DNA of 42,939 nucleotides. Source: a virus. A program made the translations under genes and the position numbers. Below the pieces are notes generated by a model. That model ran no database searches. It worked only from the letters and a program-made list of their open reading frames with translations, and had not been told where the DNA came from. Below are positions 1 through 42,939 of this stretch, in pieces. The stretch's first letter is position 1; every line of letters starts with the position of its first letter. The stretch is from the IMG/VR virus record IMGVR_UViG_3300030419_003506, positions 1 through 42,939 of that record. One strand, written 5' to 3'.

Positions 1-15
1 CCTTTTCAACAAGTG

Positions 16-45
16 TGTGGAAAAGTGATAAGAATGTGTGGAAAT
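16..45 (-). other. Pair of DnaA-box-like 9-mers
   Basis: Read on the minus strand, positions 24-16 give TTTTCCACA, the form I know for cyanobacterial DnaA boxes. Positions 45-37 give ATTTCCACA, one mismatch. The two are 21 bp apart, about two helical turns, on the same face and in the same orientation. T4-like phages are not known to depend on DnaA, so this may be chance in AT-rich DNA. No gene is convincing in positions 1-250. Confidence 0.25.
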
Positions 46-82
46 TGATGTGTTATTTGTGTCATTTTCCTTGTGATCTTAC

Positions 83-109
83 CGAGCAGAGTATAACACG
101 ATCTGCTCG
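83..109. repeat. Perfect 8-bp inverted repeat (hairpin)
   Basis: CGAGCAGA at 83-90 pairs perfectly with TCTGCTCG at 102-109 around an 11-nt loop. No T-run follows on either strand, so it is not a classic intrinsic terminator. It could be an RNA end-protecting stem, an operator or part of a two-hairpin terminator region with the next element, which starts immediately after it. Confidence 0.6.
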
Positions 110-156
110 AAATTGCAATACCCTCGTTTACATTTTGTGAGGATATTACAATTTTT
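110..156 (+). terminator. Probable intrinsic terminator hairpin
   Basis: Arms 110-125 and 139-154 pair at 14 of 16 positions around a 13-nt loop. The right arm runs into five T residues (152-156). The stem is AT-rich apart from an inner CCTC/GAGG clamp. It probably ends transcription of a unit lying to the left of the window, 38 nt before the next promoter. Confidence 0.5.
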
Positions 157-193
157 AAAATATCAAGTTTTCTGTATAAATATACTACAATAC

Positions 194-222
194 TTGACAT
201 TTTAACACAGTGATTCTATAAT
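194..222 (+). promoter_or_regulatory. Consensus sigma70-type promoter
   Basis: TTGACA (194-199) and TATAAT (217-222) are both perfect consensus hexamers separated by 17 bp. A start near 229 would leave a leader of about 24 nt before the ATG at 253, containing an AGGAG Shine-Dalgarno (240-244). This is the sort of promoter that unmodified host RNA polymerase would read, so an early gene is expected downstream. Confidence 0.85.
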
Positions 223-252
223 ACTAAGTAACACTCTCTAGGAGTTAATCCC

Positions 253-420
253 ATGCCAGTTTCTAACAACTACTGTACACGAGATAAGTATAGAATAACA
301 TTAGAAGTTGATGCACACGATGACTATAACCCTAGAGATATTAACTGGGAGAAACTATTAGATTTACATGAAGATGAGCACGTTGATGTATACATAGAGG
401 ATCTAAGTTATAGTTACTGA
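253..420 (+). CDS. Small conserved cyanophage protein (55 aa)
   Basis: A 55-residue acidic protein beginning MPVSNNYCTRDKYRITLEVD and ending at TGA 418-420. The ATG is supported by AGGAG 8 nt upstream and by the perfect promoter at 194-222. The middle carries the segment NPRDINWEKLLDLHEDEHVD followed by VYIEDLSYSY, with alternating acidic and hydrophobic residues. I see no signal peptide, membrane segment or catalytic motif. It resembles short hypothetical proteins I associate with T4-like cyanophages, but I cannot assign a function. Its promoter and position before the structural block suggest early expression, perhaps in host takeover, which is inference only. Confidence 0.8.
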   Translation: MPVSNNYCTRDKYRITLEVDAHDDYNPRDINWEKLLDLHEDEHVDVYIEDLSYSY

Positions 421-490
421 GACCTCTAAAGTGTCCCTACTATGTAAGACTGTCCGTGTCTTGCAGTTACTAACATTTTCCTGACCTATT

Positions 491-592
491 ATGTCACTCA
501 CCGGTGCACTTTATGCTCTAGAACTTGCCACTAATGGTAATGAAATTCTAGAAGTATTGCAGTTTATTGTTGATGAACAGGAGGCAGAATAA
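491..592 (+). CDS. Very small hypothetical protein (33 aa)
   Basis: A 33-residue ORF (MSLTGALYALELATNGNEIL, then EVLQFIVDEQEAE) ending at TAA 590-592. It is largely one predicted amphipathic helix with an ATNGNEILEVL core, a pattern I recall from other very short cyanophage ORFs. No good Shine-Dalgarno precedes the ATG, which lowers confidence. It lies 70 nt after the previous gene and 28 nt before a terminator hairpin, so it could be the last gene of the unit started at 194-222. Function unknown. Confidence 0.5.
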   Translation: MSLTGALYALELATNGNEILEVLQFIVDEQEAE

Positions 593-619
593 CTGACCAA
601 TTAGTATAACAAACTGTGT

Positions 620-651
620 AGGGGTGTTGTTGACAAATAGCACCCCTTTTT
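620..651 (+). terminator. Intrinsic terminator with promoter -35 in its loop
   Basis: AGGGGTG (620-626) pairs perfectly with CACCCCT (641-647) around a 14-nt loop and is followed by TTTTT (647-651). It sits just after the 33-aa ORF. The loop contains TTGACA (630-635), the -35 of the next promoter. Confidence 0.8.
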
Positions 652-659
652 GCTATAAT
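630..659 (+). promoter_or_regulatory. Consensus sigma70-type promoter nested in a terminator
   Basis: TTGACA (630-635) and TATAAT (654-659) are perfect hexamers with an 18-bp spacer. The spacer is the right half of the terminator stem plus its T-run. The start should fall near 666. The next convincing gene begins at 843, leaving a leader of about 175 nt with no ORF that I trust. That stretch (661-842) is richer in G+C in its first half and has two GTTGCCC copies, so a small RNA or a long regulatory leader is possible. Confidence 0.8.
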
Positions 660-772
660 TGTTTATACACAGGTATCACAGTTTGTTGCCCTTCGTTGTT
701 ATTGTGCGTGTGCCGCGTTGCCCGCTTAAAAAAAGGGTCCTTCCTAACCTACAGAGGTGACAGATCGAGTTG

Positions 773-841
773 TATATAAAAAAATCCCGAAAAAATTTTT
801 TGACCTCCTCAGGTTTGCTATATAGAAAAAATCCCCAAAAA
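773..841 (+). repeat. Direct repeat TATATA-A(n)-TCCC-A(n) before a start codon
   Basis: Two imperfect copies of TATATA, six to seven purines, TCCC, one base and five or six A occur at 773-795 and 819-841. The second ends two bases before the ATG at 843. A 12-bp A6T6 palindrome (790-801) lies between them. Each TATATA could be a -10 element, but no good -35 sits at the right distance. A regulatory role is only possible, not shown. Confidence 0.45.
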
Positions 842-842
842 T

Positions 843-1082
843 ATGACTAGTAGTATAGATGAGACAACTTATCACATATACGCAAAAGATAAGGTTCTAT
901 ACTGTAATTTAAGTGAAGAAGATTTTGAAGAGAAATGGGAGATGTTGAATATAATGGTTGGTATATTAAAGACGGATTATTCTCATAGTGATTTGTCATT
1001 TGAGAAGTTGGCACCAAAGGTAGGTTTTGGAGGTCCCGGAAAAGTATTATGGAGTGAACCTGCGGGGGATGATAGTTATTGA
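843..1082 (+). CDS. Conserved small cyanophage hypothetical protein (79 aa)
   Basis: A 79-residue protein with the segment TYHIYAKDKVLYCNLSEEDF, then W-x(2)-L-N-x-MVGILKTDY. I recognise this as a pattern common in small T4-like cyanophage proteins of unknown function. No domain, membrane segment or metal motif is visible. The ATG follows the A/T-rich repeat at 819-841 and has no clear Shine-Dalgarno. The C-terminal part (VGFGGPGKVLWSEPAGDDSY) is Gly-rich. Its stop overlaps the TTG start of the following oxygenase gene, so the two are probably translationally coupled. Confidence 0.75.
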   Translation: MTSSIDETTYHIYAKDKVLYCNLSEEDFEEKWEMLNIMVGILKTDYSHSDLSFEKLAPKVGFGGPGKVLWSEPAGDDSY

Positions 1083-1651
1083 AACAATTTTATGAACAAA
1101 TCTTTGGAACTCCCATATGGGTAATTAAAGAGTGTGATTCAAAGATTACCCATGACATGTACGATTGGGCAATAGACTTACAGACAAAAGATAAAGGTAT
1201 TAAAGTTTCGAATAGAGGAGGATATCACAGTCATTATTATAATAAATTCGAAGATATACTTAATCTAGATTATTTACAATCTAAGTTAAATTTTTTGCCA
1301 CCTTTTTGGTTTTGTGATTGGTGGATTAATATTCAGAATAAAGGAGATTATACTCAAGTACATACTCATCCATTATCTGACTTATCAGTTATCTGGTATT
1401 TTACTCATAACGATAATTCATTAATATTCTCAGATCCAACAAAAGAACATATGAGAATTAATTTATATAATGCATTTAAAAAAGCAAACCATAGACATTT
1501 TCAACGAGATGAGTTTTCATATAATTGGAAATGGGAATTAGATGCAGGTGATATAATTGTTTTTCCATCAGACATGAGTCATCATACTGAACCATATACG
1601 GGTAATACACCAAGAATATGTCTTTCAGCTAATATACGGATGAAATATTGA
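1079..1651 (+). CDS. Putative 2OG-Fe(II) oxygenase (PF13759-like)
   Basis: A 190-aa protein fitting the phage 2OG-Fe(II) oxygenase group related to PF13759. Residues 92-108 give the YTQVHTHPLSDLSVIWYF pattern with H95 and H97. Residues 162-169 give FPSDMSHH (H168/H169), and R179 in TPRICLSAN is the likely 2-oxoglutarate carboxylate partner. Such enzymes hydroxylate or otherwise oxidise a substrate using O2, Fe(II) and 2-oxoglutarate; the substrate here is unknown. The start is TTG (1079-1081) overlapping the previous TGA in TTGA, with GGGGGA 9 nt upstream as Shine-Dalgarno. A later ATG would lose conserved N-terminal sequence. A second, unrelated-looking oxygenase lies at 2729. The stop codon overlaps the -35 of the promoter at 1648. 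Confidence 0.8.
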   Translation: MKQFYEQIFGTPIWVIKECDSKITHDMYDWAIDLQTKDKGIKVSNRGGYHSHYYNKFEDILNLDYLQSKLNFLPPFWFCDWWINIQNKGDYTQVHTHPLSDLSVIWYFTHNDNSLIFSDPTKEHMRINLYNAFKKANHRHFQRDEFSYNWKWELDAGDIIVFPSDMSHHTEPYTGNTPRICLSANIRMKY

Positions 1652-1676
1652 CATATACATAATTACACTGTATAAT
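1648..1676 (+). promoter_or_regulatory. Consensus sigma70-type promoter
   Basis: TTGACA (1648-1653) and TATAAT (1671-1676) are perfect hexamers with a 17-bp spacer. The -35 overlaps the stop codon of the upstream oxygenase gene. Transcription should begin near 1683, giving a leader of about 18 nt for the glycosyltransferase-like gene at 1701, with AAGG-type Shine-Dalgarno sequence just before the ATG. Confidence 0.85.
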
Positions 1677-1700
1677 TGAGTTGAAGGTTAAAAAGGTCTT

Positions 1701-2504
1701 ATGGCAAAAGGATTTACTGTTAAAGCAAATACTCCCAAAAAGAAAAAAGAAGATTGGGATATTGCAGCTATTAAAGCAAGGATGAAAGGTAAGACAATTG
1801 TATTCTGTCTTCCTGGGAGGGGTTGTTCATTTGTCTTTTTAAAGAATTTTGTACAACTTTGTTTTGACATGGTTCAATCTGGAATGAGTATTCAGATTAG
1901 TCAAGATTACTCATCTATGGTTAACTTTGCAAGATGTAAATGTTTAGGTGCGAATGTATTACGTGGACCTAAGCAAATTCCTTGGGATGGAAAACTTAAG
2001 TATGACTACCAACTATGGATTGACTCTGACATTGTATTTGATACAAATAAGTTTTGGCAATTATGTGATCTAGCAGTTCCAGCAGAATCAGTTAATGAAG
2101 ATGGTACTAATAATGAGGAACTATTAAGGGAACGTGCAATTACTGCTGGATGGTATGCAACTGAAGACGGTCATACTACATCAGTTGCTCACTGGTTGGA
2201 AGAGGAAGACTTCCGTAAGAATGGTGGAGTGATGAATCATGAAACCGTTGAATCAATGGGCAAACGTAACAAGCCTTTCACAGTTGATTATACTGGTTTT
2301 GGTTGGGTTCTTATTAAGCACGGAGTATTTGAAGAACTTGAGTATCCATGGTTTGCTCCTAAGATGCAAGTTTTTGAATCTGGTGCGGTTCAAGATATGT
2401 GTGGTGAGGACGTGTCGTTCTGCCTTGATGCTATTGAGAAGGAATACAAGATCTGGTGTGATCCACGCATCCGTGTAGGGCACGAAAAGACAAGGGTAAT
2501 CTAA
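1701..2504 (+). CDS. GT-A-like glycosyltransferase family protein
   Basis: A 267-aa protein with the layout of a small GT-A fold glycosyltransferase. Residues 32-40 (TIVFCLPGR) form the first strand. Residues 105-113 (LWIDSDIVF) hold a D-x-D motif (D108, D110), the usual metal and nucleotide-sugar site. CGEDVSFC (234-241) offers the E-D pair often placed at the catalytic base, and H261 in VGHEK could complete the metal site. The first 20 residues are Lys-rich. It would transfer a sugar to an unknown acceptor, perhaps a virion protein or DNA, but it could be an inactive fold relative. It is transcribed from its own strong promoter (1648-1676), is flanked by two oxygenase genes, and ends in a terminator. 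Confidence 0.7.
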   Translation: MAKGFTVKANTPKKKKEDWDIAAIKARMKGKTIVFCLPGRGCSFVFLKNFVQLCFDMVQSGMSIQISQDYSSMVNFARCKCLGANVLRGPKQIPWDGKLKYDYQLWIDSDIVFDTNKFWQLCDLAVPAESVNEDGTNNEELLRERAITAGWYATEDGHTTSVAHWLEEEDFRKNGGVMNHETVESMGKRNKPFTVDYTGFGWVLIKHGVFEELEYPWFAPKMQVFESGAVQDMCGEDVSFCLDAIEKEYKIWCDPRIRVGHEKTRVI

Positions 2505-2521
2505 TGAGGTTCACCCTTTTT
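2492..2521 (+). terminator. Probable intrinsic terminator over a stop codon
   Basis: AAGGGT (2492-2497) pairs with ACCCTT (2513-2518) around a 15-nt loop that contains the TAA stop (2502-2504). The right arm runs into TTTTT (2517-2521). Two further A-T pairs can form with a one-base bulge. The stem is short, so partial read-through to the next genes is likely. Confidence 0.5.
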
Positions 2522-2585
2522 CTCGTTCAAGGTATTTTTATAGTATTTGTAGCACATTTAGTACAACACGGAGGATTTTAATTAA

Positions 2586-2732
2586 ATGGCAATGATGTTC
2601 AGTCAGAGTAAAGACGGATACATGGAACCACGTCCGAAAAAAACTCGTCAAGGGAAGTCGGCACGAACACTCCTATCCGCAACGTCTCGTAATGGTCCTA
2701 AAAAGAAATATAGAGGGCAAGGTAGACGTTGA
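2586..2732 (+). CDS. Small basic conserved protein (48 aa)
   Basis: A 48-residue, strongly basic protein starting MAMMFSQSKDGYMEPRPKKT and ending in a KKKYRGQGRR tail. The ATG is well supported by a GGAGG Shine-Dalgarno at 2570-2574. I recall near-identical short proteins in T4-like cyanophages, but no function. The excess of Lys and Arg with little hydrophobic content suggests nucleic-acid binding or an unstructured charge-neutralising peptide, which is inference. Its stop TGA overlaps the TTG start of the downstream oxygenase in a TTGA junction, implying translational coupling. It lies 81 nt after the glycosyltransferase gene, beyond a probable terminator, and no convincing promoter is visible in the gap. 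Confidence 0.75.
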   Translation: MAMMFSQSKDGYMEPRPKKTRQGKSARTLLSATSRNGPKKKYRGQGRR

Positions 2733-3418
2733 CATATAAAATTATAGATGACGTTATTCCAAAAAAATATCAAGATGAATTAGAAGACATCATGATTGGG
2801 CATGGTGGTAAAAGTGGATTAGAGGATAAACCAGAAACTCAATTCCCTTACTACCATACCTTTGATACATTAAGTTTTAATGAAAAAAGACAATTAGAGA
2901 ACCATTTTGAAGTTAAACCTATATGGCAACAACAATTTTGTCATATGTTATATTGGGATTGGAAATCACAATCCCCTTATTTTGATAAAATAGCTAATAT
3001 TTTTATTAATTATGGAAAAGACCTTAATTTAAGGCAATATGACCCCGTAAGAGTTAAAACAAATTTACTAGCAACACCTCAACATCAATATAAAGAGGGA
3101 ATGTGGAATCCTCCTCATAAAGATTCACCACATAAACAAGATGTAAGCATGATATATTACGTATGTGATAGTGATGGTGATACTTATCTCTTTAATGAGT
3201 GCTTTGATAAGGGTGCATCCTTTAATGATGATGCTTCAAGAGCAAGAGGAGATGGAATTCCGAAGAAATTTACGGTAAAAAAGAGAATTTCACCTAAAAA
3301 AGGAAGAATAGTCATGTTTAAAAGTCATAATTACCATGCTAGTAGTCCTCCTTTTCACCATGACTACCGAGTTGTGATCAATTTTGTCTTAAGACCAGCT
3401 GATCAACCTGTTAAATAG
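2729..3418 (+). CDS. Putative 2OG-Fe(II) oxygenase (prolyl-4-hydroxylase-like)
   Basis: A 229-aa protein with the double-stranded beta-helix signature of 2OG-Fe(II) oxygenases of the prolyl-hydroxylase-like group. H130-K-D132 is the first metal pair (NPPHKDSPH), followed by the SMIYYVCDSDGDTYLFNE strand pair. H203 (HNYHASSPP) is the third metal ligand, and R214 in HDYRVVINF is the likely 2-oxoglutarate anchor. Catalytic residues appear intact. The start is TTG (2729-2731), overlapping the previous stop, with AAGG about 6 nt upstream. T4 itself has no equivalent, whereas cyanophages often carry such genes. The substrate is not deducible; virion proteins, host proteins and nucleotides are all possible. 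Confidence 0.8.
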   Translation: MTYKIIDDVIPKKYQDELEDIMIGHGGKSGLEDKPETQFPYYHTFDTLSFNEKRQLENHFEVKPIWQQQFCHMLYWDWKSQSPYFDKIANIFINYGKDLNLRQYDPVRVKTNLLATPQHQYKEGMWNPPHKDSPHKQDVSMIYYVCDSDGDTYLFNECFDKGASFNDDASRARGDGIPKKFTVKKRISPKKGRIVMFKSHNYHASSPPFHHDYRVVINFVLRPADQPVK

Positions 3419-3436
3419 AAGAAAATAGGGATAAAA

Positions 3437-3592
3437 ATGGAAAACTCCAAGAAAAAAATGCTTAGAGAAGTTGCAAATGATATTTTGACCCCAAAAAAAC
3501 GTGATGAAATGGTCCAAAGTGAGATTTTTGGTGATTTTGAAGAAGATGGATTGGACTATGACACTGATGTAATTCCACTGGCTGAGTTTTAG
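3437..3592 (+). CDS. Small acidic hypothetical protein (51 aa)
   Basis: A 51-residue protein (MENSKKKMLREVANDILTPK, then KRDEMVQSEIFGDFEEDGLD and a short YDTDVIPLAEF end). It has a basic N-terminal half, probably helical, and a strongly acidic C-terminal half. The ATG at 3437 has AGGG 7-10 nt upstream. It ends 13 nt before a late-type promoter octamer, so it is likely the last gene of the accessory block rather than part of the baseplate operon. I do not recognise a domain. Confidence 0.65.
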   Translation: MENSKKKMLREVANDILTPKKRDEMVQSEIFGDFEEDGLDYDTDVIPLAEF

Positions 3593-3604
3593 TTATAAAT
3601 CCTT

Positions 3605-3612
3605 AATAAATA
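3605..3612 (+). promoter_or_regulatory. T4-like late promoter octamer upstream of gene 25
   Basis: AATAAATA matches the T4 late consensus TATAAATA at seven of eight positions. It ends 21 nt before the gene 25 GTG. A second weaker match, TATAAATC, lies at 3594-3601. No -35 element is expected for late promoters of this type. Confidence 0.65.
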
Positions 3613-3633
3613 AACAATAATCGCTGTATTATA

Positions 3634-4035
3634 GTGCCGTTAGAACGGGTAAGCCAAGGATTTAAAGACATTAGCATGACATTTCAGTCTAATCCACTGA
3701 ATGAAGACCTTATTGCGTTAAAAAATGCTAATGCAATTGCTCGTTCAGTAAGGAATATTGTCTTTACTCTCCCTGGAGAGAAGTTTTTTGATGAAAATTT
3801 TGGATCTAGGATCACCGAATCCCTTTTTGAGAATATTGATGAACTTACAGCTACTGTTATTGTTGATGAAATTCGTCAATCTATCATAAATTACGAGCCT
3901 AGAGTGTCTTTACTTGATGTAAAAGCATTTCCTGACTATGACAACAATAGTTTTGGTGTAAATATTACATATGAGATTATAGGAGCAGATGTTCCTAATC
4001 AAGAACTACAATTTGTTTTGCAATCAAGTAGATAA
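3634..4035 (+). CDS. 25: gp25-like baseplate wedge protein
   Basis: At 133 residues it matches T4 gp25 (132 aa) in length and in the GPW/gp25 pattern: LIALKNANAIARSVRNIVFT, then PGEKFFDENFGSRITESLFE. In T4-like phages gp25 is part of the inner baseplate wedge beside gp6 and gp53 and takes part in starting sheath assembly; it is homologous to P2 gpW and type VI secretion TssE. The likely start is GTG (3634), about 21 nt after a late promoter octamer, with no clear Shine-Dalgarno. The MTFQ downstream is an internal Met, and the SQGFKDIS segment before it is typical of the cyanophage family. It is followed after 2 nt by gp6, its structural partner. Confidence 0.93.
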   Translation: MPLERVSQGFKDISMTFQSNPLNEDLIALKNANAIARSVRNIVFTLPGEKFFDENFGSRITESLFENIDELTATVIVDEIRQSIINYEPRVSLLDVKAFPDYDNNSFGVNITYEIIGADVPNQELQFVLQSSR

Positions 4036-4037
4036 AA

Positions 4038-6032
4038 ATGCCATTAGCCAACTTTTCTAACCTCAATTTTTCTGAGGTTAAGACAACACTTAAAGATTAT
4101 CTCAAATCGAACTCTAATTTTACCGATTATGATTTCGATGGATCCAATCTTTCATCAATTTTGGACGTTTTGGCATACAATACTTACATTACATCATACA
4201 ATGCCAACATGGTGACTAATGAAGTCTTCATTGATACGGCAACTTTAAGAGAAAATATCATTTCATTAGCAAGAAACATTGGTTATGTACCCCGTCCCAG
4301 GCAAGCAGCAAGGGCAACTGTATCGTTTTTTGTAGATACTAGTGGAATTAATCCTTCACCTGCTTCTCTCACCCTTAAAAAGGGTCCTGTGGCAGCCTCT
4401 TCAACTTCATTTGGTGGTTCATCTTACGTTTTTTCAATTTTAAGTGATATTACCGTTCCAGTTTATGATGGAATTGCTTCATTTAACGATGTTTCAGTTT
4501 ATGAAGGAACATTATTAACAGAAACGTTTACTTATAGCACTAGAACTCCAAATGCGAAGTTCGTTTTACCAAATATTGGTATCGATACAGATTTAATTAA
4601 CGTTATTGTTAAACCAACTGAATCTTCTTCAATTGAAGTAAAATATAGTTCTCAAAATAGTCTTTTTGACGTAAAATCTGATTCAACAGTTTATTATTTG
4701 CAAGAAGTAGAAGATGAAAGATATCAAATTTTCTTCGGAGATGGAATTTTTGGAAAAGCACTCGAAGATGGTAATTATGTTAGTGTAGATTACATTACTT
4801 CAAGTGGAGATGCTGCAAATGGCATCAGTGTTTTCAATTTTGCCGGTAAACTTCAATATACTCGTAATGCTGCTACCTATAATGTCACTTCAGGCATTTC
4901 TTTACTTACAACTGGAATAACTTCCTCTGGAGGTGAAGAAATTGAGTCAGTTGAGTCGGTTAGAAAGTTTGCTCCTCGAATTTATGCTTCTCAAAACAGA
5001 GCAATAACAGCAAATGACTATGAATCACTAATTCCAGCAAAAATTTACCCAGAAACGGAGTCAATTTCCGTTTTTGGTGGTGAAGACTTAATTCCACCCC
5101 AATATGGAAAAGTTTTTATTAGCATAAAACCCAAAAATGGTGATTTTATCCCAAATTTGCTTAAAGAAGAGATAAAACTTAAATTAAAGAAATATGCTGT
5201 TGCTGGAATTGTTCCAGAAATCCTTGATTTGAAATATCTCTATATTGAAGTTAATTCTAAGGTCTATTATAACTCAAATCTTGCTCAATCTGCAGCATAT
5301 GTTTCTGCGTTGGTTCAAAACAATGCAAACAAGTATGCAGAGTCTTCTGATATGAATAAGTATGGTGCTAGGTTCAAATATAGTAAATTTGGATCTTTAA
5401 TTGATAATAGCAATGAAGCAATTACTTCAAATATCACTCAAATTGATATTAGAAGAGATTTGAGAGTTGTATTAAATTCTTTTGCAGAATATTCTATTGG
5501 TTTTGGTAATTCCTTCTATATTAAAAGTATGAGTGGGTATAATATTAAATCCTCTGCATTTAGAATTGCAGGAATACAAGAAGATGTATATGTATCTGAC
5601 ATTCCTAATACAAATAAAGTAAATGGAAGTTTATTCTTCTTTACTTTACCTGCAGTTGGATCACAATCTCCAACTATTATTAGAAGAAACGTTGGATTTA
5701 TTGATTACAAAAATGGTGTCGTAACCTTTAATCCAGTTAATATTCAATCTGGAATGCAGAAAGATGGACAAACTGTTATTGAAATATCAGCATCTCCTGC
5801 TTCAAATGACGTTATTGGATTACAGGATCTTTATTTGCAACTAGATATTAGTAATAGTACGTTTGAAACCGTGGTTGATGAAATTGCTTCGGGATTAGAT
5901 CCATCAGGGTCTAATTATATTACATCTGCAAGTTATCCTAATGGTAACTTAGTTCGTTCTGGAGGTCGTAATACTACTCCGAATGTAGCAGCAACTCCAG
6001 CTGCTCCTTCAACTATTGCTCTCAACTACTAA
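4038..6032 (+). CDS. 6: Baseplate wedge protein gp6
   Basis: 664 residues, close to T4 gp6 (660 aa). The N-terminus (FSEVKTTLKDYLKSNSNFTD, then YDFDGSNLSSILDVLAYNTY) and TNEVFIDTATLRENIISLAR are the typical gp6/gpJ-family segment. FFGDGIFGK and ITANDYESLIPAKIYPETES are further landmarks of baseplate J-like proteins. gp6 dimers form the continuous ring that holds the wedges around the central hub and drive the dome-to-star transition. The ATG follows the gp25 stop by 2 nt, so the pair is probably coupled. The last 40 residues are Pro/Ala/Ser-rich and look flexible. No internal disruption is seen. Confidence 0.95.
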   Translation: MPLANFSNLNFSEVKTTLKDYLKSNSNFTDYDFDGSNLSSILDVLAYNTYITSYNANMVTNEVFIDTATLRENIISLARNIGYVPRPRQAARATVSFFVDTSGINPSPASLTLKKGPVAASSTSFGGSSYVFSILSDITVPVYDGIASFNDVSVYEGTLLTETFTYSTRTPNAKFVLPNIGIDTDLINVIVKPTESSSIEVKYSSQNSLFDVKSDSTVYYLQEVEDERYQIFFGDGIFGKALEDGNYVSVDYITSSGDAANGISVFNFAGKLQYTRNAATYNVTSGISLLTTGITSSGGEEIESVESVRKFAPRIYASQNRAITANDYESLIPAKIYPETESISVFGGEDLIPPQYGKVFISIKPKNGDFIPNLLKEEIKLKLKKYAVAGIVPEILDLKYLYIEVNSKVYYNSNLAQSAAYVSALVQNNANKYAESSDMNKYGARFKYSKFGSLIDNSNEAITSNITQIDIRRDLRVVLNSFAEYSIGFGNSFYIKSMSGYNIKSSAFRIAGIQEDVYVSDIPNTNKVNGSLFFFTLPAVGSQSPTIIRRNVGFIDYKNGVVTFNPVNIQSGMQKDGQTVIEISASPASNDVIGLQDLYLQLDISNSTFETVVDEIASGLDPSGSNYITSASYPNGNLVRSGGRNTTPNVAATPAAPSTIALNY

Positions 6033-6049
6033 GATAGAATAACTATAAA

Positions 6050-9000
6050 ATGGCAACTAAAAAAGTCCAGTTTAACAACATAGTTCAGAATCAGCTTCCT
6101 CAATATGTGAGGACTGATTATCCCTTAGTTTCCGATTTTTTAAAGACATACTATCAAGGGCAAGAGTATCAGGGTGGTCCTATTGACCTGATTCAAAATA
6201 TTGATGAATATGTAAAGGTTGATGAAACTACTGACCTAACTCTTCATGTTGGATTGGGTGCATCTGTTGGTATTACCAGTGACACCATTCAAGTTGATAT
6301 GCAGAAGTATCCTACAGGAACTTTGGGATTCCCAAATTCTTATGGATTACTGAAAATTAATGATGAGATTATTACATATACAGGAATAACAACTTTTGCT
6401 TTTACTGGATGTATTAGAGGATTTAGTGGTATTACTTCTTATAGTAGTCCTACCAATCCAGAAGAATTAATTTTTGAATCTACTGATGCAGAAGAGCATG
6501 ATAAAGGAGATACTGTACAAAATTTAAGTTCTCTTTTCCTTAAAGAATTTTTAGTTAAAACAAAACATCAACTTACACCAGGATTTGAAGGAAGAAATCT
6601 TACATCAAAGTTAAATCAGAATATTTTTATAAAACAAGCAAAAGATTTCTATCTAAGTAAAGGAACAGATAGAGGTTTTGAAATTTTATTTAAATCTTTA
6701 TATAATGAAAATGTAAAAATTGTAAGACCATCAGAATTTCTTTTTACACCATCTAATGCTAATTATAAAATTACAAATGATTTTGTAGTTGAACCAATCC
6801 ACGGAAATCCAGAAAATCTTGAATTTTCTACTTTATATCAAGATGGTTATGGAGGTACTTTTGAGAAGGCATATGCACCAATTACTAATATAGAGACAAT
6901 TCAAGTTGGTGCTGGAAAAACATTTTATAAGTTTAGTATAGATGCTGGATATAATCGAGATAGTGGAGTACAAGGTGTTACTTATGGTACTTTCCATGTC
7001 CATCCCAGAACCAGATTAATTGGTGAAGTAGGAGCAGGTACTACTGTTATTGATGTTGATTCTACTGTAGGGTTTGGTACAACCGGAGAACTGTATTTTA
7101 ATTATGTTGATAATACAATAGGAGTAACTTCTTATACTTCTAAAAACTTAACTCAATTCTTTGGAATAACTGGTTTAGGTAAAACTATTGCAGATGAAAC
7201 TACCATTGGAATTAACACTTTTGCATATGGCAAATCTTCTGTAGATCCTGATGAAACAATTGAAGTAAGAATCACATCTGTTCTTAATAGTCTTGAATTT
7301 TCTGGAAATAACTGTCTTTATGGATCGGGTGATACTGCTAAGATTAAAACTTTGGGTGTTGGTAATACAAGCTTTAAAGCAGCTGATTGGTTCTATAATA
7401 TTTCACCAACTTATAAAGTAAAAAGTATAGTTCTTAAAGATTCTTCTGATTGGACTTACGAAGTTAATTTGGGTGTTAAACACGACTTTAAAATTGGAGA
7501 CAAATCAGTTGCGGTATTTACAGGAACTGATGGTGTATCATTACCTATTTCTAGTATTACGCAAATAACTTCAGATACTTCCTTTATTATAAAAGGTCAG
7601 GGATACATTAATACAGACGATACTTATATTGTTGAGAGGCAGATTTTAAAATCTCATGCCATTAATTATCCTGGTGCTTCCATATATGCTACAAATGTTC
7701 AAAATGTATATCAAAAGAAAGGTTCACCAAATCTTTTAGTTGCTTCTTCTTCTATTCCTACATATGGATCTCAATCATTAGGTCTTGCAGGAGGAGAATT
7801 TGTATTTAATGGAACCTTTAGTGGTGATGAATTTAAAGTTATAACCAATTCAACTACCACTCCTACTGGTGTTCCTGTTGCTGATCATGGATTCTATACA
7901 GGAGATGCTGTATATTATACTCCTCAAATAATTAACAATCCTTTTGTTGATCCTACTAGTGGAACCTCTATAGACAATTTTGAAGTAAGATCTGGATTGT
8001 TTGATGCTACTAAAGATGATGAAGGTCTTTATTTTGTTCAAAGGGTAAATGCAACTACATTAAAGTTTGCAAAAAGTAGAACTAACCTTGCTGATGGTAA
8101 ATTTGTTTCTGTTAATACTAATAGTAATACAGGTATTGTAACTGATAATAAGATAGGTCCGTATGATTTTAATAATAAGACTTTAAAATCTCAGAAATTA
8201 TTAAGAGAAATCGCAGATCCAGTTAATACTGGAACAATTGATGAAACTACTCCAGGAACAACGGGTATATTAATTAATGGAGTAGAAATTTTAAATTATA
8301 AATCGTTTGATCAAGTACATTATGGAAAACTTGAAAGTATTGATGTTTTGGCTCCTGGAAGTGGATATGATGTAATTAATCCACCATTGGCTACCATTAC
8401 TGATACTATTGGAACTGGTGCAACTGGATATGTTGCAGTTTCTGGAGAATTAGAAGAAATTAGACTTATTGATCCTGGTTTTGATTATGAAGCTGCACCT
8501 ACTGTAAAAATTTCTGGTGGTAATGGATCTGGTGCTCGTGCTAAAGTTAATATGCACTTGATAGAACATTCTGTTTCTTTTGATGCCACAATAAACACTA
8601 AGGTTGGTTTAGGAACAACTGTAGGATCTTCTTATTCACAAAGTCTACCTTCGACAATTGGATTTAGTACTTACCATAAGTTTAGGAATGCTGAGGAAGT
8701 TATATACATTACTGATGGTCAAGATGTTATTGGTGGATTAACAACTAATGCAACTTATTTTGTTTCTCAGGTAGGTCCTTCTACAGTAAGATTGCATACT
8801 ACTGAAGCTGGTGCTAGAGCAGGAATTAATACTGTTGAACTAACTTCTTTTGGAATAGGTAAACAATATTTCAGGTCTGTTAGTAAAAAATCTATAGTAG
8901 AGTCTATCAATATTATATCTGGTGGAACAGGATATCAAAATAAGAAAAGGACCACTACTCCTGCAGGAATTAATACCTCTTTAAACAGTATTAATATCAA

Positions 9001-12000
9001 AAATCATGAATATGAATCAGGAGAAATTGTTAATTACACCTGTAATGGTACATTTATTACTGGTCTTACAACTTCTACTGATTTTTATGTAACAAAGGTT
9101 GATAATGATAATTTCAAATTATCTAGTGTTGGGGTAGGAACAACATCTGCTGATTTTTATTATAATACTCAACAATATCGCAATTTAGAATCAGTTGGTG
9201 TAGGAACACATATTTTCAATTATCAAGATATTACTGTATCTCTAGTCGGTAAAGTTGGAATAGATTCTATTGGTGTACATACATTTGAGGCCGAAGTTCA
9301 ACCCATATTCCGAGGTGAAATTACTTCTATACATTTAGAAGATAATGGTGTGGGTTATGGTTCTTCAGAAGTTGTTAATTTCATTAAGGAACCAGGAATA
9401 TCACTATCTTCGGGAATTAATGGTCAAGTTACTCCTACAGTACATAAAGGAGAAATTATTGCTGCTTATGTGGTTAATGGAGGAGAACAATATATTTCTC
9501 CACCCAATTTAGTCATCAATGGAGATGGTTCTGGTGCTGTTCTTACTCCTTTAATGAAAACAGTTGGAGTAGGAACTACAGCACAATATGTTATTGATAA
9601 AGTTAAAGTAATTGAAAAGGGAAGTGGATATACCCAAGAGAATACCACTATTGATGTTATTGCTGCTGGGACGGGAGTACAGCTTCGAGCAAATATTCAA
9701 AAATGGAATGTTAATTTATTTGAAAAATACTATCAGACTGAACAGATTGTTGATGATGATGGATTTATTAAAAAAGGATTGAATAGTGAGTATGAGTTGC
9801 AATATGCTCATCTTTATGCTCCTAGGAAACTTAGAGAATCTGTATATGCTACTAATCAAGAAGGACAATCTTTATATGGAGAGCCTGATTTAAGAAAGGT
9901 TAATGGAATAGAAGCTCCTTCTAGTAATCATTCTCCTATTATTGGATGGGCATATGATGGAAATCCAATATATGGTCCATATGGATATTTGACCAAATCT
10001 GGTGGTACAGTAGCTCAGATGAAGAGTGGGTATGTACAAGAAGCATCCATTAAAGAAAATAGACCTTCTTTAAGTGTATTCCCTGCAGGGTTCTTTATTG
10101 AAGACTTTACATATAAAGAAGTAAATGATGAAACTATTCTTGATAAAAACAATGGAAGATTCTGCATAACACCAGAATTTCCAAGTGGAACTTATGCGTA
10201 TTTTGCCACTATTAGTGATGGTGGATCTGAGCAGGGTGGTAAATTTAATTCCTTTAGATTGCCAGTTTATCCATATCTAATTGGTCATAATTATCAATCC
10301 ACTCCATTAGCATTTAACTTTAATTCTCAATCCAATCAAGATCAATATGAATTAGGTAATTCTGATTGGTGTAGGATCACTACTCCTTATAATTTGGTAG
10401 AAGGGGATCTTAATTATCCTTATATACCTATTCCTAATAAATTATCTCAAACTGTAGATGTTAAAGGAATAGAAGCTGGTTCGATTGAAAATATTGGGAT
10501 AGTAACTGGAGGAAAAAATTATCAAGTTCATGAACCTTTAGTGTTTGATAATGATCGTACAGGAGGAACATTTGCTAAAGCTAAGATTTCTAGACTTCAT
10601 GGTAAAAATGTAACTAGTGTAAGTGCTGCTACAAGTACTATTAGTAATGTTGAAATTTATCCATCAGAACAAAAAGGAAAATATCAACTTATTTCTGAAG
10701 AACCTCATAATTGGGTTAATACTAATATTATTACTGTTACTGGATTATCCACCACTTCTTCAAAAATTGAAGGGACTTATGTTGCTGGTATTAGCTCTAA
10801 TCGTCTTACTTTAGCTGGAGTTGGAACAACAGCAGTTGCAATTGGAACTGATGGTGCCACAGGAATTGTTACTCATTTTGATGTTTCTGGTAATCTTGAA
10901 GATACTAAAATTAGACCTAATGATATTCTTGGAATAGGAACAGAACAAGTAAAAGTACTAAATGTAGAGCCTCTCTTATCACGAATTAGAGTTCTTAGGG
11001 CTTCTAATGGAGTAACAGGAGTTTCTCATACGGTTACTACAGAGATTTTAGAAGATCCAAGAAAGATTATAATAAATGCCGGATTTAATTCAACTTATGA
11101 TTATAGAATAAACGAACAGATTTATTTTAATCCTGTTGATTCTGTTGGTGTATCTACTTTATCTGGGGTAGGAATTGGATCAACAATAGTCTTTACTAAT
11201 CCTGGAATAGGATTAACTGAGATCTTTGTTAAGAGTAAATCCATTTATCTTCCAAACCATCAATTAAAAACTGGAGATCAATTAACATATTCTCCTAATG
11301 GTGGAAGTGGTATTACTATATGGGAAGATGGTAAAGCAGGAGCTGCAGCTGGAGTAAGAACTCTAGTAGATGGTCAGACAGTCTTTGCTGCTGTTGTATC
11401 AGCAGATGTAGTGGGTATATCCACTTGTAAGGTAGGTATGGGTACTACGGGTACTTTTGTGGGCATTGCAAGCACACAGAGGGACTCCACAACGGTCTTC
11501 TTCTCTGGCATTGGTACAGGTGTATACCACAGCTTTAAAACCAATCATTCTAAGATAACAGGAGAACTCTTTAGAGTTACTGCTACTGTTGCAACTGGCC
11601 AAACTCATGGATTATTGAATGAAGAACATGTTTATGTAAATGTAAGTCCTGGAATATCTACTACTGTTGTAGTTCAATATAATGATTACAATCGCAGAAT
11701 TGTAGTTGATCCAAAATCATTTACAGCATCTGGAGTTAATACTACTACAAATGCACTTACTATAACTGATCATGGATTTGAAACTGGAGATAAAATTATT
11801 CACACATCTTCTGATGTTTGTGAAGGTTTAACCGATAATGCAATTTATTATGTAATAAAAGTTGACAGTGATAGTTTTAAATTATCTGATACTTATCATG
11901 AAGCAACTGAACTTAAACCAAATGTTGTTGGAATTGCTTCTACTGGTTCAGGAACTATTAGTCAAATTAATCCATCCATTAAAGCATATAAGAATCAGAA

Positions 12001-15000
12001 TTTAGTTTTTGATCTTTCTCATTCATCTTTAGGATATAGTCATCAATCTACAAATTATCCTGCATTTAGGATGAATTTGTATAAGGATGAAAACTTTACC
12101 AAGATATGGGATACTTCTTTAAGAAGTAATGTATTTAATGTAACTCGAAATGGAACTCCAGGTGTATCAACTGATGCTAATGTAACATTGGCCGTAAATG
12201 AGTATATACCTGATATTTTATTCTACAAATTTGATCCAGTTTATGAAAGTACTCTTCCTACAGTAAAAGCAGAAATTGTTGTAGATTCAACTGTTCTTTC
12301 TGGAAATGAAGTTCAAACTTTAGAAAGTGCATATAATGGTAAACAACAAATTACTGTAGCTTCTACTAATTCCTTTACTTATACTTTAGATAAGATTCCT
12401 GAAAGACTTGCTTATGGGTCTACATCTAATCTATCATATGAGACCGATAGTACTACTGCATATGGATCAATATCGAAAGTCACAATAACCAATCCTGGTG
12501 GAAATTATTTGGCTCTTCCTGGTATTTCAACAATTACAACTGTAGTAGGAAGTAGTGCAGTTCTTGAAGCACAAAGTACTTCGATTGGTAAGATTAAGAA
12601 AGTAAAAATTAACGATATTGGATATGATTTCCCTTCTGATACTACTTTAAAACCAAGTGCTGCTTTACCACAGATTGTTAAAATAGATGCTTTAACATCG
12701 TTCGAATCTGTTGGAGTAACTTCTTTTGGTAGGGGATATGTTTCTGCACCTGAATTAATAGTATTGGATGGAAAGACTAATAAAGTCATTTCAGATATTG
12801 ATCTTAAGTATACTCTTGGAAATCCTGAAGTAGAAATTTTAAAGAATACTTATGGTATTACTAATACACCTCCTACAATTATTCCTGATAGAAACTCTAA
12901 TGGTGTAGGAATTAACACAGTTGGATTTAATACTGTTTCTAAGGATGTAACTGTTACTTTATCTGTTGGATTTAGTACTGCTGATTCCTTCCCATTTGGA
13001 GTTGGTGATAATGTATATGTTGAAGGTATTAGTGTAGGAGTGGGGACAACTGCTAGAGGATATAATTCTGAAGAGTATGGTTATAAATTATTCACCTTAA
13101 CTGCAGTTGATGAGAATTATGGTGGAATAGGAACGGTCACTTATAACCTTTCTGATTACTTTACCAGTGAAATGGCTCCTGAACTTACACCAGGACAATA
13201 TGATTCAATTAATTCAGTAGGAAGAATAGTTCCAGAAAAGTATTTCCCATTATTTGATGTTAAATTACGTCCTAATGATTTTGTAAAGGGTGAAACTGTT
13301 GTTGGTTCTATTAGTAGTACAAAAGGAACAGTTGAAAATTGGTATCCAAATACAGGAATTTTAAGAGTTTCTTCTGATGAAAATTATGTGATCGATGATG
13401 TTCTGGAAGGATTATCCTCTAAAACACAAGGAGTTGCTTCTTCTATAAAATCATTCGATTCTTATATTCTTACTAATGCTTCTTCAAGGGTAGAAAGTGG
13501 ATGGGAGACTGATTCTGGATTCTTTAATAAGAATTTGCAACGAATACAGGATAGTGATTATTATCAAAATCTTTCATATTCAATAAGATCTAGAGTTGAT
13601 ATGGATACCTGGGATGATCCTGTATCTACTCTTAATCATACTTTAGGATTTAAGAAATTCTCTGATTATCAATTAGAGTCTATACCATCTGAGAAAAATT
13701 CTTTAATTGTTGGATTATCTACTGAATTATCTGATTTTAGTGCTGTTAATGATTTGTATAGTATTGGTGATACAAATTGTGTATATGATTTTGATTTAGT
13801 AAAAGAAAATGCTTTAACAGTTGGTTCTAATACCTTATCAAATGAAATAACATTTTCCAATCGTATTTTACAAGATTATCAAGAATCTGTAGGTAATAGA
13901 GTTGTATCTATTAATGACTTTAGTGGAACATTTAATAGTTTACCTAGAGCAACTCGATATAATGTAGTTGATACATTTACTTTATCAGATAGAAGAGCAT
14001 TAAAGTATATTACTTACGTCAGAGATAAAAGATTTACTGCTCAACGACAATTGATGATTGTTGATATTCTTCATGACGGAGCTTTATCATATATTAACCA
14101 GTATGGAAGAGTAGAGAGTATATATGATCAAGGATCATTTGATTTCTCTATTAGTGGTGATGAGGGTCAATTAGTCTTCTATCCTGAGAGATATTCGGTT
14201 AATGATTATTGGATTGCGAATCTTTCTTACAATTTAGATGATAATCTATTAAGTGCAGGAAGTACTGTTATTGGACCTTCTTTAATTGATAATGAAAGTG
14301 TTACTTTATCTGGAATAGGAACTACAACAGTTGTAGGTATTGCTAGTACTTATAGATCTGCCAAAGTGATGGTAGCAATTAATCCAGATCAAGAATATAC
14401 TGAATATGAATATACTCAACTGAATATTGTTCATAATGGAGATGAAGTTGAGGTTATGGAATGGGGTAGAATGATTACCACTCCAGATAGCTGGGCTACT
14501 TCTGGAATGGGAACATTCCGTGGTTATATTGATGGATCAAACTTAAAAATCGATTTCATTCCTAATTCTGATGTTGGTATTGGTACAACTGGAGTAATTA
14601 ACACTACTGTTGTTGCCATGGGAGATTCTACATCTACTGGCATAGGAACAGTTGATCTTAATCATGCAAAACTTCAATGCAACACAACTGGTATTGCTAC
14701 AGCTGGATCTCCAGGAATTAATACAGTTGCTCAGTTTAGTTCTGATTATGAATGTGCTTATTGCTTCATTCAGGTTACAGATGCCACTAATCAAGCATAT
14801 CAATTCTCTGAATTTGTTGTTGTAACTGACTTTGTGAGTGGTGAAACAACAGAGACCTTTGATACTGAATGGGCTAATGTTTATTCTGGTAATGCTGGTC
14901 TTGGAACTCTTGGTTCTAAGTGTGATTCATCAGGAACTGTTTCTATTCTCTTTACACCTAATGCAAGTATTGATACACAAGTAAATGTGTATATGAATGC

Positions 15001-18000
15001 ATTAAAGATTGCTGATGATACTAAGAGTGTAATTGATCTAGGAAATGGTTATATTCAATCTGGATTTGGAGATTATACCGGAACAGAAAGTGATATTAAG
15101 AGATCTTTCCCATTAGAGCATAGAGATGATCCTATTTTTGAAAAATCATTTGATGGTAGTGATAGTTCTATAGTAAGTGCTTCAGATAATACTGTTATTC
15201 TACCAAATCATTTCTTTGTAACTGGAGAGAAGATTACTTATAATCATGCTGGTACTGGTAAAACAATGGCAGTCGGTATTGCGACTACTAGTGGATTTGT
15301 TGGAGTTGGTACAACTAATAAACTTCCTGGAAATGTCTTTGCTGTTAAAATTGATGATGATACGATTAAACTTGCAGAAACTGCTGAGAAAGCATTAAAG
15401 ACTGTTCCTGAAGTAGTAGATATCACTAGTGTTGGTATTGGTACTTCTCATAGATTTAATGCTATTAATCAAAACGCAAAAGTTATGGTTGCGTTGGATA
15501 ATATTATACAATCTCCTATTGTATCAACATCGGTTACTACTCATTTAACTGATAGTGTACTTACAACTGATGATACGATTAATTTTGCGGGAATTACTTC
15601 TTTCTATGGTGCTGATTTAATTGAAATTGGTAGTGAAGTAATGCGTATTGATGCAGTTGGTATTGGGACAAGTGCTAACCAAGTTAGAGTTAAGAGACCA
15701 TGGATGGGAACTGCTTTAGCTGGATATGGAACTGGAACTCTAGTTACTAAAGTTGATGGTAATTATAATATTGTTGATAATACAATTAACTTTGCTGAAG
15801 CTCCATATGGTTTAATTCCTCTCAGTACTTCTACAAATGCACCAGATGATAGAGATTGGGTAGGTATTGCAACTGGATCTAGCTTCCAAGGAAGAATGTT
15901 TATGCGTTCTGGTGTTCCAGACACTGCTAATGAGTCTTATTATAGAAATTATATTTTTGATAGTCTTTCTGCTCAATTTACGGGACAAAAATCTGAATTT
16001 ACTTTACAGTCTGAAGAATCAAATGTATCTGGATTGACTACTGATAATGCTATTATTCTTGTCAATGATATCTTCCAGACTCCTGGATCCACTAACGAAT
16101 ATACTTTACAAGAAGGAACAGCAGGAGTTACCACAATTACATTTACTGGAACTGGATCTTCTGTTCCAGGAGCACCTAACGTAGGAACTCTTCCTATGGG
16201 TGGAATAATCGTTTCTGTGGGGTCTACTGAAGGATTTGGTTATCAACCCCTTGTAGCAGCAGGAGGAACTGTTACAGTCTCTACTGGTGGTACTATTAAG
16301 TCTATCAGTATTGGTAATACTGGATCTGGATATAGAGCTGGTATTCAAACTGTTAATGTTGGTATTAAAACTCTCAGTCGTACTGGAACCAACGTAATTG
16401 GAATTGGAACAGCACAAATCACCACTGGTCATATTACAGGGATTGCTGTTACCAATATGAACCATCTATTCTATTCACCTAGAAAGGTTGCGAATGTTGG
16501 ATATAGTTCTGTAACAGGCATTTCTACTATTACTACACAGACAGATCATGGATTGTCTAATGGTGATGAAGTTGCAGTATCTGGTATTGCCTTTACTTGT
16601 GATTATGCTGGTAGGGTAGGAATTTACACTGCTGTTTATGACAACAGTTCTGGTATTATGACTGTGACCACAGCAGTTGGCCATGGTTTATCAACAACAG
16701 GACAAAAGAGTGTTGTTATCTTTACTGGATTAGGATTTACTTGTGGATTGGATGGTGGATCCAATATTCATTATTATCCACGAGGTGAAGATAGAGCATA
16801 TGATAATGCAGTTTCAATTACCAAAGATGGATCTGATTATACAGTAAGTGATGCTGTATATAATCCCACAACTGGTATAATGACATGCACAGTTGCATCT
16901 CATGGATTCACTAATGGAGATAAAGTTAAATTTGGATTAAATTCTTTAACCTTTACTTGTGATAAAGATAGTCACGGTAGTGAGCATACTTATCCTAGAG
17001 AAAGTGATACTATTGCTGGTCAATGGATTACCATTTCTAATGTAACTACAAATACATTTAGAGTTAATGTTCTACCAGTTGCACCTTCTACAAATACTGG
17101 TGTTCATACATTTGTTAGAGCTGCTACTGATGGATTAACACATAATGATGGAGATATTGCAATTGATGTTGGATATGCTAATGTAGGTGATCAATTTACT
17201 CATCAATTTGTTTCTGCTACTTCAGGTGCTATTGTTGCTGGTGGTGCTTATCCTCATCGATATGTAAGTTCTGTAAATGGTGCTGTTACTAGTGGTGGCA
17301 ATTACAACCATACATTTGTAAGTGCAGGTATTGGAAGTTTGAATGTTGTTGGTGTTGGAACCACAACTGCTACAGATGCCACTTATGATGCAACTACTGG
17401 TAAGTTAGTTTTAACTATTCCAGGTCATGGTTATTCTGTTAATGATACTGTTGGAATCGATACTGGTTCTATAGTATTCACTTGTGCGATGGATAGTTAT
17501 ACAACTAACAAGTCATATCCTCGTTCAGGCGATCCTGTTGGATATCCAACAGCCATTACTGCAGTAGATACCAATACAATTACTGTTAATGTTGGTATTT
17601 CTACTTTAGTAAATCACAATGTTACAGATGCTACTTATAATGCTGATACGGGTGCTTTAGTTCTTACAATTCCTTCACATGGATTAGATGCAGACACTAG
17701 TGTAAGGTTGAAGCAAGATAGTTTATCATTTAGGTGTTCAATGGATGATTATGCATCTATTCATACCTATCCAAGATATACTGATCCTGGATTTAGCACT
17801 GCTATCAATATAGATTCTAAGACTTCAGATACTATTACTTTAAATGTTGGAACATCGAAGACTGCCAACTATAGTATTTCTACTGCCACTTATAGTGCTT
17901 CTGTTGGTATTTTAACAGTTGCCATTGGTGCTGGTCATAGTCTCTTGAAGGGTCAAAGTATTAAGATTGGAACTGAATCATTGAACTTCAGGTGTTCTAG

Positions 18001-20227
18001 AGATAATTATGCAACTGTTCATAGATATCCTAGAAAACCAGATCCTTATTATACAGGAACTCCTGTTACTGCTGTTAATAGCACTACACAATTTGAAGTT
18101 AATGTTGGTGTTGCAACGGTTCCTACTTATTATGTCGGATTTGGTTCATGTCAGGCTGCTATTATTGCTCCTAGAAAGAGTAATGAATCTGCTAGTGGAT
18201 TTGATCCTGCTATAGATGGAAGTGAAGTTCTACGTATTGTAGATTCCAAGACATTTGAAGTTAATAGTGGAGTATCTACTAGAAATCATATCTACGCAAG
18301 AGGAGGATATGTTAATGGGTATTCTAAGGTTGTCTTTGATGATCCACTTTCCTATTCTGGTATGGCAGTAACATATGCTACTGGTAGCACTGGAATTGGA
18401 ACAGGTGCTGAAGTTGATATTGTAGTTGGTCAAGGATCTAGTGTTATTAGCTTTACTGTTACTAAGACTGGAAGTGGATATGGTAATCTTGAAAAACTTA
18501 CAGTTCCTATTGGTGGAAATACTGGAATTCCAACTGATCCAAGTAAATCATTTGTAGAATTCTATCTAGAGATTCAAGAGACATTTAGTGATGAATTTAC
18601 TGGATGGTCTGTGGGTCAATTGCAAGTTACTGATAATGTTGAAAGATATATTGATGGAAGTAGAGTTGATTTCCCATTAACTGTTAATGGAGACACTCTT
18701 TCTATTGTTGCCAAGAAAGGATCTAAGATTGTTGAACAAGATCTCTTACTTGTCTTTGTTAACAATATTCCTCAAGTTCCTGGTAAGGGATATAAGTTCC
18801 CAGGTGGAAGTGTAGTTACATTTACTGAAGCACCTAAGATTGGTGATACTATTGAGATTATCTTCTATAAGGGAACTGGATCTGAAGATGTGGTGGAGAG
18901 AGCAGTTCTAGAAACTGTTAAAGAAGGTGATAGTTTAACTATTGGTCGTCTAGAAAGTCAAGATACTTGGTTACAAGAAACTGTACGGGTTCCATTAAGT
19001 GTTAATTCTACAGATCTTGTTAAGACTCCTCCATATTATGGACCAGGAAATAGTGGTGATTCAGATCTTCAAAGACCTATTGTATGGTGTAGACAGACTG
19101 AAGATAAGATTATTAATGAAAAAGGAGTTGGTAAAGATAGAGAAATCTATGAACCAGTTATTAATCCTAGATCTAATATTATTAAATCTGTGGGATCTGG
19201 ATCTACTAACATCTATGTTGAAAGTTTGAGACCATTCTTTGATCCTCAGGATGAGGTTTTAGGAACTGCTACTGTTGATTTTACTTTCCAGAAGAAAGTT
19301 AAGTTTATTTCTCAAGAGAATAAGAGTGTTGCTATAGGAACTGCTATTGTTTCTGGTTTAGGAACAATTACTTCTGTTGCTATTTCGGATGGTGGTGTTG
19401 GATATAGCACTGCTACAGTAAGTTTTGCAACTACTTCTATTGATGGAACTGAAGTTGGTGTTGGATCTACATCTACCACAGCATTTGGTTCTCCAATAAT
19501 TGGTGCTGCTGGAACAATTACTGGTATTGCAATTACTAGTATTGGAGCAGGATATACATCATCCAATCCTCCTGCTGTTCTTATTAGTCCACCAGTTTGG
19601 TCTGAGGAGGAAAATAAGATAACTAGTTACAGTGGAGATGATGGTATAGTTGTTGGTTTTGGAACTACAACTGTTGGAGTCTCAACTGGATATCAATTAA
19701 TTTTCGATCTTCATATACCACTCAGTTCTGATCTAAGAAATTCTACTATTGCAGGAACTGCGGTTACTATTAGTGGAATTAGCACTGGTGATTACTTTGT
19801 TATTAATGATTCTAATGTGGGAATCGCAACTACTTCTATACGTTCATATGCATCTGATGGTGCTACTATCGGAATAGGATCTGCATTCGTAGATAATGTA
19901 TATGAGGTTAATACCTTTGAGATTGTTAATATCCCTACGGGTGTTGCAAATGATGGAGTAGGAATAGGAACCTCTCATTGTAAGAGAGTATTTGTTAAGA
20001 TTGGTGACAACTTTACTTGGGATGGTGGTTGGCCTTCCTTCAGTGGTGTTGGAATTCAAACTGGTAATTATTTTGGATCATATAGTTGGGGTAAGATCAT
20101 TCTTCCATCTAGATCTGAGAGTAATTCTTATAATGCTTATACTGATGGAGGAGTTGGCGGAATCTCTACTTCTATGGTTGTAAGAAGATCTGCTGCTCTG
20201 AAGTTTAAAAACTTCAAAAGTTCGTAA
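6050..20227 (+). CDS. 7: Giant modular baseplate wedge protein at gene 7 position
   Basis: 4725 residues, far larger than T4 gp7 (1032 aa). I assign it to gene 7 by position between gp6 and gp8 and by its N-terminal segment (about 1-245, KKVQFNNIVQNQLPQYVRTD onward), which is typical of cyanophage gp7-like proteins. Modules visible in order: GxGY beta modules from about 765 to 1190, 2146-2230, 3420, 4138 and 4444-4500; a YHYH-type domain (about 1289-1414; GWAYDGNPIYGPYGY, TPEFPSGTYAYF); DHGF-x-TGD modules that end in VDxDxFKLS; a RIQDSDYYQNLSYSIRS landmark near 2498; three related beta modules near 2646, 2772 and 2904; a Cys/YPR repeat array (3484-4020); and a VNGDTLSIVAKKGS-type domain near 4200. 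It probably forms the wedge periphery and may bind cell surfaces. The reading frame is uninterrupted over 14 kb. Confidence 0.85.
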   Translation: MATKKVQFNNIVQNQLPQYVRTDYPLVSDFLKTYYQGQEYQGGPIDLIQNIDEYVKVDETTDLTLHVGLGASVGITSDTIQVDMQKYPTGTLGFPNSYGLLKINDEIITYTGITTFAFTGCIRGFSGITSYSSPTNPEELIFESTDAEEHDKGDTVQNLSSLFLKEFLVKTKHQLTPGFEGRNLTSKLNQNIFIKQAKDFYLSKGTDRGFEILFKSLYNENVKIVRPSEFLFTPSNANYKITNDFVVEPIHGNPENLEFSTLYQDGYGGTFEKAYAPITNIETIQVGAGKTFYKFSIDAGYNRDSGVQGVTYGTFHVHPRTRLIGEVGAGTTVIDVDSTVGFGTTGELYFNYVDNTIGVTSYTSKNLTQFFGITGLGKTIADETTIGINTFAYGKSSVDPDETIEVRITSVLNSLEFSGNNCLYGSGDTAKIKTLGVGNTSFKAADWFYNISPTYKVKSIVLKDSSDWTYEVNLGVKHDFKIGDKSVAVFTGTDGVSLPISSITQITSDTSFIIKGQGYINTDDTYIVERQILKSHAINYPGASIYATNVQNVYQKKGSPNLLVASSSIPTYGSQSLGLAGGEFVFNGTFSGDEFKVITNSTTTPTGVPVADHGFYTGDAVYYTPQIINNPFVDPTSGTSIDNFEVRSGLFDATKDDEGLYFVQRVNATTLKFAKSRTNLADGKFVSVNTNSNTGIVTDNKIGPYDFNNKTLKSQKLLREIADPVNTGTIDETTPGTTGILINGVEILNYKSFDQVHYGKLESIDVLAPGSGYDVINPPLATITDTIGTGATGYVAVSGELEEIRLIDPGFDYEAAPTVKISGGNGSGARAKVNMHLIEHSVSFDATINTKVGLGTTVGSSYSQSLPSTIGFSTYHKFRNAEEVIYITDGQDVIGGLTTNATYFVSQVGPSTVRLHTTEAGARAGINTVELTSFGIGKQYFRSVSKKSIVESINIISGGTGYQNKKRTTTPAGINTSLNSINIKNHEYESGEIVNYTCNGTFITGLTTSTDFYVTKVDNDNFKLSSVGVGTTSADFYYNTQQYRNLESVGVGTHIFNYQDITVSLVGKVGIDSIGVHTFEAEVQPIFRGEITSIHLEDNGVGYGSSEVVNFIKEPGISLSSGINGQVTPTVHKGEIIAAYVVNGGEQYISPPNLVINGDGSGAVLTPLMKTVGVGTTAQYVIDKVKVIEKGSGYTQENTTIDVIAAGTGVQLRANIQKWNVNLFEKYYQTEQIVDDDGFIKKGLNSEYELQYAHLYAPRKLRESVYATNQEGQSLYGEPDLRKVNGIEAPSSNHSPIIGWAYDGNPIYGPYGYLTKSGGTVAQMKSGYVQEASIKENRPSLSVFPAGFFIEDFTYKEVNDETILDKNNGRFCITPEFPSGTYAYFATISDGGSEQGGKFNSFRLPVYPYLIGHNYQSTPLAFNFNSQSNQDQYELGNSDWCRITTPYNLVEGDLNYPYIPIPNKLSQTVDVKGIEAGSIENIGIVTGGKNYQVHEPLVFDNDRTGGTFAKAKISRLHGKNVTSVSAATSTISNVEIYPSEQKGKYQLISEEPHNWVNTNIITVTGLSTTSSKIEGTYVAGISSNRLTLAGVGTTAVAIGTDGATGIVTHFDVSGNLEDTKIRPNDILGIGTEQVKVLNVEPLLSRIRVLRASNGVTGVSHTVTTEILEDPRKIIINAGFNSTYDYRINEQIYFNPVDSVGVSTLSGVGIGSTIVFTNPGIGLTEIFVKSKSIYLPNHQLKTGDQLTYSPNGGSGITIWEDGKAGAAAGVRTLVDGQTVFAAVVSADVVGISTCKVGMGTTGTFVGIASTQRDSTTVFFSGIGTGVYHSFKTNHSKITGELFRVTATVATGQTHGLLNEEHVYVNVSPGISTTVVVQYNDYNRRIVVDPKSFTASGVNTTTNALTITDHGFETGDKIIHTSSDVCEGLTDNAIYYVIKVDSDSFKLSDTYHEATELKPNVVGIASTGSGTISQINPSIKAYKNQNLVFDLSHSSLGYSHQSTNYPAFRMNLYKDENFTKIWDTSLRSNVFNVTRNGTPGVSTDANVTLAVNEYIPDILFYKFDPVYESTLPTVKAEIVVDSTVLSGNEVQTLESAYNGKQQITVASTNSFTYTLDKIPERLAYGSTSNLSYETDSTTAYGSISKVTITNPGGNYLALPGISTITTVVGSSAVLEAQSTSIGKIKKVKINDIGYDFPSDTTLKPSAALPQIVKIDALTSFESVGVTSFGRGYVSAPELIVLDGKTNKVISDIDLKYTLGNPEVEILKNTYGITNTPPTIIPDRNSNGVGINTVGFNTVSKDVTVTLSVGFSTADSFPFGVGDNVYVEGISVGVGTTARGYNSEEYGYKLFTLTAVDENYGGIGTVTYNLSDYFTSEMAPELTPGQYDSINSVGRIVPEKYFPLFDVKLRPNDFVKGETVVGSISSTKGTVENWYPNTGILRVSSDENYVIDDVLEGLSSKTQGVASSIKSFDSYILTNASSRVESGWETDSGFFNKNLQRIQDSDYYQNLSYSIRSRVDMDTWDDPVSTLNHTLGFKKFSDYQLESIPSEKNSLIVGLSTELSDFSAVNDLYSIGDTNCVYDFDLVKENALTVGSNTLSNEITFSNRILQDYQESVGNRVVSINDFSGTFNSLPRATRYNVVDTFTLSDRRALKYITYVRDKRFTAQRQLMIVDILHDGALSYINQYGRVESIYDQGSFDFSISGDEGQLVFYPERYSVNDYWIANLSYNLDDNLLSAGSTVIGPSLIDNESVTLSGIGTTTVVGIASTYRSAKVMVAINPDQEYTEYEYTQLNIVHNGDEVEVMEWGRMITTPDSWATSGMGTFRGYIDGSNLKIDFIPNSDVGIGTTGVINTTVVAMGDSTSTGIGTVDLNHAKLQCNTTGIATAGSPGINTVAQFSSDYECAYCFIQVTDATNQAYQFSEFVVVTDFVSGETTETFDTEWANVYSGNAGLGTLGSKCDSSGTVSILFTPNASIDTQVNVYMNALKIADDTKSVIDLGNGYIQSGFGDYTGTESDIKRSFPLEHRDDPIFEKSFDGSDSSIVSASDNTVILPNHFFVTGEKITYNHAGTGKTMAVGIATTSGFVGVGTTNKLPGNVFAVKIDDDTIKLAETAEKALKTVPEVVDITSVGIGTSHRFNAINQNAKVMVALDNIIQSPIVSTSVTTHLTDSVLTTDDTINFAGITSFYGADLIEIGSEVMRIDAVGIGTSANQVRVKRPWMGTALAGYGTGTLVTKVDGNYNIVDNTINFAEAPYGLIPLSTSTNAPDDRDWVGIATGSSFQGRMFMRSGVPDTANESYYRNYIFDSLSAQFTGQKSEFTLQSEESNVSGLTTDNAIILVNDIFQTPGSTNEYTLQEGTAGVTTITFTGTGSSVPGAPNVGTLPMGGIIVSVGSTEGFGYQPLVAAGGTVTVSTGGTIKSISIGNTGSGYRAGIQTVNVGIKTLSRTGTNVIGIGTAQITTGHITGIAVTNMNHLFYSPRKVANVGYSSVTGISTITTQTDHGLSNGDEVAVSGIAFTCDYAGRVGIYTAVYDNSSGIMTVTTAVGHGLSTTGQKSVVIFTGLGFTCGLDGGSNIHYYPRGEDRAYDNAVSITKDGSDYTVSDAVYNPTTGIMTCTVASHGFTNGDKVKFGLNSLTFTCDKDSHGSEHTYPRESDTIAGQWITISNVTTNTFRVNVLPVAPSTNTGVHTFVRAATDGLTHNDGDIAIDVGYANVGDQFTHQFVSATSGAIVAGGAYPHRYVSSVNGAVTSGGNYNHTFVSAGIGSLNVVGVGTTTATDATYDATTGKLVLTIPGHGYSVNDTVGIDTGSIVFTCAMDSYTTNKSYPRSGDPVGYPTAITAVDTNTITVNVGISTLVNHNVTDATYNADTGALVLTIPSHGLDADTSVRLKQDSLSFRCSMDDYASIHTYPRYTDPGFSTAINIDSKTSDTITLNVGTSKTANYSISTATYSASVGILTVAIGAGHSLLKGQSIKIGTESLNFRCSRDNYATVHRYPRKPDPYYTGTPVTAVNSTTQFEVNVGVATVPTYYVGFGSCQAAIIAPRKSNESASGFDPAIDGSEVLRIVDSKTFEVNSGVSTRNHIYARGGYVNGYSKVVFDDPLSYSGMAVTYATGSTGIGTGAEVDIVVGQGSSVISFTVTKTGSGYGNLEKLTVPIGGNTGIPTDPSKSFVEFYLEIQETFSDEFTGWSVGQLQVTDNVERYIDGSRVDFPLTVNGDTLSIVAKKGSKIVEQDLLLVFVNNIPQVPGKGYKFPGGSVVTFTEAPKIGDTIEIIFYKGTGSEDVVERAVLETVKEGDSLTIGRLESQDTWLQETVRVPLSVNSTDLVKTPPYYGPGNSGDSDLQRPIVWCRQTEDKIINEKGVGKDREIYEPVINPRSNIIKSVGSGSTNIYVESLRPFFDPQDEVLGTATVDFTFQKKVKFISQENKSVAIGTAIVSGLGTITSVAISDGGVGYSTATVSFATTSIDGTEVGVGSTSTTAFGSPIIGAAGTITGIAITSIGAGYTSSNPPAVLISPPVWSEEENKITSYSGDDGIVVGFGTTTVGVSTGYQLIFDLHIPLSSDLRNSTIAGTAVTISGISTGDYFVINDSNVGIATTSIRSYASDGATIGIGSAFVDNVYEVNTFEIVNIPTGVANDGVGIGTSHCKRVFVKIGDNFTWDGGWPSFSGVGIQTGNYFGSYSWGKIILPSRSESNSYNAYTDGGVGGISTSMVVRRSAALKFKNFKSS
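9916..10290 (+). other. YHYH-type domain inside the giant protein
   Basis: Residues about 1289-1414 contain IIGWAYDGNPIYGPYGY, LDKNNGRFCITPEFPSGTYA and a closing YF, the hallmarks of the YHYH family (PF14240). The namesake YHYH is replaced here by YAYF. The domain is found in bacterial secreted proteins and cyanophage structural proteins; its ligand is not known to me. Confidence 0.7.
16500..18110 (+). repeat. Tandem 84-86-residue Cys/YPR modules
   Basis: Six related units within the giant ORF, the first incomplete. Each has HG(L/F/Y) followed by a strand pair, then F-(T/R)-C at about 16590, 16738, 16954, 17478, 17729 and 17987. In five of the six, D then YPR-x(2)-D follows. The last three units are 84-86 residues apart. 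DNA identity is low, so the duplication is old or diversified. One Cys per module is conserved. Confidence 0.8.
17201..17362 (+). repeat. Three 18-residue repeats (54 bp period)
   Basis: Units start exactly 54 bp apart at 17201, 17255 and 17309 and follow H-x-(F/Y)-VS-x(3)-GA(I/V)-x(2)-GG-x-Y. They interrupt the Cys/YPR array. Each His lies at the same place and the preceding residue is T, P or N. The pattern suggests three rungs of a beta-helix or a His-rich fibre segment. Confidence 0.75.
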
Positions 20228-20235
20228 TTAACTAT

Positions 20236-20243
20236 AATAAATA
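20236..20243 (+). promoter_or_regulatory. Late promoter octamer upstream of gene 8
   Basis: AATAAATA in the 35-nt gap after the giant gene, ending 19 nt before the gp8 ATG. It is identical to the octamer upstream of gene 25. Confidence 0.65.
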
Positions 20244-20262
20244 AAGAAAAATCTCTGTCCAA

Positions 20263-21819
20263 ATGGCTGCCATTATAACTGATCAGATAAGACTGTTAAA
20301 TGCAAAGAATTTTGTTGCTGGAGTAACTTCTACTGCCAATTCTTATTATTCGTTTATCGGATTACCTAATCCAACTGATTATCAGTCTGATTGGAATACT
20401 ACTCCCCCTTCTCCTAAAGATAATTTTTCTGAAGAGGATGATTATTGGGATACTATGATTGCATTGAAGAAGATTACTTCTTCTGATTGCAGACAAGTTG
20501 TTACTAAGAGGGTTTGGTCATCAGGAACCACTTATGACATGTATCGACAGGATTATAGCAGATCTAATACTGCTCCTGTTTCTGGTGCAACTAATTTATA
20601 TTCAGCAACTTATTATATTGTAAACCAAGATTATAGAGTTTATATTTGTCTTCAAAATGGTACTAATCCTGATAACCCAAACGGTAGACCTTCATTAGAT
20701 GAACCAACTTTCACTGATTTAGAACCTAGATCTGCCGGAAGTAGTGGAGATGGATATATTTGGAAATATCTTTATACAATTAAACCAGCAGAGATTGTAA
20801 AGTTTGATTCTACTGATTTTATGCCAGTTCCTACTGACTGGTCAACTAACACTGATGATGCAGCAGTTAGAGATAATGCAATAGATGGATCAATTAAAAT
20901 TGTAACCATCACTAATCGTGGAGAAGGAATTGGACCTTCTGGGGGAACGGAGTATAGAAATGTTCCTATTAAGGGTGATGGAAGTGGTGCTGAATGTACA
21001 ATTACCACTACTAATGATCAACAAGTGGACACAATTGTTATTTCTAAGCAAGGATCTGGATACACTTATGGAAGTGTAGATTTAGAAGCAGGTAGTGTTC
21101 CAACAGGAACTACTAGACCTCTGTTTGATGTGATTATTTCGCCACAGGGCGGACATGGTTCTAACATCTATAGAGAATTAGGAGCAATGAACGTTCTCCT
21201 TTATTCTCGTATTGAAAATGATAATGAGAATCCTGATTTTATTACAGGGAATCAAATTGCAAGAGTGGGTGTTGTTTGTAACCCCCAACAATATCAATCT
21301 ACTGCTCTGTTAAGTGCTGATAAAGCCAGTGCTGTTGGAGCATTAAGATTAGCTGGAGCGGGTTATAGTTCCGCAACATTTACTGCTGATGCAACCTTTA
21401 CACAAACTATTGCTACTGGATCCACGGCTCAGGGTCGAGTAATTAACTATGATCAAACTACTGGTGTTCTTAAGTATTGGCAAGATAGGTCAATGGCTGG
21501 TTTCAATACAGTTGGAACTGCTCAGACACAACCCACCTATGGATTTAATTTAAATCAATTTACTGCTTCTCCTACAGGAGATGGTAGTTTAGACATTGTT
21601 CCTTCTTCGGGATCGACTTTACAAATTGATGATGGGTTTACGGGTCTATCTACCGTAATAAATAATAAGACATATTACCTTGGCCAATCATTTAGTAGTG
21701 GCATTGCCAACCCTGAAGTGAAAAAATATAGTGGCAACATTATTTTTGTTGATAATAGACCTGCTATAACTAGATCATCGAGCCAAAAAGAAGATATTAA
21801 AATTGTTTTGCAGTTCTAA
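20263..21819 (+). CDS. 8: Baseplate wedge protein gp8
   Basis: 518 residues (T4 gp8 is 334). The N-terminus (MAAIITDQIRLLNAKNFVAG, then YYSFIGLPNPTDY and DDYWDTMIALKKITSSDCRQ) and the RVWSSGTTYDMYRQDYS and YRVYICLQNG segments are typical of cyanophage gp8. GYIWKYLYTIKPAEIVKF is another landmark. In T4, gp8 dimers join gp7, gp10 and gp53 in the wedge. About residues 210-290 hold an extra GDGSGAECTITTTN and QGSGYTYGSVDLEAG module that resembles the GxGY units of the giant neighbour and of gp14. It probably accounts for part of the extra length. It starts 35 nt after the giant gene with its own late promoter octamer and no clear Shine-Dalgarno. Confidence 0.92.
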   Translation: MAAIITDQIRLLNAKNFVAGVTSTANSYYSFIGLPNPTDYQSDWNTTPPSPKDNFSEEDDYWDTMIALKKITSSDCRQVVTKRVWSSGTTYDMYRQDYSRSNTAPVSGATNLYSATYYIVNQDYRVYICLQNGTNPDNPNGRPSLDEPTFTDLEPRSAGSSGDGYIWKYLYTIKPAEIVKFDSTDFMPVPTDWSTNTDDAAVRDNAIDGSIKIVTITNRGEGIGPSGGTEYRNVPIKGDGSGAECTITTTNDQQVDTIVISKQGSGYTYGSVDLEAGSVPTGTTRPLFDVIISPQGGHGSNIYRELGAMNVLLYSRIENDNENPDFITGNQIARVGVVCNPQQYQSTALLSADKASAVGALRLAGAGYSSATFTADATFTQTIATGSTAQGRVINYDQTTGVLKYWQDRSMAGFNTVGTAQTQPTYGFNLNQFTASPTGDGSLDIVPSSGSTLQIDDGFTGLSTVINNKTYYLGQSFSSGIANPEVKKYSGNIIFVDNRPAITRSSSQKEDIKIVLQF

Positions 21820-21825
21820 GAAATC

Positions 21826-24800
21826 ATGCCACAGCAAACAAACTTAAATGTAGCTCCATATTTTGATGATTTTGATGCATCGAATGATTTCTATCGGGTA
21901 TTATTTAAACCAGGATTTCCGGTCCAAGCTAGAGAGTTAACAACTCTTCAATCTATACTGCAAAATCAGATTGAGAAGTTTGGTCAGCACTTTTTTAAAG
22001 AAGGTGCAAAAGTAATTCCAGGAAATACAGGATATAATCAAATTTATTATGGTGTTCAGATAAACAATAATTATCAAGGAATTCCTGTATCTGCATATGT
22101 AGATCAATTAGTAGGAACAAAAATAACAGGGCAAAGATCTGGAGTAACCGCTGTTGTAGATAAAGTTCTTTTAGCTGATGATTCTGAAAGAAATCAACTT
22201 ACTCTTTATATTAATTACTTACAATCTAGTACTTCTAATAATTCTACCCAAACTTTTGCAAATGGTGAAGAATTAACATGTTCTCAAATAATAACTTCAG
22301 GTTTATTAGGTAATACTGCAATTGAAGTTGGAGCTCCATTTGCTATTACTATTGCCAATAATGCATCTGTTACAGGGTCTTCTTTCCAAATCCAAGATGG
22401 TGTATATTTTGTAAGAGGACAATTTTGCCAAGTAAATCAAGAAACTCTTATTCTTGATCAATATGGTGATACTCCCAATTATAGAGTCGGTCTCTTCGTA
22501 AACGAAGAGATTATTAATGCTGATATAGATGAATCATTAAATGATAATTCTCAAGGATATAATAATTATGCTGCACCAGGAGCTGATAGATTAAAGATTT
22601 CTTTAAGCCTTTATAAAAAATCATTAGATGATTTTGACGATAGTGCTTTTGTTGAATTAGCAACTATTAATGATGGTGTTCTAAGAACTAAAAAACCAGG
22701 TAAATCTGGTAGTGGTGGTGGATTAGTAGGAGGATTTACAGGTGGTTCTGGTTTATGGGATATAACTGATACTCTTGCAAGAAGAACTTTTGATGAGAGT
22801 GGTAATTATGATGTAAGACCTTTTGATGTTACAGTTTTAAACTCTTTAAATGATAATGTTGGAAATAGAGGGGTTTTCCAGGCTGGTCAATTTACTCCTG
22901 GTGGTGAGGTTCCCTCTGATGATTTAATGCTTTATAAATTATCTCCTGGTAAAGCATATGTGAAAGGGTATGAAATTGAAATGACATCCCCTACATTTAT
23001 CGATGCTCCAAAACCTAGAGACACAAAATTAGTAGAAGGTCAAAATATAATTTATAATACTGGTCCTACTGTAAGAATTAATAGTGTTTATAGAACACCA
23101 ACTGTAGGTATTGGTAGCACTTATGTTTTAAGTTTACGAGATCAAAGAGTTGGTGTTAATTCAGAAACTGCTCCTGGTAATGAAATTGGTCTTGCTAGAG
23201 TTTATGATTTTAGATTAGAATCTTCATCTTATGACACATCCAATGCTGCTCTAGATGAATGGGATCTTTCATTATTTGATGTACAAAGTTTTACTGATAT
23301 TAGTTTAAATCAATCAATTACACAAGCAGTTCCTGCATTTATTGAAGGAAAACGAAGTGGTGCCACAGGATTTTTAAGAGGATCTGTAACTGCTGGAACT
23401 GCAGTTACTGTATATGAAACAGAAGGTAACTTTATTAAAAATGAACCAATTATTATTAATGGTGTTGATAATGGAAGAATTTGTATAGGAATTACGGAGC
23501 ATTCTATATCAGATGTAAAATCCCTATATGGAACAGACGATGGAGTTGCGGGTATTAATACTTTTAGTGCTAATATAATCCCTAAAACTTTATTTTCTGT
23601 CGGGGTTGCTACTATTGGACTTGATCAAGGGGCTGCTGGAACGAAAATACAAAGTACAAATCTAGATTTCCCAGGAATTACTACTATTGGTAATTTGGTT
23701 CAATATAGTGATATTGCTATATCTGATGATCCAATTTTATCAAGAATTATCAGTGTTGGAACTGATCATGTAACTGTTGTTGGAGTTACAACTGTATCTG
23801 GAATTTGTAATGGTGGATTACCTACTAAAGCTTCTGGTATTACAAGTGTTACACCTTATAGGAATGTAAATGACCTTAAGATAGTAGGTACAAAATTAGA
23901 AAGTTCTTCTGATAACACTTTATTTACAATTCTTCCAAAACGTAATATATCTGATGTTGATTTGACCGATGGAACTATTATTATTAGAAAAACATTTACA
24001 GTTACAATCACTGATGGTGTAATTGATAATCCTGTTCCAGAATTGCCAACTGGTGAGACTTTCCAACCATTTACTCCCAAGAGATACTCTTTAATAGGAG
24101 CAGATGGAAAAACTCATGATTTGACTGAAGATCAATTTGATTTTGGAACAAATGGGAATCAATGTGCTATTCGTGGATTAACGAGTCCTCCTACTGCCAA
24201 TAAAGGTGCAACTCTTATTACTACGGTTAAGAAACAGAAACCAAAGGCTAAGAAAAAGGTAAGAAATAGAGTTAAGACACATGTTGTGAATTATTCTAGC
24301 CAAGTAGGATCTGGTATTGGAACTACAACTTTAAATGATGGATTAACTTATGGAAGTTATCCATTTGGAACTAGAGTCCAAGATAAAATTATTTCTATTA
24401 ATGATCCAGATGTTATTGAAATTCATGGAATTTATGAGTCAGCTGATACTGGTGAGGCATCTTGTCCTAAAGCAGCTTTAGGTTCAATAGTTACTCAATC
24501 CACAACAACCAATGAATTGATTATTGGGGAAGAACTGATTGGTGTAGATAGCGGAGCTGTTGCTATTGTAGCCGATAAAATAAATGATTCTACCATTGCG
24601 TTCTTATATAAAAATCAGAATCTATTTAAAGAAGGAGAAACTGTTAATTTCCAAGAATCTGATGCATCAGCAGTAATTACTACTCTTGATTCTCCTAGTT
24701 TTAATATATCACCCAAGTATGTCTTTACTGATGGACAAGATGCTACTTTCTATGATTATGGAACTATTAAGAGAAATGCAGATGCTGTAGCACCATCTAA

Positions 24801-27800
24801 GCAAATAAAGATTTACTATTCTAATGGTTCATTTGATAGTAATGATACCGGAGACATTATAACTGTTAATTCATATAATGATTATGATTATGGTGTTGAT
24901 ATACCTAGATTTAATCGTGTTTCTAACACTGATATAATTGATATTAGACCTAGGGTTGTTTCCATTGCTTCTGTTGCTGAAGGAGATAGGTCTCCTTTAG
25001 AATTCCTTGGAAGAAGTTTTACTGGAAGTGGGGATTCAGTTCCTGAAATTTTAGCATCTGATGAAAGTTTGTTATTAGATTTTTCTTTCTATCTTCCAAG
25101 AATTGATAGAATTTTCTTAGATAAGGAAGGCAATTTCCAAGTTAAATATGGTGAGCCTGCAGAAAATCCCAAAAAACCTGTACCAGTAGATGATGCTATA
25201 GAATTAGTTACTGTTAAACTTCCTCCATATTTGTATGATGTGAAGGGTGCTCAGCTTGAATTCTTGAATCATAAGAGATTCAGAATGGAGGATATAAAGA
25301 GGCTTGAAAATAGAATTCAGAACCTTGAATATTATACAACTCTCTCTTTATTGGAGACTAATACTGCTAATATGTTTGTGGCTGATGCTGATGGTTTAAA
25401 TCGGTATAAGTCAGGATTCTTTGTTGACAACTTCAATACCTTTGTAACACAAGAACAAAATTGGGTTATCAATAACTCTATTGATAGAAAGAATAAAGAA
25501 TTAAGGCCAAAGCATTATACAAATTCAGTAGATCTAATTTTTGGTCCTGTAGTAGATAATGATCCTACTGATGATTTAAGATTCTCTACTATTGAAGGAA
25601 TTAATGTTAGAAAAAATAATGATGTTATAACACTTGATTATACAGAAGTTGAGTGGTTAAAGCAAAACTTTGCCACTAGAACAGAAAGCGTAACTCCTTT
25701 CTTGATTAGTTTCTGGCAGGGAACTATGGAGTTGAATCCAGCATCTGATACTTGGGTGGATACTGCTAGACTTGACGCAAAAATTATTGATGTTGAAGGA
25801 AATTATACTTCCGTTTTCAATGATATGGTTGAAAATGATGGTATAGATCCACAAACAGGTTTTGGTCCTGTTGTATGGGGATCATGGGAAACTAATTGGA
25901 CTGGAACTACTACTGTAAATACAACTCGAAATAATACTATTACCGAGCATGGTGAAGTATTTGGAATGGGTGGTTGGATTAATAACTGGAGTGGTGGATT
26001 CGGAAACCCCGCTCGATGGATTAGAAGAGATACTACAACTACTGTTAGAGAAACCTTAAGAGAAACAAGACAACAAGGTCAAAGAACTCGGACTGGTTTA
26101 CAAACTATTGTAACAGAATCTTTTGAAGAAACTTCTGTAGGAGATAGAACTGTAAGTAGAGATCTTATTCCATATATGAGATCTAGAAATGTTGAATTCA
26201 TTGCTAAGAAAGTTAAGCCTTTAACTAGACTCTATGCTTTCTTTGATGGAGAAGATGTTACTAAGTATTGTGTTCCTAAACTTCTTCAAATATCAATGAC
26301 CTCTGGAAGTTTCCAGGTAGGTGAAAAGGTTACTGGTTTGGTTAATCCTACAGGATTAAGTCAAGTAACTTCTGATTCAATCCCAACAATTAACTTTAGG
26401 GTTGCACAGTCTAATCATAGGGAAGGTCCTTATGATGTTCCTACAAAGACTTTTGTAGACAATCCTTATAACAATCAACCACTTTCAGCAAATTATTCAT
26501 CAACTTCAACTTTATTGAATGTAGATACTTTCTCATTATCTAATGAACCACAAGGTGAATATTTTGGATGGGTGGAATCTGGAATGGTTTTGGTGGGACA
26601 AAGTAGTGGAGCTGTCGCAACTATTGATGATGTAAAACTTCTTTCTGATATTTCAGCGACTCTTATTGGATCTTTCTTTATTCCAAATCCCAATAACTTT
26701 AATTTCCCAAGATTTGAAACAGGAACAAAAGTTTTAAGTCTTACTAATGATCCTGATAATAATCCTGATTTAGCAACTACATTAACAGATGAAACATTTA
26801 CTGCTTCCGGAACTTTGGAAACAGTTCAGGAAAATATCATTTCTGTTAGAAATGCAAGGATCGAACAGAGACAAGAATTCCAAAGTAGAAATGTAGAGAG
26901 AAGTCTTGGAACTGAAGTAGTTGGTCAAGAAGTTCTTGGACAAACCCAAAATGAAAATATTATTGGATGGTATGACCCATTAGCACAATCATTCTTGGTT
27001 GAAGATGAAGGTGGTATATTTGTTACTAAGTGTGATATCTTCTTTAGAACTAAAGATGATATGGATGTACCTTGTGTCTTCCAACTCAGATCTATGAAGG
27101 ATGGATTACCAACACAACATATTCTTCCTTTCTCTGAAATTGTATTAGATCCTGGTGACATCAATACTTCTGGTGATGGATCAGTTGCTACTACGGTTGA
27201 ATTTAAAGCTCCTGTTTACTTGGAAGGTGGAAACACTGAATATGCTATAGCATTGGCATCTAACTCCACCAAATATAGTGTTTATATTTCTAGGATTGGT
27301 GAGAACGATCTTCTTACAGATACCTTTATTTCTAACCAACCTTACTTAGGATCTCTCTTTAAATCTCAAAATGCTTCTACATGGGAACCAAGCCAGTGGG
27401 AAGATTTGAAGTTTACTCTTTATAGAGCAGAGTTTGAATCTTCAGGAACTGTTGATTTCTATAATCCTGAATTAACTCAAGGAAATAATCAGATTGCTAT
27501 ACTTCAGCCTGATTCAATAGCTTTACACTCTAGAAAAATTAGAGTTGGTCTTGGAACTACTGTTGGGGATTCCTATGAAATGGGTAATATTCTCTGGCAA
27601 GATGGAACTATGGCAGAGGGTAAGATTGTTGGTTCTGGTGGATCAGCAACAGGTGATTTGACCATTGCTAACGTGGGTATGGGATATACTCCTTTAGATG
27701 GAAATTATACTTTCTCTGGGGTAAATCTGGTAACTTATTCTGGAACTGGAAAAGGAGCAACTGCTGATATCTATATTGAAAATGGTGTTGCCGCTGCTGC

Positions 27801-29433
27801 AACTATTTCCAATGGTGGAACAGGATATTCCGTAGGTGATGTTGTTGGAATTACTACTATTGGTCTATCAACTGGTGGTAATGGAACAGTTGGTATGTGT
27901 GGTAGATTTACTATTGCTGGTATTGGAATGACGAATGAACTCACATTGAGTAATGTTCAAGGTGAATTCAAGGTTGGTACTGCTAATACTTTATTCTATA
28001 CTAGTAGTGCAGGTGTTAAGACTGAATTAGGGTATGTTAATGGAGGTGACGTTCAAATTAGTTCTATTGATGTAGAATCTGATGGATTACATATGACGGT
28101 ATATCATCGAAATCATGGAATGTATTCTACCGAAAATTTAGTTACTTTATCTGATGTTCAATCTGATGTTAAACCATCTAAATTGAGTCTTGCATTGGAT
28201 ACAGGAACTCAAGCTTCTTTAAGTGTAGATGATGGAAGTGTTTATGAGAATTTTGAAAATGTGGGAGTTGGAACCACCAATAGGGGATATGTTAAAATTG
28301 GAAAAGAAATTATTGAATATAATAATGTTACTGGTAATGTAATTAATATTTCTGCGAGAGGTGATAATCAAGTAAATTATCTTGTTGGAACTCCAGTTTA
28401 CAAATATGAATTAGGTGGAGTGAGTTTGAAGAGAATAAACAAAACTCATGGATTATCAACTTCTACTGCCACATCACCTAGTGGATCAATTGCATTTGAT
28501 CATTATAATATTAAACTTGATATGACTGGAATTGGAACAGTCAATGATGATAGAAGTAATGATGTTGGATATCCAAAACTATACATTAATTCTGAGAAAT
28601 TTGCTGGTGGATATGAAATTAAGGCAACTCAAAATATGCCATTTGAGATTATTACTCCCGTTGTTCAAAATGTAACAACGACTGGCACTACTCTTGGATG
28701 TGAAATAAGAACAACTTCTGCACCAAGCATTAGTGGTAATGAAATTCCTTGGATTGATCAAGGATTTGAATCTGTTACTATCGGTGAACCTAATTATCTT
28801 CTTAGCCCAAGACAAATTGGTTCTAAAGTTAATGAAGATGAGAGATTGGATCTTGTAACAGGTAACAAATCTCTTCAAATGAGACTTACTTTAGGAACTA
28901 CTGATAATAAGGTGAGTCCTGTAATTGATGCTCAAAGAGTAAGTACCATTCTTACTAATAATAGGGTCAATAGTGTAATTACCAATTATGCTGAAGATAA
29001 TAGAGTAAAATCAATTCCAGATGATCCTACTGCTTGCCAGTATATTAGTAAGGAAATTGCATTAGAGCAATCTGCTAGTTCTATTAAAATTATATTAGAT
29101 GCTCATTGTAATGTAGATGGTGATGTTAGAGCATTCTATTCAATTTCTAATAAGAATGGATTTGAACCAATCTTTACTCCTTTCCCTGGATTTAATAACC
29201 TTAATAGTAGGGGTCAAGTTCTTAAGAAACAAGAGAATGATGGACAGTCTGATAAGTTTGTTCCTAAGACTAATAGTTATGGATTTGGAGGAGAAATGGC
29301 ATTTAGAGAATACACATTTAGTGTAGATAATTTACCATCTTTCCGTTATTATAGAGTTAAATTGTGCTTGATATCTACAAGTCAGGTGTATGTTCCTAGA
29401 GTAAAAGATTTGAGGGTCATAACCTTAGCTTAA
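21826..29433 (+). CDS. Giant DUF4815-type virion structural protein
   Basis: 2535 residues. The N-terminus (YFDDFDASNDFYRVLFKPGF, then PVQARELTTLQSILQNQIEK) is the DUF4815 signature of phage baseplate and tail proteins. It occupies the place of T4 genes 9-10. Other landmarks are a Lys/Arg-rich segment near 802-826 (KKQKPKAKKKVRNRVK), RRLENRIQNLEYYTTLSLLE-like helix near 1160-1185, a Trp-rich stretch near 1348-1400, GDRTVSRDLIPYMRSRNVEF near 1440 and LTRLYAFFDGEDV. A YDPLAQSFLVEDEGGIFVTK segment lies near 1716, GxGY modules near 1945-2015, and a FRYYRVKLCL end follows. The role is inferred as a wedge-periphery or short-fibre attachment protein. Start follows gp8 by 6 nt, so both are probably on one transcript. 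It could be named gp10-like, but I see no direct alignment to T4 gp10. Confidence 0.82.
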   Translation: MPQQTNLNVAPYFDDFDASNDFYRVLFKPGFPVQARELTTLQSILQNQIEKFGQHFFKEGAKVIPGNTGYNQIYYGVQINNNYQGIPVSAYVDQLVGTKITGQRSGVTAVVDKVLLADDSERNQLTLYINYLQSSTSNNSTQTFANGEELTCSQIITSGLLGNTAIEVGAPFAITIANNASVTGSSFQIQDGVYFVRGQFCQVNQETLILDQYGDTPNYRVGLFVNEEIINADIDESLNDNSQGYNNYAAPGADRLKISLSLYKKSLDDFDDSAFVELATINDGVLRTKKPGKSGSGGGLVGGFTGGSGLWDITDTLARRTFDESGNYDVRPFDVTVLNSLNDNVGNRGVFQAGQFTPGGEVPSDDLMLYKLSPGKAYVKGYEIEMTSPTFIDAPKPRDTKLVEGQNIIYNTGPTVRINSVYRTPTVGIGSTYVLSLRDQRVGVNSETAPGNEIGLARVYDFRLESSSYDTSNAALDEWDLSLFDVQSFTDISLNQSITQAVPAFIEGKRSGATGFLRGSVTAGTAVTVYETEGNFIKNEPIIINGVDNGRICIGITEHSISDVKSLYGTDDGVAGINTFSANIIPKTLFSVGVATIGLDQGAAGTKIQSTNLDFPGITTIGNLVQYSDIAISDDPILSRIISVGTDHVTVVGVTTVSGICNGGLPTKASGITSVTPYRNVNDLKIVGTKLESSSDNTLFTILPKRNISDVDLTDGTIIIRKTFTVTITDGVIDNPVPELPTGETFQPFTPKRYSLIGADGKTHDLTEDQFDFGTNGNQCAIRGLTSPPTANKGATLITTVKKQKPKAKKKVRNRVKTHVVNYSSQVGSGIGTTTLNDGLTYGSYPFGTRVQDKIISINDPDVIEIHGIYESADTGEASCPKAALGSIVTQSTTTNELIIGEELIGVDSGAVAIVADKINDSTIAFLYKNQNLFKEGETVNFQESDASAVITTLDSPSFNISPKYVFTDGQDATFYDYGTIKRNADAVAPSKQIKIYYSNGSFDSNDTGDIITVNSYNDYDYGVDIPRFNRVSNTDIIDIRPRVVSIASVAEGDRSPLEFLGRSFTGSGDSVPEILASDESLLLDFSFYLPRIDRIFLDKEGNFQVKYGEPAENPKKPVPVDDAIELVTVKLPPYLYDVKGAQLEFLNHKRFRMEDIKRLENRIQNLEYYTTLSLLETNTANMFVADADGLNRYKSGFFVDNFNTFVTQEQNWVINNSIDRKNKELRPKHYTNSVDLIFGPVVDNDPTDDLRFSTIEGINVRKNNDVITLDYTEVEWLKQNFATRTESVTPFLISFWQGTMELNPASDTWVDTARLDAKIIDVEGNYTSVFNDMVENDGIDPQTGFGPVVWGSWETNWTGTTTVNTTRNNTITEHGEVFGMGGWINNWSGGFGNPARWIRRDTTTTVRETLRETRQQGQRTRTGLQTIVTESFEETSVGDRTVSRDLIPYMRSRNVEFIAKKVKPLTRLYAFFDGEDVTKYCVPKLLQISMTSGSFQVGEKVTGLVNPTGLSQVTSDSIPTINFRVAQSNHREGPYDVPTKTFVDNPYNNQPLSANYSSTSTLLNVDTFSLSNEPQGEYFGWVESGMVLVGQSSGAVATIDDVKLLSDISATLIGSFFIPNPNNFNFPRFETGTKVLSLTNDPDNNPDLATTLTDETFTASGTLETVQENIISVRNARIEQRQEFQSRNVERSLGTEVVGQEVLGQTQNENIIGWYDPLAQSFLVEDEGGIFVTKCDIFFRTKDDMDVPCVFQLRSMKDGLPTQHILPFSEIVLDPGDINTSGDGSVATTVEFKAPVYLEGGNTEYAIALASNSTKYSVYISRIGENDLLTDTFISNQPYLGSLFKSQNASTWEPSQWEDLKFTLYRAEFESSGTVDFYNPELTQGNNQIAILQPDSIALHSRKIRVGLGTTVGDSYEMGNILWQDGTMAEGKIVGSGGSATGDLTIANVGMGYTPLDGNYTFSGVNLVTYSGTGKGATADIYIENGVAAAATISNGGTGYSVGDVVGITTIGLSTGGNGTVGMCGRFTIAGIGMTNELTLSNVQGEFKVGTANTLFYTSSAGVKTELGYVNGGDVQISSIDVESDGLHMTVYHRNHGMYSTENLVTLSDVQSDVKPSKLSLALDTGTQASLSVDDGSVYENFENVGVGTTNRGYVKIGKEIIEYNNVTGNVINISARGDNQVNYLVGTPVYKYELGGVSLKRINKTHGLSTSTATSPSGSIAFDHYNIKLDMTGIGTVNDDRSNDVGYPKLYINSEKFAGGYEIKATQNMPFEIITPVVQNVTTTGTTLGCEIRTTSAPSISGNEIPWIDQGFESVTIGEPNYLLSPRQIGSKVNEDERLDLVTGNKSLQMRLTLGTTDNKVSPVIDAQRVSTILTNNRVNSVITNYAEDNRVKSIPDDPTACQYISKEIALEQSASSIKIILDAHCNVDGDVRAFYSISNKNGFEPIFTPFPGFNNLNSRGQVLKKQENDGQSDKFVPKTNSYGFGGEMAFREYTFSVDNLPSFRYYRVKLCLISTSQVYVPRVKDLRVITLA

Positions 29434-29434
29434 T

Positions 29435-29659
29435 ATGGAAAATTACACTATCGAAGGACATAAAGATCTTGCTAGGGATCCACAAACAGGATCTATAGTG
29501 AATGTAAATTCTTTAGAATATAATCATTATATTGCAGGTCGTGATGCTAAAAAAGCAAATCATGCCAAAGTTGATTCTATGGAGGAAGATCTTGCTAATT
29601 TAAAAGGTGAAATTGGTGAAATTAAGTCCCTATTAAAGGAGTTAGTCAATGGCAAGTAA
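29435..29659 (+). CDS. Small coiled-coil protein (74 aa)
   Basis: A 74-residue protein. The first half (YTIEGHKDLARDPQTGSIVN) resembles a short N-terminal tag seen in small cyanophage structural-region proteins. Residues 48-73 (SMEEDLANLKGEIGEIKSLL onward) form an ideal heptad coiled coil. It begins 1 nt after the DUF4815 gene stop and overlaps the next gene by 11 nt, so it is expressed with its neighbours. It could be a trimerisation or chaperone-like partner of the adjacent structural proteins, which is inference. No enzyme motif is visible. Confidence 0.75.
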   Translation: MENYTIEGHKDLARDPQTGSIVNVNSLEYNHYIAGRDAKKANHAKVDSMEEDLANLKGEIGEIKSLLKELVNGK

Positions 29660-30053
29660 ATCCTTAACATTTGATCCTTCAGCAGGGGTAGCATATGCTG
29701 CCAATTTGACCATATATACTGGAGCTGATTTTAAAAGTACTTTTAATGTAACTGATGTTAATGATGTTGCTTTTGATTTTCAAGGGGTATCAACAACCAC
29801 TGTATGGACAGGATCTGCTCAAATGCAGAAAAGTGCTGGTATAGGAGCAACAACTATACCTACAGGAACCTTTACTGTAGGTTTTACTAGTGCTGGTGGA
29901 GGAGTATTTGAGATATCTATGGGATCCACGGATACTTCTAGTTTAAGTAATGGTAGATATGATTATAATGTTTTAGTAAGTTCTGGAGCAACGATTTATA
30001 ACATAGTGAATGGAAATATTTTAGTATATACGGGAATTGCTTCCGCACCCTAA
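29649..30053 (+). CDS. Hypothetical beta-rich virion protein (134 aa)
   Basis: A 134-residue protein rich in Gly, Ser and Thr, with alternating hydrophobic strands: LTIYTGADFKSTFNVTDVND, then FDFQGVSTTTVWTGSAQMQK and SLSNGRYDYNVLVSSG. The layout looks like an immunoglobulin-like or beta-sandwich fold of the kind found in phage decoration and baseplate-upper proteins. No precise family is recognised. GGAG at 29639-29642 is a good Shine-Dalgarno for the ATG at 29649, which overlaps the coiled-coil gene. Its position between the baseplate giant and neck gp13 suggests a structural role. Confidence 0.72.
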   Translation: MASKSLTFDPSAGVAYAANLTIYTGADFKSTFNVTDVNDVAFDFQGVSTTTVWTGSAQMQKSAGIGATTIPTGTFTVGFTSAGGGVFEISMGSTDTSSLSNGRYDYNVLVSSGATIYNIVNGNILVYTGIASAP

Positions 30054-30056
30054 ATA
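30049..30056 (+). promoter_or_regulatory. Late promoter octamer upstream of gene 13
   Basis: CCTAAATA includes the upstream TAA stop (30051-30053) and ends 19 nt before the gp13 ATG. The T4 consensus T-A-TAAATA is matched in its six-base TAAATA core. Confidence 0.55.
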
Positions 30057-30075
30057 TTGTAGAGGTATTGTATAA

Positions 30076-30930
30076 ATGTCTAAACCGGCAAGTAGAACCG
30101 ATTTCATTAATTACTGTAAGAGGCAGTTAGGTGCTCCTGTCTTAGAAATTAATGTCGCGGATGAACAAGTAGAAGATATTGTAGATGATGCTATTCAATA
30201 CTTCCAAGAAAGACATTTTGACGGTGTAATTAAGACATATTTAAAATATAGATTTACTCAAGATGATATTGATCGAGGAAAAGCCTCGATGGCTACGGGT
30301 AAAAAGACCACAGGAATAACAACAGAGACTGCATCTTCAACTATTGTAGGAGTAGCAACTACTTTTACTTGGTATGAGAATAGTAATTATATACAAGTTC
30401 CACCATCAGTTATTGGAGTAGATAAAATATTTCGTTTTGGTGGAAGCAATTCGATATCAAACAATATGTTTAGTATCAAATATCAATTGTTCCTAAACGA
30501 TGTTGCATTTAATCTTGGACATACTGGACTTTTAAGTTATGCCATGACCCAGACATATTTGTCTGATATTGATTTCTTATTAACTACTGATAAACAGATA
30601 AGATTTAATCAAAGACAAGATAGATTATATCTTGATATTGATTGGGGAGCAGTGAATAAAGATGAGTGGATAGTTCTGGAATGTTTTAGACTAATGGATC
30701 CAAGTGATTATACTAGAGTTTGGAATGATTCCTTCCTTAAGAAATATGCAACTGCTCTTCTTAAGAAGCAGTGGGGACAGAATTTACTTAAATTCCAAGG
30801 AGTTAAATTGCCAGGTGGTGTAGAACTAAATGGTAGACAAATCTATGATGATGCAGAGAAAGATTTAGAAATCATCAGAGAACAAATGTCTAATACATAT
30901 GAACTACCACCTTTAGATATGATAGGTTAA
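30076..30930 (+). CDS. 13: Neck protein gp13
   Basis: 284 residues (T4 gp13 is 309). The N-terminus (SRTDFINYCKRQLGAPVLEI, then NVADEQVEDIVDDAIQYFQE and RHFDGVIKTYLKYR) is the typical gp13 helix-rich segment. Later landmarks are NLGHTGLLSYAMTQTYLSDI, FNQRQDRLYLDIDWG and DDAEKDLEIIREQMSNTYEL. gp13 forms a neck ring that, with gp14, closes the packaged head and connects it to the tail. About residues 75-100 (TGKKTTGITTETASSTIVGV onward) look like a small Thr-rich insertion. AGAGG lies 12 nt before the ATG. gp14 follows after 4 nt. Confidence 0.95.
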   Translation: MSKPASRTDFINYCKRQLGAPVLEINVADEQVEDIVDDAIQYFQERHFDGVIKTYLKYRFTQDDIDRGKASMATGKKTTGITTETASSTIVGVATTFTWYENSNYIQVPPSVIGVDKIFRFGGSNSISNNMFSIKYQLFLNDVAFNLGHTGLLSYAMTQTYLSDIDFLLTTDKQIRFNQRQDRLYLDIDWGAVNKDEWIVLECFRLMDPSDYTRVWNDSFLKKYATALLKKQWGQNLLKFQGVKLPGGVELNGRQIYDDAEKDLEIIREQMSNTYELPPLDMIG

Positions 30931-30934
30931 GATC

Positions 30935-32368
30935 ATGGCACTTAATCCGTTTTTTCAACAAGGTGCTAGATCTGAGCAGAATTTAATTCAAGATCTCGTC
31001 AACGAACAGCTGCGGATGTATGGTGTCGAGGTGCATTATATGCCTCGAAAATATATGGATGAAAAATCCATCATAAGAGAAGTTATACGTTCTAAATTTG
31101 ATGATGCATATCCATTAGAAGCATATGTTGATAATTTCGATGGATATGGAGAGAATCCTACTTTACTTTCTAAATTTGGTATTGAACAAACCAATGAAGT
31201 AACCTTGATTATTTCTAGGGAAAGATGGGAAACTTATATTGAGCCTTTGATGGCGAATGAGGCAAATGTAAAACTTACTACCAGACCTAAAGAAGGGGAT
31301 TTAATCTATTTTCCTTTAGGTGATAGGTTGTTTGAAATTAAGTATGTCGAACATGAAAAACCTTTCTATCAACTTAGACAAACTTACGTATATACGTTGA
31401 AATGTGAACTCTTCCGTTACGAGGATGAGGTTATTGATACTGGTGTTGATGAAATTGATGATACCCTTATCGGTGATGATTATGATGGAACTTCTGAGGC
31501 TGGAACTTCGACAATTCTAGGATCTGCACAAACTCTTACTGTTGTGGGTACAGGAGCAACAGCAACTGCTGTAGTTGGTTTCAATACTGAAGGTTCTATT
31601 AGATTGATTACTCTTAGTGATAGGGGTGGTGGATATAGTGCTATTCCAACCATTGGTATAAGCTCTGTGGCTCAAGGGGTAACTGGTATTCTTACAGCTT
31701 CAATGATTTCTGGAATTAATGTATGCAATCTGAATATTAGTGATAACTTAAAATCTGTTCAAAAGGTTTTAATAACAAATCCAGGATCGGGTTATACTGT
31801 AGCACCAACTCTTCAGATTACTGGAGGAGGAGGTTCTGGAGCAGCAGGAACTGCCTTTATTGGTGATGGGACTGTTGGAGTGGTTACAATAACTTCAGAA
31901 GGTTCTGGATACACTACAGCACCTACAGTTACTATTACAGGACCAGTGGGAGTGGGTACTACTGCAACTGCTGAAGCTGTTGTAAGTTCTGCGGGAACTA
32001 TTACTTCTATTAACTTAACTAATGCTGGTGCAGGATATACTTCTAGTCCTACTATTACAATTGGTGATCCTTCACTTGATAATAGTGGAAACTTCGCATT
32101 TAATGAAGTTATAACAGGTTCAATAACAGGAGTAACTGGAAGAGTAAGAACTTGGAATGCTTCTACTAATGTATTGGAAGTTACAAATGTTTCTGGAATG
32201 TTTAGTATTGGAGAAGATCTAACGGGTTCAAGCACTGGAGCAGTTCATGCATTGAGATTGATTAGTGAGGATCCTCCAGAGGATGGATTTGCTGATAATA
32301 TCAATATCGAAACCGAAGCGGATGCTATTTTAGACTTTACGGAACAGAACCCCTTCGGTATACCCTAA
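30935..32368 (+). CDS. 14: Neck protein gp14 with inserted GxGY beta modules
   Basis: 477 residues against 256 in T4. Residues 1-185 are the gp14 core: NPFFQQGARSEQNLIQDLVN, YGVEVHYMPRKYMDEKSIIR, DNFDGYGENPTLLSKFGIE and YVYTLKCELFRYEDE. The last 30 residues (DNINIETEADAILDFTEQNP, then FGIP) are the usual gp14 C-terminal tail. Between them about 250 residues are Gly/Thr/Ser-rich repeats: DRGGGYSAIPTIGI, NPGSGYTVAPTLQITGG, EGSGYTTAPTVTITG and NAGAGYTSSPTITIG. The added sequence is therefore an insertion rather than a C-terminal extension. The same module occurs in the gp7-position giant, gp8 and the DUF4815 protein. gp14 works with gp13 in the neck; the insert would project from the neck, perhaps as a whisker-like or decoration element. 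Confidence 0.93.
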   Translation: MALNPFFQQGARSEQNLIQDLVNEQLRMYGVEVHYMPRKYMDEKSIIREVIRSKFDDAYPLEAYVDNFDGYGENPTLLSKFGIEQTNEVTLIISRERWETYIEPLMANEANVKLTTRPKEGDLIYFPLGDRLFEIKYVEHEKPFYQLRQTYVYTLKCELFRYEDEVIDTGVDEIDDTLIGDDYDGTSEAGTSTILGSAQTLTVVGTGATATAVVGFNTEGSIRLITLSDRGGGYSAIPTIGISSVAQGVTGILTASMISGINVCNLNISDNLKSVQKVLITNPGSGYTVAPTLQITGGGGSGAAGTAFIGDGTVGVVTITSEGSGYTTAPTVTITGPVGVGTTATAEAVVSSAGTITSINLTNAGAGYTSSPTITIGDPSLDNSGNFAFNEVITGSITGVTGRVRTWNASTNVLEVTNVSGMFSIGEDLTGSSTGAVHALRLISEDPPEDGFADNINIETEADAILDFTEQNPFGIP

Positions 32369-32371
32369 ATA
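32364..32371 (+). promoter_or_regulatory. Late promoter octamer upstream of gene 15
   Basis: CCTAAATA spans the gp14 TAA stop (32366-32368) and ends 21 nt before the gp15 ATG, the same geometry as at gene 13. Confidence 0.55.
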
Positions 32372-32392
32372 TAATATACTAGGATCATAACA

Positions 32393-33418
32393 ATGTTTGA
32401 GTATTTTTATAACGAAATATTGAGGAGGACCATTATCTCATTTGGTACTCTGTTTAATGGTATTTCCATTAAGCATAAAGACTCTTCAGATGCTACAACT
32501 GACGTGATAAGAGTTCCTTTAGCTTATGGACCAACTCAGAAATTTCTAGCGCGTTTGAATCAATCACCAGATTTAAATAAAGCAACATCTTTGAGTTTAC
32601 CGAGGATGTCATTTGAATTTACTGGATTGACATATGATCCTGGAAGAAAGGTAACTACTACTCAAAAGATTGTTGTTCAGAATCCTGATTCGGATACTCC
32701 TGATGAGAAAAAGGCATATATGCCAGTTCCTTATAACATGCAATTTGAACTTGCTGTTATGTGCAAATTAAATGATGATGCATTACAAATCGTAGAACAA
32801 ATATTACCTTATTTCCAACCTTCCTACAACTTGTCGGTTAATCTTGTAGGGTCTATTAATGAAAAGAGAGATATTCCTATTATTCTAGAAAATATTACAT
32901 TCCAGGATGATTATGAAGGAGATTTTGAAAGTAGAAGAGTTCTTCTTTATACATTAAGATTTACTGCTAAGACATATCTATTTGGTCCTGTCACAGATGC
33001 TTCCAAGGATATTATTACAAAGTCCACTATCAATTATCTTACAGGAACCGATACATCCAATGCACAACGGAATCTTACATATTCTGTTGTTCCAAGGGCA
33101 ATTCAGAACTATGATGGAACTGTTCTTACTAACCTTGCTCAGGATATAACTAAGACTCAAACTACGTTTGAGGTAGATGACGGATCTACTATCACTGCTT
33201 CAGGAGAAACTAGCGTTTATATTGATGTTGGTGGAGAAGAACTATTTGTTAAAGCAGTAGATGGTAATAAGATTACCGTTAAGAGAGGGCAAGATGGAAC
33301 TACAAAACTTGCTCATATTCGAGGAACATCAGTTAAATCTATTACATCTGCTGATAATGCATTAGTAGAAGAAGGAGATGACTTTGGATTTAGTGGAACA
33401 TCTACTTGGAATGGATAA
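32393..33418 (+). CDS. 15: Tail sheath stabilizer/completion protein gp15
   Basis: 341 residues (T4 gp15 is 272). The N-terminus (MFEYFYNEILRRTIISFGTL), IRVPLAYGPTQKFLARL, PRMSFEFTGLTYDPGRK and MPVPYNMQFELAVMCKLNDD are the gp15 family pattern. QILPYFQPSYNLSVN, DIPIILENITFQDDYEGDFE and LLYTLRFTAKTYLFGPV complete the core. gp15 caps the tail tube and sheath and joins it to the gp13/gp14 neck. Residues beyond about 245 (TTFEVDDGSTITASGETSVY onward to SFTG-like end) look like an added beta domain. The stop TAA overlaps the gp16 ATG in TAATG, indicating coupling. AGGA precedes the ATG. Confidence 0.93.
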   Translation: MFEYFYNEILRRTIISFGTLFNGISIKHKDSSDATTDVIRVPLAYGPTQKFLARLNQSPDLNKATSLSLPRMSFEFTGLTYDPGRKVTTTQKIVVQNPDSDTPDEKKAYMPVPYNMQFELAVMCKLNDDALQIVEQILPYFQPSYNLSVNLVGSINEKRDIPIILENITFQDDYEGDFESRRVLLYTLRFTAKTYLFGPVTDASKDIITKSTINYLTGTDTSNAQRNLTYSVVPRAIQNYDGTVLTNLAQDITKTQTTFEVDDGSTITASGETSVYIDVGGEELFVKAVDGNKITVKRGQDGTTKLAHIRGTSVKSITSADNALVEEGDDFGFSGTSTWNG

Positions 33419-33837
33419 TGGCAAATAGATTAGATAATGCTTTTAATATTACTGCTGAAGTTGTAAAAACTGAATCTGTAGGAATTACTCCTGAACAGAA
33501 ACCGGATAGGTTGACTAAAGATGATATTACTAAAGACTACGAGTATACTCGTGGAAACCTCTACAGTATTATAGAAAAAGGTCAAGAAGCAATTAACGGT
33601 ATTCTGGAACTTGCTCAAGAGAGTGAGATGCCTAGAGCATATGAAGTAGCTGGGCAGTTGATTAAGAGTGTTTCTGATGCAACTGATAAGTTGATGGATT
33701 TGCAGAAGAAATTAAAAGATGTAGAAGAAGAAACACAACAAAAAGGACCATCTACTGTTAATAATGCATTATTTGTAGGATCTACTTCAGATCTTGCTAA
33801 GCTGCTTAAAAATGGAGCAAAGGAAGAATCTAAATAA
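33418..33837 (+). CDS. 16: Small terminase subunit gp16
   Basis: 139 residues if translation starts at 33418 (TAATG overlap with gp15), which I prefer over an upstream in-frame ATG at 33406 that lies inside gp15. T4 gp16 is 164 aa. DRLTKDDITKDYEYTRGNLY, then SIIEKGQEAINGILELAQES and EMPRAYEVAGQLIKSVSDAT form the central paired helices of the T4-type small terminase (PF11053). A coiled-coil DKLMDLQKKLKDVEEE and the C-terminal NNALFVGSTSDLAKLLK follow. It forms rings that regulate the gp17 packaging motor. In this phage it is separated from gp17 by four genes. Confidence 0.92.
   Translation: MANRLDNAFNITAEVVKTESVGITPEQKPDRLTKDDITKDYEYTRGNLYSIIEKGQEAINGILELAQESEMPRAYEVAGQLIKSVSDATDKLMDLQKKLKDVEEETQQKGPSTVNNALFVGSTSDLAKLLKNGAKEESK
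33829..33836 (+). promoter_or_regulatory. Late promoter octamer upstream of the fibre-like gene
   Basis: TCTAAATA overlaps the gp16 stop and ends 42 nt before the next ATG, a longer leader than at most of the other sites. GGGAGAGG (33841-33848) lies in the leader but about 30 nt from the ATG. Confidence 0.5.
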
Positions 33838-33878
33838 ATCAGGGAGAGGAATCCCAAAGTACTTCAGATACTCATACA

Positions 33879-35681
33879 ATGTCGGATCCATTACCGTCGA
33901 TAGATGATTTCACTGATAAAGGTGAATTACCATCACTCGATGAATTTATAACAGAAGAAGCTGAAACGGAATTACCTTCTGTTGAACAGTTTGTTGTTGA
34001 AGAGGAAGAAGAAGTATTAGAAGAAGCTGTTCAGACTCTAGAAGATGCTAATGGAGAGTCTTTTGCAGAGGTTAAAGATATAGTTCCTCCCTGGCCAGAA
34101 TTGGTTCAGATGGTTAATGATATCCGTAGAGATATCCCAGAAATACCAGAAATAAAATCTTACGATAAAGAACTACAAGAACTTGCAGCACAGATTGAAC
34201 AAGTAGAATCTAGTATTCCTACTGTTCCAGAAATAAGATATTATGACGCTGAGGTAGAAGCAATTTGTGATCAAATTGATAATGTTAAGCACAATATTGC
34301 TAATTTACCGGAAGTAAAATACTATGACGAACAACTACAAGAATTAGAAGGAAAACTTGTAGGATTGAAGGAATCTCTTCCAGAAGTTAAATATTATGAT
34401 ACTGATATTAATTCCTTAGACAAGAAGATAGAAGAGGTTAGGGAATCAATTCCCAAGTTCCCCAAATGGGTTAACGAAGTTAATGAGGTTCCTGATTTTA
34501 CATGGATTGGAAAGACCTTTAGTGTAATTGATGATGACTTTATTAAAGTAGGGGATAATATTAAATCTATTAGAGATCGTATAGATCAAGAAGTCACAGA
34601 GATTTCTGAAAACTTTGATCTGAAAGATTTTGAAAATAAAGTTGAATTTGAGAATGTAAGAAATACTATTGAAGAAATTAAAAATAAAATATATGAGGAG
34701 TTAAAAGAAACTGCTATTAAGATTTGGGATCATCATCACCAATTTAAGGATGATGATAGAAAACTTAAAAAGCAGATCTTGAGCCAATATAATAAACTCA
34801 ATCAAAATATTCAAAAACAGATTGCTGAAACTCAAGAAAAGAATTATGATTCTTATAAAGTTTTTGAGAATTATCTAGGTGGATTACGAGAAGAAGTGGA
34901 GAATCTTCCTAAAGTAAAATATTATGATGACACTATTAGTGATTTGAGAAAGAACGTATCAAGGGATATTTCTAAATTAAACACTAAATTTGAAGATGCT
35001 TCTACTAATATTGTTGAATTATATAAACTGGTTGAGCAAATAAAAGGAGAGCAGCAAACTTTAAGTGAGGGTCTTTTAAATGAACCACCAGATGTTGATA
35101 ATTCAGATCCTCTTACCCCTATTGATCAAAATTTTGTAACTCTTGATCAATTACAAAAGCACTATAAGTTGTTTGTTGAAAGAGTTCAACATCAATTAGC
35201 AACTTTTGGAGGTGGTGGTTCAGTAGAGTTACAGTATCTTGAGGATATTACTGGTATTGCCACTAATTTAAGTGCTTATGATGGAATGTATCTAACAGTT
35301 GATACTTCTCAGGCAGCAGGAAAGAACTTTAAATTTGCTAGTGTAAGTGCAGGTAGTACCATATGGGAATCTAATTCTACAGGTATTGTTACTACAGCAA
35401 ATGTAGGTATAGGAACTACAAATGCTGCTACTGCACTATATGTTAAAGGTAATGCTACTATTACTGGTGATTTGGATGTTACGGGAGATATTGTATATGA
35501 TGAACAAACTGCCAGAAACTTAAATGTGACTGGTATTGCTACTATTAATACCCTGGGTGTAACTGGTATTACTACGGTGGGTATTCTAACAGCATATGAA
35601 TCAATAACTATTGGTTCTACTAATGTTCTTACGGCATTAGATGGGAAAACATCAATAGGTCTTGCTATTGCTTTAGGTTAA
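33879..35681 (+). CDS. Coiled-coil fibre-like structural protein
   Basis: 600 residues. The acidic N-terminus repeats LPS-(I/L/V)-(D/E)-x-F at residues 5-11, 17-23 and 32-38. Next come P-(E/K)-(I/V)-(K/R)-x-YD motifs at 90, 117, 144, 168 and 344; the first three are exactly 27 residues apart, and each is followed by a heptad-like helix. A long coiled coil runs on to about 395. The C-terminus (about 445-600) is beta-rich, with VGIGTTNAATALYVKGNATI and TGDLDVTGDI, as in trimeric phage fibre shafts. No catalytic motif is seen. I infer a trimeric fibre or whisker-like virion protein, though it could be a scaffold or internal structural protein. No Shine-Dalgarno lies next to the ATG. Confidence 0.78.
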   Translation: MSDPLPSIDDFTDKGELPSLDEFITEEAETELPSVEQFVVEEEEEVLEEAVQTLEDANGESFAEVKDIVPPWPELVQMVNDIRRDIPEIPEIKSYDKELQELAAQIEQVESSIPTVPEIRYYDAEVEAICDQIDNVKHNIANLPEVKYYDEQLQELEGKLVGLKESLPEVKYYDTDINSLDKKIEEVRESIPKFPKWVNEVNEVPDFTWIGKTFSVIDDDFIKVGDNIKSIRDRIDQEVTEISENFDLKDFENKVEFENVRNTIEEIKNKIYEELKETAIKIWDHHHQFKDDDRKLKKQILSQYNKLNQNIQKQIAETQEKNYDSYKVFENYLGGLREEVENLPKVKYYDDTISDLRKNVSRDISKLNTKFEDASTNIVELYKLVEQIKGEQQTLSEGLLNEPPDVDNSDPLTPIDQNFVTLDQLQKHYKLFVERVQHQLATFGGGGSVELQYLEDITGIATNLSAYDGMYLTVDTSQAAGKNFKFASVSAGSTIWESNSTGIVTTANVGIGTTNAATALYVKGNATITGDLDVTGDIVYDEQTARNLNVTGIATINTLGVTGITTVGILTAYESITIGSTNVLTALDGKTSIGLAIALG

Positions 35682-35715
35682 AGAAGCCTATATAAAAGAG
35701 CCTTGCTATAATTTC

Positions 35716-36306
35716 ATGAATGAGAAGTGGAAGTGGATATCAATTGGAACAGTTGGAAGTTTATTCGCACTGTCTCATATAGGGATGATAGGAATGCTTG
35801 CTAAAAAAAGCTCCTTCCCTCAGGTTAATCTTCCGGTGGGAGAGTATACTTCTTATAGTGTGAGAGCAGGTAAGGATGGTTATGCAATTAACTATCGTGC
35901 TAATGACCCTTTGATTATGCATGTGGAACGGGATATAAAAACCAAATCTGGGTTTCTGGGATTGGGTAACAACACAGTTAAGACTACAGAACAATACACA
36001 GTCGGTAGTAAAACACATCATGGTGGACCGGTTTCCAACCATAACACCTGGATCGATCCGTCAGCACAAGGAAAAAAGCTCAGTGACAAAACCATTGCTT
36101 GCATCGAAGCAAGAGGAGGTGGTAAGTCCACGGGAAAGCTTGTCGGGGGTAGCGTTGGTGCTACTGTTGGTAGCTCCCTTACTGGTATTCCCTTTGTTGG
36201 GTGGGTTCTTGCAGGTGCTGCTTCGATGATGGGTATGGATGCCGGTTCAGAAATTGGGGGTAGTATGGCAGAAACTTATGCAGGTTGTAATGATTTAGAA
36301 GAATAA
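35716..36306 (+). CDS. Predicted membrane protein with glycine zipper
   Basis: A 196-residue protein. Residues 7-29 (WISIGTVGSLFALSHIGMIG onward) form one predicted transmembrane helix near the N-terminus, which could also act as an uncleaved signal anchor. The middle is soluble and His/Thr-rich. Residues 135-184 are a glycine-zipper region: GGGKSTGKLVGGSVGATVGS, then GIPFVGWVLAGAASMMGMDA and GSEIGGSMA, likely two close-packed membrane helices. Such proteins can insert into or disturb membranes, and a late function at the cell envelope or in the virion is possible. I do not recognise a named family. A TATAAAAG sequence at 35691-35698 ends about 17 nt before the ATG and may be a variant late promoter. 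Confidence 0.7.
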   Translation: MNEKWKWISIGTVGSLFALSHIGMIGMLAKKSSFPQVNLPVGEYTSYSVRAGKDGYAINYRANDPLIMHVERDIKTKSGFLGLGNNTVKTTEQYTVGSKTHHGGPVSNHNTWIDPSAQGKKLSDKTIACIEARGGGKSTGKLVGGSVGATVGSSLTGIPFVGWVLAGAASMMGMDAGSEIGGSMAETYAGCNDLEE

Positions 36307-36309
36307 ATA
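36302..36309 (+). promoter_or_regulatory. Late promoter octamer upstream of the Asn-Gly gene
   Basis: AATAAATA, identical to those at genes 25 and 8, overlaps the previous stop and ends 22 nt before the ATG at 36332. AGGAGAG follows as Shine-Dalgarno. Confidence 0.65.
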
Positions 36310-36331
36310 TTAGGAGAGCCTATCGTTATTC

Positions 36332-36796
36332 ATGAAAAAATGCCCTCCAGGTGAATATTATTGTAATGATGATAAAAAATGTAAACCCATCCCTCGTGGT
36401 TATCATACCTCTAGGTTAGGATGGCTTGTCCGTGATAAGGAGGATAAAAAGAAGAATGGCAACGGTAATGGGTCCCATAACGGGAATGGAAATGGCAATG
36501 GCAATGGTGGCAATGGCAACGGTGGCAATGGCAACGGCTCTGGTGGTGGCAATGGTGGAGGAGTAAGTGAATCCACATATCTACCAAGAAGAACAGGTAA
36601 TATAATAACTGCAAATTTGTCGTGGAGAGGACGTACTCAAAGCATTCAAATGTTTTTCCCTCACGTCAAAACCCCCTCACGCAGAGAGGTTCAGGATCAA
36701 GTGAGAAAAGTGTATCCTGATGCCAAACTCTGGAACTACCAAGTATCGGACTATGACCCAGGAGAACCACTCCTCCAAACAGGAGGAGGAAAGTAA
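36332..36796 (+). CDS. Hypothetical protein with Cys motif and Asn-Gly linker
   Basis: 154 residues in three parts. Residues 1-26 hold CPPGEYYCNDDKKCKPIPRG, with Cys at 4, 11 and 17, a small motif I recall from marine phage proteins but cannot name functionally. Residues 42-77 are an Asn-Gly low-complexity linker. Residues 92-142 (ITANLSWRGRTQSIQMFFPH, then VKTPSRREVQDQVRKVYPDA and KLWNYQVSDYDPGEP) look like a small globular alpha/beta domain. The gene lies in the four-gene block between terminase subunits, so it is expected late. It is preceded by AATAAATA and AGGAGAG. No signal peptide is visible. Confidence 0.72.
   Translation: MKKCPPGEYYCNDDKKCKPIPRGYHTSRLGWLVRDKEDKKKNGNGNGSHNGNGNGNGNGGNGNGGNGNGSGGGNGGGVSESTYLPRRTGNIITANLSWRGRTQSIQMFFPHVKTPSRREVQDQVRKVYPDAKLWNYQVSDYDPGEPLLQTGGGK
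36456..36560 (+). repeat. Asn-Gly codon repeat (GGCAAY, 6-bp period)
   Basis: Runs of GGCAAT, GGCAAC, GGAAAT and GGTGGC encode the Asn-Gly linker. Both amino-acid and nucleotide repetition are visible, so slippage can change its length. Local G+C is much higher than in the flanks. Confidence 0.9.
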
Positions 36797-36929
36797 AGAA
36801 ATCAAAGAGTTAAAGAAGAAAGCAGAGAATTTACAAAAAATCCTAGATATGACTCGTCAGACTATAGATCATGATAAAAAATTTATGTTAAATAAAAAAG
36901 ACACTTTTGGAAAATATGAGATGATGTAA
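36753..36929 (+). CDS. Small coiled-coil protein upstream of terminase
   Basis: 58 residues from the ATG at 36753 (MTQENHSSKQEEESKEIKEL, then KKKAENLQKILDMTRQTIDH). The frame also opens at 36720, giving 69 aa, but that would overlap the previous gene by 77 nt instead of 44. The protein is almost entirely a charged coiled coil, with a KDTFGKYEMM end. Its stop TAA shares one base with the gp17 ATG, so it is translationally coupled to the large terminase. A link to packaging is only positional. No other function is visible. Confidence 0.65.
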   Translation: MTQENHSSKQEEESKEIKELKKKAENLQKILDMTRQTIDHDKKFMLNKKDTFGKYEMM

Positions 36930-38572
36930 TGGATGACATTTATCTAGGTAATCCCAATTTAAAAAAGGCGAATGTCTCTTATGAATTCAGTGAGGAGCAG
37001 ATTCTTGAATTTATGAAGTGTACGCAGGATCCTGTGTATTTTGCTAAAACTTATATGAAGATTGTTTCTCTTGATGAAGGTTTAGTTCAATTTAAACCTT
37101 ATGATTTTCAAGAGAAATTAATTGATAATTTCCATAATAATAGATTTAATATATGTAAGATGCCACGACAGACTGGTAAGTCTACTACTGTGGTGTCTTA
37201 TCTTTTACATTATATTGTTTTTAATGATAGTGTTAATGTAGGTATTCTTGCAAACAAAGCAGCAACTGCTAGGGAGTTGTTAGCAAGGTTACAGACTGCA
37301 TATGAGAATTTACCCAAATGGATGCAACAGGGTATTATATCTTGGAATAAAGGTTCTTTGGAGTTAGAAAATGGATCAAAGATACTGGCTGCTTCTACGT
37401 CTGCAAGTGCTGTCCGAGGCATGTCGTTTAACATTCTCTTCCTCGACGAGTTCGCCTTCGTTCCTAACCATATTGCAGAAGCCTTCTTTTCCTCTGTTTA
37501 TCCTACTATTACTTCTGGTAAAACAACAAAAGTCATAATGGTTTCTACCCCTCACGGGATGAATCATTTTTATAGATATTGGCACGATGCAGAAAGAGGA
37601 AAGAATGAATATGTTCCTACAGATGTTCATTGGTCTGAAGTTCCTGGTAGAGATGCAGAATGGAAAAGACAGACTATTGCCAACACATCTGATCAACAAT
37701 TTAAGATTGAGTTTGAATGTGAATTCTTAGGATCTGTTGATACTCTTATTGCTCCCAGTAAGTTGAGAACTTTAGTGTATGATAATCCTATTAAGAGAAG
37801 AGCAGGTTTTGATTGTTATGAAGATCCTATTAAAGGTCATGACTACTTAATGACAGTAGATGTAGCTAGAGGAGTTAGTGAAGATTATTCTGCATTTGTT
37901 TTATTGGATATTACTGAGTTTCCTCATAAAGTAGTCGGTAAGTATAGGAATAATGAAATTAAACCGATGCTTTTCCCAAGTATCATTTATGAAATAGCAC
38001 AAAAATATAATAAGGCATTTATTTTATGTGAGGTAAATGATATAGGAGATCAAGTAGCATCTATTATACATTTTGATTTAGAATATGAAAATCTTCTTAT
38101 GGCATCTATGAGAGGAAGGGCAGGTCAGGTTATTGGTCAGGGATTCTCTGGTAAAAAGACTCAAATGGGAGTCAAGATGTCCAAGACTGTTAAGAAGGTT
38201 GGATCTCTTAATTTAAAGACTCTTATTGAAGAAGATAAGGTTATTTTTAAAGACTATGAAATTATTAGTGAATTAACTACTTTTATTCAAAAGCACAATT
38301 CATTTGAAGCAGAAGAAGGATGTAACGATGACCTTGCAATGTGTCTTGTAATATATGGATGGTTAGTTCAAACCGATTACTTTAAAGAATTAACGGATCA
38401 GGACGTTCGTAAGAGATTGTATGAGGAACAAAAAAATCAAATAGAACAAGACATGGCTCCTTTCGGATTTGTTATTGATGGAACTGATGATGAAAGTTTT
38501 GTTGATAATGATGGTGATAGATGGTTTACTGATGAATATGGTGACATGGCTCATATGTGGGAATATCAGTAG
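36929..38572 (+). CDS. 17: Large terminase subunit gp17
   Basis: 547 residues (T4 gp17 is 610). The ATPase half has Walker A PRQTGKST (79-86), Walker B ILFLDEFAF (about 168-176) and the coupling motif VSTPHG (about 204-209). The RNase H-like nuclease half has MTVDVARGVSEDYSAF (D near 309), LCEVNDIGDQ (E near 367) and CNDDLAMCLVIYGW (D near 466). All key residues are present, so an active headful-packaging motor and nuclease is expected. It pumps genome concatemers through the gp20 portal and cuts them. It starts at a TAATG junction with the preceding small gene and ends directly before the zinc-ribbon gene. Confidence 0.97.
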   Translation: MDDIYLGNPNLKKANVSYEFSEEQILEFMKCTQDPVYFAKTYMKIVSLDEGLVQFKPYDFQEKLIDNFHNNRFNICKMPRQTGKSTTVVSYLLHYIVFNDSVNVGILANKAATARELLARLQTAYENLPKWMQQGIISWNKGSLELENGSKILAASTSASAVRGMSFNILFLDEFAFVPNHIAEAFFSSVYPTITSGKTTKVIMVSTPHGMNHFYRYWHDAERGKNEYVPTDVHWSEVPGRDAEWKRQTIANTSDQQFKIEFECEFLGSVDTLIAPSKLRTLVYDNPIKRRAGFDCYEDPIKGHDYLMTVDVARGVSEDYSAFVLLDITEFPHKVVGKYRNNEIKPMLFPSIIYEIAQKYNKAFILCEVNDIGDQVASIIHFDLEYENLLMASMRGRAGQVIGQGFSGKKTQMGVKMSKTVKKVGSLNLKTLIEEDKVIFKDYEIISELTTFIQKHNSFEAEEGCNDDLAMCLVIYGWLVQTDYFKELTDQDVRKRLYEEQKNQIEQDMAPFGFVIDGTDDESFVDNDGDRWFTDEYGDMAHMWEYQ

Positions 38573-38803
38573 ATGGAAATAGAGAAGCAGTTAAAGTTAG
38601 GTCATCTTTTGCTGCTTGAAAGAACGTGTAGGGTTTGTGGGGAAGAAAAGAATTTGATAGATGGATTTTATAGAACTCGTAAAAATAGAGGAGCAGTAGC
38701 ATCTTCTTATTCATATGAGTGTAAAGTGTGTACTGTAAAAAGAATTATTGCTAGTAGAAATAGAAGAACTCCTTTCGTAGATTGGCAATATCCAGATTGG
38801 TGA
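38573..38803 (+). CDS. Zinc-ribbon protein downstream of terminase
   Basis: 76 residues with two CxxC pairs (C19/C22 in TCRVCGEE, C50/C53 in YECKVCTVKR). The layout resembles the zinc-binding half of endonuclease VII-like or HNH-type proteins, but no H-N-H catalytic residues are seen, so I do not call it a nuclease. GFYRTRKNRG and IIASRNRRTPF are basic, which fits nucleic-acid binding. The start ATG abuts the gp17 TAG. Short zinc-ribbon ORFs between genes 17 and 18 are familiar in T4-like cyanophages. A packaging accessory role is plausible from position but unproven. Confidence 0.72.
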   Translation: MEIEKQLKLGHLLLLERTCRVCGEEKNLIDGFYRTRKNRGAVASSYSYECKVCTVKRIIASRNRRTPFVDWQYPDW

Positions 38804-38842
38804 GTGTTCACGTCACATTTCCCCATCGAAAAAGCTGCAAAT

Positions 38843-38850
38843 TCTAAATA
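38843..38850 (+). promoter_or_regulatory. Late promoter octamer upstream of gene 18
   Basis: TCTAAATA ends 34 nt before the gp18 ATG in an 81-nt gap after the zinc-ribbon gene. CGGAGAA lies just before the ATG. A strong late start is expected because the sheath is needed in many copies. Confidence 0.6.
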
Positions 38851-38884
38851 CTTTTAGATTAAATGAGACTCGGAGAACAAACAC

Positions 38885-41110
38885 ATGGCTACTCCTCAAT
38901 TATCTCCTGGAGTATTAGTTAGGGAGGTTGACTTAACGATAGGAAGAGCTGATAATGTATTAGATAATATTGGTGCAATTGCTGGACCTTTTGAAATTGG
39001 ACCTGTCGATGACATAATCAATATCTCCACAGAGGAAGATTTGGTTAACACTTTTGGTAAGCCAATATCTACTGATGCACAGTATCAATATTGGATGACT
39101 GCATCTTCATTCTTATCTTATGGGGGTGTTCTCAAAGTCGTTAGAACAGCAGGTGACAACCTAAACAACTCAAACGCAGGTGTGGGTGTTGCTTCTACCG
39201 CAGTTCTCAAAGTATATAATTATGATGATTACCTAAACAATCATCAAAGTGACTCAACCTTTACATATTGTGCTAAGAACCCAGGAACTTGGGCAAATAC
39301 ATTAACGGTTTGTCAGATTGATAACATTGCAGACCAAACAATTGGTATTAGCACTAATGACTTAGCACTTGCTGGTGCTACTGTTGGATTTGCTGTTACA
39401 TGTAATATTGATGGAAACATTATTCCAGGAATTGGAACCACAGGTGGATTCACAGGGTTCCTGAAGGGAATTATTACTGGTGTAAGCACCGATTCCACTA
39501 ATAGTAATAGTACAATTGATGTTAAGATTACTGATAGAATTTCAGCAATTGGTGGTATAACAACATACTATCCAATCGATTATGCTGAAGGTAATCAGAT
39601 TGCTGCATTTAAATCAGATTCATCTATTCAATTCCTTAATAATTCTGGTATCGTTACTGGACACTCTGCTAATGCAGCATATACTCCAGCATCAGTTAAA
39701 GATTGGTATGATGAGCAAACACTAGGAATTAAGAATGCTACCGTTTATTGGAAGACATTAGCACCAAAACCCTTAGACAGTAACTATGTTGATACTCGTA
39801 AGGGTAAGAATGACGGTATGCACGTTGTTTTAGTGGATGATGAAGGTAGAGTTACCGGCATCAAAGGAAATATTATGGAGAAGCATCTCAACCTTTCTAA
39901 GGCAAAAGACGCTGTTTCTTCAGTAAATCCACCACTTAAGACTTACTATAAAGATTATATTGCACTTTACTCAGATAATCTATATGCAGGTAAGAACCCA
40001 TCTGAATCTAAAGATACTCAATGGGGAACTACTCCAACTGCTTGTGGATTCTCTACCGTATGTACTCCAGTTACAACTGGTGATGGATTATGGGGTTTAG
40101 ATGCACAAGGAGTTACATACTCTGGATTGGGTAATGTAACTTATACCCTAACAGGTGGTCAAGATTATGGTTCCATCCCCGCAAATGAAACTAAGGGTGG
40201 AATGAAGGCTACATTAGCCGATTTGATGACATCTTACAGATTATTTTCTAATAAAGATGAGGTAGAAGTTGATTACCTCATTATGGGACCAGGTTGCGAT
40301 GTAGAGTCTGACTCTCAAGCAAAAGCAAACCAACTACTCTCTATCGCAGGAGATAGATTGGATTGTATGGCAACCATTAGCCCACACAGAGCAAATGTTG
40401 TTAACGTAACCAACACAGAAACTCAGACTGAAAATGTAATCAACTTCTTCAGTCCTATATCATCTTCATCTTATGGTGTATTTGATAGTGGTTACAAATA
40501 CATGTATGACAGGTTTAACAACCAATTCCGTTATATTCCATGTAATGGAGACGTTGCAGGTCTAATGACTCGCACAAATATTGTTGCTTATCCATGGTTC
40601 TCACCTGCAGGTCAGCAACGTGGTGTTATTAATGATGCAGTTAAACTAGCATATAACCCAACCAAAGCACAGAGAGATAGACTTTATCCTCAGAGAATTA
40701 ACTCTTTCATTACCACACCTGGTATCGGAACACTTCTCTTTGGTGATAAGACTGCTCTTGGATATGCATCTGCATTTGATAGAATTAACGTTCGTCGTTT
40801 GTTCCTTACAATTGAGCAAGCATTGCAACGAGCAGCAGAGGCTCAACTCTTTGAACTTAATGATGAGTTAACAAGAGCAAACTTCCGCAATATTGTGGAA
40901 CCATATCTACGTGATATTCAGGCAAAGAGAGGACTTTATGGATTCCTCGTTGTTTGTGACACCACAAATAACACACCTGATGTTATTGATAATAATGAAT
41001 TCCGAGCAGACATCTTCCTGAAGCCTGCGAAGTCTATCAACTACGTAACCCTGACCTTCGTTGCTACCCGCACTGGTGTTAGCTTTGAAGAAGTCGCAGG
41101 TAGAGTTTAA
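38885..41110 (+). CDS. 18: Tail sheath protein gp18
   Basis: 741 residues (T4 gp18 is 659). The N-terminus (PQLSPGVLVREVDLTIGRAD, then AIAGPFEIGPVDDIINISTE and SSFLSYGGVLKVVRTAG) and the C-terminus (RANFRNIVEPYLRDIQAKRG, YGFLVVCDTTNNTPDVI, RADIFLKPAKSINYVTLTFV) are the sheath family signature. About residues 140-260, rich in VGFAV/IGTT segments, look like an outer-surface insertion. Copies form the contractile sheath around the gp19 tube. Codons ending in C are commoner here than in the two giant genes, as expected for an abundant protein. It has a late promoter octamer and CGGAGAA Shine-Dalgarno. Confidence 0.97.
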   Translation: MATPQLSPGVLVREVDLTIGRADNVLDNIGAIAGPFEIGPVDDIINISTEEDLVNTFGKPISTDAQYQYWMTASSFLSYGGVLKVVRTAGDNLNNSNAGVGVASTAVLKVYNYDDYLNNHQSDSTFTYCAKNPGTWANTLTVCQIDNIADQTIGISTNDLALAGATVGFAVTCNIDGNIIPGIGTTGGFTGFLKGIITGVSTDSTNSNSTIDVKITDRISAIGGITTYYPIDYAEGNQIAAFKSDSSIQFLNNSGIVTGHSANAAYTPASVKDWYDEQTLGIKNATVYWKTLAPKPLDSNYVDTRKGKNDGMHVVLVDDEGRVTGIKGNIMEKHLNLSKAKDAVSSVNPPLKTYYKDYIALYSDNLYAGKNPSESKDTQWGTTPTACGFSTVCTPVTTGDGLWGLDAQGVTYSGLGNVTYTLTGGQDYGSIPANETKGGMKATLADLMTSYRLFSNKDEVEVDYLIMGPGCDVESDSQAKANQLLSIAGDRLDCMATISPHRANVVNVTNTETQTENVINFFSPISSSSYGVFDSGYKYMYDRFNNQFRYIPCNGDVAGLMTRTNIVAYPWFSPAGQQRGVINDAVKLAYNPTKAQRDRLYPQRINSFITTPGIGTLLFGDKTALGYASAFDRINVRRLFLTIEQALQRAAEAQLFELNDELTRANFRNIVEPYLRDIQAKRGLYGFLVVCDTTNNTPDVIDNNEFRADIFLKPAKSINYVTLTFVATRTGVSFEEVAGRV

Positions 41111-41118
41111 GTTCTAGC

Positions 41119-41126
41119 TCTAAATA
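41119..41126 (+). promoter_or_regulatory. Late promoter octamer upstream of gene 19
   Basis: TCTAAATA ends 20 nt before the gp19 ATG. AGGAGG (41132-41137), a full Shine-Dalgarno, lies between them. Confidence 0.6.
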
Positions 41127-41146
41127 ACACCAGGAGGACCTAATCA

Positions 41147-41740
41147 ATGGCAACTACAAGAACTAACAAAAACATCTCCGATTTTAAATCTGCCCTTATT
41201 GGTGGCGGTGCAAGGCCGAATCTGTTTGAGGTAGAATTAACAACTCTACCTGACGGAGTAACTGGATGGGATGCTGACATTTTTAGATTCATGTGTAAGG
41301 CGGCAGCATTACCTGCTCAGAATATAGCTTCAATTGATGTTCCATTTAGAGGACGGATATTTAAAGTTGCTGGAGACAGAACAATTGATACCTGGACAGT
41401 AACAGTTATCAATGATGAAGACTTTAGAATCAGAAATGCATTTGAGAATTGGACTCAACAGATTGCAGATCTAGATACTAACCTTGGTGCAACCAATCCT
41501 GAGTCTTATATGACCAATGCTAAGGTATTCCAACTTGGTAGAGGATCTCAAAAGGCAAGTAAGGATAGCAGTGGTGATGCCAATGTGGTTCTAAAAGAGT
41601 ATGAATTTGTCGATATATTTCCAACAACTGTGTCATCTATTGACTTATCTTACGATACAGGAGATACTATAGAGGAGTTCACTGTCGAATTCCAGGTTCA
41701 GTCTCTCAATTTAGCTGGAGCTGGGTCACCTAACGGCTAA
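41147..41740 (+). CDS. 19: Tail tube protein gp19
   Basis: 197 residues (T4 gp19 is 163). KNISDFKSALIGGGARPNLF, then FMCKAAALPAQNIASIDVPF, RGRIFKVAGDRTIDTWTVTV and INDEDFRIRNAFENWTQQI form the tube core. The C-terminal half (KEYEFVDIFPTTVSSIDLSY, then EEFTVEFQVQ) completes the beta-barrel. Hexamers stack into the inner tube through which DNA passes. The AGGAGG Shine-Dalgarno is the strongest in the window, fitting high expression, and the gene has its own late octamer. Confidence 0.96.
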   Translation: MATTRTNKNISDFKSALIGGGARPNLFEVELTTLPDGVTGWDADIFRFMCKAAALPAQNIASIDVPFRGRIFKVAGDRTIDTWTVTVINDEDFRIRNAFENWTQQIADLDTNLGATNPESYMTNAKVFQLGRGSQKASKDSSGDANVVLKEYEFVDIFPTTVSSIDLSYDTGDTIEEFTVEFQVQSLNLAGAGSPNG

Positions 41741-41747
41741 CTAAATA
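41740..41747 (+). promoter_or_regulatory. Late promoter octamer upstream of gene 20
   Basis: ACTAAATA begins at the last base of the gp19 stop and ends 20 nt before the gp20 ATG. Confidence 0.55.
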
Positions 41748-41767
41748 GTAAGAAAGTTTAATAAATC

Positions 41768-42939
41768 ATGGCTAAGTTATTTGGGTTCTCGATAGAGAAC
41801 ACTGAACCACTACCTCAGACCGCGGTTTCTCCCGTACCTCAAAACAATGAGGACGCGAGTGATTACTACATGAGTAGTGGTTTTTTTGGTTCTTATGTTG
41901 ATATTGAAGGAATTTATAGAACTGAGTTTGATTTAATTAAACGATATCGTGAAATGGCACTTCATCCAGAATGTGATAGTGCCATTGAAGATATTATTAA
42001 TGAAGCATTAGTATCTGATACTAATGATAGTCCTGTAGAAATTAATTTAGATAATCTTAATGCTAGTGATGGTATTAAGGATAAGGTTAGGGATGCTTTT
42101 AAATTTATCAAAGATTTGTTAGATTTTGATAAGAAAGCGCATGAGATTTATAGAAATTGGTATGTAGATGGAAGATTATATTATCATAAAATAATTGATT
42201 TAAAAAATCCTCAAGAAGGTCTTCAAGAGGTTCGCTACATTGACGCAATGAAAATGCGTTATGTAAGAAAGCAAAAGCAAAGTGAAAAAGAACAACAAAA
42301 TGCCCGTTTAGGGAATATGAATAGTGACAATCCCATGGATTTTGAATTCCCTGAGATTGAAGAATATTTTCTTTATAATCCCAAAATTAGTTATCCAACT
42401 ACAAATACTGCCGCTATGGGCGGACATGGTGGAATTAAGATTGCAAAAGATGCAATTACTTATTGTACAAGTGGATTAGTAGATAGAAATAAGGGATGTA
42501 CTCTTTCATATTTACATAAAGCAATTAAATCACTCAATCAATTACGTATGATTGAGGATAGTCTTGTAATCTATAGACTTTCTAGAGCACCTGAAAGAAG
42601 AATTTTCTACATTGATGTAGGTAATTTGCCTAAAATTAAGGCCGAACAATATCTTCGTGATGTTATGATGAGATATCGTAACAAGCTCGTATACAATGCA
42701 GACACTGGAGAAATCCGTGATGATAAAAAGTATATGGCTATGCTTGAAGATTTCTGGCTTCCTAGACGTGAAGGTGGTAGAGGAACTGAAATTTCCACGT
42801 TACCTGGTGGTCAAAATTTAGGAGAAATTACAGATATTGAATATTTTAAAAAGAAACTCTTCAAATCCTTAAACGTTCCTATTTCTAGAATTGAAGGGGA
42901 TGGTGGATTTAACCTAGGAAGATCTTCCGAAATTCTAAG
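41768..42939 (+). CDS. 20: Portal protein gp20 (5' part, runs off window)
   Basis: The first 390 residues of the portal; the T4 protein is 524 aa, so roughly the last quarter or more is missing. It starts MAKLFGFSIENTEPLPQTAV. Landmarks are YRTEFDLIKRYREMALHPEC, DSAIEDIINEALV, YYHKIIDLKNPQEGLQEVRY, SLNQLRMIEDSLVIYRLSRA, PERRIFYIDVGNLPKIKAEQ and EDFWLPRREGGRGTEISTLP. The dodecameric portal sits at the head vertex, nucleates head assembly and anchors gp17 and the neck. Bases 42597-42621 nearly match the CPS1 primer site used to amplify cyanomyovirus g20. No frameshift or stop is seen up to the window edge. Confidence 0.97.
   Translation, partial: MAKLFGFSIENTEPLPQTAVSPVPQNNEDASDYYMSSGFFGSYVDIEGIYRTEFDLIKRYREMALHPECDSAIEDIINEALVSDTNDSPVEINLDNLNASDGIKDKVRDAFKFIKDLLDFDKKAHEIYRNWYVDGRLYYHKIIDLKNPQEGLQEVRYIDAMKMRYVRKQKQSEKEQQNARLGNMNSDNPMDFEFPEIEEYFLYNPKISYPTTNTAAMGGHGGIKIAKDAITYCTSGLVDRNKGCTLSYLHKAIKSLNQLRMIEDSLVIYRLSRAPERRIFYIDVGNLPKIKAEQYLRDVMMRYRNKLVYNADTGEIRDDKKYMAMLEDFWLPRREGGRGTEISTLPGGQNLGEITDIEYFKKKLFKSLNVPISRIEGDGGFNLGRSSEIL

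Follow-up and report, generated by a model that had tools for sequence, protein, structure and literature searches.

Can one short stretch of phage DNA both end a transcript and begin the next and, if so, what would it do for the phage? The question is raised by positions 620-659 of a 42,939-base IMG/VR record (IMGVR_UViG_3300030419_003506; "the window" below means this whole stretch), a fragment of a T4-like cyanophage whose relatives belong to the Kyanoviridae. An earlier note on this DNA had described a consensus promoter nested inside an intrinsic terminator and suggested that the 40-bp element could act as a switch between the leftmost small genes and the next unit. We favour, with a probability of roughly 70%, the reading that the element is a compact terminator plus restart promoter placed between tandem gene groups, a nested cyanophage form of the promoter-early stem-loop (PeSL) cassettes reportedly found in T4-like phages.

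The positions originally given for the stem arms, TTGACA, TATAAT, the T-run and the 18-bp spacer all proved right (Table 1). The outer stem (A620-G626 with C641-T647) is perfectly paired, as had been claimed, but what was taken for a 14-nt loop pairs on (T-G, T-A, G-T, T-A, T-A), giving a stem of 12 bp closed by GACA, with TTGACA spanning the stem top and loop at the hairpin apex. The predicted fold has an energy of -18.6 kcal/mol (z -5.4; none of 200 shuffles equals it), or -21.6 kcal/mol with its flanks. A further component, absent from the earlier note, is the T651 G652 C653 ahead of TATAAT (654-659), which makes this an extended -10. What follows the G+C-rich hairpin immediately is TTTTT, the arrangement of an intrinsic terminator; the run is only five T long, however, and its first T (647) is paired with A620, so that the terminator is predicted to be moderate rather than textbook. 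An Rfam search with the element gave no match and a tRNA search of the region found none. The window holds three promoters matching both hexamers at 12/12 positions, against 0.11 per dinucleotide shuffle, and all three (at 194, 630 and 1648) lie on the + strand within the first 1.7 kb. Those at 194-222 and 1648-1676 have no hairpin, and consensus-like promoters are also found upstream of the gene at 1701 (PHROG 1574) in isolates.

Table 1. Features of the 620-659 element and of its gene neighbourhood (window coordinates)
Feature	Position	Strand	Basis
Upstream small ORF, 33 aa, MSLTGALYALELATNGNEILEVLQFIVDEQEAE	491-592	+	translation
Predicted terminator hairpin, 12-bp stem, loop GACA	620-647	+	scan, fold, arm covariation in relatives
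-35 hexamer TTGACA, within hairpin	630-635	+	6/6 match; kept in diverged relatives as arms change
T-run, predicted 3' end near 651	647-651	+	sequence
Extended -10, TGC + TATAAT, predicted start near 666	651-659	+	6/6 match with TG
First downstream ORF, 79 aa, PHROG 2626	843-1082	+	PHROG E 2.7e-13
Baseplate wedge subunit (PHROG)	3634-4035		PHROG match
Baseplate wedge subunit (PHROG)	4038-6032		PHROG match

The element lies between two small ORFs. The stop codon of the 33-aa ORF is 28 nt 5' of the hairpin, comparable short ORFs occupy its position in related loci, and its transcript is the one that the terminator would end. Downstream, about 177 nt of leader separate the predicted start from the 79-aa ORF; leaders at other nested elements are shorter, most of their next ORFs beginning some 25-32 nt past the -10. 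Within this leader, about 75 nt past position 666, is a near-invariant noncoding motif, CCCTAACCTACA(gAgGTGACA), at 742-761 (CCCTAACCTACAGAGGTGAC), with an A-run some 20 nt ahead of it. The motif occurs once per genome in five cyanophages (0-2 mismatches); Syn9 and P-SSM4 each contain a single close match. It is also present in P-SSM2 and S-SSM7, and recurs on the + strand at dozens of IMG/VR loci near genes preceding the gp25/gp6 baseplate cluster. It has no Rfam match and is a candidate leader-RNA or DNA site. Beyond the baseplate wedge genes of the window come a single ORF of 4725 aa (6050-20227) and a second very long one of 2535 aa (21826-29433).

The earlier note expected hexamers and stem to be conserved in related phages. 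DNA-level BLAST of positions 430-740 against phage records returned chance matches only; we therefore located homologues through the 79-aa ORF, which has relatives at 66 loci, and added five isolates, anchoring all sites on the conserved motif (window position 743). A consensus promoter and a hairpin both recur at the homologous position, with varying geometry. The -35 lies inside the hairpin in the window, L002, L005, L018, L019, L042/L043, L055, S-SM2 (arms CGCGGGG...CCCCGTG) and SynMITS9220M01 (GGCGGG...CCCGCC); in L010, L011 and L021 it is the -10, not the -35, that occupies the loop or its margin. L008, L009, L014 and L015 keep a hairpin without the promoter, and in about half of the versions the promoter persists but no strong hairpin surrounds it. 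A small MAFFT alignment, in which the stems fell into different registers, was set aside and covariation was assessed by swapping arms. Among 19 versions less than 80% identical, nine have a strong hairpin (score 20 or more) over the -35, against a mean of 1.07 and a maximum of 5 in 300 trials with swapped left arms, indicating that the arms covary whilst the hexamers stay. The outcome that would have refuted the note, hexamers and stem without any conservation, was thus not observed, but the T-run is kept in some relatives only: apart from the window, a clear one directly behind the -35 hairpin is seen in no versions but L005 and L019 (stems of -16 to -19 kcal/mol in all three), most homologous hairpins having none (L002, L042, S-SM2 and SynMITS9220M01, for example), and terminator strength is therefore not conserved at this locus.

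Further clues come from elsewhere in cyanophage genomes. We scanned T4, RB49, KVP40 and ten T4-like cyanophage genomes, of which Bellamy was covered as far as 200 of its 205 kb. Around cyanophage consensus promoters, hairpins with T-runs peak at the -35 (one 15-nt bin holds seven, most of the rest 0-2), with a second small peak of five at +30 to +45. When the hairpin region had to contain a -35 of 5/6 or better and the T-run had to be followed by a -10 of 5/6 or better, 13 of the 208 terminators in the ten cyanophages and the window were nested, against 0.61 in shuffles (maximum 4) and 2.1 with permuted tails (maximum 6); neither T4 nor RB49 has a nested element at this stringency. A -35 of at least 4/6 with the TG extension accompanies 15 cyanophage terminators, where 0.25 would be expected, and TGC-TATAAT behind terminators is found in other cyanophages also. 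The overall -10 peak behind terminators (59 versus 32 expected) owes part of its height to A+T composition, as an opposite-strand control indicates, and we relied on the extended -10 and nested -35 counts alone. Individual copies include AGAGGAACCCTTGACAGGGTTCCTTTTTTACTATATAAT in S-SM2 (167151) and Bellamy (184228), AAGGGGAGTTTACAACGCTCCCCTTTTTGCTATAAT directly past gp32 in P-SSM4 (1923), one at the end of regA in P-SSM2 (142801) and one 5' of hli in S-PM2 (124309). Arm sequences differ between copies even within one genome.

For a separate test set we searched IMG/VR with the 16-mer TTTTTTATGCTATAAT, a pattern picked after the isolate examples had been seen but containing neither hairpin nor -35; matches sharing an identical 30-nt upstream sequence were counted once, and some of the contigs are related to each other. 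Among the matches listed, a hairpin precedes the 16-mer in 91 of 112 distinct matches, and at 51 of the 112 it encloses a correctly spaced -35 that matches at four or more of six positions. Control patterns gave hairpins in 0/55 (reversed tail) and 3/71 (scrambled) matches, and a nested -35 in none of either set. Proteins matching T4-like cyanophages are encoded at 44 of the 51 nested loci among the matches listed. In bacterial genomes, the 16-mer stands behind a hairpin in 25 of 117 matches; such a -35 accompanies it in two of the 117 at a threshold of 4/6, and in none at 5/6. An exact IMG/VR search for the window's own core gave no match.

The recurrent elements sit at gene junctions. Of 70 nested elements listed, 64 are preceded by an ORF whose end lies inside the hairpin or no more than 80 nt before it, and 65 are followed by a same-strand ORF starting no more than 330 nt from the -10. 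In P-SSM2 (142801), P-TIM68 (152765) and S-PM2 (124309) the TGA of the nested -35 (TTGACA or TTGACT) is the stop codon of the upstream gene; the idea that this shared stop is a feature of the elements was dropped, as it holds for 8 of 70 against a background of 7%. Some of the junctions are also places where homology begins. Between S-SM2 and Bellamy, alignable sequence starts at about the element preceding hli03, the upstream genes being different; in two pairs of IMG/VR loci, identity of 93% over 517 nt (L249/L337) and 87% over 507 nt (L246/L304) runs from the element onwards, preceded by unrelated sequence. In other pairs homology runs through the element on both sides, so homology starting at the element is a frequent but not universal pattern. 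Pairs of lower identity whose similarity ends at the element are weaker evidence, because intergenic DNA diverges faster than genes. Such breakpoints, seen at copies other than that of the window, are what module shuffling would be expected to leave.

Taken together, these observations suggest how the element would work. RNA polymerase arriving from the left small genes would transcribe both arms, the RNA would fold and the T-run would release it near 651. The same DNA would be read as a strong sigma-70-type host promoter, with its -35 at the hairpin apex, the T-run in its spacer and the extended -10 behind, and a new transcript would begin near 666 and run into the 79-aa ORF and what follows. 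Because it would begin downstream of the right arm, the new RNA would carry neither arm, form no hairpin and escape termination by the element; stop and restart would thus not conflict on the same RNA. Such elements would double as joints at which upstream modules were exchanged. That one 40-bp element may end one transcript and start the next, as the earlier note proposed, is well supported at the level of sequence by covarying arms, invariant hexamers and recurrence both at unrelated junctions and in independent viral contigs. Architecture, covariation, recurrence and, at other copies, homology breakpoints can be read directly from the DNA; both signals probably act in infected cells, the promoter early. 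For the window's own copy we infer function from its class, the statistics of which rest on consensus matching.

How do other readings fare? That promoter-like and terminator-like sequences overlap here by chance might be entertained given how readily A+T-rich phage DNA yields consensus matches (71 weak promoter-like sites in 20 kb, below the shuffle mean of 95), yet 12/12 matches are rare, and nested elements exceed every shuffle run and the control patterns; we rejected this very improbable explanation as contradicted by these controls. Nor does the inverted repeat look like a protein operator instead of an RNA hairpin. Repressor sites typically sit over the -35, as this repeat does, but an operator would keep its letters, whereas here the arms differ between relatives, and between copies in one genome, with pairing preserved; T-runs and G-U pairs likewise fit RNA. 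This reading, too, was rejected and is extremely unlikely to be right.

The remaining alternatives keep the promoter. It might be the only part that matters at this locus, the hairpin being in decay or serving a non-terminating purpose such as protection of the upstream RNA 3' end: promoters there are well kept while most homologous hairpins have no T-run. We consider this unlikely in view of the T-runs and stable stems of the window, L005 and L019 and of the strict tie to T-runs elsewhere in the class, a tie owed partly to search design. The switch of the earlier note, in which a promoter-bound and an elongating polymerase exclude each other so that the element alternates between terminating the left unit and initiating the right one, did not find support and seems to us rather improbable. 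The geometry does allow one occupant at a time, mutual exclusion at the element is plausible, and a bound polymerase might act as a roadblock that aids termination. Against this, both signals point the same way and their sequences are compatible, the RNA from about 666 would have no arms, neither a regulator site nor an alternative RNA fold was found, and conservation gives no hint of two regulated states; either half has been lost independently in relatives, a pattern hard to reconcile with a coupled switch.

A terminator with a restart promoter, the reading that we prefer, has a counterpart in the PeSLs. These are said to recur between small genes, to join a stem-loop terminator to an early promoter that is strong and sigma-70-like and, as composite terminator-promoters, to mediate module shuffling by recombination at the cassette; RB49 is reportedly the phage in which they were described. 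The window element likewise has what appears to be a strong sigma-70-like promoter (12/12 hexamer positions and an extended -10); its stem-loop and T-run would terminate, and some cyanophage copies other than the window's lie where homology begins. RB49 orders its cassettes differently, however: the promoter follows the terminator, the -35 of 11 cases falling at +26 to +43 relative to the centre of the hairpin, with no nesting. In the window and in other cyanophages the promoter is nested in the hairpin, and arm sequences vary between cyanophage copies. We therefore place the element beside the PeSLs, as a variant that would work in their manner, rather than among them, and treat the nested cyanophage form as a new variant provisionally. 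Nesting also occurs in the Vibrio phage KVP40, as three or four variants of a different form, among them near-identical hairpin-promoters, AAAGGGTTGAC...GTCA(A/G)CCCTTTCTTGTATTAT, at the distant sites 85859, 100194 and 121377 (AY283928). They resemble the window in having the -35 within the hairpin and the -10 just behind a T-rich tail (e.g. AAAGGGTTGACTACGGTCAACCCTTTCTTGTATTAT), but place the -35 in the left arm instead of at the apex, have a shorter tail and lack the TG extension. Nested forms of this kind may already have been described in the PeSL literature; a passage in PMC4503421 discusses the cassettes of T4-like phages briefly. For 16 cyanophages, Sullivan et al. (2010; PMC3037559) predicted promoters with BPROM and terminators with TransTermHP, that is, the same kinds of signal in the same phage group, flanking pstS genes for example; there the signals were predicted independently, and the relevant passages do not mention overlap or nesting. 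Our literature search found no cyanophage paper with mapped RNA ends.

A bolder version is that marine T4-like cyanophages possess a distinct nested class that interleaves hairpin, -35, U-run and extended -10 within 40 bp, all four under selection at once, and that serves as transcript stop, restart promoter and crossover joint for module exchange; nesting would itself be functional, the polymerase at the promoter aiding the upstream stop, for instance. This we advance tentatively, at rather less than even odds. If elements of this kind work as proposed, closely packed cyanophage modules could be insulated from one another and expressed anew at hardly any cost in DNA, and module exchange between ocean viruses, including that of photosynthesis-related genes such as hli, would carry a recognisable sequence mark. 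Predicting promoters and terminators separately in cyanophage genomes would then hide what may be one combined element.
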